Under the pieces are notes generated by a model. That model did no database searches, was not told where the DNA came from, and was given only the letters and a program-made list of their open reading frames with translations. Positions 1 to 28,451 of a stretch of 28,451 nucleotides of DNA are shown piece by piece. Every line of letters starts with the position of its first letter. Positions within the stretch are counted from its first letter, which is position 1. The DNA is from a virus. The translations under genes were made by a program, and so were the position numbers. The stretch covers positions 1-28,451 of IMG/VR virus record IMGVR_UViG_3300021139_000099; one strand, given 5' to 3'.

Positions 1-17
1 GGCGGGTGGCCGAATGA
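1..17 (+). CDS. 3' end of an upstream gene (partial, tentative)
   Basis: The first bases can be read as the last four codons of an upstream gene ending in TGA at 15-17. That stop would overlap the ATG at 14 in an ATGA junction, the same arrangement used by the next gene pair at 475. Too little is present to say anything about the product. The call rests only on the junction style. Confidence 0.3.
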
Positions 18-478
18 TTCGCACCATCCAGCCGTTCGACGAGGGAATCCTTGACGTCACGACCGATGCTCCTTGGGCGCACGCCGAAGGCAAGGGGGCC
101 TTTCGAGCCCTGTACATACACCCAGACATGGACCCATCCTGGCTCAACGACATTTTGCAGCGCACCGAGTGGCAGCCGACGTGGATGCTGGGCGTGTGGG
201 AGGGGATCAGGGTTAAGGCCTACAACGGCGCCTGGTACGATTACCCACTCAACAACTACTTGATAGTGGCGGACGACCTCGATAATGCTTCGGCGGGTCT
301 GATTTCCGAGTTGCGCTCCGAGAACCAAAAACTCCAGGAGGCGCTCGAAGTGCTCATGAGGGAGGCCAGCCCGGCCGCACCCGACGAGGGATACTTCGAC
401 TTTCTCATCGACAACTTCTTCATGCTGGGCGGAAGCGTAGCCAAGACACTGAAAAGAATCTACGAGGAAATGCAATGA
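14..478 (+). CDS. hypothetical protein, C-terminal coiled coil
   Basis: This 154-aa protein is not recognised. The N-terminal 90 residues are rich in Trp and Tyr and look globular. Residues about 95-118 form a short heptad-like coiled coil (around SENQKLQEALEVL), and the C-terminus is helical and charged. There is no signal peptide or membrane segment. The ATG at 14 is chosen because it may overlap an upstream stop and a G-rich stretch precedes it. The 3' end overlaps the next gene by ATGA, so the two are probably translationally coupled. The coding call is firm because the frame is open throughout and feeds a coupled series. A virion or regulatory role cannot be told from sequence alone. Confidence 0.75.
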   Translation: MIRTIQPFDEGILDVTTDAPWAHAEGKGAFRALYIHPDMDPSWLNDILQRTEWQPTWMLGVWEGIRVKAYNGAWYDYPLNNYLIVADDLDNASAGLISELRSENQKLQEALEVLMREASPAAPDEGYFDFLIDNFFMLGGSVAKTLKRIYEEMQ

Positions 479-987
479 CAGACTTCATCAATAACGCGCT
501 GGTTTACGTGCCCGAGGAACCGTACGCTAGCATCATCAACGAGATGAACTTGCAACTTTCAGATGCGAGGCTCGAGATCGGAAACCTTGCCGGCGAGAAG
601 GCCGAATTGGAAGGTAAGTTGCTGGGGGCCAGGGAAGACTACGAGCGCGTAAAGGGACAACTGCAAGACATTCCCCGTCCCGAACCTTCACTAACTGATA
701 TTCTTCAGTGCGGCAGTGAAGTAAGAAATCAGGTGAAGTACGCCAACGAAGACTTACAACTGCGCCTGGCTTCGGCAAACGAGCGTAGAAAAAACGCCTT
801 ATCCCTTGGCGGCCTGAGCGAAATGGAATTGTCACGCTTGTCGTACCGGCTCATTGATCGACTGTACGGCTTGTTCGAACCATTCTCGGAGGCGGGTGGA
901 CGAGTGACATCACTCAACACGGATCTATTAGAGACAATCAAAATCCTCAGCGATGTTGCAAGGGATCTGTACGGAGACTGCTTGTGA
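475..987 (+). CDS. hypothetical coiled-coil protein
   Basis: This 170-aa protein is of unknown function. Residues about 20-60 and 85-110 are Leu/Glu/Lys/Arg-rich with heptad spacing, giving two predicted coiled coils. The C-terminal third is helical. No enzyme motif, zinc site or membrane segment is visible. The start ATG lies inside the upstream stop (ATGA at 475-478) and is preceded by a GAGG Shine-Dalgarno (SD) sequence at about 464-467. The 3' end overlaps the next gene by four bases (GTGA). Together with its neighbours it forms a tight three-gene operon of small proteins. A structural scaffold or adaptor role is possible but unsupported. Confidence 0.75.
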   Translation: MTDFINNALVYVPEEPYASIINEMNLQLSDARLEIGNLAGEKAELEGKLLGAREDYERVKGQLQDIPRPEPSLTDILQCGSEVRNQVKYANEDLQLRLASANERRKNALSLGGLSEMELSRLSYRLIDRLYGLFEPFSEAGGRVTSLNTDLLETIKILSDVARDLYGDCL

Positions 988-1229
988 AGTTGTCCATCAC
1001 CGATGTCGAGCCCCTGCTGGCCGAATACCTTTCGAAGCCCGGGAACGGACTCGGCGGCCACTATTACACCGTTCTTTCTAACGGCAACGTCCAAAACAAG
1101 ACTGTCTTAGCGTGCTTCCACGCCGCGTGCGCCGACAACGACAAAATGGGCATGATGTTGGGCTGGCACCTGTTGATGCTTACCAAGACTCAGCGCCGTC
1201 GCATCTCGAGAGTTTTGCGCCGCAACTAG
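984..1229 (+). CDS. small hypothetical protein
   Basis: This 81-aa protein is not recognised. It starts at GTG 984, which overlaps the preceding stop as GTGA, with a CGGAG SD about 9 bases upstream. The sequence is compact and basic towards the C-terminus (around TQRRRISRVLRRN). It has Cys and His residues (CFHAACADNDK) that do not form a classical zinc motif. It is the last plus-strand gene before a strand switch. Its TAG stop overlaps the stop of the convergent minus-strand gene within one CTAG palindrome at 1226-1229. A nucleic-acid-binding role is conceivable from the basic tail, but this is inference only. Confidence 0.65.
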   Translation: MKLSITDVEPLLAEYLSKPGNGLGGHYYTVLSNGNVQNKTVLACFHAACADNDKMGMMLGWHLLMLTKTQRRRISRVLRRN

Positions 1230-1363
1230 CGGTCCGTGGGCTCAGCAATCGTCATGGGGTAGCACAGGGCTCTGCCATTTTCGTGCATCCAGCGCGCATG
1301 ATCCCCGTAGACGTTGGACCAGCGCTTGACCTTGATGGGTTTGCCGCAATTTTTGCAGTTCAA
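1226..1363 (-). CDS. small zinc-ribbon-like protein
   Basis: This minus-strand gene encodes about 45 aa with the pattern CxxCGKPI near the N-terminus followed by WMHENG and a final Cys. That C-C-H-C layout is typical of small zinc-binding proteins common in actinobacteriophages, whose role is unknown. I prefer the TTG start at 1363, because AAGGTGG lies just upstream of it and the zinc motif follows at once. The open frame extends to an ATG at 1453 (75 aa), but that ATG has no SD and would add an unstructured leader. The stop overlaps the convergent plus-strand stop. The motif makes the gene likely real; the start is uncertain. Confidence 0.6.
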   Translation of the reverse strand: MNCKNCGKPIKVKRWSNVYGDHARWMHENGRALCYPMTIAEPTDR

Positions 1364-1620
1364 CTGTCCACCTTTTTGCGCCTGTTGCCTATTTTGCTTT
1401 GTTTGCGGTGTCGGCAAACAGTGGGTTTGAGGGAACACTACAAAATACCCCATATGGGGGGTAAAACGTAGTAGGCGTGTCTCGATTTCGAGACATCACG
1501 CCATGTACGGATATTGAGACACGCCTTTTGAAAAAACAAGGGGTGGGCAAAATCCTTTGTTGGCTGAAACAACCAAAAACCAACTCTGGACCAGCCATCC
1601 TTACGGGTAGGCGCACCCCC
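1364..1620. other. gene-poor interval with an inverted repeat
   Basis: I see no convincing gene here. Minus-strand open frames cross the interval, but they run into the tRNA-like region and lack ribosome binding sites. It holds the switchable inverted repeat at 1473-1526 and otherwise A-rich, unstructured sequence between the tRNA-like element and the zinc-ribbon gene. Confidence 0.6.
1473..1526. repeat. three-arm inverted repeat with mutually exclusive hairpins
   Basis: Arm A (AGGCGTGTCTCGAT, 1473-1486) can pair with arm B (CGAGACATCACGCC, 1489-1502), which gives a tight hairpin with a small bulge. It can also pair with arm C (ATTGAGACACGCCT, 1513-1526), which gives a 14-bp stem with one G-T wobble followed by TTTTG on the plus strand. 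The A:C form looks like an intrinsic terminator for the plus operon ending at 1229. The A:B form would exclude it. On the minus strand the same element lies between the tRNA genes and the zinc-ribbon gene. Confidence 0.6.
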
Positions 1621-1692
1621 TAGCCCCCACGACGCAGAGTCGAACTGCGAGCCACCAGAACTGAAAGTCTGGCAACCGACCATCTAGGGGGG
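1621..1692 (-). tRNA. degenerate tRNA-like sequence (possible UUC anticodon)
   Basis: Read on the minus strand there is a perfect T arm (CGCAG, TTCGACT, CTGCG), a 5-nt variable loop, and a 5-bp anticodon-like stem (CCAGA/TCTGG) closing an 8-nt loop CTTTCAGT. The ends carry CCCCC and GGGGG that can pair. However, the acceptor stem is only 5 bp with unpaired TCGT on the 3' side, and no proper D arm forms. It lies 38 nt downstream of the CAU tRNA and would be co-transcribed with it. It may be a decayed tRNA-Glu, an odd functional tRNA or a tRNA mimic. No CCA is encoded. Confidence 0.4.
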
Positions 1693-1730
1693 TTAATCAC
1701 CGATTGCATACGCGCCATGCAACCGGCTAG

Positions 1731-1804
1731 TGGCGGATACGGGACTCGAACCCGTGACCTAGTGAGCATGAGCCACCCGCGCTACCCAACTGCGCCAATC
1801 CGCT
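1731..1804 (-). tRNA. tRNA with CAU anticodon (Met or Ile2)
   Basis: A full cloverleaf folds on the minus strand. The acceptor has GCGGAT paired to ATCCGC plus an A1-C72 mismatch, and U8 is present. The D arm is GCGC/GCGC, the anticodon stem is GGTGG/TCACT around loop CTCATGC, and the T arm is ACGGG/CCCGT around TTCGAGT. The anticodon is CAT. The three G:C pairs that mark initiator tRNAs at 29-31 are missing, so an elongator Met or a lysidine-type Ile tRNA is more likely. CCA is not encoded. A strong promoter at 1811-1839 places the expected start at about 1804, the tRNA 5' end. Confidence 0.88.
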
Positions 1805-1810
1805 TCGATC

Positions 1811-1839
1811 ACTATAGCACACCGGCGGGCAAAAGTCAA
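1811..1839 (-). promoter_or_regulatory. extended -10 promoter for the tRNA genes
   Basis: On the minus strand a TTGACT -35 (1834-1839) is followed by exactly 17 nt ending in TGTGC and then a TATAGT -10 (1811-1816). The TGn element makes it an extended -10 promoter. The expected start, 6-7 nt past the -10, is at about 1804, which is base 1 of the tRNA. There is therefore essentially no 5' leader. Confidence 0.8.
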
Positions 1840-1850
1840 GTTTATAATGC

Positions 1851-1881
1851 AAAAAGCCCCCCGGGCCGAAACCCGAGGGGC
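1851..1881 (-). terminator. intrinsic terminator after the small membrane protein
   Basis: On the minus strand a 10-bp stem (GCCCCTCGGG against CCCGGGGGGC, one T-G wobble) with a TTTCGG loop is followed by TTTTTG. It lies 17 nt past the stop of the 2206-1898 gene and upstream of the tRNA promoter. It thus separates the two minus-strand units. Confidence 0.88.
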
Positions 1882-1897
1882 AAATGCTGAAGATTGG

Positions 1898-2206
1898 TTA
1901 CTTGGTCGCGGTTGGCGCAGGGGCAGCGTTGCCCTGGTTGGCGCTAGGCGAAACGACCACGGGAACCGGTTCCGGCTGAGCCGGGAGTGCTCCCAGAAGC
2001 CACGACAGGCTCGGGACCTTGGTTTCCGCCCATCGAAGGCCGGCGTAGTAGGCGGTCCCAAAGATGGGCGTCAGAACCCCGACCCACTGAGCGCCGAGAC
2101 CGGCCGTGGCCTTAGTGATCCACGCCAGAATTGCACCGACGACTGCCGGGACGGCGGTTCGGATGACATTCTTGGCGTAGTTGGTTGCCTTAGTTGAAAG
2201 TGACAT
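1898..2206 (-). CDS. small membrane protein, holin-like
   Basis: This 102-aa protein has two hydrophobic segments, at about residues 14-31 and 39-60, then a Pro/Ala-rich soluble C-terminal tail (around PAQPEPVPVVV). Two transmembrane helices with a short hydrophilic tail fit a holin or other small phage membrane protein, but no specific family motif is seen. ATG 2206 is preceded by GGGAG at good spacing, which sets the start. The gene is monocistronic. It has its own promoter (2231-2259) and its own terminator (1851-1881) and lies on the strand opposite to the surrounding phage genes, a moron-like arrangement. A second candidate membrane gene is at 28338. Confidence 0.75.
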   Translation of the reverse strand: MSLSTKATNYAKNVIRTAVPAVVGAILAWITKATAGLGAQWVGVLTPIFGTAYYAGLRWAETKVPSLSWLLGALPAQPEPVPVVVSPSANQGNAAPAPTATK

Positions 2207-2230
2207 GTTTCTCCCAGTTAGAGTTACTCA

Positions 2231-2259
2231 ACCATACCACGTACACCGCTCGAAGTCAA
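2231..2259 (-). promoter_or_regulatory. promoter for the small membrane protein
   Basis: On the minus strand a TTGACT -35 (2254-2259), 17 nt ending in GTGG, and a TATGGT -10 (2231-2236) form a good sigma-70-type promoter with a TGn extension. The expected start at about 2224 leaves a leader of some 18 nt containing the GGGAG ribosome site. A small GAGTTACTC palindrome (2221-2229) overlaps the start. Confidence 0.75.
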
Positions 2260-2284
2260 TGCTTCGATTCATTTACTTGACTTC
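2252..2284. repeat. inverted repeat formed by two back-to-back -35 boxes
   Basis: GAAGTCAA (2252-2259) and TTGACTTC (2277-2284) form a perfect 8-bp inverted repeat spaced by 17 nt. Each half contains the -35 box of one of two divergent promoters. It may simply reflect two -35 boxes, or it may be a symmetric operator for a dimeric regulator controlling both directions. Confidence 0.6.
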
Positions 2285-2305
2285 CGGCGCGTTCTGTGCT
2301 ACTGT
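2277..2305 (+). promoter_or_regulatory. extended -10 promoter, leaderless start
   Basis: TTGACT (2277-2282), 17 nt ending in TGTGC, and TACTGT (2300-2305) form an extended -10 promoter. The ATG of the next gene begins at 2312, six bases after the -10, which is the normal distance to +1. No ribosome binding site could fit. The transcript is predicted to begin with AUG. Confidence 0.8.
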
Positions 2306-2311
2306 CTGCGC

Positions 2312-2662
2312 ATGGCAAAAAAGAAGAATCGAATCCTTACCCTCGCCCACGTCGACGAGCCCGGCTCGACATACAAGGATGTTGAAATCCCTCATGTCGT
2401 TCCCCTCTATGTCGACCTCGACGAAGCGCGCTCCATTGGTCGTGCATTCCTCACCCCCGGCGAAGGTCGAGTATGGGCAAAACTGGAAGTTGACGCTGTC
2501 GTCACCAACCTTGGACCCCAGCCGGCGACGGTATTGGCCCTAGAGGGAGAGACAACCTACACGTCCGGCGGGGTACGCTACATCTGTGGCGGCCTTGTTA
2601 CCGGCGCTTCAATCGTCACACAAGAGTTGTGGGACAAGATCCATGGAGGACAAGTATCGTGA
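2312..2662 (+). CDS. hypothetical protein, first gene of a leaderless operon
   Basis: This 116-aa protein is not recognised. It begins with a basic stretch (MAKKKNR) and is then a mixed beta-rich soluble domain (segments VPLYVDLDEA, VWAKLEVDAVVTNLG and TTYTSGGVRYICGG) with no membrane segment or catalytic motif. The ATG at 2312 is fixed by the promoter, whose predicted +1 is the A of the start codon. It leads an operon of small to medium genes running to about 4920. The next gene overlaps its stop by GTGA, so coupling is likely. As first gene under a strong promoter it may be an early protein, but this is inference. Confidence 0.75.
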   Translation: MAKKKNRILTLAHVDEPGSTYKDVEIPHVVPLYVDLDEARSIGRAFLTPGEGRVWAKLEVDAVVTNLGPQPATVLALEGETTYTSGGVRYICGGLVTGASIVTQELWDKIHGGQVS

Positions 2663-2979
2663 CCTGGTATGACTTTGCTTTGGCGGTGTACATCATCGTT
2701 ACTTTTTTGCTCTACTGCCGATTCCGCTACTTTCTCGAGAATGATTTCTACTATCTCGAGTCCAAGGGCGTTCAGATCCCCCCGGCGAAGCGGCTCGAAC
2801 TGCACTTCATGTGCACCTGGGAAGCCGTGCGTTGGCCATGGGGCATTTGGATTGACGGCATCGCCGCTCTCACCGAAAAGTTGAAGTACGAAGACCCCTA
2901 CACCGACGCCGATTCCGCCCCAGCCGATGGCTACCTTGGCGAAGACGACGAGTCCGACGAAATCTTTGGTACGTTTTAA
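2659..2979 (+). CDS. hypothetical protein with N-terminal membrane segment
   Basis: Starting at GTG 2659, which overlaps the previous stop as GTGA, this encodes 106 aa. A GGAGG motif at 2645-2649 sits 9 nt upstream and decides the start over the ATG at 2629. Residues about 5-22 are hydrophobic (around ALAVYIIVTFLLY) and predict one membrane helix. A Trp- and Tyr-rich middle part follows, then a strongly acidic tail (DADSAPADGYLGEDDESDE). Membrane association with a cytoplasmic acidic tail is inferred. No family is recognised. The end overlaps the next start as TAATG. Confidence 0.7.
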   Translation: MTWYDFALAVYIIVTFLLYCRFRYFLENDFYYLESKGVQIPPAKRLELHFMCTWEAVRWPWGIWIDGIAALTEKLKYEDPYTDADSAPADGYLGEDDESDEIFGTF

Positions 2980-3341
2980 TGGGTCGCCGTGTTGGCGTGA
3001 CGGGTGGTCGTAGCAATTACGACTACATTCACATCCACCGAGTGCTGAAGGAGATCCTGGAGCCGGGTGACATTCTTGTCCACGGTGGAGCCAGCGGCGT
3101 TGATTCGGTATCGGCCCAAACCGCCGTGTACCTCGGCAACGCGGTGGAACAGCACAAGGCTAACTGGGCCAAGCACGGCAAATCGGCGGGCGGCCTTCGC
3201 AACCAAAAAATGGTTGACACGGGGCCAGACTTTGTGGTACAGTTTGCAGGAGGGACCGGGACGGCCGACATGGTCAAGCGGTGCAAGGCGGCAGGGGTAA
3301 GAGTTATCCACGCCGACGTCACAACAGGAGAGACACAGTGA
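2979..3341 (+). CDS. SLOG/YspA-like (DUF2493-type) Rossmannoid protein
   Basis: This 120-aa protein shows the hallmarks of the YspA/DUF2493 branch of the SLOG superfamily. These are VTGGR near the N-terminus with a following Asp, LVHGGASGVDSV at residues about 33-44, RNQKMVD at about 75-81, and FAGGTGTADMV at about 88-98. SLOG domains are related to DprA and LOG enzymes and are thought to bind nucleotides or nucleotide-derived ligands. The length matches a stand-alone domain. The TAATG junction and the GTGA overlap with the next gene place it in one coupled cluster with a nucleotide-acting fusion enzyme. Nucleotide sensing or processing is therefore likely; the substrate is unknown. Confidence 0.8.
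   Translation: MGRRVGVTGGRSNYDYIHIHRVLKEILEPGDILVHGGASGVDSVSAQTAVYLGNAVEQHKANWAKHGKSAGGLRNQKMVDTGPDFVVQFAGGTGTADMVKRCKAAGVRVIHADVTTGETQ
3214..3243 (+). promoter_or_regulatory. candidate internal promoter
   Basis: TTGACA (3214-3219), an 18-nt spacer ending in TGTGG, and TACAGT (3238-3243) lie inside the SLOG gene, about 95 nt before the DUF4406-kinase start. The TGn extension matches the other promoters here. However, the bases also encode conserved SLOG residues, so chance is a real possibility. Confidence 0.35.
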
Positions 3342-4309
3342 GCCAGGGAACTGTTTATGTCGCAGGACCAATGCGCGGATACGACAAGTGGAACTTCCCA
3401 GCGTTCGACGCAAACTCCGATTGGTTGCGCACCCTTGGCTGGACGGTAATTTCCCCCGCCGAGATCGACCGCGAGATCGGGTTCGACGGGAACAACGCGG
3501 AGGTTGTTTTCACGGAAGCCGACTTCCACGAAGCGATGAAGCGCGACTACGCCGCCCTCCTCCGGTGCGACGCCATCGCTTTCCTGCCTGGGTGGGAGAA
3601 GTCAGCCGGCGCCAAGTTGGAGCGAGAGTTCGGCATCAAGTTGGGGCTCGACTTCTACCGAGTCGACGAGTCCACGGGTCTGTTCCAGAAGGAAGTCCTG
3701 GTCGGCATTACCGGCTTTGCACGCTCTGGCAAAGACACCCTAGCCGCGCAGATGGTGGAAAAGTTGGGTTTTCAGCGAGGTAGTTTTGCAGACACCCTCC
3801 GCAACGTCCTATACGCTCTTAACCCGGTAATCGGGCTCGACGCAACGGGCGGCTCGACGGCTTTCCCACGTTTTGGAACCGCTGGAACGGCGCCGGTCTT
3901 TCTTTCCGTCAAGGATGTCGTCGACGAAATCGGCTGGGAGGCCGCCAAGGACGAGCAACCAGTCATCCGGGAGTACCTACAGCGCCTTGGCACCGAAGGC
4001 GGCCGCACACATATTAACGACTCCGTATGGGTTGACGCTGTTCTTAACAAGCCCCACGCAGCGCGACTGGTAATTCCGGACGTTCGCTTTCCCAACGAGG
4101 CAGAGGCCATCAAGAAGCGCGGAGGAATCATTGTCCGCATCCATCGTGAGGGCTACTTCCCCGTCAACGCGCACGCGAGCGAAACGGCTTACTCGGACCA
4201 GGATTTCGTCCTCGACAATGACGGAACACCCGAAGATCTCCTCACTCAGTTCGCAGCCGTGACCGGTTTGTTCCAAAACGAATTGTTCGTGCGTAGGCTT
4301 ATTTTGTGA
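3338..4309 (+). CDS. DUF4406 (deoxyribosyltransferase-like)-deoxynucleotide monophosphate kinase fusion
   Basis: This 323-aa protein appears to join two enzymes. Residues 1-115 match the DUF4406/nucleoside 2-deoxyribosyltransferase-like fold: VYVAGPMRG at the N-terminus, a central Asp-rich strand (CDAIAFLPGW) and SAGAKLERE, with the Glu in the place of the family's catalytic residue. Residues from about 120 match phage dNMP kinases: P-loop GFARSGKDT (about 126-134), then GSFADTLRNVLYALNP and a late PDVRFPNEAEAIKK. Phage dNMP kinases supply dNTP precursors. The N-domain suggests base or sugar exchange or hydrolysis on nucleotides. GTG 3338 overlaps the previous stop and has AGGAG upstream. Confidence 0.82.
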   Translation: MSQGTVYVAGPMRGYDKWNFPAFDANSDWLRTLGWTVISPAEIDREIGFDGNNAEVVFTEADFHEAMKRDYAALLRCDAIAFLPGWEKSAGAKLEREFGIKLGLDFYRVDESTGLFQKEVLVGITGFARSGKDTLAAQMVEKLGFQRGSFADTLRNVLYALNPVIGLDATGGSTAFPRFGTAGTAPVFLSVKDVVDEIGWEAAKDEQPVIREYLQRLGTEGGRTHINDSVWVDAVLNKPHAARLVIPDVRFPNEAEAIKKRGGIIVRIHREGYFPVNAHASETAYSDQDFVLDNDGTPEDLLTQFAAVTGLFQNELFVRRLIL

Positions 4310-4422
4310 GCCTTTCGCAGATCCCCCCATTGCCGGACAGCACCATCAGGCCGCAAGCGGATAGCGCCGGCATCGTCGCAATATCCACCAAATTACCTTT
4401 AGACTCTTGGAGCAACTCATGA
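4306..4422 (+). CDS. very small hypothetical protein
   Basis: A 38-aa frame starts at GTG 4306, overlapping the preceding TGA as GTGA, and ends with TGA overlapping the next ATG as ATGA. Position and coupling on both sides support translation, but the SD is weak (TAGG). The sequence is Ser/Pro/Ile-rich with no motif. It fills what would otherwise be a 110-nt gap in a tightly packed operon. It could also be only a translational bridge. Confidence 0.45.
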   Translation: MSLSQIPPLPDSTIRPQADSAGIVAISTKLPLDSWSNS

Positions 4423-4574
4423 AACGCAGGAAGAAGAAGCCAATCCCAATGATTAGGCTCGGTAATGAGATCAAACTTGGGGGGCGCCTGCTCGAGGTCG
4501 GCTACATCAATACCTGCCAAATGGCCGACGGAACCCTAGAGGTTTCCTGGACGGCGTTTGAAAAAAATGAGTAA
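4419..4574 (+). CDS. small basic hypothetical protein
   Basis: This 51-aa protein starts at ATG 4419, within the previous stop (ATGA), with a GGAG ribosome site 7 nt upstream. The N-terminus is strongly basic (MKRRKKKPIPM). The rest is compact and beta-like (RLGNEIKLGGRLLEVGYI, then GTLEVSWTAFE), resembling a small SH3-like or nucleic-acid-binding fold, although no family is recognised. Its 3' end overlaps the endonuclease start by eight bases (ATGAGTAA), implying co-translation. Association with the adjacent nuclease is a reasonable guess. Confidence 0.65.
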   Translation: MKRRKKKPIPMIRLGNEIKLGGRLLEVGYINTCQMADGTLEVSWTAFEKNE

Positions 4575-4920
4575 GTCGCGCGCCAAGGGAACTAAGTTCG
4601 AATCAGAGGTCGTGGCGTATCTACGAGAGAACGGCTTCCCTGATGCCGAGAGAACTGGCAGCGCCGACTTTGGCGGCGGTGACATCAAAGGGACCCCGTT
4701 TGCAATCGAATGCAAGAATCAGCAAGCCATGGCTCTGGCGTCATGGGTTGACCAGTCCAGGGAGACTGGGCGCAGGATAGCCAAGTTTCCGTTCCTGGTC
4801 CACAAGAGAGTTCGCAAACCAATCAAGAACGCATATGTGACCCTAGAGTTGCAAGACCTCGTGTGGTTCGCTCGTAACGCCGGCTCGTTGAGCAAAGGAT
4901 CTTTGCCACCGTACCCTTGA
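4567..4920 (+). CDS. Hjc-like PD-(D/E)xK endonuclease (Holliday junction resolvase family)
   Basis: This 117-aa protein fits the archaeal-type Holliday junction resolvase / PD-(D/E)xK fold. It has KGTKFESEVVAYLRENGF with the N-terminal Glu, then RTGSADFGGGDIKG with the catalytic Asp, then FAIECKNQ with the ExK pair, and a downstream Gln/Trp helix. The length is normal for the family. In phages such enzymes cut branched DNA before packaging or act in recombination. ATG 4567 is chosen over the upstream TTG 4558 because it overlaps the previous stop and begins the conserved basic segment. The last codons overlap the -35 of the next promoter (TTGACA at 4917). Confidence 0.8.
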   Translation: MSKSRAKGTKFESEVVAYLRENGFPDAERTGSADFGGGDIKGTPFAIECKNQQAMALASWVDQSRETGRRIAKFPFLVHKRVRKPIKNAYVTLELQDLVWFARNAGSLSKGSLPPYP

Positions 4921-4945
4921 CATAACTGCACTTCTGTGCAATAAT
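4917..4945 (+). promoter_or_regulatory. extended -10 promoter upstream of the packaging genes
   Basis: TTGACA (4917-4922), 17 nt ending in TTCTGTGC, and AATAAT (4940-4945) form a strong extended -10 promoter. The TTCTGTGC before the -10 is identical to that of the promoter at 2277. The predicted start is about 4951, just before a terminator-like hairpin. Confidence 0.78.
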
Positions 4946-4956
4946 GATTGTAGGAG

Positions 4957-4980
4957 AGGCGCCCTCAGGGGCGTCTTTCT
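4957..4980 (+). terminator. terminator-like hairpin directly after a promoter (attenuator candidate)
   Basis: AGGCGCCC (4957-4964) pairs with GGGCGTCT (4969-4976) across a TCAG loop, giving 8 bp with one G-T wobble, and runs into TTTCTT. It starts about 6 nt after the expected transcription start and 27 nt before the next ATG. It could cut transcripts to a leader of about 30 nt, or stabilise the mRNA 5' end. Confidence 0.6.
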
Positions 4981-5003
4981 TCGTATCTATAGGGGGAAAT
5001 CAG

Positions 5004-5597
5004 ATGGCAAAACCTTTGAGTCGCAGGGCACAGCAGCGGCGCGACCGAATTCTCGAGAGTTTGTCAAATACTGCCGTCTTGCTCTCCAAGATCAAGGCCG
5101 AGGACGTCGAGGAACTCATCCGACGCGACGCCATCGAGGTCGACGGCTCCTCCGGTGGCGGAATCGACATTGGCATGCCCCGGAGCGCTTCGAGCAATTC
5201 TTCGTCGCCCGTCGAGCGGGCTGTCATCGCCAAGATGGAGGGCAAGGGTCTCAAGGACCCCGTGCGGGCCGAAGTTAAGTCCGTCGAGCGAAACATCATT
5301 GACGGCGAGCACAGTTTCATCCGAGCGTTGCAGAGCATTGTCATGTTGCGAGACGGAGTGGAGAAGCAGCGCCAGCGCTCGCAGGCGTCAGCGCCATGCG
5401 AGGTTTGCGAGATACTTCCGGCAGCCAAGCAAGCCTTGTGCCTGGACGATTGGGCCGACTGGGTTGCTAACGGAGCGCCCGACCGCCAGCGATGGGTTGC
5501 CTACAAGACGAAGGCCCGTTCTAGCGACGGCAAGATCCTCGTCACCGAGCAGCCCCCTGCACGGCACCCCGCTCGTACCCTTGACAATCAGAAATAG
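5004..5597 (+). CDS. hypothetical protein with Cys-rich C-terminal segment; possible small terminase or DNA-binding protein
   Basis: This 197-aa protein starts at ATG 5004 behind AGGGGG; the ATG at 4944 lies inside the -10 box and is rejected. The N-terminus is basic and helical (around LSRRAQQRRDRI). A Gly/Ser-rich linker occupies about residues 48-70 and a helical segment about 72-125. A Cys pair, CEVC (132-135), is followed by LCLDDWADWV, resembling a partial zinc-binding module. It precedes terminase by two small genes, the usual place of a small terminase subunit, but no helix-turn-helix is evident. The function is left open. Confidence 0.7.
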   Translation: MAKPLSRRAQQRRDRILESLSNTAVLLSKIKAEDVEELIRRDAIEVDGSSGGGIDIGMPRSASSNSSSPVERAVIAKMEGKGLKDPVRAEVKSVERNIIDGEHSFIRALQSIVMLRDGVEKQRQRSQASAPCEVCEILPAAKQALCLDDWADWVANGAPDRQRWVAYKTKARSSDGKILVTEQPPARHPARTLDNQK

Positions 5598-5608
5598 TGT
5601 GATATAGT
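5581..5608 (+). promoter_or_regulatory. extended -10 promoter before the terminase cluster
   Basis: TTGACA (5581-5586), a 16-nt spacer ending in TGTGA, and TATAGT (5603-5608) form a strong match. It overlaps the end of the 5004 gene. The expected start, at about 5614-5615, falls just inside the 59-aa gene that begins at 5610, so the promoter probably serves the 5789 gene and terminase. Confidence 0.65.
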
Positions 5609-5609
5609 G

Positions 5610-5789
5610 ATGAGTGAGACTAGGGACACCTCCGTACCCCCCACACCCAACGAACTGTTGATGCTCGGATTCGAGCCTTGGCAGGTCTCCGAATGCGCGA
5701 GACTGCCGGCGGCTCTCCAGTGGGAGGCTCACGATCTTTTCATCAGACGACTGATGAGCAACGACGACGTAGAGGACCTAAGATTCTAA
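5610..5789 (+). CDS. small hypothetical protein
   Basis: This 59-aa protein begins at ATG 5610, or at GTG 5607. The N-terminal third is Pro/Thr-rich. The rest (LMLGFEPWQVSECARLPAA, then HDLFIRRLMS) is helical and may be a small protein-interaction domain. No family is recognised. The start overlaps the -10 box of the 5581 promoter, so full-length product needs read-through from further upstream. A shorter start at ATG 5661 is possible. The end overlaps the next gene as TAATG. Confidence 0.6.
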   Translation: MSETRDTSVPPTPNELLMLGFEPWQVSECARLPAALQWEAHDLFIRRLMSNDDVEDLRF

Positions 5790-6100
5790 TGAGCGAAGAC
5801 CTCAACACCCCATCACCAGCCGAGCAATCGATAGCCGACCAGGTCAACCGCATTGTTGGGCGCGCAGAACTAGAAGCGCGCGAGATGATCGGCGACGCTC
5901 GGTACGACGAAATGCTCGAATCCGCAAAGCGGACGGAGCAAGTTCAACTCGCCAACTCCATCGCCAACGCAGAAGCGTTAGTGGGGATGGCCAAATCTCG
6001 AGAAGCCCTCGCCGGCTTGCTCAACTCCGTGTCGCTCTTTGTTTTGTCGGGTGCTCTTTGCACCGTAGCGCTGGTGGCCAAGTACATCATCGTAGGATAA
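5789..6100 (+). CDS. hypothetical protein with C-terminal membrane helix
   Basis: This 103-aa protein starts at ATG 5789 in a TAATG junction. Residues about 12-75 are predicted helical and charged, with many Glu, Ala and Arg. Residues about 80-101 are hydrophobic (around VSLFVLSGALCTVALVAKY) and form a single C-terminal membrane anchor. There is no signal peptide. It sits immediately upstream of terminase, with two bases between its stop and that ATG. A tail-anchored protein between the regulatory and packaging genes is unusual. Lysis, superinfection or membrane-tethering roles are possible, but none is supported by a motif. Confidence 0.7.
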   Translation: MSEDLNTPSPAEQSIADQVNRIVGRAELEAREMIGDARYDEMLESAKRTEQVQLANSIANAEALVGMAKSREALAGLLNSVSLFVLSGALCTVALVAKYIIVG

Positions 6101-6102
6101 GC

Positions 6103-7635
6103 ATGGCAATCAATTTTGGTGACCGCATTTCGGCGACTATTAAGCCGCCCGAGATCGACGTTTTCGAAAAGATCGGTTACACGCCCCACGAGCGTCAGCG
6201 TGTTTTCCACCAGGCTTCGGCCGAGCGCCTCGATGCCATCCTTTACGGGGGCGCGGCGGGTGGTGGCAAATCTGCCGCTATGCTCATGGACGCCATCTGG
6301 AACGCCGTCAACTTCCCTGGAATGCGAATCGGCTGTTTCCGACGCACCTATAACGAGTTGGAAGAATCCTTCATTTCGCAGTTGGCGAAGTGGGGATACG
6401 CCGCCGTCCTGGGTGGTCGCTGGAACGAAACCAAGAAGGTTCTCACCTTCCCCAACGGTTCAGTCATCAACTTTACTTACGCTGAAAGCCTGAAAGACGC
6501 ATCCCGAATCCTCGGTGGTGAGTACCAGGCATTCTACATTGACGAGGCGAGCCTCATGCTCCCCGGCGTCATCCAGCACATCGAGGAACGTTTGCGTTCC
6601 GGTGACAAACTTGTTCCCGTCATCGGCTTGCGGCTATCGTCCAACCCGGGCGGCATCGGACACAAGTACCTCAAGGACCGCTTCATCAACCCCACCAAGC
6701 GTGGTAAGGTCCGACACACCGAGCGCATCGAGGGAACCAGCACGACCCGAACGGTCGCCTACATTCCCGCCAAGGCTACCGACAACCCTCACATCAACGA
6801 GGGCTATGACGCGGTCCTCAACTCAATCCCCGATCCTCAGCGCCGAGCCGCAATGCGCGACGGCGACTGGGATGCGATGGTCGGGCAGTTCTTCCCGCAA
6901 TGGTCGTATGCACGACACGTTGTGCCATCGTTTGCTGTTCCAAAAGAGTGGCAACGCTACGCAGGAATCGACTACGGAGTCTCCGCCCCCTTCGCTTGCG
7001 TCTGGGGGTCCCCAGACCAAGACGGCCGGCTCTGGGTATACAGGGAGATTTACGCTACAGGCTTGTACTCGGAAGACCAGGCTAAGGCGATTATCGGTGC
7101 CGAAAAAGACGCCGGAGAGAACGAAGTCATGCACTATGCGGACCCATCTATGTGGGGGAACCGTGGCACGACTTACACCATCGCAGACGATTACGGACTC
7201 AATGGGTGCGGAATCATTCAGGCCGACAATAACCGCATTAACGGTTGGGCTCGAGTCCACTACTTTTTTAACGATGGACCTGCTTGCGAATACCACCGAA
7301 GCATGGGATGGAAGACATGCCCTATGCTCCACGTCTTCGAAGACAAGTGCCCCATGTTCATCGAAACCATTCCGACGCTCCCGCGCGACCCCGTCAAGCC
7401 TGACGACGCTGCGACCAAGAACGTTGACGACCACATACCCGACGCCCTGCGCTACATGTGCATGGCGGTCGGCAACTATGCTCGACCAATCTTTCACGAT
7501 GCGGAGATCAAGACACCGACTACTGGCCTTCCGGAGACCATGACCCAAGACACCCCCCAGCGTTCTAACGAGCCTGAATTCACGCTTCACGGCGGGGGAC
7601 GTTTTGTTGGCAACCTCGGGCTGAACATCCTCTAG
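6103..7635 (+). CDS. terL: terminase large subunit
   Basis: This 510-aa protein has the two-domain organisation of TerL. The ATPase part contains Walker A GGAAGGGKSA at about residues 49-58, an adenine-binding Gln/Arg region before it (HERQRVFH), and Walker B FYIDEAS at about 144-150. The RNase H-like nuclease part has GIDYG at about 287-291 and a later HYADPSMW and DDHIPDALRYM supplying acidic residues. TerL translocates DNA into the prohead using ATP and cuts the concatemer. ATG 6103 with TAGGA upstream is chosen over the 6058 frame start, which overlaps the previous gene. The portal follows 13 nt later. All key motifs are intact. Confidence 0.96.
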   Translation: MAINFGDRISATIKPPEIDVFEKIGYTPHERQRVFHQASAERLDAILYGGAAGGGKSAAMLMDAIWNAVNFPGMRIGCFRRTYNELEESFISQLAKWGYAAVLGGRWNETKKVLTFPNGSVINFTYAESLKDASRILGGEYQAFYIDEASLMLPGVIQHIEERLRSGDKLVPVIGLRLSSNPGGIGHKYLKDRFINPTKRGKVRHTERIEGTSTTRTVAYIPAKATDNPHINEGYDAVLNSIPDPQRRAAMRDGDWDAMVGQFFPQWSYARHVVPSFAVPKEWQRYAGIDYGVSAPFACVWGSPDQDGRLWVYREIYATGLYSEDQAKAIIGAEKDAGENEVMHYADPSMWGNRGTTYTIADDYGLNGCGIIQADNNRINGWARVHYFFNDGPACEYHRSMGWKTCPMLHVFEDKCPMFIETIPTLPRDPVKPDDAATKNVDDHIPDALRYMCMAVGNYARPIFHDAEIKTPTTGLPETMTQDTPQRSNEPEFTLHGGGRFVGNLGLNIL

Positions 7636-7648
7636 GAGAGAACATACA

Positions 7649-9097
7649 ATGCCATCTTTTAGAGGGGAACTCGCCGAGTTCGTCAGTCACTCCATCGCTA
7701 CGGTAGAAGAGGGGCGCCGCCCCAAGTCTCCAAAGCGTACAGGATGGGGAGTCGGCATTCCAGTTGGTGGCTCAACCGCCGTCAACCCGGGCTCCAATCT
7801 TACCGCCGGCTCCATGGACCGCGGAACCTTCATGCAGCAACTACTCCAGGCGTACCTTGCGTGCACCTGGTCGTCTGCCTGCGTTGACGTCATTGCCCGT
7901 ACTTGCACCGCTGGTGGCCTAGACGTTGTCTACGAGACCAAGCCCTATGGGTCTCCCGAGATCCCGGAAGCCCCGCCGGAAGTTCGCGAAATTCAAGAAT
8001 TGCTGAAGTTCGTGAACCCCGAAAATGACATACGTCAGTTGATGCGTACCGTCATTACTGACCTCATGATTTTTGGAGACTCCTTCACGGAGGTCGTATG
8101 GGTCGCCGGCAAGCCTGCCGCACTCTACCCGCTCGACCCGACTACCATCACCGTCCTGGCGGACGAACATGGCACCGTGACGGGGTTCCAACAGCAAACT
8201 CAGACGAACCGCAAAGCGTATTTTGCGCCAAAGCAGATCATCCACGTCAAGTTTGACTCTCCTGGCGACACTCTTTACGGCGTGTCTCCCACGCAGAAGA
8301 ACATCCTCCCGATTACGTCGTGGCTTTTTGCCGCCGCGCTGGTCAAGGAAACAATGAAGAAGGGCGACCCACTCCGCGCCCACGTCGACTGGCCTATCGC
8401 CCTGCCCGAATCGGAGCGCTCACGCTTCTCCCAGCAGTACAGCATTCGCAACATGGGCGCGCGCAACATTGGTAACCTCTTCGAAACGAAGGGTGGGGCC
8501 GTTGTCCACGAACTCGGCATCAACCAGATTAGTAACTGGGAAGGCGTTTTGCAGCGCCGTCGAGACGAGATTTGCTCCGGCTACGGTGTTCCGCCTTCCA
8601 AGGTGGGAATCATCGAAGCGGGTAACCTCGGTGGTGGAACCGGAACCCAGCAAGACAAGTCGTTTCGAGTCAACACCTGCGGCCCAATTCAGGAAATCGT
8701 GCTCGAGAAGTTTTCGTTTGCCCTCCTGTACCAAACTTACGGCATTGCCGACTGGTACCTCAAGTTCGGCGCAGTCGACTGGCGAGACGACGAAGTCATC
8801 GAGAACATTCGTGACCAGCGCATCCGCAACGGTGTGTGGGTTCTTAACCGAGCCCGTACAGACGTCGGCGAGCCGCCCGTTGAGGGTGGTGACGACCCGG
8901 TCCTGGTCGACCGACAGAACATGGTTCTGTGGAAGCACCTTTCCGACCTCTCCGAGGCTAATTTGGAGATTGCCCAGGTTGCCGGCCAACCCAAGAATGC
9001 ACCTGTACAGGGGAACACCAACCCCGACGCTGGCGCCAAGGGAGGCCAGGCAACTGGAGCACCCGAAGCACCTCCTTCACCAGGGGCAACCAAGTAG
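7649..9097 (+). CDS. portal protein
   Basis: This 482-aa protein resembles HK97-type phage portal proteins. It forms the dodecameric ring at one capsid vertex through which DNA enters and to which the neck attaches. Supporting stretches are the N-terminal WSSACVDVIARTC helix, LMIFGDSFTEVVW with the following LYPLDPTTITV, IIHVKFDSP with GVSPTQKNI, and the clip/stem region ICSGYGVPPSKVGI. The C-terminus is Gly/Pro/Ala-rich and flexible. Length and position directly after terminase are normal. AGGAG 10-14 nt upstream of ATG 7649 sets the start. The next gene starts one base after the stop. Confidence 0.92.
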   Translation: MPSFRGELAEFVSHSIATVEEGRRPKSPKRTGWGVGIPVGGSTAVNPGSNLTAGSMDRGTFMQQLLQAYLACTWSSACVDVIARTCTAGGLDVVYETKPYGSPEIPEAPPEVREIQELLKFVNPENDIRQLMRTVITDLMIFGDSFTEVVWVAGKPAALYPLDPTTITVLADEHGTVTGFQQQTQTNRKAYFAPKQIIHVKFDSPGDTLYGVSPTQKNILPITSWLFAAALVKETMKKGDPLRAHVDWPIALPESERSRFSQQYSIRNMGARNIGNLFETKGGAVVHELGINQISNWEGVLQRRRDEICSGYGVPPSKVGIIEAGNLGGGTGTQQDKSFRVNTCGPIQEIVLEKFSFALLYQTYGIADWYLKFGAVDWRDDEVIENIRDQRIRNGVWVLNRARTDVGEPPVEGGDDPVLVDRQNMVLWKHLSDLSEANLEIAQVAGQPKNAPVQGNTNPDAGAKGGQATGAPEAPPSPGATK

Positions 9098-9259
9098 ATG
9101 ATCGACAACCCCGAAGAATTCGAAGAGACCGAAGAGGTCATGGGTGAAGTCCTGGGCGACCTTTTGCTCGGCGGCGCCAGTCCGTACGGTCAACTCACTC
9201 CCTACGCGGGACTGACGGCGGCCAAGGCGGCCGCACTGGTTAGCAAGCAGATTGCCTAA
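9098..9259 (+). CDS. small hypothetical protein between portal and capsid genes
   Basis: This 53-aa protein starts at ATG 9098 directly after the portal stop and ends in a TAATG junction with the next gene. The N-terminus is acidic (NPEEFEETEEVMGEV) and the C-terminus is Ala/Leu-rich and helical. Its tight spacing on both sides and fully open frame support it. Perhaps it is a head-assembly accessory; no family is recognised. Confidence 0.65.
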   Translation: MIDNPEEFEETEEVMGEVLGDLLLGGASPYGQLTPYAGLTAAKAAALVSKQIA

Positions 9260-9747
9260 TGTCCTCCGGGAACTATCTCGGACGTGCTGGCGCGTATGCC
9301 ATGCACCACAAATACAGGTCAGGCAACCAGACCTCGGCGCAGTTAGAGGCCGAACGCCTGAACCTTCTGAAAGCCAGGTTGGCCAAGGGCCATTCTCGGC
9401 ACACTTCGGCTGAGCCGTACAGATCCTTTAGAGCCAGCACCGTCAAAAGTCGCGGGGCTCAAGGAACGCTGTGGGCGTACAACGAACGCTACCTCGCCGG
9501 CATGAAGCACAGAGCCCTCGGAACTAGATGGCTTGCTTACAAAAAGAAGGTCAGCCTTCCTGGTGTGCACATCAACGGCATACCCAAGAGGTTCCAGTCA
9601 GACATCAGTCCTGGCGGTTACGACTCCAGGACGCGCTGGGGTAGAGCCCGGCGACACAAGTTTAAGTCCCGCCTCGTGGTTCACTCTCACAGACGCCAGC
9701 AGGTAAAGCGCTGGAAGTTCCGTGGCAAGAAATTCACTCCGAGGTAG
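9259..9747 (+). CDS. very basic hypothetical protein in the head cluster
   Basis: This 162-aa protein is extremely rich in Lys and Arg, with a basic C-terminal half (RTRWGRARRHKFKSR and HRRQQVKRWKFRGKK) and many Tyr and His residues. It has no acidic clusters and no membrane segment. It lies between portal and protease, where phages often place head-morphogenesis or internal proteins. The charge suggests DNA binding, for example a packaged or capsid-internal protein, but this is inference. ATG 9259 is set by the TAATG junction. Only 28 nt separate it from the protease gene. Confidence 0.7.
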   Translation: MSSGNYLGRAGAYAMHHKYRSGNQTSAQLEAERLNLLKARLAKGHSRHTSAEPYRSFRASTVKSRGAQGTLWAYNERYLAGMKHRALGTRWLAYKKKVSLPGVHINGIPKRFQSDISPGGYDSRTRWGRARRHKFKSRLVVHSHRRQQVKRWKFRGKKFTPR

Positions 9748-9775
9748 GCCCCACCACTCTAAGGAGCAATCCAGA

Positions 9776-11584
9776 ATGACTTCCAAGTTGGCCGCTCGAG
9801 TTAGCGGTACCTTTCTCCGCCCCGGCGTCTCTAAGAACAAGAAATTGTACACTGCTGAGAACATCGGGCGCGCCGTTGCTCGAATGCAGGAATCGCTAGC
9901 GAATCCCGAAAGCGATGCCCTTACCTCGTACGCCAGTCACAAGGACGCGCGCGACGACAACTCACTGATGAAGGTGGGCCGCATTACAAAGGTGGATCAA
10001 CTCCCCGATGGAAGCGCCACTTTCGAAGCAGAGATTGTTGCCACTGCGGCCGGCCGCGACATTGCTCTTTTGGCCGACGCCGATCTTGCTCGCCAAGTTT
10101 CCATTCGTGGAGGCTGGGTTGGTGACTTCGAGGTAGTTGAAAACAATGGCGAGATGGTCCTGACTGCGCCCGACATCCAAATTGACGGCATCGACTTCAC
10201 TGGCCGTCCGGGAGTCTCCGGCGCCATGATCGAGAAAGTGGAACTGTTTGAGTCTTTCGACCCGGAAGATGAGAGCAATCGCGTCATCCTCGAGTCCGTT
10301 GAGAGCGACGACATTGTCATTACCCGCGAGATCTTCGAAGAGGTCGTGGAGCCCGACGAAGAGGCCGTGAGCGAAAGCCAGCGCGACCTCATCGAGAGCG
10401 TGACCGAGACCGTCATACGCGAACTCATGGAAAAGGACTCCTCTAAGCCCTACGGCGACGTCAAGTACGCCGACCCCGGCTACCAGTCCGACAAGAAAAA
10501 GCGCTATCCGATTGACAGCGCCAAGCACGTCCGCGCCGCCTGGTCGTACATCAACGAAAGCAAGAACACCGAGCCATACACCCCGGCTCAGTTGCAGCGA
10601 ATCAAGTCGCGCATCAAGTCGGCCGCCAAAAAGTTCGGCATCGACGTCCAGGAAGAGTTCAACACCCTGGTCAATGACATGCAGGCGGTTCTCGAGGCCT
10701 ACGCCTCCATGTCACTAGACAACAACGCAGCCAACATCAGCATTAGCGGCTACGACATTGATCCCGACAATCTTGCTTCGACCGCCACCCTGATCGCCGC
10801 AGCCGCCGTCCTGGCGCTGAACACACTCGACCCTGATGCCGACGGAGACGTCGTCACCCCGGGCGAGGCTGCCGAAGAGTCCTTCGGAACCAAAACGCCG
10901 GCCACCAACGCCGACAAGTCCGTTCCATGCCCTGCGTGCGAGGCCGAGATGCCTGCCGCTGCCCTTTACTGCCCCACCTGCGGGCAGCCAGTACCAATCA
11001 CCGAGTCGACGTCCGACAAGGAAGACAATCAACCACAGGAGGAAGTCGACATGACGACCGAAAGCACCGAGGCTAACGCTAAGGATGAGACGGCGACTGA
11101 AGAGTCTGCCGCTCCCACCTTCAGCGCAGCCGACCTCAAGGCCATTGCCTCTGCCGTTGCGGAGATTTTGAAGCCGACCATCGAGTCCGAGGAAGCCCCC
11201 AAGGCCGACGAAGACGAGGACAACGAAGACGGCGAGGAAGCCCCCGCCGAAGAGACCGCCGCGGCCGAAGAGTCCGCAGCCCCCAAGGAGAATGAAGTGA
11301 GCGAGAGCATCACCCTGACGCCCGACCAGTTGAAGGCGATTGTCACCCAAAGCATCGAAGAGAGCCGCCGGAACGAAGTCGCCGACTATCGCCGTAGCGG
11401 CGGTGGACGAGTTGGTCATGTGACCAGTCGTGCCGCTACCGAGAGTTTCGACGGCGATGACGAAGACGCGGTGCGCCGTGTCTCCGAAATGAAGTCGGCT
11501 GACTTCCGTGACCACGCCCGTTCGGTGTGGGAATCCCAGCCGTTTTTCAACAACCTGTTTCAGCGCGCCGACCGCGGCTTCTAG
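9776..11584 (+). CDS. prohead protease-scaffold fusion protein
   Basis: This 602-aa protein combines several parts. Residues about 1-165 look like a prohead maturation serine protease: a conserved His in YASHKDARDDNSLMKVG at about 54 and a Ser in QVSIRGGW at about 109, the spacing of S78/S80-type assembly proteases. Residues about 222-300 (from KPYGDVKYADPG) are a small domain seen with phage proteases (DUF6582-like). A zinc ribbon CPAC...CPTC lies at about 385-405. The rest is an acidic, Ala/Glu-rich scaffold-like tail ending in the WESQPFFNNLFQR peptide. AAGGAG before ATG 9776 decides the start. A second in-frame start lies at 11051. Confidence 0.85.
   Translation: MTSKLAARVSGTFLRPGVSKNKKLYTAENIGRAVARMQESLANPESDALTSYASHKDARDDNSLMKVGRITKVDQLPDGSATFEAEIVATAAGRDIALLADADLARQVSIRGGWVGDFEVVENNGEMVLTAPDIQIDGIDFTGRPGVSGAMIEKVELFESFDPEDESNRVILESVESDDIVITREIFEEVVEPDEEAVSESQRDLIESVTETVIRELMEKDSSKPYGDVKYADPGYQSDKKKRYPIDSAKHVRAAWSYINESKNTEPYTPAQLQRIKSRIKSAAKKFGIDVQEEFNTLVNDMQAVLEAYASMSLDNNAANISISGYDIDPDNLASTATLIAAAAVLALNTLDPDADGDVVTPGEAAEESFGTKTPATNADKSVPCPACEAEMPAAALYCPTCGQPVPITESTSDKEDNQPQEEVDMTTESTEANAKDETATEESAAPTFSAADLKAIASAVAEILKPTIESEEAPKADEDEDNEDGEEAPAEETAAAEESAAPKENEVSESITLTPDQLKAIVTQSIEESRRNEVADYRRSGGGRVGHVTSRAATESFDGDDEDAVRRVSEMKSADFRDHARSVWESQPFFNNLFQRADRGF
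11051..11584 (+). CDS. nested scaffolding protein (internal start in the protease gene)
   Basis: An in-frame ATG at 11051 is preceded by a perfect AGGAGG (11037-11042) with 8 nt spacing, stronger than most starts in the window. It would give a separate 177-aa protein: acidic Thr/Glu/Ala-rich, helical and of low complexity, with segments FSAADLKAIASAVAEIL and LTPDQLKAIVTQSIEES, then a C-terminal Arg/Phe-rich tail. These are features of phage scaffolding proteins. The arrangement matches lambda C/Nu3, where scaffold is made from an internal start in the protease gene. The capsid gene follows after 57 nt. Confidence 0.72.
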   Translation: MTTESTEANAKDETATEESAAPTFSAADLKAIASAVAEILKPTIESEEAPKADEDEDNEDGEEAPAEETAAAEESAAPKENEVSESITLTPDQLKAIVTQSIEESRRNEVADYRRSGGGRVGHVTSRAATESFDGDDEDAVRRVSEMKSADFRDHARSVWESQPFFNNLFQRADRGF

Positions 11585-11641
11585 CAACACCAGTCCGAAT
11601 CAAACCAACAGAACTAAGTTCATCAACAAGGAGAATGGCAA

Positions 11642-13204
11642 ATGCCTAATGATCTCGAAGAGGCGTTGACCGCCTCGGGTGCTGCGGCACTCGTCCAAAA
11701 GCAAATCGACCCGGTGCTGCTTGAGTACCAGCGCCGCTATGCGCCGCTCGTGCGCTCGCTGCCCACCGTCAAGCACGGTGCCACGGTCTACTACTTCAAC
11801 AAGCGTACGACCCTCCCGTCGGGTGGTTTCGTGACCGACGGTGGCGCACGCCCCGTTTCGACCTCGAACTACGCGCAGGAAAACTTCACCATCCGACTGC
11901 TCCAGAGCGTCGGTGCGGTGACCGGTTACGCGAACGCCGTTACGGCCGACGTCGTCGGAGACCTGCGTGCCCGTGAAATCGAAGGCGCCGCGCGTGGCCT
12001 GTACTGGGACGTCGAGAACGCCCTGGTGTGGGGTGCTTCACAGCCGACGGTTGCCGGTCCTTACCCGCAGTTCGACGGTCTCGACACGATTGTTGCTTCG
12101 TTCACCAACGCTTCGACCGGTGGCCCGTCCAACGGTATCGGCGGCGGTAGCATCGACAACTACGGTGGTGCGCAGACTTGGGGAGCCCCCAACTACTCGC
12201 CCTGGACCGACGGTGTCGACCAGAACGCCATCGACTTTGGTGGTAACTACTTGTCCCTCGGTGGACTGGACCAGTTGATCGACCTCGTTGAAAGCAACGT
12301 TGCCGAAGACGTCCAGAACGATGAGTGGATGTTCGTCATGTCGCCGGTGGCGACGAGCCGACTCTCGCAGTTGCTCGTCAACCAGCAGCGCTTCGTTGAC
12401 AACGTCGAGATTGCCCCTGGTTTGATCGTTCAGACCTACCGTGGCATCCCGATTGTCAAGACGTCGTTCCTCTCGCCGCGCACCAACAAGATGGGCACCG
12501 TGACCACGGCCACGGCCACCACGGGTGGTACCATCGCCGCCAGTACGTACTGCAACTACACGGTTGCTCCTGTCATCGCCCGCTTCGGTGAGATCCAGGC
12601 CGCTACCGTCGTGCAGCGTCAGGTTGGCGCGGGTACGTCCACCAACACGGTGACGTTGTCGTTCTCGACCCCCACGGGTCCGGAAGGCTCGCAGCCCACG
12701 CACTACAAGGTGTACGCCAACTACTCAGCCTCGGCGACCGCCCCGACGAACCCGAACATCAACCTGCTCGGTGTCGTTGACGCTTTCTACCTGGACTCCA
12801 GTGGCAACATCTGGCCCACCACGCAGATCAAGGACACGGGTTCCGCCCTCGTCCCGTCTGACGGAACGCACACGATTGCTACGGCGCCCACCACGTACTA
12901 CTACGGTAACGCCAACCTGCACCCGTTGACGGGTCAGGGCGAGCAGAGCATCTACCTGATGTCGCGTGACCCGAACTACATCGTGCGTCCGTACGTCCGA
13001 GAGATGCAGCCGATCCAGGTCTACCCGACCACGGCCTCACCGGACAGCCTGCCGTTTGCCTTCGTGGCGGACACCACGCTCGCTGTGCGTGCGCCGAAGT
13101 ACCTTGGCCGTCTGGCCAACGTTGTGGGATCGCTGGACAAGACCGCCGGTAACGGTGTCTACCCGACCAACGCCTCGTACACCCCGAACTTCGGTATCGA
13201 GTAG
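11642..13204 (+). CDS. major capsid protein with an inserted beta domain
   Basis: This 520-aa protein is the major head subunit by position after the scaffold and by HK97-like features. These include an N-terminal helical segment, the strand-rich VYYFNKRTTLPSGGFVTDGG region, WDVENALVWGASQP, the hinge and spine strands (DEWMFVMSPVATSRLSQLL), and a C-terminal VREMQPIQVYP then PFAFVADTTLAVRAPKYLGRLANV. Residues about 285-415 interrupt this with a Thr/Ser-rich beta domain (VTLSFSTPTGPEG, then THYKVYANYSA) resembling fibronectin type III or an Ig-like fold. AAGGAG upstream of ATG 11642 sets the start. Terminated downstream at 13231. Confidence 0.9.
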   Translation: MPNDLEEALTASGAAALVQKQIDPVLLEYQRRYAPLVRSLPTVKHGATVYYFNKRTTLPSGGFVTDGGARPVSTSNYAQENFTIRLLQSVGAVTGYANAVTADVVGDLRAREIEGAARGLYWDVENALVWGASQPTVAGPYPQFDGLDTIVASFTNASTGGPSNGIGGGSIDNYGGAQTWGAPNYSPWTDGVDQNAIDFGGNYLSLGGLDQLIDLVESNVAEDVQNDEWMFVMSPVATSRLSQLLVNQQRFVDNVEIAPGLIVQTYRGIPIVKTSFLSPRTNKMGTVTTATATTGGTIAASTYCNYTVAPVIARFGEIQAATVVQRQVGAGTSTNTVTLSFSTPTGPEGSQPTHYKVYANYSASATAPTNPNINLLGVVDAFYLDSSGNIWPTTQIKDTGSALVPSDGTHTIATAPTTYYYGNANLHPLTGQGEQSIYLMSRDPNYIVRPYVREMQPIQVYPTTASPDSLPFAFVADTTLAVRAPKYLGRLANVVGSLDKTAGNGVYPTNASYTPNFGIE

Positions 13205-13230
13205 TCGGCCCAGCCAACACAACGCAGTAT

Positions 13231-13280
13231 CTAGAGGGTGGCCGGTCCCCCTCGTTCCTCACCGGCCACCCTCTAGTTTT
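13231..13280 (+). terminator. strong intrinsic terminator after the capsid gene
   Basis: A perfect 16-bp stem (CTAGAGGGTGGCCGGT against ACCGGCCACCCTCTAG) with a 14-nt pyrimidine-rich loop is followed by TTTTA. It begins 27 nt after the capsid stop and 21 nt before the next gene. It should reduce read-through, so capsid transcripts exceed those of the neck and tail genes. Confidence 0.9.
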
Positions 13281-13300
13281 ACCACTCTGAAAGGAACAGA

Positions 13301-13618
13301 ATGTCTTCAGTTTTTGTTGCGAGCACTGCCATCTCATCTGCCCCGGGTTTCGCCTGGGACGTTACGGGTGACGAAGGTGCTCTCGAAATTCCGGTGCACT
13401 TGGCGAACGAAATCCTCGCCATCCCCGGTACCTGCTTCTATACCGTCGATGCCCCCGCTCGGGCGCTACCCGACCAAGGAAATGAACTTGGCGACGTCAA
13501 TGTCGAAGCCAAGGACGAGAACGACGACGCCGAAAAAGGCGCCGAAGAGGTGAAGGTCAAGCCTCGCGCAACGCGCGCCAAGAAGACCAAGGAAGAAACA
13601 CCTAGCGACGAGGAGTAG
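13301..13618 (+). CDS. hypothetical protein downstream of the capsid gene
   Basis: This 105-aa protein is not recognised. Residues 1-60 look like a small beta-rich domain (SVFVASTAISSAPGFAW, then ALEIPVHLANEILAI). The remainder is disordered and charged, acidic first (EAKDENDDAEKGAEEVK) and then basic (RATRAKKTKEE). AAAGGA 5-10 nt before ATG 13301 sets the start. It lies between the capsid terminator and the connector gene, a spot that often holds head decoration or head-completion proteins. A similar layout, with a folded start and a Lys/Glu/Thr tail, recurs in the 86-aa gene at 15820. Confidence 0.7.
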   Translation: MSSVFVASTAISSAPGFAWDVTGDEGALEIPVHLANEILAIPGTCFYTVDAPARALPDQGNELGDVNVEAKDENDDAEKGAEEVKVKPRATRAKKTKEETPSDEE

Positions 13619-13624
13619 TAGACA

Positions 13625-14311
13625 ATGGCTAACGACGGGTCTCAGTATAGCAATCCCGCCGCATTGGCCACGGTCGAAGACTTCAAACGTCGTTACGACG
13701 AGATCTCGCAGCAGATCGACCCGGCCGTGATTGCCGACAACCTCGTGGAGGCTACAGCCCACCTCGAGAGCCTTACCAGTCGGCGTCTGGCCCCTTTCTC
13801 CAACTTTGTCTACGAAGCGGAACTCTTCGGCATTAGCCCGACGGAGTACGGTAACAACGCTGACATGCCACTTGACATCTACGGATCTCTTGGTTTGTCG
13901 CAGGCCGTTTCGCTTGGGGCATCGTCGCTCGTGCGCCACTTCTGGCTAGACCAGTTCGCGCCGGCATATCCTGAGTTGTGGACGTACAGCATCCAGTCCA
14001 TGACCATCTACCGTACTTACGGTGACTACCAGCCCATCGATTTTGCCAATGGCGGAATCCGTGGCCCCAGCGTAACCGACGGGCACGTATGGTTGCGCTT
14101 GGGGACCTTTGCCCCCGAGGGAAGCCGCATTAACGTCGTCTACAGCGGGGGATACGCTAAGGGCGTCCCACCGGACCTGCGCCGCGCGTGCCTTTTTCAG
14201 GCCGCCAAGTTCCTCATCCTGGAAGCGGAACCTCAGATGCGCAAGGAAATGAACCTTGACGCCATCGACACTCAGATTGAACACTTGATCTCTCCCTGGG
14301 TCCGAGGATAG
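13625..14311 (+). CDS. head-tail connector (adaptor) protein
   Basis: This 228-aa protein fits HK97 gp6-like connectors, which form the ring beneath the portal. The N-terminal helices (LATVEDFKRRYDEIS, then VIADNLVEATAHLESLTSRRL) and the C-terminal GYAKGVPPDLRRACLFQAAKFLI are characteristic. A middle Tyr/Trp-rich insertion (residues about 60-165) is larger than in the minimal family, whose members are near 100 aa. The GAGGAG within the previous gene's end provides the ribosome site. It opens the neck gene series and is followed after 3 nt by the next gene. Confidence 0.8.
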   Translation: MANDGSQYSNPAALATVEDFKRRYDEISQQIDPAVIADNLVEATAHLESLTSRRLAPFSNFVYEAELFGISPTEYGNNADMPLDIYGSLGLSQAVSLGASSLVRHFWLDQFAPAYPELWTYSIQSMTIYRTYGDYQPIDFANGGIRGPSVTDGHVWLRLGTFAPEGSRINVVYSGGYAKGVPPDLRRACLFQAAKFLILEAEPQMRKEMNLDAIDTQIEHLISPWVRG

Positions 14312-14314
14312 CCA

Positions 14315-15148
14315 ATGGCCGGGATGGTCAGGGCCGGCACCAACTTCGACCGAGTCGGTCGAGCGGTTGGTATGTCGGGCTTAGATAGCGTCATCACCAA
14401 ACTCGTACTATTTAGCAAGCGCCTCGAAGATGTTCCCGGCGCCATGCAGGAGATCTATCAAGAGTTCGCCTTCATGGAAGAACTCAGATTCGCCAGCGGA
14501 GGCTCAGCCCCCGAGTTTGGCATCTCCGGCAAGTGGGCTTACCTTTCGTTTAGCACGCAGTACAACCGGCAGAGTAACGGAGCCCCGACCACCAACGAGC
14601 CCCTCGTGGCTCACGGCTGGTTGCGGGAAGCGGCTACCCACCCCACCCTTCGAACCTTCGGGGCCAAGGGAATGGAAATGCTGATCGATCCTTCCAAGAT
14701 TGCTCCGGCCGACTATTCTCACGGCAAGAATTATGGATGGTTCCACCAGAACGGTCCACAGGGCAACAACCCTGCACGTAAATTCGTAAGCCTTGCGGGA
14801 TTTATCCCCATAGCAACTTTGATCTTGAAGAACTTCATCACGCGCGGGGTCGATGGCTTTTCGCGCGCCGAGGTTCCGTCGGACAGGTCAATCAACATGA
14901 CCGGCATCTCCGACCTCAAGAGCATGAACAAACTCTCCCAGGAGAACCAGGACAAACTCTTCGCCAAGTGGATGAAGAATGTCGAGCCCAACGTTTCTCA
15001 AGAACAGCATCTATTGAAGATTGCTGACGCCAGAGCATACAAGGGTGGCCCGCTGACAAAGACGAGCCTTGAGAAGGGCGATGTCACCAAGTACCGTGAT
15101 TTGTACGCTCAGTTCTCGCGCGGCGACCCACACCTGAGGAAACCATAA
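14315..15148 (+). CDS. neck or tail-completion protein (HK97 gp10/Mu gpG-like)
   Basis: This 277-aa protein resembles virion morphogenesis proteins of the HK97 gp10 / Mu virion-morphogenesis type. Support comes from the N-terminal helix with DSVITKLVLFSKRLEDV, the central GWLREAATHPT, the IDPSKIAPADYSHGKNYGWFHQNG segment and NPARKFVSLA, the usual His-Gly then Pro-Ala-Arg sequence of the family. The C-terminal 90 residues (from about 190) are an extra charged tail not typical of the family. Start ATG 14315 follows GAGGATAG. The end overlaps the next gene as TAATG. It should act at the head-tail interface. Confidence 0.7.
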   Translation: MAGMVRAGTNFDRVGRAVGMSGLDSVITKLVLFSKRLEDVPGAMQEIYQEFAFMEELRFASGGSAPEFGISGKWAYLSFSTQYNRQSNGAPTTNEPLVAHGWLREAATHPTLRTFGAKGMEMLIDPSKIAPADYSHGKNYGWFHQNGPQGNNPARKFVSLAGFIPIATLILKNFITRGVDGFSRAEVPSDRSINMTGISDLKSMNKLSQENQDKLFAKWMKNVEPNVSQEQHLLKIADARAYKGGPLTKTSLEKGDVTKYRDLYAQFSRGDPHLRKP

Positions 15149-15819
15149 TGTCTAACCCAGATCCTAAGTGGTGGGAAAACTGGAATCTCTCATACGTCGA
15201 TGACGCCTTCGGCCCGATGTATGGAGGCCACTCCGTCCAAGAGGCGGTCGTGGCAACGATCAAACTCTGGATACCGACTTATATCGCGGCAATCAATCGT
15301 AACCTGGGTTCAGAAATCCTCAAGGTTCCAATCGACTATCAGCGCCGCCCAGACTACACGACCCCTCCGCGCGGAGCATGCGCCCTCATCCTGGTGGATG
15401 TCCCCAGCACAGTCGGAGAACCGCTCATGCAGAGCGACGGCATCCGAGCCGACTGGCGCGTCGAGATCATGGTGTTCGTTTACGGGACCACCGACTGGCG
15501 CGAAACTGCGGCGCTCACTCAAGCCTACACGACCGCCGTTCGAACGCTACTGGTCCACCAAAAAGGTCTCGGGGGTTTCGCTGAAACCTCCAAATACGAC
15601 GGAGAGGAATACCTCGAAGGCGAGCACGTCGGCACCAGGACGACTGGGATCGGCCACCTGCGCTTTGCCGTCACCGTCGGCAACATTAACACTGTCTACG
15701 GAGGACCTCCGTTGCCTCAGTTCACCGCCACTGGCTCAATGTCTGGTCCCTCCATCCTTCCCCCATCAGACGTCCCGACCGTGGCTGAAGCCAACGTGTC
15801 CATTTCGAAAGAAAAGTAG
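15148..15819 (+). CDS. tail terminator/neck-like protein
   Basis: This 223-aa protein occupies the place of the tail terminator, between neck genes and the sheath. Its middle has the alternating beta and helical elements of such proteins: GACALILVDVPSTVGEPLM, then WRVEIMVFVYGTTDWRETAALTQAYTTAVRTLL, then HLRFAVTVGNINTVYG. The ring-forming terminator stops tail growth and binds the head, but this role is deduced from position and fold pattern only. The C-terminal 35 residues are Pro/Ser-rich. ATG 15148 overlaps the previous stop (TAATG) behind GAGGAAA. The next ATG follows the stop directly. Confidence 0.6.
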   Translation: MSNPDPKWWENWNLSYVDDAFGPMYGGHSVQEAVVATIKLWIPTYIAAINRNLGSEILKVPIDYQRRPDYTTPPRGACALILVDVPSTVGEPLMQSDGIRADWRVEIMVFVYGTTDWRETAALTQAYTTAVRTLLVHQKGLGGFAETSKYDGEEYLEGEHVGTRTTGIGHLRFAVTVGNINTVYGGPPLPQFTATGSMSGPSILPPSDVPTVAEANVSISKEK

Positions 15820-16080
15820 ATGAGCAAAAAGAACGTTTTCGTCCAGGCCAGTCATGTTTTGAATGACGACGCCGGACACCCCTTGTCCCCCAGTTCGCAG
15901 TACAGCGTCCCCGACGGACCCCTTATTAACCAATACATCGCGGACGGCCTTTTGGACGTTGTTGAGGCGCCGGCTGAAAAAGCCAAAGCCAAGACGGAAG
16001 ACAAGACGAAGACCGCAAACACTACTCGCACTCAGGTAACTGAGTCCGACAATACCTCAGAGGAGAACACCAATGCCTAG
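15820..16080 (+). CDS. small hypothetical protein before the sheath
   Basis: This 86-aa protein starts immediately after the previous stop and overlaps the sheath gene by eight bases (16073-16080). Residues 1-50 form a short folded part (VFVQASHVLND, then YSVPDGPLINQYIADGLLDVVE). The rest is a low-complexity Lys/Thr/Glu tail (AKAKTEDKTKTANTTRTQ). The sheath ribosome site GAGGAG lies inside its last codons, so translation is coupled. The function is unknown; a neck or tail-assembly accessory fits the position. Confidence 0.65.
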   Translation: MSKKNVFVQASHVLNDDAGHPLSPSSQYSVPDGPLINQYIADGLLDVVEAPAEKAKAKTEDKTKTANTTRTQVTESDNTSEENTNA

Positions 16081-17638
16081 CGCACCCGGCGTCAACGTAA
16101 ATGTCCTTGCCGGAGTCTCGAGCCCCCAGAGCAACACCCCGACGGCCACATGGTTCGTCGTTGGTGACGCCTACGGCCCCTCCGGAGTTGCAGTACCGGT
16201 CAACTCGATCTCGGACTTCAACAAATACTTCGGTCAGATTGTCAACGGTCAGATCACGGGTCGCTACACCCTGACGGCCGACAGCACGACCATCAACAGT
16301 TCGCTTCTTTACGACGCCCTCGACCTTTACTTTCGTGAGGGTGGAATCAACGCGTTCGTTTCTCTGCGCGCTCCCGCGTCCAGCGGCGCCACCGCCACGG
16401 TGACGAGCGGCCTCACGGTCCTCACTGCCCTGGGTAAGGGTGAGTGGGCCAACTCCTCGAGCGCCAGTGCTGCCGGTGTTATCGTGACGGTGACCTGCCC
16501 CACCACGGGTGTCTGGTACGCCACGATTGCCTACAACGGTGTCACGCTCGCCACGTCCCCCTCGCTCGGCTCCGATGCCGACCTTCAGGCTTGGATCAAC
16601 TCACTGCCGGCTTACAACGCCATGGTGGTTGCTAGCGGCACCTCGGGTAGCACGACCCTCCCGACCGCCGGAAACTCGCTGGTCATTTACTTGACCGGTG
16701 GAACCAACGCCGCCGTCGCCGACACGGACATTGACGCCGCTCTTGCCGTCTTCAACTCGAGTTACGGACCTGGTCAGGTCTCATTCCCCGGCCACGTCAC
16801 GGACCTTTGCAACAACAAGTTGACCGCGCACGCTGCGCTGTACAACCGCGTTGCATTCTTGGACGGAGCCAACACGGCCACCGTCGCGACCCTGACGACT
16901 TCTGTGGCGACGCTTCAAGCCACCACGCCCGTCTCCGGTGGTGTGACCGTCGACCCGTCCTACGCTGCGTTCTTCGCTCCGTGGTGCCTGATCCCCGGCC
17001 TCGTCAACACGAACCCTTCGAGCGCCAGCGGCGTCGTTGCCAACCGCATCGCGGCCCCATCCGCCTATGCGGCGGCCAAGGTTGCCATCATGGACCAGAC
17101 TGCCGACTGCAACGTTCCCGCCGCGGGCCGCAACGGTGCCGCTTCGTACGTCGTCGGTGTCACCCAGGCTTGGACGGACGCGCAACGCTCCACCCTCAAT
17201 CAGGGTGGCGTCAACGTCATCCGACTGGTCCCGAACCTCAACGCCATCGAACTCTATGGGTTCCGTAGCGCTGCGTTCGACCAGAACTGGGTGTTCCTCA
17301 ACAACGTTCGTTTCCGCATGCAGATGACGCGTGACTTCGACATCGTGTCTGAGGGCTTTGTCTTCGCCGAGATCGACGGTCGCGGCCAGGTCTTCTCCCG
17401 CCTCAACGGCGCTCTCGCCGGAGTGTGCCAGGGTTACTACAACCGTGGCTCGCTCTACGGCGCGGTCGCCCAGAACGCTTTCTCGGTCAACACGGGTCCT
17501 CAGGTGAATAACCCGACCACGATTGCCGCTTCGCAGATCAATGCGTTGGTGAGCCTTCGCATGTCGCCGTCTGCTGAATTCGTCAACATCACCGTGAGCA
17601 AGTTCCTCGCTTCGGCGGCTCTTCCGGTCACGGCTTAA
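16073..17638 (+). CDS. tail sheath protein
   Basis: This 521-aa protein defines the phage as contractile. The C-terminal part has the conserved sheath features: VTQAWTDAQRSTLNQGGVNVI, then LYGFRSAAFDQNWVFLNNVRF, FVFAEIDGRGQVFSRLN, GALAGVCQGYYNRGSLYGA, and RMSPSAEFVNITVSKFL at the end. The N-terminal region starts with MPSAPGVNVNV and SNTPTATWFVVGDA, like other sheaths that begin with a Pro-Gly-Val strand. Residues about 100-245 form a Ser/Thr/Ala-rich surface domain. The subunits assemble around the tube and contract on adsorption. GAGGAGAA precedes ATG 16073. The next gene encodes the tube. Confidence 0.93.
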   Translation: MPSAPGVNVNVLAGVSSPQSNTPTATWFVVGDAYGPSGVAVPVNSISDFNKYFGQIVNGQITGRYTLTADSTTINSSLLYDALDLYFREGGINAFVSLRAPASSGATATVTSGLTVLTALGKGEWANSSSASAAGVIVTVTCPTTGVWYATIAYNGVTLATSPSLGSDADLQAWINSLPAYNAMVVASGTSGSTTLPTAGNSLVIYLTGGTNAAVADTDIDAALAVFNSSYGPGQVSFPGHVTDLCNNKLTAHAALYNRVAFLDGANTATVATLTTSVATLQATTPVSGGVTVDPSYAAFFAPWCLIPGLVNTNPSSASGVVANRIAAPSAYAAAKVAIMDQTADCNVPAAGRNGAASYVVGVTQAWTDAQRSTLNQGGVNVIRLVPNLNAIELYGFRSAAFDQNWVFLNNVRFRMQMTRDFDIVSEGFVFAEIDGRGQVFSRLNGALAGVCQGYYNRGSLYGAVAQNAFSVNTGPQVNNPTTIAASQINALVSLRMSPSAEFVNITVSKFLASAALPVTA

Positions 17639-17664
17639 CCACCTCTATCCACTAGGAGAATTTG

Positions 17665-18102
17665 ATGCCCTCAAATACCACACAGCACTTTTACGGCTCA
17701 GAACAGCAGTGGCTAGTTTCACTGAACGTCAACGGCGTCGACTACGGCGTTTTTGACAAGTTCTCTGGTGGCGACGTGACGTCTTCGCCGGTCAAGAACC
17801 GACCCGGCGGCATGGGTGACGAGATCACCTACACCGCTCTCCCCGTTTACTCCGACATTGTCATCACCAAGGTGTACGAGACTCAGAAGGACCACACTCG
17901 CGTTGGACTCCTGAAGACTCTCGTCGGCCGTGCGGTCGCAACTGTGACCTTGCAGCCCCTTGACGACTCGGGTATCCCCTGGGGATCGCCGACCGTCTTC
18001 AACGGCCGCCTTGCAGCCGTGAAGCCGGGGCAGACCGACTCCAACTCCAATAGCCCCCGTATGGTGGAGATTGACTTGGCAGTCGAAACAATTACGCAGT
18101 AA
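17665..18102 (+). CDS. tail tube protein
   Basis: This 145-aa protein directly follows the sheath and has the expected length and beta-rich character of a myovirus tube subunit. Segments include WLVSLNVNGVDYGVFDKFSGGDV, shown by residues about 14-36 (read in parts), then DIVITKVYETQKDHTR and RMVEIDLAVETITQ at the C-terminus. Tube rings stack inside the sheath and form the DNA channel. The start is ATG 17665 rather than the TTG at 17662, since AGGAGAA lies at good spacing. The chaperone gene begins 27 nt later. Confidence 0.88.
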   Translation: MPSNTTQHFYGSEQQWLVSLNVNGVDYGVFDKFSGGDVTSSPVKNRPGGMGDEITYTALPVYSDIVITKVYETQKDHTRVGLLKTLVGRAVATVTLQPLDDSGIPWGSPTVFNGRLAAVKPGQTDSNSNSPRMVEIDLAVETITQ

Positions 18103-18129
18103 CAAAAACACCAGCCGTAGGAGGAACCA

Positions 18130-18672
18130 ATGGCCGAAGTTAACATCCACCCCGAGGGGGGCTACAAGAAGTTCGAGGAAGAGGAGGCTGTGGAGCACGT
18201 CGCTCCGCGATCATTCACTCCACTCGAAGGGCTAAGGGATCGCTACAAGCAGATCCGAGCAGAACTGTACAAGGACATCCAGATTCCACGCTGGAATGAA
18301 CCTGCACTCTGGGCTCGCTTCAAAGCGGTAGACATGAGCAAACTGTCCGAGGCCAGCGCCAACCGACAGAAGAAGGGCGGAAGCGACTGGACCCTGCTGT
18401 CCAGCGCGGACGTTCTCGTCAACTCGTGCATCGGAGTTTACGCCGTGTACGACAGCGACCCCGACACCAAGTATTCCCTCCGTGAAGACGACCCGCACGG
18501 AGAATGGACCCGGTTCGACAAGGACCTCGCAGACGCTCTCGGCCTGGACACCAAGTCCCACGCCGAAACGTGTCGCAAGGTTTTCCTTACGGACGGAGAC
18601 CTTCTGTCTGTTGCCGATGCTCTTATCGAGTGGAGCAACAACGCCAACAACGAGGCCGACTCGGCTTTTTAG
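18130..18672 (+). CDS. tail assembly chaperone, short form
   Basis: This 180-aa product lies between tube and tape measure, the standard position of the first tail assembly chaperone (gpG-type). It is charged and mostly helical (FTPLEGLRDRYKQIRAELYKD, in parts, and FLTDGDLLSVADALIEWSNN). GTAGGAGGAACC before ATG 18130 is a strong ribosome site. It ends GCT TTT TAG, a T-run at the stop codon suited to -1 slippage into the frame that continues to 18896. Such proteins bind the tape measure and prevent misfolding during tail assembly. They are not in the virion. Confidence 0.85.
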   Translation: MAEVNIHPEGGYKKFEEEEAVEHVAPRSFTPLEGLRDRYKQIRAELYKDIQIPRWNEPALWARFKAVDMSKLSEASANRQKKGGSDWTLLSSADVLVNSCIGVYAVYDSDPDTKYSLREDDPHGEWTRFDKDLADALGLDTKSHAETCRKVFLTDGDLLSVADALIEWSNNANNEADSAF

Positions 18673-18896
18673 AAGCCCTGGAAGGGGACCAGTTCATAGA
18701 GGTCGGCGCTAGCGCAATTTTGCTCGGCGTCGACCCTATGAACATCCTTGACAGGGCTGGCGAAGATGCAATAATCGAGGTCGCCCTTCTGCGTCGCGCT
18801 TACCAAATCAAGAACGAGCAGACAATGAGGGAGCAGGAGAATCTTGGTGTCATTTTGGGAAATACTGTTGCAGAGATTTTCTCCAAGATTCTTTAG
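18130..18896 (+). CDS. tail assembly chaperone, -1 frameshift product
   Basis: The open frame downstream of the short form's stop is in the -1 register, lacks a convincing start of its own, and begins coding-like sequence exactly at the T-run (18666-18670). Slippage of Phe-tRNA from TTT at 18667-18669 back one base lets TTA at 18669-18671 be read instead of TAG. It continues into LEALEGDQF and ends at SKIL, adding 75 residues for about 255 aa in all. The extension is helical (NILDRAGEDAIIEVALLRRAY). This G/GT-type arrangement is conserved in tailed phages. The slippery site is short and not the classical seven-base form. Confidence 0.8.
18748..18775 (+). promoter_or_regulatory. candidate internal promoter before the tape measure
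   Basis: TTGACA (18748-18753), 16 nt ending in ATGC, and AATAAT (18770-18775) lie inside the chaperone extension. The TGCAATAAT end is identical to that of the promoter at 4917. However, a terminator (18930) lies between this site and the tape measure gene, and the site could be chance. Confidence 0.35.
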
Positions 18897-18929
18897 TTAG
18901 ACCGCGTCCAAAATAGAGGGCGCTTACGC

Positions 18930-18965
18930 GCCGCTGCCCCTACCCCGGGGTGGCGGCTTTCTTTG
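18930..18965 (+). terminator. intrinsic terminator between chaperone and tape measure
   Basis: GCCGCTGCCCC (18930-18940) pairs with GGGGTGGCGGC (18947-18957) over a TACCCC loop, giving 11 bp with two wobbles, followed by TTTCTTT. A smaller GGCGC/GCGCC hairpin lies just upstream. It would lower tape measure transcription relative to sheath, tube and chaperone. Confidence 0.78.
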
Positions 18966-18980
18966 TGAAAGGGGGGTACA

Positions 18981-21900
18981 ATGGCACCAGACGAAATCAT
19001 CATACCAGTAAGTACCCCCGGTATGTCCGAAGCGGCCGACCTTGCCAACAAGGGCGCCGACGCTTTTACTAACCTCGGCGAGGGCGCCGATAAGGCTGCC
19101 GCTGGCGTCGACACCTCTACGGCCGCGCTGAAGGAAAACACCAAAGCCGCCAAGATGAACCAGGCGGCCATCGATGCCCTTCAGACCGCCCAGAGTGAGT
19201 CGACCAAGTCGCGAGAAGGCTCGACAAAGTCTGTCGACGGCGAGAGCACCACCCTTGCCGACAACACAAAGTTGACCGAGCAGAACGCTGCGGCAAAGGA
19301 CGCCGCGACCATTGCCACCGAGCGATTCGCCGCGCGCGTTGTCGACTCGCAAGTTGCCATTGCCATGGCCAATGCGAACTACTCGAAGACGTACACAGCG
19401 CTGACCCGCATGGAGTCGGTCGGAACCCCCGCCATCATGAAGGCCGCCACCTGGACTGCCCTCGGTATCGGCGGCGTGGCGTACGAGTCTGTCAAGCAGT
19501 ACATGAACCTCAATAAGTCGTTGATGCAAACCATCACGCAGGCTGGCGTCTCGCCAAACCGCATGGGCTTCTTGACCCAAATGGACCTCAACGTCGCCAA
19601 GCAGACCGGTCAAAGCATTTCCGGCGTGGCCGACATGATCTACCGAGTCGCGTCTGGTACGGCGTCTTGGAACCAAGGCCTCGGGGCAACCAACAAACAA
19701 CTTCAGGGAGTTGTCAGCAACGTTGCCAAGTTGAACGTCCTTGGTGGGGTCCCTGCCGGCGCCGCTTCTGAGCAGTCTGCCCGAGTAGTCGCCGCCCTTC
19801 TGAACGCGAACCTCCCCGGTGTCGGCAACGACCCCAACAAAGCCGGTGCGCTCATCAACGCCACCGTTGGTGCGGGTGACATCCGCCAGGGCGAACTCAT
19901 TTCCTCGGTCGGCCGAGGTCTTCTTGCGGCCGCTCAGGCTAACGGTGCCACTGCCAAAGACGCCATGGCGTGGATCGACCTTTTAACCACGTTGGGTGCC
20001 ACTGGCTCCATCGCCGGTACCCGAGTCACCACTGGTCTGACCCTCCTTTCTGCCAACACCAAGCAGGGCGCCATGGCCATGGGAATGGTGGGCATTAAGC
20101 CGGGCGAAGTCCAGGAGATCGTCGCGCACCAGGGCATCGCCGCTGCCGCCACGTTCCTCAACAACCAAATCGCTCAGTTCAACCCCATCGACAATTACCC
20201 CAAGGTCGGTAAGGGTAGGGGGCGCCAGGGTGCAATCAATGAGTTGCAATCGTGGGGTGTCAACAATATTTCTTCCCAGTTGATTAGCGACTGGTCGTCG
20301 GGCGTTCTTCGGGACCCCAAGACCAAGCAGCAACAGGACGAACTTCGCCAGATCCGTACACTCATTCTGACCAAGGCTTTTGGTGGAGCCAAGCAGTACG
20401 TAACGGTGGCAACCCTGCTCAACAACGTGGGGAGGTACGTCGGGATCAACAACGCCATTGGACGCAACGACACTCAGGCCGTCTACCAGGCTGCCGTTGC
20501 TCGAGCCGAGAACACCCCTTCCGTTGTTTTCCACAAAACTCTCATCGGCATCCAGGCCGACTTGATCCAGGTGGGCAAGGAGTTGACTCCGGTCGCCACG
20601 GAGGCTGCGCGCGGTCTTCTCTTTTTAACCAACACACTCACGCACTTCAAAGCCATCCTCGTTCCGGTGGGCTTGACCCTGGCATACATTCTTGGAGCAG
20701 CCGGCCTTTCAAAGGCTGCTTCGATTAGCAAGGGCGCCATCCGCATGTTTGGCGCCGGCAACGCCCTTGGTAGCAAGGTGTACGGTGGCTTGGGCCGCGT
20801 CCTTGGCGGTGAAAAGAATGCCGTCGGTCGTTTCTTCGGCAACATGGGCGCTTCGTTGGACATGCCCAACAGCGCGTACAACATCGGTCGCGGCACCGCC
20901 GAAAAGAAACTCGCCGACGACCTCGCCATGTCCGGCGTCAAGATCAACCAGGGTGGCGACAAGATTTTAACCGCCGCCCGAATCATGTCGGGCGAGTCGG
21001 CTTCAGGCGGAGGTTCCGGTGGCGGAGGCGGGCGCCGCAGTGCGTCCTCCTTGGAAAAGCAACTCATCAAAGACGCAGAAAACTCTGGCAACCTTTCCGA
21101 AGAAGAGAAGCGCGTCCTTCAGTACCACATGAGCGAAGGCAAGTTGTTGTCCAAGACGGGCATCCGCAACGCTCTTGGCCTGGGGCGTGGAGTTGCCAAC
21201 GGCGACACCGCAAAAGTCGAAGGAATCTTCAGCAAGTTGTCCGGCATGCAAAATGCTGGGCGCGATCTGACCACGGTTGCCAAAATCGGCATGACCGGTG
21301 GGGCGGAAGACCTGGCTGGTGCCATCGGCGGTAGCGCCGTTGTGGGCGCCGCGGAATCTGCTGGTGGCGGCATCCTGGCCACACTTGGCGGAATGGGTGC
21401 GGGCGACATCCTGGGTGGAGCGCTCGGAATGGCCGGTGGACCGGTCGGAATGATTTTGATGAGCACGCTGGCTGCGACGCTTGGGCCTGCGATCTTCAAG
21501 GGTCTCGGCTCGCTCTTCGCTGGACACGCCGCCACTTCGATCTACACGCCTAAGCACATTCTTACCTCAGAGAGCGCCGTCAAGTCCAAGATTCAGCAAT
21601 TGCGGGCCAACTTGGCTGCCCTGTACGTCAAAAACGGCGGCCTCCCTACGGGCGCGGACTTCGCCAAGATCAACGACATCCAGAGCCGACTCGGCGCCCT
21701 TGGGGCACTCGATGTAGAACTGGCGATGCACCCTGCCAAAGTCTTCAACCCCATCTACGCAATGTGGAAAAACAAGAAGTACGCTGGTGCCTACAAGGAT
21801 CTTCAGGCCTACTCAAAGGGTGGGTACATTGTGACGCCCGGCCCCTTCGGGCCAACCGCCAACCGGGCAATCCTGACTTCCCTGTACAATGAATTTGCCG

Positions 21901-22613
21901 CTTCAAACGCCCCGGCCGCCGACAAGGCGCACCTGCACGCAGCGCTGATGGCATCAAACCTCTGGAGCCCCGGTGCTCTCGTCAAGGGGTCCATCAATCC
22001 CAGCACTGCCATGGCTACTTTCAACTCTATCATTGGCAAGAACGGCTACCAGTGGGTGAAGGATCAAATGAACTCCCCAGCGGGTCAGGCGTACATGATG
22101 GCGCAACACCGCGATGAAGTCATCTCCGGGTGGGCCAGGCAAGACCTTAAGTCGCAAATCCACGACTTCGGCCAAAAGAGCCTAGTGGGTAACCTTTCCA
22201 GTTTCAACCGCAACCGTGCCTTTGCTCGATACAACACTTTGTCGCAGGACGTCCTTCACATGAAGGAACTGCAAAAGTACGACCTTGCTCAGGCTGCACT
22301 TTACGGCGTCCACAGTGGCGGTGGAAAAGTGTACACGTCCGACGCAGCCCAACTGTCCAAGCGCATCGACCTTTTCGAAAAGGGGCTGCACACGCTCACC
22401 GGGAGGGGGATGCTCTCGGAGTCGGACATTCAGGACTTGGCAAAGAACATCGCAGCCTACAACAAGAAGGCGTGGCAGGAATTGGGAATGACGCAAAGCG
22501 ACTTCCAGATGGCCATGGTCGCGGCGATGAACTCAAGCAGTGGTGGCCTCGCCGCCGCAGTGACGCGCGGGTACAAGAACCTCAGCGCGCGCGGAAATGT
22601 ACCGGTAGGATAA
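18981..22613 (+). CDS. tape measure protein
   Basis: This 1210-aa protein is the longest in the window and follows the chaperone, as expected for the tape measure that sets tail length. Residues 1-140 are an Ala/Thr/Lys-rich helical stretch. Residues about 170-400 resemble the TP901-type core (SLMQTITQAGVSPNRMGF, then GLLAAAQANGATAKDAMAW and ATGSIAGTRVTTGLTLL). Hydrophobic segments occur at about 560-580 (ILVPVGLTLAYILGAAGL) and about 800-840 (Gly/Ala-rich, MILMSTLAATLGPAIF), fitting membrane insertion during ejection. A Gly-rich linker lies near residues 672-682. The C-terminal 350 residues are helical. GGGGGG before ATG 18981 is the ribosome site. Confidence 0.92.
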   Translation: MAPDEIIIPVSTPGMSEAADLANKGADAFTNLGEGADKAAAGVDTSTAALKENTKAAKMNQAAIDALQTAQSESTKSREGSTKSVDGESTTLADNTKLTEQNAAAKDAATIATERFAARVVDSQVAIAMANANYSKTYTALTRMESVGTPAIMKAATWTALGIGGVAYESVKQYMNLNKSLMQTITQAGVSPNRMGFLTQMDLNVAKQTGQSISGVADMIYRVASGTASWNQGLGATNKQLQGVVSNVAKLNVLGGVPAGAASEQSARVVAALLNANLPGVGNDPNKAGALINATVGAGDIRQGELISSVGRGLLAAAQANGATAKDAMAWIDLLTTLGATGSIAGTRVTTGLTLLSANTKQGAMAMGMVGIKPGEVQEIVAHQGIAAAATFLNNQIAQFNPIDNYPKVGKGRGRQGAINELQSWGVNNISSQLISDWSSGVLRDPKTKQQQDELRQIRTLILTKAFGGAKQYVTVATLLNNVGRYVGINNAIGRNDTQAVYQAAVARAENTPSVVFHKTLIGIQADLIQVGKELTPVATEAARGLLFLTNTLTHFKAILVPVGLTLAYILGAAGLSKAASISKGAIRMFGAGNALGSKVYGGLGRVLGGEKNAVGRFFGNMGASLDMPNSAYNIGRGTAEKKLADDLAMSGVKINQGGDKILTAARIMSGESASGGGSGGGGGRRSASSLEKQLIKDAENSGNLSEEEKRVLQYHMSEGKLLSKTGIRNALGLGRGVANGDTAKVEGIFSKLSGMQNAGRDLTTVAKIGMTGGAEDLAGAIGGSAVVGAAESAGGGILATLGGMGAGDILGGALGMAGGPVGMILMSTLAATLGPAIFKGLGSLFAGHAATSIYTPKHILTSESAVKSKIQQLRANLAALYVKNGGLPTGADFAKINDIQSRLGALGALDVELAMHPAKVFNPIYAMWKNKKYAGAYKDLQAYSKGGYIVTPGPFGPTANRAILTSLYNEFAASNAPAADKAHLHAALMASNLWSPGALVKGSINPSTAMATFNSIIGKNGYQWVKDQMNSPAGQAYMMAQHRDEVISGWARQDLKSQIHDFGQKSLVGNLSSFNRNRAFARYNTLSQDVLHMKELQKYDLAQAALYGVHSGGGKVYTSDAAQLSKRIDLFEKGLHTLTGRGMLSESDIQDLAKNIAAYNKKAWQELGMTQSDFQMAMVAAMNSSSGGLAAAVTRGYKNLSARGNVPVG

Positions 22614-22614
22614 C

Positions 22615-23355
22615 ATGTCAGCACCTACGCTTGTCACGATGTCTCCGGTTAACGGCGGGTCTAACCCCATCTATTTTCCGGTCGTCTGCAACCTTTCGGG
22701 GGAAGCCAATTACGCGCCGGCGGGCTCCTCTGGTGGCTGGCAAATCATTGAACGCCCCAAGATGGTCTCGGCGACTCAATGGTTTGATCGGCCGCCCTTC
22801 GAGTTGTCATTCACTGGCATTCTGGATTTGTCGATCCACACTCCTGCGCCGCCTACGTCACCGGCCGACTCCGTAGAATCTCTCATCGCCCAGATGTTCA
22901 AGTGGATGGACGCCATTCCGGGGACCTACGAGCCACCGATCATCCGGCTGAGCGGTCCCATTCCCGGGAAGGAAAAACTGTGGGCTCCCACCAACGTTAA
23001 GTTGATGGGAGCCATCAGAGACCGCAACGCAGGGTACAGAACCCAGCAGACATTCGAGATCTCCTTCTACGAGTACACGCCACCCCTCGGCAGCACCATC
23101 GGGTCGTACAGTAACTCGACCGCCCAACAATGGCTCCAGTCTCAGGACCCGGCGGCCGCCGGAGGGACGCAACAGTACGTTCTTTACACCATCAAGGACG
23201 GCGACACGCTTAACTCAATCGCCGCCAGGATGACCAAGGGAACGCACACGTCGGTCGCAGCGTACATCCCCGCTATCCAACTTCTCAATAACATCCGCGA
23301 TCCCGCTACCATCTCTCTGATGGCGGGCCAAGTCATCACGTTACCACCTGCATAA
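22615..23355 (+). CDS. LysM-containing baseplate/tail protein
   Basis: This 246-aa protein has a beta-rich N-terminal domain (residues 1-185) and a C-terminal LysM-like motif: LYTIKDGDTLNSIAARM at about residues 190-206, then YIPAIQLLNNIRD and MAGQVITLPPA. In contractile phages such proteins (XkdP / T4 gp53-like) bind the tube and hub region through LysM, and some touch peptidoglycan. The LysM is slightly atypical, with the insertion KGTHTSVAA. TAGGA precedes ATG 22615, one base after the tape measure stop. The end overlaps the next gene as TAATG. Confidence 0.82.
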   Translation: MSAPTLVTMSPVNGGSNPIYFPVVCNLSGEANYAPAGSSGGWQIIERPKMVSATQWFDRPPFELSFTGILDLSIHTPAPPTSPADSVESLIAQMFKWMDAIPGTYEPPIIRLSGPIPGKEKLWAPTNVKLMGAIRDRNAGYRTQQTFEISFYEYTPPLGSTIGSYSNSTAQQWLQSQDPAAAGGTQQYVLYTIKDGDTLNSIAARMTKGTHTSVAAYIPAIQLLNNIRDPATISLMAGQVITLPPA

Positions 23356-24392
23356 TGGCCACTCCTGGATTCTCACCGAATGATCTAAAGAAACTGTCTC
23401 TTTACGATTATGAAACCAACAAAACAACCCCGTTGCCTTTTAACTTTTCACAGGCAAATACTGGCGTTATTTTGCAATTAACTAACACGGGTGCCTCCAC
23501 AGTAACGCTGCAATTCACCGACCCAAAACGTCTGATCTTGCGCAACATGGTAGAGCAGGGTGTTGCCTTGAACATTGGTGGAATCAAATACGTCTTTGTC
23601 CAGTTGACAAAAGCGTCCGACCAACTGCAAATGGTTTTCGAATCCGAAACGATCTACCGGCTCAACAACCAGACCGGCGCAACGCCAGCAACCACGGGCA
23701 CCAACGTAACCCCATTCGTCAAAAGCCTGGTGTCGGCTATCAGCACGGCCAAGAACCCCGTCAAGTTTGTGGCGCCAGACTACGCGTCGACATGGCACCT
23801 TCTGGCCGAGGGTGCTCCTACCCCCATCGGCTTATCTCGAGGCACGACCACCGACCCGTACGAGAACTCGTGGACGGCTATCACGCGCATCGCTTCCAGC
23901 ATCGGATGGCGAGTGTGGGAGTACAACAACACCGTCTTCTTCGGCCCCGACGAATACTGGCTCGGGTTGATGACCAAGAATGCCAAGGGGGCCGCAGTGC
24001 CGCCCATCAACCTGGGCTTGAACGCGGTCAACCCCATTCCCGTTCTGAAGGAATTCACGCGAACGGTGCAATTGATCGACTTCGACTGGGACGTGGGAAA
24101 GCCATTCGGTACCTGCACTGTCACATGCACGCTGGACAACTTCAACTACCTGCCTGGAGAGGTCGTCATTCTTGAAGGCGTCGGCCCCGCTAGCGGCGCA
24201 TGGCTTGTCTCGGGAATTCAACGCAACGGGTACGAACCCCAAGCAACGATGACTCTGCAAGTTCCCATGCCGTTCGCCCAAGTCTTTGACCCCACGTCCC
24301 TTCCCTTGCACGATACAGGGTTTCCTCTAACGCTCAAGTCTGGGTCTCTAGTCAACATTCCCATGTCCGTCCTTTCTACGATTGGTCTTTAA
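23355..24392 (+). CDS. baseplate hub protein (gp27/XkdQ-like)
   Basis: This 345-aa protein follows the LysM protein and precedes the spike, the usual hub position. It has the pattern of hub proteins: N-terminal beta strands (ANTGVILQLTNTGASTVTLQF), LNIGGIKYVFVQLTKASDQLQMVFESETIYRLNN read as two strands and a Tyr/Arg loop, a central SWTAITRIASSIGWRVWEYNN helix, and a C-terminal barrel with PGEVVILEGVGPASGAWLVSGIQR. In the family this protein forms a trimer that joins the tube to the spike. The sequence is AT-richer at its 5' end than its neighbours. It overlaps the next gene by one base (TAATG). Confidence 0.78.
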   Translation: MATPGFSPNDLKKLSLYDYETNKTTPLPFNFSQANTGVILQLTNTGASTVTLQFTDPKRLILRNMVEQGVALNIGGIKYVFVQLTKASDQLQMVFESETIYRLNNQTGATPATTGTNVTPFVKSLVSAISTAKNPVKFVAPDYASTWHLLAEGAPTPIGLSRGTTTDPYENSWTAITRIASSIGWRVWEYNNTVFFGPDEYWLGLMTKNAKGAAVPPINLGLNAVNPIPVLKEFTRTVQLIDFDWDVGKPFGTCTVTCTLDNFNYLPGEVVILEGVGPASGAWLVSGIQRNGYEPQATMTLQVPMPFAQVFDPTSLPLHDTGFPLTLKSGSLVNIPMSVLSTIGL

Positions 24393-27300
24393 TGTCCCGT
24401 TCTCCTGACGTCAACGTTCAGAACCAACAGAACGCGCGAGTAATGGGCCACGTTAAGGCAACGGTGCCTCAGAAGTCTGGCGCTTACTACGGCAGCATTG
24501 TCGACACGCACGTCACCAACCCTGGCATTCCTTCGGGACAAGCGCGGTTCAAGATTCCGGCGTTCGGTAACTCGGAAATTTGGGGTCCCTCCCCGCTGCC
24601 CGGCGGCAACATTCCGACCAATGGGTCGACCGTCATCATCGGTTTCAACGATGGTGGTACGCCGTTCATCTTTGCTTGCATCGGGCCGACAACTCACTGG
24701 CTGACCGGAACGACCGCTCCCGCTTCGACGCAGGGAGTCGTGGGCGACTACTACTTTAACATGGCCTCGTTGCTGATGTACGGCCCCAAAACAACCGGCG
24801 GGTGGGGCTCCGGCTACCCCATCGGCGGTGGCTCGGGTGGAATCACGCAATCCACTGGCGACGTCACCATGGGTCCCGGAACCGGCTCTCAGGCGGCGAC
24901 ACTCCAAGCCACGTCAAACGTGGAGAGCATCATCTCTGGCAACAGTAGCGTTCTTGCGGCCGCGTCCGCCGCTTCGTCCGCCCAGTCAACAGCCAATGCT
25001 GCGCTTCCAAAGGCCGGTGGGACCATGTCCGGGGCAATTGCAATGGGTGGCTACAAGATTACGGGCCTTGCCGATGGTTCCTCTTCTACGGATGCGGCAA
25101 CGGTCGAGCAACTGCCTTTTTTGAACGCTGCTCTCTACGGAGTCTCAACCGCTTCGTCCGACAACACTTCCGCGATCAACTCATGGCTGGCCGCGTGCAA
25201 CTCCACGGGTCGGGAGGGATTCCTTGACGCTGGAACATACCAGTTCACAGGGCAAATCCAACTCCAATCCAACGTCATGATTCGTGGTGCGTCGGCTGGT
25301 GGATACTCACCGGCTCACGGGTCGCGCCTCAAGTACACCGGCACGGGCTTAGGCTCCACGACGACCTCCGGCATGGCGTTGGCCGGCGGCACGTCAGTCG
25401 CGGTGAATACCGGAACGCTGGCCGCTGGTTCGGTCGGCTCCCCCTTGGTCGGAACCATCGAAACCACGGGTGGCAACCAGTCCATCACCTACTACGTTTC
25501 CGGTGGCACTCTCTACCTGACCACGGGCACGTTCATCGCCAACGTCGCTAGTGGGGCGCAGGTATGGAACAAGGTGTTCAACGGCAGTTCCATTGTCGGA
25601 TTCACGTCGTATGACATTGACTACGGCTACTCAGACGGCTCGTTTGCTGGAACCCTGATTGACATTTCCGGCCAATCACTGTCTTCGGGCATTGTCTCCC
25701 ACGTTCGTTTCCACGGTGGGGTCATCGGTGGGTGGAACTCCAACACCACGGCCTACCTTGTTCGCTGCAACAATTCGTATTCCGTTGGATTCTTTGACAT
25801 TGATTTTGTCTACGGCTACACCGCTATTGAAGGTGCCTCCTCCACCTCTGGAACGACAAGCATCAACTACAACTACACCAATGGCCTTGTTGTGGACAGT
25901 TGCTACTTCCAGGAGTTTTCCGGCCCTACCATCCACAATCCCGGTGAGGGCGCTCTCATAACTGGCGCGGTGTCGGAGCCCACTCCCTCGTTGGTCGCAA
26001 AGTTCATTGTTGCCGACGCGGACGCTCCCGGGTTTAGTTCGTCAGCCCCTTTGAACAACGCTTGCACCTTGGTGGGTGGCTGGCTCGGTGACGCCACTTC
26101 TGGATCTTGGATCTCTTGGCAGGGCGGTTCGATCACTTCAGTTGGAGTTCAATACGGTTATCGAGCAACGGCCATCACTCTGACTGGCAACGCTAACTCC
26201 GTGTCGTTTCTCGGTGGCACGATTCAGAACACCGTGGGCGCCGGGATAGCCTTCGGCGGATACACTGTCGGATCGGTTTCCGCATCTGGGATCGACTGGT
26301 CCAACACGTCGACTCACTATAGCGGAACGTCTGGTCTGTCCGCTGGCATCTACGTAGACGCTGGCCAAACAAACATACCCGGCACTCTATCTGTCTCGTC
26401 GTTTTCTGCGTCGTCTTCAGTTACTGTTCCTTTGAATGCTGGTCCAAACAACATCGGTAACTACCCCACGGGAACGCTGGCAAACGCCCTCAACGATGCA
26501 TACTTGCTCACGGGTACTGGTGACTGGGCGGTCTTTTCTAACGCCACCCTAACGCGTGACACTACCGTGCAGTCACCATTTTCCAATGCAGGTACTTTTG
26601 GGTACGCCTTAAAGGGGACCATCACGACTTCGCCCGGTGGAACGTGGGCGAACACCAACAGCGCATCCAACAGAACGCCCGTCACCGTGGGAACCGCCTT
26701 GACGGTCATGGCCTACATGCTCGCCTCGCCAAGCAACACCATAACGAGTGGGCACAACGGCCAGTTCCGCGTCGGCTTGGCTTATTTCGACTCCAACAAC
26801 AAGTACATCTCTGCCCTCACCGCTACCGGCGCAGCGACCGACGTCAACTCATCAACGTGGACGCAGTTAACCGTCACACTGACCCCGGCGACTTCCATCG
26901 GAACCATTACGGCGGTATCGGTCACGAACTCAACAACGGTTGCATTCACCCAAACCAATACCTACACCTCTGGTCAAGCGGTCACGTTGTCCGGTTTCAC
27001 GGGTGCGCTCGCGGTCTTGAACGGGTCGTGGACGGTCCTCGCCTCTGGCCTTTCAACATCGGGCTACTCCCTGACCATTGCCAACTCATTGTCCACCGGC
27101 TCACAGTCCATCGCTGGCATGAGTCCAATCGCCACAGTAACCCCCGTGACGGCGGCGTGCTACATCCTCGGCCTCACCGGCTACAACCTGGTGGGCAATG
27201 TTTATTGGTCCTCGTGCCACTCCATCTCCACCAACCCCTCCACGGCATGGGTCGCGCCGGGGGCAGCGGCGGCTACGTTGGGTCTTTCGACCTCCGGCAT

Positions 27301-27724
27301 AACGGGTGGAGGTCAGCGTGGAACTGGTTTCGCTGCTGGCGCTGCCGGTTCGGACCTCGCGACGGTGGGGCAGGTAGTCCTTACCTCTCAGGTCACCCCC
27401 ACGGCCCTTTCAGGGGTAACCACGGTCACCGTCGCGTCCAACGCTGGCACCGTGCCGGTCACAGCAGGAACGGCCAATTTCACCAACTCGTCCGCAGCGA
27501 CAATGGCGATCACGCTCGCGACAAGCGGTGCGCTTGACGGTCAAATGATGATCGTGCGCGTCTACGACTTCTCCGCTGCGAGTCAGACAATCGGTTGGAC
27601 CAACACGGAGAACTCAACCGTGTCAGCCCCCACAACTTCCAACGGGTCCACAACGCTACCCAAAACGGTGACGTTTCAATTCAACGGGGCAACGTCTAAG
27701 TGGCGTTGCATTGCATCGGTATGA
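24392..27724 (+). CDS. spike-fibre fusion protein with beta-helix (receptor binding/depolymerase candidate)
   Basis: This 1110-aa protein is modular. Residues about 28-108 look like the gp5/gpV OB-fold of a tail spike (YYGSIVDTHVTNPGI, then IPTNGSTVIIGFNDGG). A fibre motif follows (GDYYFNMASLLMYGPKT at about 119), then an Ala/Ser coiled region and the linker GGTMSGAIAMGGYKITGLAD at about 209-228. Residues about 240-640 form a Gly/Ser/Thr-rich right-handed beta-helix starting with the pectate-lyase-like DNTSAINSWLAACNSTGR. A jelly-roll-like module lies at about 700-960. A second linker (GSDLATVGQV) and a fibre tip with DGQMMIVRVYDF follow. The role is adsorption and possibly polysaccharide cleavage. 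Confidence 0.82.
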   Translation: MSRSPDVNVQNQQNARVMGHVKATVPQKSGAYYGSIVDTHVTNPGIPSGQARFKIPAFGNSEIWGPSPLPGGNIPTNGSTVIIGFNDGGTPFIFACIGPTTHWLTGTTAPASTQGVVGDYYFNMASLLMYGPKTTGGWGSGYPIGGGSGGITQSTGDVTMGPGTGSQAATLQATSNVESIISGNSSVLAAASAASSAQSTANAALPKAGGTMSGAIAMGGYKITGLADGSSSTDAATVEQLPFLNAALYGVSTASSDNTSAINSWLAACNSTGREGFLDAGTYQFTGQIQLQSNVMIRGASAGGYSPAHGSRLKYTGTGLGSTTTSGMALAGGTSVAVNTGTLAAGSVGSPLVGTIETTGGNQSITYYVSGGTLYLTTGTFIANVASGAQVWNKVFNGSSIVGFTSYDIDYGYSDGSFAGTLIDISGQSLSSGIVSHVRFHGGVIGGWNSNTTAYLVRCNNSYSVGFFDIDFVYGYTAIEGASSTSGTTSINYNYTNGLVVDSCYFQEFSGPTIHNPGEGALITGAVSEPTPSLVAKFIVADADAPGFSSSAPLNNACTLVGGWLGDATSGSWISWQGGSITSVGVQYGYRATAITLTGNANSVSFLGGTIQNTVGAGIAFGGYTVGSVSASGIDWSNTSTHYSGTSGLSAGIYVDAGQTNIPGTLSVSSFSASSSVTVPLNAGPNNIGNYPTGTLANALNDAYLLTGTGDWAVFSNATLTRDTTVQSPFSNAGTFGYALKGTITTSPGGTWANTNSASNRTPVTVGTALTVMAYMLASPSNTITSGHNGQFRVGLAYFDSNNKYISALTATGAATDVNSSTWTQLTVTLTPATSIGTITAVSVTNSTTVAFTQTNTYTSGQAVTLSGFTGALAVLNGSWTVLASGLSTSGYSLTIANSLSTGSQSIAGMSPIATVTPVTAACYILGLTGYNLVGNVYWSSCHSISTNPSTAWVAPGAAAATLGLSTSGITGGGQRGTGFAAGAAGSDLATVGQVVLTSQVTPTALSGVTTVTVASNAGTVPVTAGTANFTNSSAATMAITLATSGALDGQMMIVRVYDFSAASQTIGWTNTENSTVSAPTTSNGSTTLPKTVTFQFNGATSKWRCIASV

Positions 27725-27969
27725 GCCTTCACTCCGGTCGTCCGTTTTACCGTGCTGGGTTCATCGGGTGGTTTCGTGGGTTGTTCGTCCAGACCCCCAA
27801 CCCCGGAACGGTCCAAGTTGCTACCCTAATTGCCACGGTGGTTGCTAGTGACGCATCGGGGTATGTCGGAGCATCCCAACAATCGGCCACGGTGGGAAGT
27901 GCGGACCAGTCCGGTTCGGTGCAAGTTTCAACAAAATCGGGCCTTGTTTCCGCGTCCGTCCAAGAATAG
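27721..27969 (+). CDS. small hypothetical tail-associated protein
   Basis: This 82-aa protein starts at ATG 27721 inside the fibre stop (ATGA). The first 27 residues are aromatic and basic (RPFYRAGFIGWFRGLFVQ). The rest is Val/Ser/Ala-rich with short repeats of the type VAS, VGS and VSTKSGLVSAS, likely extended beta structure. No family is recognised. Its coupling to the fibre gene suggests a structural or chaperone role in fibre attachment. It is followed after 8 nt by another tail-like gene. Confidence 0.6.
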   Translation: MSLHSGRPFYRAGFIGWFRGLFVQTPNPGTVQVATLIATVVASDASGYVGASQQSATVGSADQSGSVQVSTKSGLVSASVQE

Positions 27970-27977
27970 GAGTAGTC

Positions 27978-28328
27978 GTGTCGCAATCGTACATTCAGGG
28001 AACCGTCGTCCAGTTTTACACCAGCGAACCTTTTACCGACATTGAGGGTACGGCGGTGGACCCTGACGAAGTGGTGTTCGGTTTCGAGGTCCAAGGACAG
28101 AACACCGTGTCATGGACGTACATTCACGGAACGGGCGACAACACCGGAACCATTGTTCGTGATGGGGTCGGACTCTACCACGCCAACATTGACACCACCA
28201 ACTACACCCCTGGAACGTGGGAGTATGCTTGGGCGTGTTACGCAACCAGCCTTGACGCGGATTCGACCCGAACCCAAACACGTCAAGAACAAACCGTCAT
28301 CATCACCCCTAAAACGGTGGACATTTAA
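27978..28328 (+). CDS. small beta-sandwich tail protein
   Basis: This 116-aa protein starts at GTG 27978 with TAGGAG 6 nt upstream. It has an Ig-like strand order (VVQFYTSEPFTDIEGTAVDPDEVVFGFEV read as strands, then GTIVRDGVGLYHANIDTTNYTPGTW and YAWACYATS). This resembles small phage proteins next to fibre genes in which a VVRD-G-YH-D-TPG-W-Y pattern recurs. The role in those phages is not well defined; it may decorate the baseplate or fibre. There is no signal peptide or membrane segment. Ten bases separate it from the next start. Confidence 0.7.
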   Translation: MSQSYIQGTVVQFYTSEPFTDIEGTAVDPDEVVFGFEVQGQNTVSWTYIHGTGDNTGTIVRDGVGLYHANIDTTNYTPGTWEYAWACYATSLDADSTRTQTRQEQTVIITPKTVDI

Positions 28329-28337
28329 GGAGAGCCA

Positions 28338-28451
28338 ATGGCAATCAACGTTTCAAAGATCAACTGGACTTCCGTGGAAACCCACGTCATCGCCACCATC
28401 GCGGCGGTGGTGACGTTGGTGACCGCGTACAGTCCGGCACTGGGCAGCAAA
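28338..28451 (+). CDS. membrane protein, 5' end only (holin candidate)
   Basis: The first 38 codons of a gene that continues past the window. ATG 28338 is preceded by AAGGAGA at good spacing. The visible part has a short polar start and then a hydrophobic helix (HVIATIAAVVTLVTAY). The position just after the fibre genes suits a holin or other lysis gene, but the fragment is too short to decide. It opens with the same MAIN residues as terminase, which is likely chance. Confidence 0.65.
   Translation, partial: MAINVSKINWTSVETHVIATIAAVVTLVTAYSPALGSK

Follow-up and report, generated by a model that had tools for sequence, protein, structure and literature searches.

Can the position of a promoter, by itself, define the mature 5' end of a phage tRNA? 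To our knowledge, RNase P is regarded as near-universal in the formation of tRNA 5' ends, with an archaeon that no longer has the enzyme as the accepted exception. The locus that raises this question lies in a freshwater phage fragment of 28,451 nt (IMG/VR record IMGVR_UViG_3300021139_000099); "the window" refers below to this whole stretch, which was the DNA analysed. The large terminase of the phage is about 35% identical to those of Arthrobacter phages and about 60-78% identical to those of most of 79 IMG/VR contigs. A DNA search of INPHARED with the tRNA locus gave no match. An exact-pattern search of IMG/VR with the window's promoter and tRNA gave none either, so no near-identical copy of the pair is present there.

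The elements of the locus, in the order in which the minus strand is read, are as follows.

1898-2206, minus strand: upstream ORF of 102 aa, a small membrane-type protein with a weak match to phrog_10742 (unknown function)
1856-1881, minus strand: intrinsic terminator, an 11-bp GC-rich stem followed by TTTTT (dG -24.2 kcal/mol, z -3.8)
1834-1839, minus strand: -35 element, TTGACT
1817-1819, minus strand: TGC, extended -10 motif
1811-1816, minus strand: -10 element, TATAGT
1805-1810, minus strand: 6-nt gap, GATCGA, whose length but not sequence is kept by relatives
1731-1804, minus strand: tRNA-CAU with an A1.C72 mismatch; A1 (1804) is the predicted transcription start
1699-1727, minus strand: stable hairpin directly 3' of the tRNA, a 12-bp stem with no T run (dG -16.9 kcal/mol, z -3.6)

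The intrinsic terminator (1881-1856) sets the tRNA promoter apart from the upstream ORF. When that ORF was used as bait, only two remote relatives were recovered, both without tRNAs. The hairpin at 1699-1727 is a possible signal for 3' processing or protection, judging from its position and stability. Beyond it, at 1692-1617 on the minus strand, are an acceptor-like stem, CGCAGTTCGACTCTGCG, which resembles a T arm, and an 8-nt loop, CTTTCAGT, which resembles an anticodon loop. Rfam and ARAGORN give this segment no tRNA score, and it folds no better than shuffled sequences; it could be a tRNA relic or a tRNA with an 8-nt loop. Elsewhere in the window, in a single ORF at 3281-4309 on the plus strand, a DUF4406/nucleoside deoxyribosyltransferase-like part is fused with a deoxynucleotide monophosphate kinase part, and an ORF of the related contig L040 is fused in much the same way.

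We hold it about equally probable that these elements do or do not form a stand-alone leaderless unit, in which terminator, promoter and a start at A1804 would yield an initiator-like product with no need of RNase P at the 5' end. The terminator, a prediction from sequence, would stop read-through from the upstream ORF, and the sigma70-type extended -10 promoter, whose geometry is plain, would set A1804 as +1 and G2 as +2. The main primary transcript would open with the mature A1, making the tRNA leaderless, and a transcript without a leader would not need RNase P at this end. Host enzymes would trim the 3' end and presumably complete the CCA, since it is not encoded (only C74 is present). The product would be an initiator-like CAU tRNA that matches the determinants of formylation; the A that stands for the usual C at position 1 would retain the mismatch and supply a purine for the start. 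A unit with the same 6-nt gap is maintained in a clade of related phages. A phage tRNA whose mature 5' end is set by its promoter is thus a plausible and testable reading of the locus, and one that would be new for a phage.

Promoter and predicted start

The tRNA promoter consists of TTGACT, a 17-nt spacer and TATAGT, with 10 of 12 consensus matches plus TGC. It has the TTGACA-like -35, 16-18 nt spacer, TGn and TATAAT-like -10 of a sigma70 extended -10 promoter. Promoters with TGn and at least 10/12 matches number five in the window against 0.05 per Markov shuffle, a chance rate of about 9 × 10-7 per position and strand; the chance of a random promoter falling within a few bases of a tRNA end is of the order of 10-6 to 10-5. 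Four more extended -10 promoters (TTGACA, TGn, at least 10/12 matches) lie on the plus strand, at 3214-3243, 4917-4945, 5581-5608 and 18748-18775. With counts so far above shuffles, this kind of promoter seems to be in wide use in the phage.

Initiation by bacterial RNA polymerase typically falls 7-8 bp past the -10, with a strong bias for purines; when the core recognition element has G at +2, the distance is reduced to 6-7 (PMC5101437). A first-pass annotation of this DNA had placed the -10 at 1811-1816 on the minus strand, just before base 1 of the tRNA, and both the coordinates and the letters are correct. Its distance of 6-7 nt also holds: six bases separate the -10 from the tRNA, and A1804, which ARAGORN and the Rfam tRNA model (RF00005, 57.3 bits) both give as the tRNA 5' end, is the seventh base after the -10. 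A1 is a purine and is followed by G2 as the +2 G, which fits the start rules exactly. The geometry therefore predicts the mature 5' base as the start, as the annotation had proposed, though the transcript may instead carry a leader of 1-2 nt. The bases at positions 5-8 past the -10 are G, A, A and G, and the base before A1 is an A, not a pyrimidine; because positions 5 and 6 are purines, starts at A1805 or G1806 are plausible in the window.

Spacing in related phages and in wider surveys

The same spacing recurs in related phages, where the annotation had suggested looking for it: four lineages (L031/L036, L034, L032/L038/L068 and L040/L072) carry a promoter of their own 6 nt before an A1.C72 CAU tRNA, and L305, which is not among the terminase relatives, has TTGACA-17-TATAAA with a gap of 6 before an A1.A72 tRNA. 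Because of this recurrence, we conclude that the 6-nt spacing exceeds chance. The gap reads TTACAT, TTTTAT, ATTCAA and TTCTAT in the four lineages and GATCGA in the window. The window differs from the clade at 3-6 of the 6 sites while the length is fixed; between -35 and -10 there are 17 or 18 nt in all of them. The clade's terminases are 90-95% identical among themselves and 68% identical to that of the window. Members so closely related count as one lineage, which with the window makes two deep lineages; independent support amounts to some two to three lineages, not five events.

The 6-nt gap is confined to one kind of tRNA within the family set, which comprises 152 distinct tRNAs (a promoter being defined by a score of at least 9/12 within 60 nt of the tRNA). 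Thirteen are promoter-driven, and the gap is 6 in all seven A1.C72 cases. Among the other six, two strong promoters lie at gaps of 8 and 9 (Thr tRNAs) and three have gaps of 28-51; the last, a gap-0 promoter of the L005 Gln tRNA, was rejected as spurious, since it overlaps a neighbouring tRNA.

A general-pattern scan found CAU tRNAs of the A1 type throughout IMG/VR. The 125 tRNAs examined among the matches listed include a few that come from bacteria. A promoter lies within about 30 nt of ten of the 125, and among the matches listed the gap is 6 in eight (one, in L221, probably by chance), 7 in one and 13 in one, where about 0.09 is expected by chance for each gap value. The L221 match was not counted; its -10-like TAGAAT overlaps an apparent ORF stop codon.

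To place these values among tRNAs of all kinds, phage tRNAs directly behind TTGAC-18-TATANT were surveyed in IMG/VR (112 among the matches listed), with 5' ends set by acceptor pairing, as ARAGORN ends were off by one in several cases. The mode of the gap is 8-10 nt (39 of 112 among the matches listed), and a gap of 6 occurs in 3 of 112 among the matches listed, the window included. For comparison, the credible minimum gap at 28 tRNA promoters of actinobacterial genomes is 10. Phage tRNA promoters are generally nearer the tRNA than those of chromosomes are, and among them the promoters of A1 tRNAs occupy the closest workable position. The arrangement had been described beforehand as unusual in a phage. 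That view needs softening: phage tRNA promoters are commonly close (mode 8-10 among the matches listed), and 6 nt lies at one end of a continuous range. Two further features of the IMG/VR survey deserve mention. AT or CAT often stands immediately before base 1 (L081-L200), and in L121 and L185 a consensus-like promoter lies 4 nt upstream of canonical C1.A72 phage initiators, a gap at which the normal start position would fall within the tRNA. A canonical C1 initiator with TATANT at a gap of 6 was absent from 396 genomes of the host-like phylum, but this is weak evidence, as one exact tRNA sequence was required.

The main rival to the leaderless unit is a short leader trimmed by RNase P. Transcription would begin mainly at A1805 or G1806, the host enzyme would remove one or two bases, and the locus would be the compact end of the usual phage layout. 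We regard this as a substantial possibility, if on balance a doubtful one. Phage gaps that peak at 8-10 among the matches listed correspond to predicted leaders of 2-4 nt, the Thr tRNAs of the window's own family are at gaps 8 and 9, the window offers purines at positions 5 and 6, and E. coli is documented to have pre-tRNAs with short leaders that RNase P processes (Bowden et al. 2017, as cited in PMC6264599). However, a gap of 6 is two to four bases under the usual phage layout and is fixed in the relatives. Moreover, T precedes A1 in L031, L034 and L040, where A1 is the sole purine at positions 6-7 and transcription would have to begin with a pyrimidine to give a 1-nt leader.

The tRNA and its mismatch

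ARAGORN assigns the window tRNA the anticodon CAU. Methionyl-tRNA formyltransferase recognises a 1-72 mismatch together with G2-C71, C3-G70, G4-C69 and A73, and the second hallmark of initiators is the run of three G-C pairs in the anticodon stem (3GC; PMC7949028, PMC9976931). In the Rfam alignment the 1-72 pair of the window tRNA is the non-standard A1.C72, unpaired as in initiators and not paired as in elongator tRNA-Met, and the full set G2-C71, C3-G70, G4-C69 and A73 is present. The 3GC pairs (29-31/39-41) are absent, their places being taken by T29-A41, G30-C40 and G31.U39, and C11-G24 stands where initiators have A11-U24 (R11-Y24). The window tRNA is best described from these determinants as initiator-like, lacking two initiator features (3GC and A11-U24). 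Relatives L031, L034, L038 and L040 have the 3GC anticodon stem. The CAU tRNAs of the window, L031, L038 and L040 carry G37 beside U36, which is unusual for a reader of AUG; A37 is found in 93 of 102 phage A1-type tRNAs.

The first-pass annotation had suggested that the A1.C72 mismatch might be linked to the leaderless start. As a consequence of the start, this fails. The mismatch occurs in CAU tRNAs with no adjacent promoter in L048, L014 and L016, and in promoterless context in the mycobacteriophages Roots515 and Myrna and the Gordonia phage GMA2; the idea that A1.C72 is confined to tRNAs with a leaderless promoter was therefore rejected. Base 72 varies among 102 distinct A1 tRNAs of phages: 40 have A, 38 have C, 22 have T and 2 have G. 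Since a 1-72 mismatch is common where no promoter is near, it is not caused by the leaderless start. The annotation's overall interpretation consequently stands as regards geometry and conserved spacing, and falls as regards the mismatch as a product of the start. The link may run the other way: spelling the mismatch with A first, in place of the usual C, may be what allows a purine start. The C1.C72 of L023, a promoterless relative of L014, fits this idea, though it is a single case. A broader proposal is that some phages have a dedicated, RNase P-independent route to an initiator, with the gap held at 6, the mismatch written A1.C72 for a purine start and a 5'-triphosphate on the product; we advance it tentatively and think it rather unlikely.

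Another reading is that the 6-nt gap is merely inherited or coincidental, promoter and tRNA having moved as a block, with an imprecise start (A1805 to G1803) and a window tRNA that may be decaying. The window and L038 do have the motif GTGTGCTATAnT in common, the members of the related clade are close kin, and the window tRNA, without 3GC pairs and with G37, has a weakened anticodon stem. We nevertheless consider this reading improbable: gap sequence and spacer length have diverged and gap length has not, L305 has the same gap outside the terminase relatives, and the acceptor-end determinants of the window tRNA are intact.

The tRNA arrays of the 79 terminase relatives lie mostly on the minus strand and in the same place, and their first tRNA is usually no more than about 15 nt past the upstream stop codon, with no promoter between. 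In L048 (L203), a terminator and promoter pair follows the CAU tRNA and precedes a tRNA-Thr (gap 8); in the window the pair precedes the CAU tRNA. A further reading is that the window promoter is minor and that RNase P cuts the tRNA out of a longer transcript that includes the upstream ORF, on the pattern of L048 and L014. This is very improbable: the CAU tRNAs of L048, L014, L016 and L023 do stand directly behind the stop codon of the upstream ORF with no promoter, but the ORF and the tRNA of the window are separated by a strong terminator and an equally placed strong promoter.

Implications and known systems

If the leaderless unit is real, it would show that a ribozyme can be replaced, one gene at a time, by nothing more than the placing of promoters, in a host that has RNase P. 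It would also allow the effect of a 5'-triphosphate on an initiator tRNA to be studied in a simple setting; the triphosphate would sit at the unpaired position inspected by formylase and peptidyl-tRNA hydrolase. Given the spacing rule, any phage that carries the module can be used to test the idea directly. More generally, the survey suggests that phage tRNA promoters are near-leaderless, unlike the chromosomal ones sampled. In text searches, mainly of papers outside the subscription literature, no tRNA of a bacterium or phage was called leaderless, so the arrangement may be new.

The tRNA-Met genes of Roots515, Myrna and GMA2 share the acceptor mismatch and the CAU anticodon with the window, but lie within tRNA arrays and have no adjacent promoter. 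Bacterial tRNA-fMet (C1 x A72) has the same CAU, unpaired 1-72, G2-C71, C3-G70, G4-C69 and A73 (PMC7949028, PMC9976931), whereas the window tRNA has A1.C72, C11-G24 for A11-U24, and G37, with no 3GC. In the short-leader tRNAs of E. coli (RNase P/RppH; Bowden et al. 2017, as cited in PMC6264599) the promoter is likewise very near the tRNA, but the short leader is removed by RNase P, while a leader of zero length is predicted for the phage tRNA. The theta-ribozyme tRNAs of gut phages are also proposed to bypass a host processing nuclease, at the 3' end and by means of a ribozyme (PMC10879173); in the window tRNA it would be the 5' end, by promoter placement.

The closest parallel is Nanoarchaeum equitans, which has no RNase P; each of its tRNAs has a promoter 26-27 nt upstream and is made with a 5'-triphosphate (PMC10100707). 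In N. equitans, and by prediction in the phage, a promoter at a fixed distance sets the start at the mature tRNA end, and a 5'-triphosphate is expected. The systems differ in that an archaeal promoter serves all tRNAs of N. equitans, while in the phage a sigma70-type promoter 6 nt upstream serves one type of tRNA, with a start predicted from geometry, in a host that presumably has RNase P. The initiator tRNA of N. equitans starts at a purine at -1 (PMC10100707), which parallels the purine at +1 in the phage tRNA.

Follow-up and report, generated by a model that had tools for sequence, protein, structure and literature searches.

The 28,451-nt stretch of viral DNA analysed here (the window) carries a recurring family of promoter-like sites, which we read, with a probability of roughly 0.78, as strong extended -10 promoters of a freshwater actinobacteriophage lineage, used by the housekeeping RNA polymerase (sigmaA/sigma70 type) of the host. 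Judging from sequence comparison, the promoter-like sites are real and common to a large group of uncultured freshwater Actinobacteria viruses, and for this group the analysis provides a sequence-tested promoter model. Our literature search found no paper on the promoters of these phages and no transcript data.

Promoter-like sites in the window

A TGn next to the -10 hexamer is the known extended -10 element, and TRTG is the name of its longer form. The sites concerned are as follows.

1839-1811, minus strand: putative promoter 1811, TTGACT-17-TATAGT, TGTGC before the -10, ATAAAC upstream
2259-2231, minus strand: putative promoter 2231, TTGACT-17-TATGGT, CGTGG before the -10
2277-2305, plus strand: putative promoter 2277, TTGACT-17-TACTGT, with TTCTGTGC
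3214-3243, plus strand: putative promoter 3214, TTGACA-18-TACAGT, with TTTGTGG and AAATGG, within gene 2979-3341
4917-4945, plus strand: putative promoter 4917, TTGACA-17-AATAAT, with TTCTGTGC
5581-5608, plus strand: core of putative promoter 5581, TTGACA-16-TATAGT, with GTGTGA, and AGAAA within the spacer

The first-pass annotation had grouped all of these except 3214 into one family, and for all five the coordinates, the TTGACT or TTGACA, the spacer of 16-17 nt and the TGn before the -10 are verified. It had also noticed TGTG at the -10 in four of the five, the exception being 2231 with CGTG, and a sequence common to 2277 and 4917, which is confirmed as TTCTGTGC. In addition, the 13-mer CGTACCCTTGACA has two exact copies in the window, at 4910 and 5574. 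The name "accessory region" does not suit this part of the window well, since two of the sites, 5581 and 4917, are conserved beside packaging genes.

Chance matches and enrichment outside genes

Loose matches to a sigma70 consensus occur in any 28-kb window, and a generic scan gives 9 sites against 5.4 expected (20 kb); both would speak for chance as the source of the whole family. The simulations, the enrichment in non-genic DNA and the orthologous conservation are all contrary to it, and we regard this explanation as scarcely credible. A strict count (TTGACW, a spacer of 16-18, and a -10 with A2 and T6 that matches at four or more of its six positions) finds six sites in the window, all with TGn, while 60 order-2 Markov simulations give on average 0.75 strict sites and 0.08 with TGn; these six include a further candidate at 18748 and exclude 2277, whose -10 matches at just 3 of 6 positions. 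With a matrix built from 83 sites of relatives, the window being left out of training, the first six ranks in the window are 1839 on the minus strand (31.0 bits), 3214 plus (29.6), 5581 plus (23.9), 2277 plus (23.1), 2259 minus (18.8) and 4917 plus (15.9). In 100 order-3 simulations, scores of at least 15.9 arise 0.09 times per window. The held-out matrix and the simulations together refute chance for six of the seven sites, and it stands for 18748 alone. Thus the two weaker sites that had been thought to fit the same rule fare differently: 3214 scores above all 100 simulations and is kept, while 18748, with just GATGC before its -10, scores 8.3 and is rejected as noise, since 8.3 or better arises 1.36 times per window in simulations.

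Enrichment outside coding DNA, which had been set beforehand as the test that could refute the family, was assessed in the window together with 26 related phage clusters from IMG/VR (27 clusters in all). TTGACW-N16-18-TANNNT occurs at 87 non-genic and 24 genic sites, a density ratio of 18.8 in favour of non-genic DNA. The proposal of a recurring promoter family is upheld by this enrichment across the 27 clusters, and the conservation extends beyond both hexamers. The sequences of the sites, their non-random placement in non-genic DNA, their conservation and their spacing are direct observations.

Elements beyond the hexamers

Among these sites, 52 of the 87 non-genic ones have TGn before the -10, against 2 of the 24 genic ones, so TG at the -10 is common, not obligatory, by the strict definition of TGn; in many copies of 5581 the TG directly abuts the -10. 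The strongest additional element, which the first-pass annotation overlooked, is an A-tract at fixed distance, AAAnnC-TTGAC. AAA three bases 5' of TTGAC is found at 62 of 87 non-genic sites and at one of 24 genic ones, and both the TGn and the AAA patterns recur among the 41 minus-strand sites. Within the window, 1811 and 3214 are the only sites with a clear A-tract, which is weak at the other four of six; it is also present ahead of unrelated promoters. The control set consisted of three Arthrobacter phages and lambda, and the three Arthrobacter phages contain no strict sites.

The common layout would thus be AAAnnC, TTGACA or TTGACT, a spacer of 16-18 nt ending in TG or TRTGn, and TANNNT. 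SigmaA would contact the hexamers and TGn, and the A-tract most likely aids as a minor-groove contact, in the manner known for the proximal half-site of the UP element. The extended -10 sigmaA promoters of Actinobacteria and other Gram-positive bacteria likewise have TTGACA or TTGACT, 16-18 nt and TGn before TANNNT, with both leaderless and short-leader starts; the phage sites differ in adding the A-tract and a C at -1 before TTGAC and in having members at conserved phage positions. In C. glutamicum, TGn (TGnTATAAT) is reported for many sigmaA promoters, and the -35 of the phage sites is better conserved than the same source gives for promoters of that species (PMC3890552).

Which factor reads the sites

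The family had been suggested to be possibly a phage-specific promoter class, read either by the host housekeeping sigma or by a phage factor. Its conservation across the 26 related clusters and the window fits this idea, as do the lack of strict sites in the three Arthrobacter phages and the sigma-70 factor that cultured freshwater actinophages, namely phages of Nanopelagicales, carry according to PMC10202952. However, the hexamers are near TTGACA/TATAAT with spacers of 16-18, as for canonical housekeeping sigma70/sigmaA, and the motif is also present in bacteria and unrelated phages: among contigs of bacterial genomes, at least 119 stretches contain AAATACTTGACAN{11,13}TGTGNTAYAMT, and a close variant of the string in eight phage loci without a tblastn match to the window proteins searched. 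A search for sigma domains of four families in 16 phage records, which are fragments, found none above cut-off, the nearest being one partial PF08281 match below cut-off in one record (G006), and within these records a phage sigma factor is rejected as the reader, though one may be encoded elsewhere in the genomes. The search for a single-subunit (T7-type) RNA polymerase gave no match, nor did its controls. Neither a phage-specific class nor the need for a phage sigma factor is supported, and the idea of such a class is corrected here; that a phage-encoded sigma or other phage factor reads these sites seems very improbable to us.

WhiB genes are found in 8 of 16 relatives, and the hosts are almost certainly Actinobacteria, because all seven searched relatives of at least 62 kb encode WhiB. 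A terminase homology search of bacterial genome contigs for the host gave no match. The WhiB genes raise a further reading, in which the sites are sigmaA promoters depending on a phage WhiB-like protein and form a WhiB-switched phage regulon; the A-tract would be gripped by WhiB bound to region 4 of sigmaA, as WhiB7 does via its AT-hook. The constant distance between the A-tract and the -35 speaks for it, as do the WhiB genes in 8 of 16 relatives, among them all seven of at least 62 kb. Mycobacterial WhiB7-dependent sigmaA promoters are described with an AT-rich tract directly preceding the -35 (PMC3905903), a position at which the phage class has its A-tract, weak at most window sites. Against it, none of the proteins predicted for 15 phage WhiB places (with crude ORF choice) has an AT-hook-like motif in its last 60 residues, a difference from WhiB7; no WhiB match is found in the eight unrelated phage records that carry the promoter motif; the window record (a fragment) has no WhiB; and four of the six window sites have only a weak A-tract. 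Moreover, the A-track goes unused by WhiB3, which has no canonical AT-hook (PMC10245118). The dependence on WhiB is accordingly unlikely in our view, as is a phage WhiB acting at the A-tract.

Predicted starts at a tRNA and a leaderless gene

Returning to promoters for host sigmaA, we infer from sequence that the sites fire, with +1 positions as given below.

1730-1804, minus strand: tRNA-Met (CAU), by ARAGORN, Rfam tRNA (57.3 bits) and fold
1856-1881, minus strand: hairpin resembling a terminator, located between the tRNA promoter and the 102-aa gene, by consensus scan, best of 27 (window 1-20000)
1898-2206, minus strand: 102-aa gene, predicted to be served by promoter 2231, PHROG 10742 of unknown function, orthologues in L047, L059 and L061
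2312-2662, plus strand: 116-aa ORF with no assigned function, its mRNA predicted to be leaderless, 11 relatives by tblastn

The predicted +1 of 1811 is 1804, nucleotide 1 of the tRNA-Met, so that 1811 would start its RNA at the first base; A1 lies opposite C72, unpaired, in the fold. The exact 6-nt gap from the -10 to A1 is the same in five phages, and a +1 on nucleotide 1 is predicted for five tRNA-Met, out of 12 tRNA-Met and 121 tRNAs, although in the window and L037 it could fall one base earlier. A phage tRNA-Met produced without a 5' leader is therefore a prediction of the model. Nanoarchaeum equitans is without RNase P, and there the promoter sets +1 at tRNA nucleotide 1, a purine. Its leaderless tRNA genes (PMC10100707) would resemble the phage case, in which the predicted +1 is likewise nucleotide 1, a purine; the differences are that ours is a phage of bacteria, with RNase P presumably present in the host, and that only tRNA-Met in five phages is concerned, as predicted from sequence.

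For 2277, the predicted +1 (2312) is the A of the ATG, and its transcript would begin at AUG. Leaderless spacing, with the start codon about 6-8 nt past the -10, is found in 9 of 12 orthologues of this gene, and by spacing 2277 is predicted to drive a leaderless mRNA. Over all 87 non-genic sites, start codons lie 5-8 nt past the -10 at 15, and each later 4-nt bin holds 1-5. Leaderless phage mRNAs are thus a second prediction. In C. glutamicum, 33% of mRNAs are leaderless (PMC3890552); such mRNAs in this species and in mycobacteria (PMC3890552, PMC4633059) are alike in having the start codon at the +1, and differ in that ours are phage genes, predicted by spacing only.

A wider network could be imagined in which phage WhiB docks on host sigmaA region 4, reads the A-tract without an AT-hook and co-activates the leaderless mRNAs and the first-base tRNA-Met; its products would then bypass the host ribosome-site and RNase P steps. 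We consider this quite unlikely.

Sites 2231, 4917 and 3214

As host sigmaA promoters, the remaining sites differ in the leaders predicted for them. With a predicted +1 at 2224, 2231 would yield a short leader carrying a ribosome site (18 nt, with GGGAG) for the 102-aa protein, which looks membrane-spanning from its sequence. At 4917, the stop codon of the gene upstream falls within the TTGACA, and the transcript, with a predicted +1 at 4952, would open with a hairpin.

4953-4980, plus strand: hairpin of 12 bp, from +2 of the predicted 4917 transcript, -21.4 kcal/mol, z -2.95

The hairpin is also strong in L021, L046, L054, L061 and L076 (z -3.5 to -5.3), and in a shuffle test for 5' hairpins 11 of 21 are seen where 6.5 are expected. 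When pairs are counted on alignment A1, the result is no better than in controls, and conservation of an RNA hairpin at the head of the 4917 transcript is rejected on these counts; it is possible that the hairpin is an mRNA stabiliser or attenuator. Site 3214 is the sole one among the 24 genic sites with both TGn and AAA, and would serve the gene predicted at 3338-4309, with a predicted +1 at about 3250; tblastn found no orthologues of the gene at this site in relatives.

Site 5581 and the packaging genes

The most conserved site lies among the following genes.

5004-5597, plus strand: 197-aa gene, function not assigned, tblastn matches in relatives, no PHROG and no Pfam above cut-off
5610-5789, plus strand: 59-aa conserved ORF, 21 relatives by tblastn, alignment
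6103-7635, plus strand: terminase large subunit, 3' of promoter 5581, PHROG 2 and 979

In each of the 24 clusters with contigs long enough it precedes the terminase, always with a spacer of 16. This presence in all 24 would also suit a cos/pac site recognised by the terminase, or an operator, that only looks like a promoter, as would the AGAAA in the spacer (16 of 24, counted by eye), which is not a sigma70 feature, and the start codon of the 59-aa ORF upstream of the predicted +1. The invariant blocks are nevertheless TTGAC and TA...T, set apart by just the distance that sigma70 requires, unrelated promoters have the same A-tract in front of them, and AGAAA is also found in unrelated phage promoters, though that search required AGAAA; such a site is, in our estimate, improbable. 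Taken as a promoter, 5581 would fire just inside the 59-aa ORF, whose ATG stands one base past the -10, with a predicted +1 at about 5615. It would therefore serve the terminase operon downstream and not the ORF, which would need translation from upstream transcripts. The packaging operon thus carries one deeply conserved predicted promoter.

Predicted promoter family in the window and its relatives

The first-pass annotation had described five extended -10 promoters and two weaker sites; for all five, the hexamers, spacers and TGn element are found in the window.

1839-1811 (-): predicted promoter ahead of tRNA-Met (site 1811)
2259-2231 (-): predicted promoter, divergent from the next (site 2231)
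2277 (+): predicted promoter with a start codon close to the -10
4917 (+): predicted promoter preceding a 197-aa gene
5581 (+): predicted promoter upstream of the terminase gene
3214 (+): weaker site, inside a called gene
18748: weaker site

Six comparable sites with TGn are observed in the window, against 0.08 expected from 60 order-2 simulations. A position matrix, trained on 83 non-genic sites of the relatives without the window, ranks 1811, 3214, 5581, 2277, 2231 and 4917 as the top six in this order, while the score of 18748 is 8.3, which simulated windows reach 1.36 times on average. Therefore 3214 is placed in the family and 18748 out of it, and only the former of the two weaker sites is kept.

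The window, an IMG/VR virus contig of 28,451 bases, carries a terminase gene (6103-7635), a portal gene (7649-9097) and one called tRNA. A terminase query against viral contigs detects 79 relatives, and these with the window form 27 clusters at 90% identity (26 relatives and the window), with G+C content of 41-59%. The freshwater label comes from the sample numbers of many contigs, which we take to be lake metagenomes. On these 27 sequences, a search for TTGAC[AT], a spacer of 16-18 and TANNNT, with the TG and upstream bases left free, gives 111 sites, 87 outside called genes and 24 inside. Enrichment outside coding DNA had been proposed as the check on the class, and it is clearly present: the density is 18.8 times higher in non-genic (61 kb) than in genic DNA (317 kb), as divided by a simple purpose-made gene caller that misses some genes. 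Moreover, 48 sites lie wholly within non-genic segments, where simulations give 2.4 on average and never more than 4. TGn is present in 52 of the 87 non-genic sites versus 2 of the 24 genic ones, TRTG in 30 versus 1, and AAA at most 8 bases upstream of TTGAC in 62 versus 1; the rows share descent, so that Fisher values overstate significance, while the direction of the contrasts is not in doubt. The sole genic site having both TGn and AAA is 3214. The upstream element is new and sharply positioned, with A at -6, -5 and -4 before TTGAC and C at -1. The same pattern is seen in the 41 minus-strand non-genic sites, which fall outside the three plus-strand orthologue sets (AAA 18, C 28, TGn 29, TRTGn 20).

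Probable host and reader of the promoters

The pattern AAATACTTGACAN{11,13}TGTGNTAYAMT has at least 119 matches in bacterial genome contigs, and a variant of it occurs in eight further phage loci, where no tblastn match to any window protein searched is found; in two of the eight, L089 and L091, the match is unlike a promoter. No sigma domain scores above cut-off in 16 phage records. Because the motif is present in bacteria and unrelated phages and no sigma domain above cut-off is found in these 16 records, the host housekeeping sigma factor would be the simplest reader of the sites, and the earlier suggestion of a phage-specific class or phage factor is not supported. A small control set speaks against the host reading: strict sites number 0 in three Arthrobacter phages and 1 in lambda, and therefore this promoter style is not universal among phages.

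Among the best 30 of 961 records, the top cultured relatives are Arthrobacter phages, with about 35% identity. Of 16 phage records searched, 8 encode WhiB, among them every one of the seven that are 62 kb or longer. Since the relatives encode WhiB, a family reported only from Actinobacteria (PMC6282962, PMC10202952), the hosts of this phage group are almost certainly Actinobacteria. It might then be a phage WhiB, acting on sigmaA, that reads the A-tract, as WhiB7 does with its AT-hook, and the tract of the class does lie at the same place as the WhiB7-type tract, just upstream of the -35. The probability of this is low, however: the last 60 residues of the proteins predicted at 15 phage WhiB places (with crude start codons, and a crude choice of open frame for L235) contain 0 AT-hook-like motifs; WhiB matches are absent from the eight unrelated phage records that carry the motif; and WhiB3, which lacks a canonical AT-hook, makes no use of the A-track (PMC10245118). 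Relatives have one to three WhiB-like genes (loci L221-L235), and these fall into two or more types, of which one has a basic C-terminus plus an extra CxxC; L046 has a WhiB-like gene with a predicted promoter of this class, leaderless in appearance.

The family is real and conserved, and on the host-sigma reading its members are predicted to be strong host-type promoters of a kind already known, with two uncommon candidate geometries: +1 at the first base of a tRNA, and a start codon abutting the -10.

Sites at tRNAs and start codons

The predicted +1 of 1811 is 1804, nucleotide 1 of tRNA-Met. Seven of the 121 tRNAs in the 27 sequences (12 of them Met) have a class promoter ending 2-15 nt upstream. 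Five of the seven are tRNA-Met, with exactly 6 nt between -10 and A1 in each (the window, L031 with a poor -35, L037, L039 and L066); the other two are tRNA-Thr, with gaps of 8 and 9 nt. All five tRNA-Met have 5' AGCGG and 3' CCGCCAC, so that A1 stands opposite C72, unpaired. Initiator tRNAs have an unpaired 1-72 and three G-C pairs in the anticodon stem; these three pairs are present in the four relatives' tRNA-Met and not in that of the window. Right behind the latter, 1620-1700 (-) is tRNA-like: it has a T-arm, and its 8-nt loop may hold a UUC anticodon, but neither ARAGORN nor Rfam calls it. Large tRNA arrays for many amino acids, with duplicated Thr, Gly and Glu isoacceptors, occur in L047, L059 and L061.

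For the 87 non-genic sites, 15 start codons of frames with 30 or more codons lie 5-8 nt past the -10, versus 1-5 in each later 4-nt bin up to 32 nt. At 2277 the distance is 6-8 nt in 9 of 12 orthologues, a leaderless geometry by spacing, the exceptions being L021, L054 and L055. Site 2231 has a short leader bearing GGGAG in the window, while its orthologues are leaderless by spacing in L047 and L059 and have 9 nt in L061; in these four, 17-20 bp separate the divergent -35 boxes of 2231 and 2277. The 197-aa gene behind 4917 has counterparts of this promoter in most orthologues, the script finding none in L015, L068 and L071. The window's 4917 leader is predicted to fold into a 12-bp hairpin from +2 (-21.4 kcal/mol, z -2.95), and leaders of relatives have resembling hairpins; formal tests for its conservation across relatives are negative or weak, and therefore a conserved RNA is not claimed. 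Nearby, 2979-3341 encodes a protein matching PHROG 289, followed by a nucleoside 2-deoxyribosyltransferase fused to a deoxynucleoside monophosphate kinase (3338-4309), of which many relatives match one half only.

Site 5581 upstream of the terminase gene

Each of the 24 clusters with a long enough contig, the window among them, has a counterpart of 5581 (22 by script, L054 and L055 by inspection); the contigs of L065, L078 and L079 do not reach it. Every copy has a spacer of 16, and by eye count 16 of the 24 have AGAAA within it. The gene before it often ends with its stop codon inside the TTGACA, and in other cases elsewhere and in other frames, so that the conservation concerns DNA and not a common peptide. 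Directly after the element is a conserved small ORF, about 59 aa long (tblastn, 21 of 26 relatives), with its ATG or GTG at -2 to +1 nt relative to the -10 end and no visible ribosome site; transcription starting at the normal distance, about 7 nt past the -10, would begin within it. We infer that 5581, a predicted core promoter, drives the terminase operon rather than this ORF, which would be translated from transcripts begun further upstream. In L051-L058 the terminase match starts only at residue 57, and a long distance separates it from the 5581-type promoter in L054 and L055; an insertion in the terminase gene is possible.

Other features of the window

Two mutually exclusive hairpins are predicted at 1474-1525, between the plus- and minus-strand gene blocks.

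1448-1459: palindrome CCCCATATGGGG
1474-1483: GGCGTGTCTC, pairing with either of the next two
1490-1502: GAGACATCACGCC
1516-1525: GAGACACGCC, then TTTTG

Two overlapping ORFs (18130-18896) precede an ORF of 1210 aa (18981-22613), an arrangement typical of a frameshifted tail assembly chaperone followed by a tape measure gene.

Follow-up and report, generated by a model that had tools for sequence, protein, structure and literature searches.

The N-glycosidases DNPH1/Rcl and MilB are stand-alone enzymes of the nucleoside 2-deoxyribosyltransferase (NDT) fold that carry a phosphate-binding Ser six residues ahead of the catalytic Glu. Catalysis by DNPH1 involves Y24, D80 and E104, of which Y24 selects for deoxyribose, and the phosphate is held by S98 together with S128' of the partner subunit (PMC10603095). 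MilB keeps the Ser (S97, with E103) and has Phe (F17) in place of the Tyr, so that ribose is preferred (PMC10603095). The phage NDT-superfamily enzyme DmtZ has a Tyr/Asn-or-Asp/Glu triad and combines the Pro of the transferases with a hydrolase-like phosphate pocket; it hydrolyses dAMP and also transfers deoxyribose 5-phosphate (dR5P) to a base (PMC12884076). In DmtZ–DutZ of the PurZ0 phages Ghobes and Wayne, the same activity is fused to a dNTP pyrophosphohydrolase, with a dNMP as the common intermediate (PMC12884076). An earlier note on the DNA analysed here reported a DUF4406–dNMP kinase fusion next to a SLOG/YspA-like gene and knew of no described function for the exact combination. For the fusion this holds in the literature searched, but DmtZ, DmtZ–DutZ, DNPH1 and MilB are close precedents.

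The window, the whole stretch of DNA analysed, is an IMG/VR record of 28,451 bases and probably a fragment of a larger genome. It carries the following features:

2979..3341, + strand: SLOG/YAcAr (YspA-like) protein, 120 aa (PF10686 YAcAr, 31.3 bits against a cut-off of 28.2; phrog_289, E=1.4e-23)
3338..4309, + strand: fused DUF4406 (NDT superfamily) and dNMP kinase gene, 323 aa, assigned by profile matches
3338..3655, + strand: N-terminal DUF4406 domain, with predicted catalytic Tyr7, Asp70 and Glu95, predicted phosphate-binding Ser89 and transferase-type Pro40
3692..4267, + strand: C-terminal dNMP kinase domain, with S130-G131-K132-D133 at the end of its P-loop and conserved R211, R223, W231, D248, R250, N253 and E254
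4567-4920: PDDEXK nuclease gene, assigned by profile matches

Downstream come the genes of the terminase, portal, major head protein, head-tail adaptor, tail sheath and tail tube, which mark the phage as contractile-tailed. The closest relatives of its terminase are those of Arthrobacter phages, at 35% identity. Two big ORFs of the tail region (18981-22613, 1210 aa; 24392-27724, 1110 aa) gave no PHROG match at E 0.05, and a tRNA-Met (CAT) lies at 1730-1804 on the minus strand, against the main gene direction of the window.

Both domains of the fused protein were recovered by profile search. The DUF4406 profile PF14359 matched residues 6-104 (2.7e-18; 66.6 bits against a curated cut-off of 22) and phrog_355, a nucleoside 2-deoxyribosyltransferase, matched at 1.9e-31; the kinase part, about residues 119-312 (~195 residues), matched PF21448 DNMK (3.4e-13; 50.2 bits against a cut-off of 27.1) and the phrog_139 dNMP kinase (2.5e-45, residues 118-310). 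The gene starts with a GTG at 3338 that overlaps the stop of the SLOG gene by four bases (GTGA). The coordinates and domain calls of the earlier note were thus right, but its 342-aa ORF began at an in-frame GTG upstream (3281), and 3338 is the better start. The adjacent SLOG/YspA-like gene was likewise confirmed by the Pfam and PHROG matches. The fusion is real, because an open frame of 323 codons would arise by chance at 58% GC with a probability of only about 1e-5 and because the same architecture recurs in independent contigs, one of them intact at 313 aa; these shared fusions also rule out a sequencing or assembly chimera or a frameshift artefact.

An AlphaFold model of the fused protein, built on an alignment of 50 sequences from the window and viral contigs, reached a pLDDT of 85.4 and a pTM of 0.77; the model made without an alignment had a pLDDT of 33 and was unusable. 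In the former model the N-terminal domain (residues 2-118) is predicted to adopt the NDT fold, with a VIA Z of 13.1 to 1t1j and of 9.9 to both MilB (4ohb, with hydroxymethyl-CMP) and the 2-deoxyribosyltransferase 6evs. The C-terminal domain is predicted to have the fold of the viral dNMP kinases as seen in 1dek, the T4 gene 1 enzyme, which was its top Foldseek match (E 2.8e-6; VIA Z 13.4 over 173 residues). The window kinase and the T4 kinase share the P-loop kinase fold and the Pfam family DNMK, and differ in that the former is shorter and is fused behind an NDT domain. The best match in BFVD was A0A6J5RPH7, a 297-aa protein of an uncultured Caudovirales phage that aligns over its full length at 32% identity. 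The modelled architecture therefore appears to have been deposited already, under a name taken from the N-terminal domain alone; we found no study of the function of this protein.

The active-site residues were examined in 68 aligned DUF4406 proteins. The pattern used to find these relatives fixed Tyr7, Gly10, Pro11 and Gly14, making their invariance (Tyr7, 68/68) partly a matter of construction, and left Ser89, Pro40, Asp70 and Glu95 free. Among the free positions, Ser89 and Pro40 are invariant, Glu95 is kept in 67/68 and Asp70 in 65/68, and the Ser precedes the Glu by six residues in 67/68. Pro40 aligns with the Pro of the transferases. Position 13 is Arg in the window and in 34/68 of the family (compare R23 of MilB, a second phosphate ligand in that enzyme). 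In the kinase part, the S-G-K of the P-loop is retained in 12/12. The catalytic Glu and the P-loop are present in the window protein, where both active sites are intact. The role on free (deoxy)nucleotides suggested earlier is supported as well.

Which nucleotides these may be is indicated by Ser89. When the DUF4406 profile was compared with the PDB, MilB came out best, its Ser and Glu aligning with those of the family; the E-value is weak (0.014), and the residue spacing and the structure agree with the match. DNPH1 shares the Ser and, in addition, has Tyr at the position of Tyr7, its deoxyribose-selecting Y24; DNPH1 also uses a further Ser, contributed by the partner subunit, and both DNPH1/Rcl and MilB differ from the window protein in standing alone. 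DmtZ shares with it the phage origin, the triad and the transferase Pro. The Ser89/Tyr7 pattern and the comparison with DNPH1, MilB and DmtZ lead us to infer that the DUF4406 domain is specific for dNMPs. PHROG and database names would instead make it a classical nucleoside 2'-deoxyribosyltransferase engaged in ordinary salvage on deoxynucleosides, with the kinase following at a later step and the fusion serving co-regulation only. The fold is compatible with this reading, but it is unlikely: the nucleoside-type enzymes 8pqr and 7m5h have Asp at the position of Ser89, six residues ahead of the catalytic Glu, and this classical mark is replaced by Ser in 68/68 family members. A nucleoside kinase step to connect the two activities would also be lacking. 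We found no functional study or activity data for DUF4406 in the literature searched, and the papers that mention it are, by their titles and abstracts, not about its function.

The gene partners of DUF4406 point in the same direction. Four of the 68 non-redundant DUF4406 ORFs are fused to a dATP/dGTP diphosphohydrolase (L187, L082 and L072 among these fusions), one to a MazG-like domain (compare phrog_12019, DUF4406-MazG), and 3/68 match the Pfam dNMP kinase. DUF4406 is thus repeatedly joined to dNMP-producing (dATP/dGTP diphosphohydrolase, MazG) or dNMP-using (dNMP kinase) enzymes; in the diphosphohydrolase and MazG fusions the same N-terminal domain meets a nucleotide-pool enzyme that makes dNMPs, whereas its partner in the window phosphorylates them. 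Fusion to DUF6378 was found in 8/68 ORFs, including L102, L115, L119, L148 and L156; PHROGs names the DUF6378 part phosphofructokinase, a name that looks doubtful.

Linkage between separate genes was also observed. In seven loci (L087, L125, L129, L132, L154, L157 and L158) a kinase is the second gene downstream of DUF4406 on the same strand. A kinase was fused or second downstream in 7/62 non-redundant DUF4406 loci; the corresponding count for SLOG loci, taking kinases no more than 1 kb away, was 0/54 (Fisher p=0.014). This close-linkage criterion was chosen after the loci had been inspected; counted anywhere in the locus, kinases occurred in 7/62 DUF4406 versus 3/54 SLOG loci, with no significant enrichment (p=0.33). 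The Arthrobacter phages SWEP2 and Liebe have DUF4406 and dNMP kinase genes about 2 kb apart, and both kinases match the kinase profile, that of Liebe being annotated as adenylate kinase. In the seven loci listed above, a conserved gene separates DUF4406 from the kinase; by eye, as read in L087, L125, L129, L154 and L157, it resembles a permuted papain-fold (YiiX-like) protein.

As the N-terminal domain is fused to both dNMP-making and dNMP-using enzymes, hydrolysis or exchange at the dNMP level is the simplest reading. We therefore propose, with a probability of roughly 60%, that the 323-aa protein is a bifunctional dNMP-editing enzyme that combines hydrolysis or base exchange with phosphorylation in the phage's own dNTP supply. 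Glu95 of the DUF4406 domain would attack C1' of a dNMP with the assistance of Tyr7 and Asp70, and the base would depart to leave a covalent deoxyribose-5-phosphate enzyme. Resolution of this intermediate by water would remove an unwanted dNMP, and its resolution by another base would turn one dNMP into another, a form of base salvage. The T4-type kinase would then convert the remaining or new dNMP to the dNDP. A single molecule could in this way link the destruction or remaking of dNMPs to commitment to DNA synthesis.

A related reading assigns the exchange reaction to DNA modification: by base exchange, the NDT domain would attach a non-canonical base to deoxyribose 5-phosphate, the kinase would charge the product, and the virion DNA would be modified as in the DmtZ/2-aminoadenine case. 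The invariant transferase-type Pro40 fits this reading, as does the precedent of DmtZ, which transfers to a non-canonical base and is fused to DutZ (PMC12884076). DmtZ–DutZ, compared here by its published description, has a dNTP pyrophosphohydrolase where the window protein has a dNMP kinase, and it belongs to PurZ0 phages. No PurZ (PF00709) match was found in the window or in 13 other contigs, including fusion contigs of 95.9 and 132.6 kb, which may be incomplete. Nor was a thymidylate synthase found in the window or these two larger contigs, where a lone ThyX match was sub-threshold and full of stops. A Z-genome phage and a thymidylate-synthase-based modification are thus unsupported by these contigs, and the modification route suggested earlier gained no positive evidence. 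A modified base could arise by another route, and we regard modified virion DNA as improbable. Similarly doubtful is the more specific version in which DUF4406 places a non-canonical or salvaged base on a dNMP and hands it to the fused kinase to give an unusual dNDP for phage DNA.

The fusion is not confined to the window. DUF4406 domains and dNMP kinases mostly occur as proteins of their own, which speaks against the proposed function. Among the 50,697 phage records of INPHARED the window N-terminal domain alone has matches in 598, but no single place matches 80% of the window fusion protein or of the L031 fusion. Further IMG/VR contigs hold the fusion in the same order: L080 (intact, 313 aa), L079 (cut by the contig end) and L139/L144. 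In the DUF4406 tree the window groups with L079, L080 and the split L005/L071 (support 99/96), and L139 falls elsewhere; in the kinase tree L144, of the same phage type as L139, is also apart from the window clade. L031/L032 have the reverse order: the dNMP kinase comes first, and after it an NDT domain resembling PF05014 (E 3e-5, below Pfam's own cut-off), in which Ser again stands six residues ahead of Glu:

L031:4887-5969: reverse-order fusion

On these sequences, the window clade, L139 in other NDT and kinase clades, and the reverse-order L031 suggest that an NDT-type domain and a dNMP kinase were probably fused on at least three separate occasions. A scan of bacterial genome contigs with narrow patterns returned no confirmed relative of the fusion.

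L071 presents a variant of the window arrangement. At L071:4992-6576, a DUF4406 ORF is followed by an endonuclease VII-type HNH gene and then by a kinase gene that has a separate start; a tRNA lies directly ahead, at 4728-4801. The DUF4406 ORF still contains the linker, together with the first strand of the kinase (...YRVDADKEYLEQELIIGL), and L071 is nested within the fused clade. Most simply, L071 would be a fused gene split by the endonuclease gene, possibly a homing-type insertion; a group I intron behind the split received no support from Rfam.

The SLOG gene behaves differently. Its closest relative found is 52% identical and sits in L080, 6.3 kb away from the fusion there, and the contigs of L079 and L071, both short, yielded no orthologue. 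These two facts probably place SLOG outside any conserved module, and the three-part nucleotide module of SLOG, DUF4406 and kinase proposed earlier was rejected. The window SLOG protein has matches in 800 INPHARED records, and its relatives in cultured phages often sit amid replication genes (sliding clamp, DNA polymerase, helicase). It is probably a neighbour with its own role, unrelated to the function of the fusion. A shared function in counter-defence, in which SLOG, NDT and kinase would act on a nucleotide immune signal, by binding or destroying it, or restore dNTPs depleted by host defence, could draw on the overlap of the two genes and on the prediction that YAcAr SLOG domains work with NAD+ and generate signals of the ADP-ribose type (PMC7824862). 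We consider it very improbable: SLOG is not conserved beside the fusion, the putative dNMP pocket does not point to a cyclic or ADP-ribose ligand, and neither protein was convincingly matched in PADLOC, where the best E was 0.011 and the model was that of an unrelated restriction enzyme. The earlier suggestion that the set removes a host-defence nucleotide signal is unsupported.

The fusion is rare but convergent, and both of its component enzyme families were already known. DUF4406 is common in phages, and annotations mostly call it a nucleoside deoxyribosyltransferase or hydrolase. Both its residues and the enzymes to which it is fused speak for dNMPs as its substrate, and simple assays could test this prediction. 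If true, dNMP hydrolysis or base exchange, recently described for DmtZ in Z-genome phages, would be a widespread form of pool editing in phages with apparently ordinary DNA.
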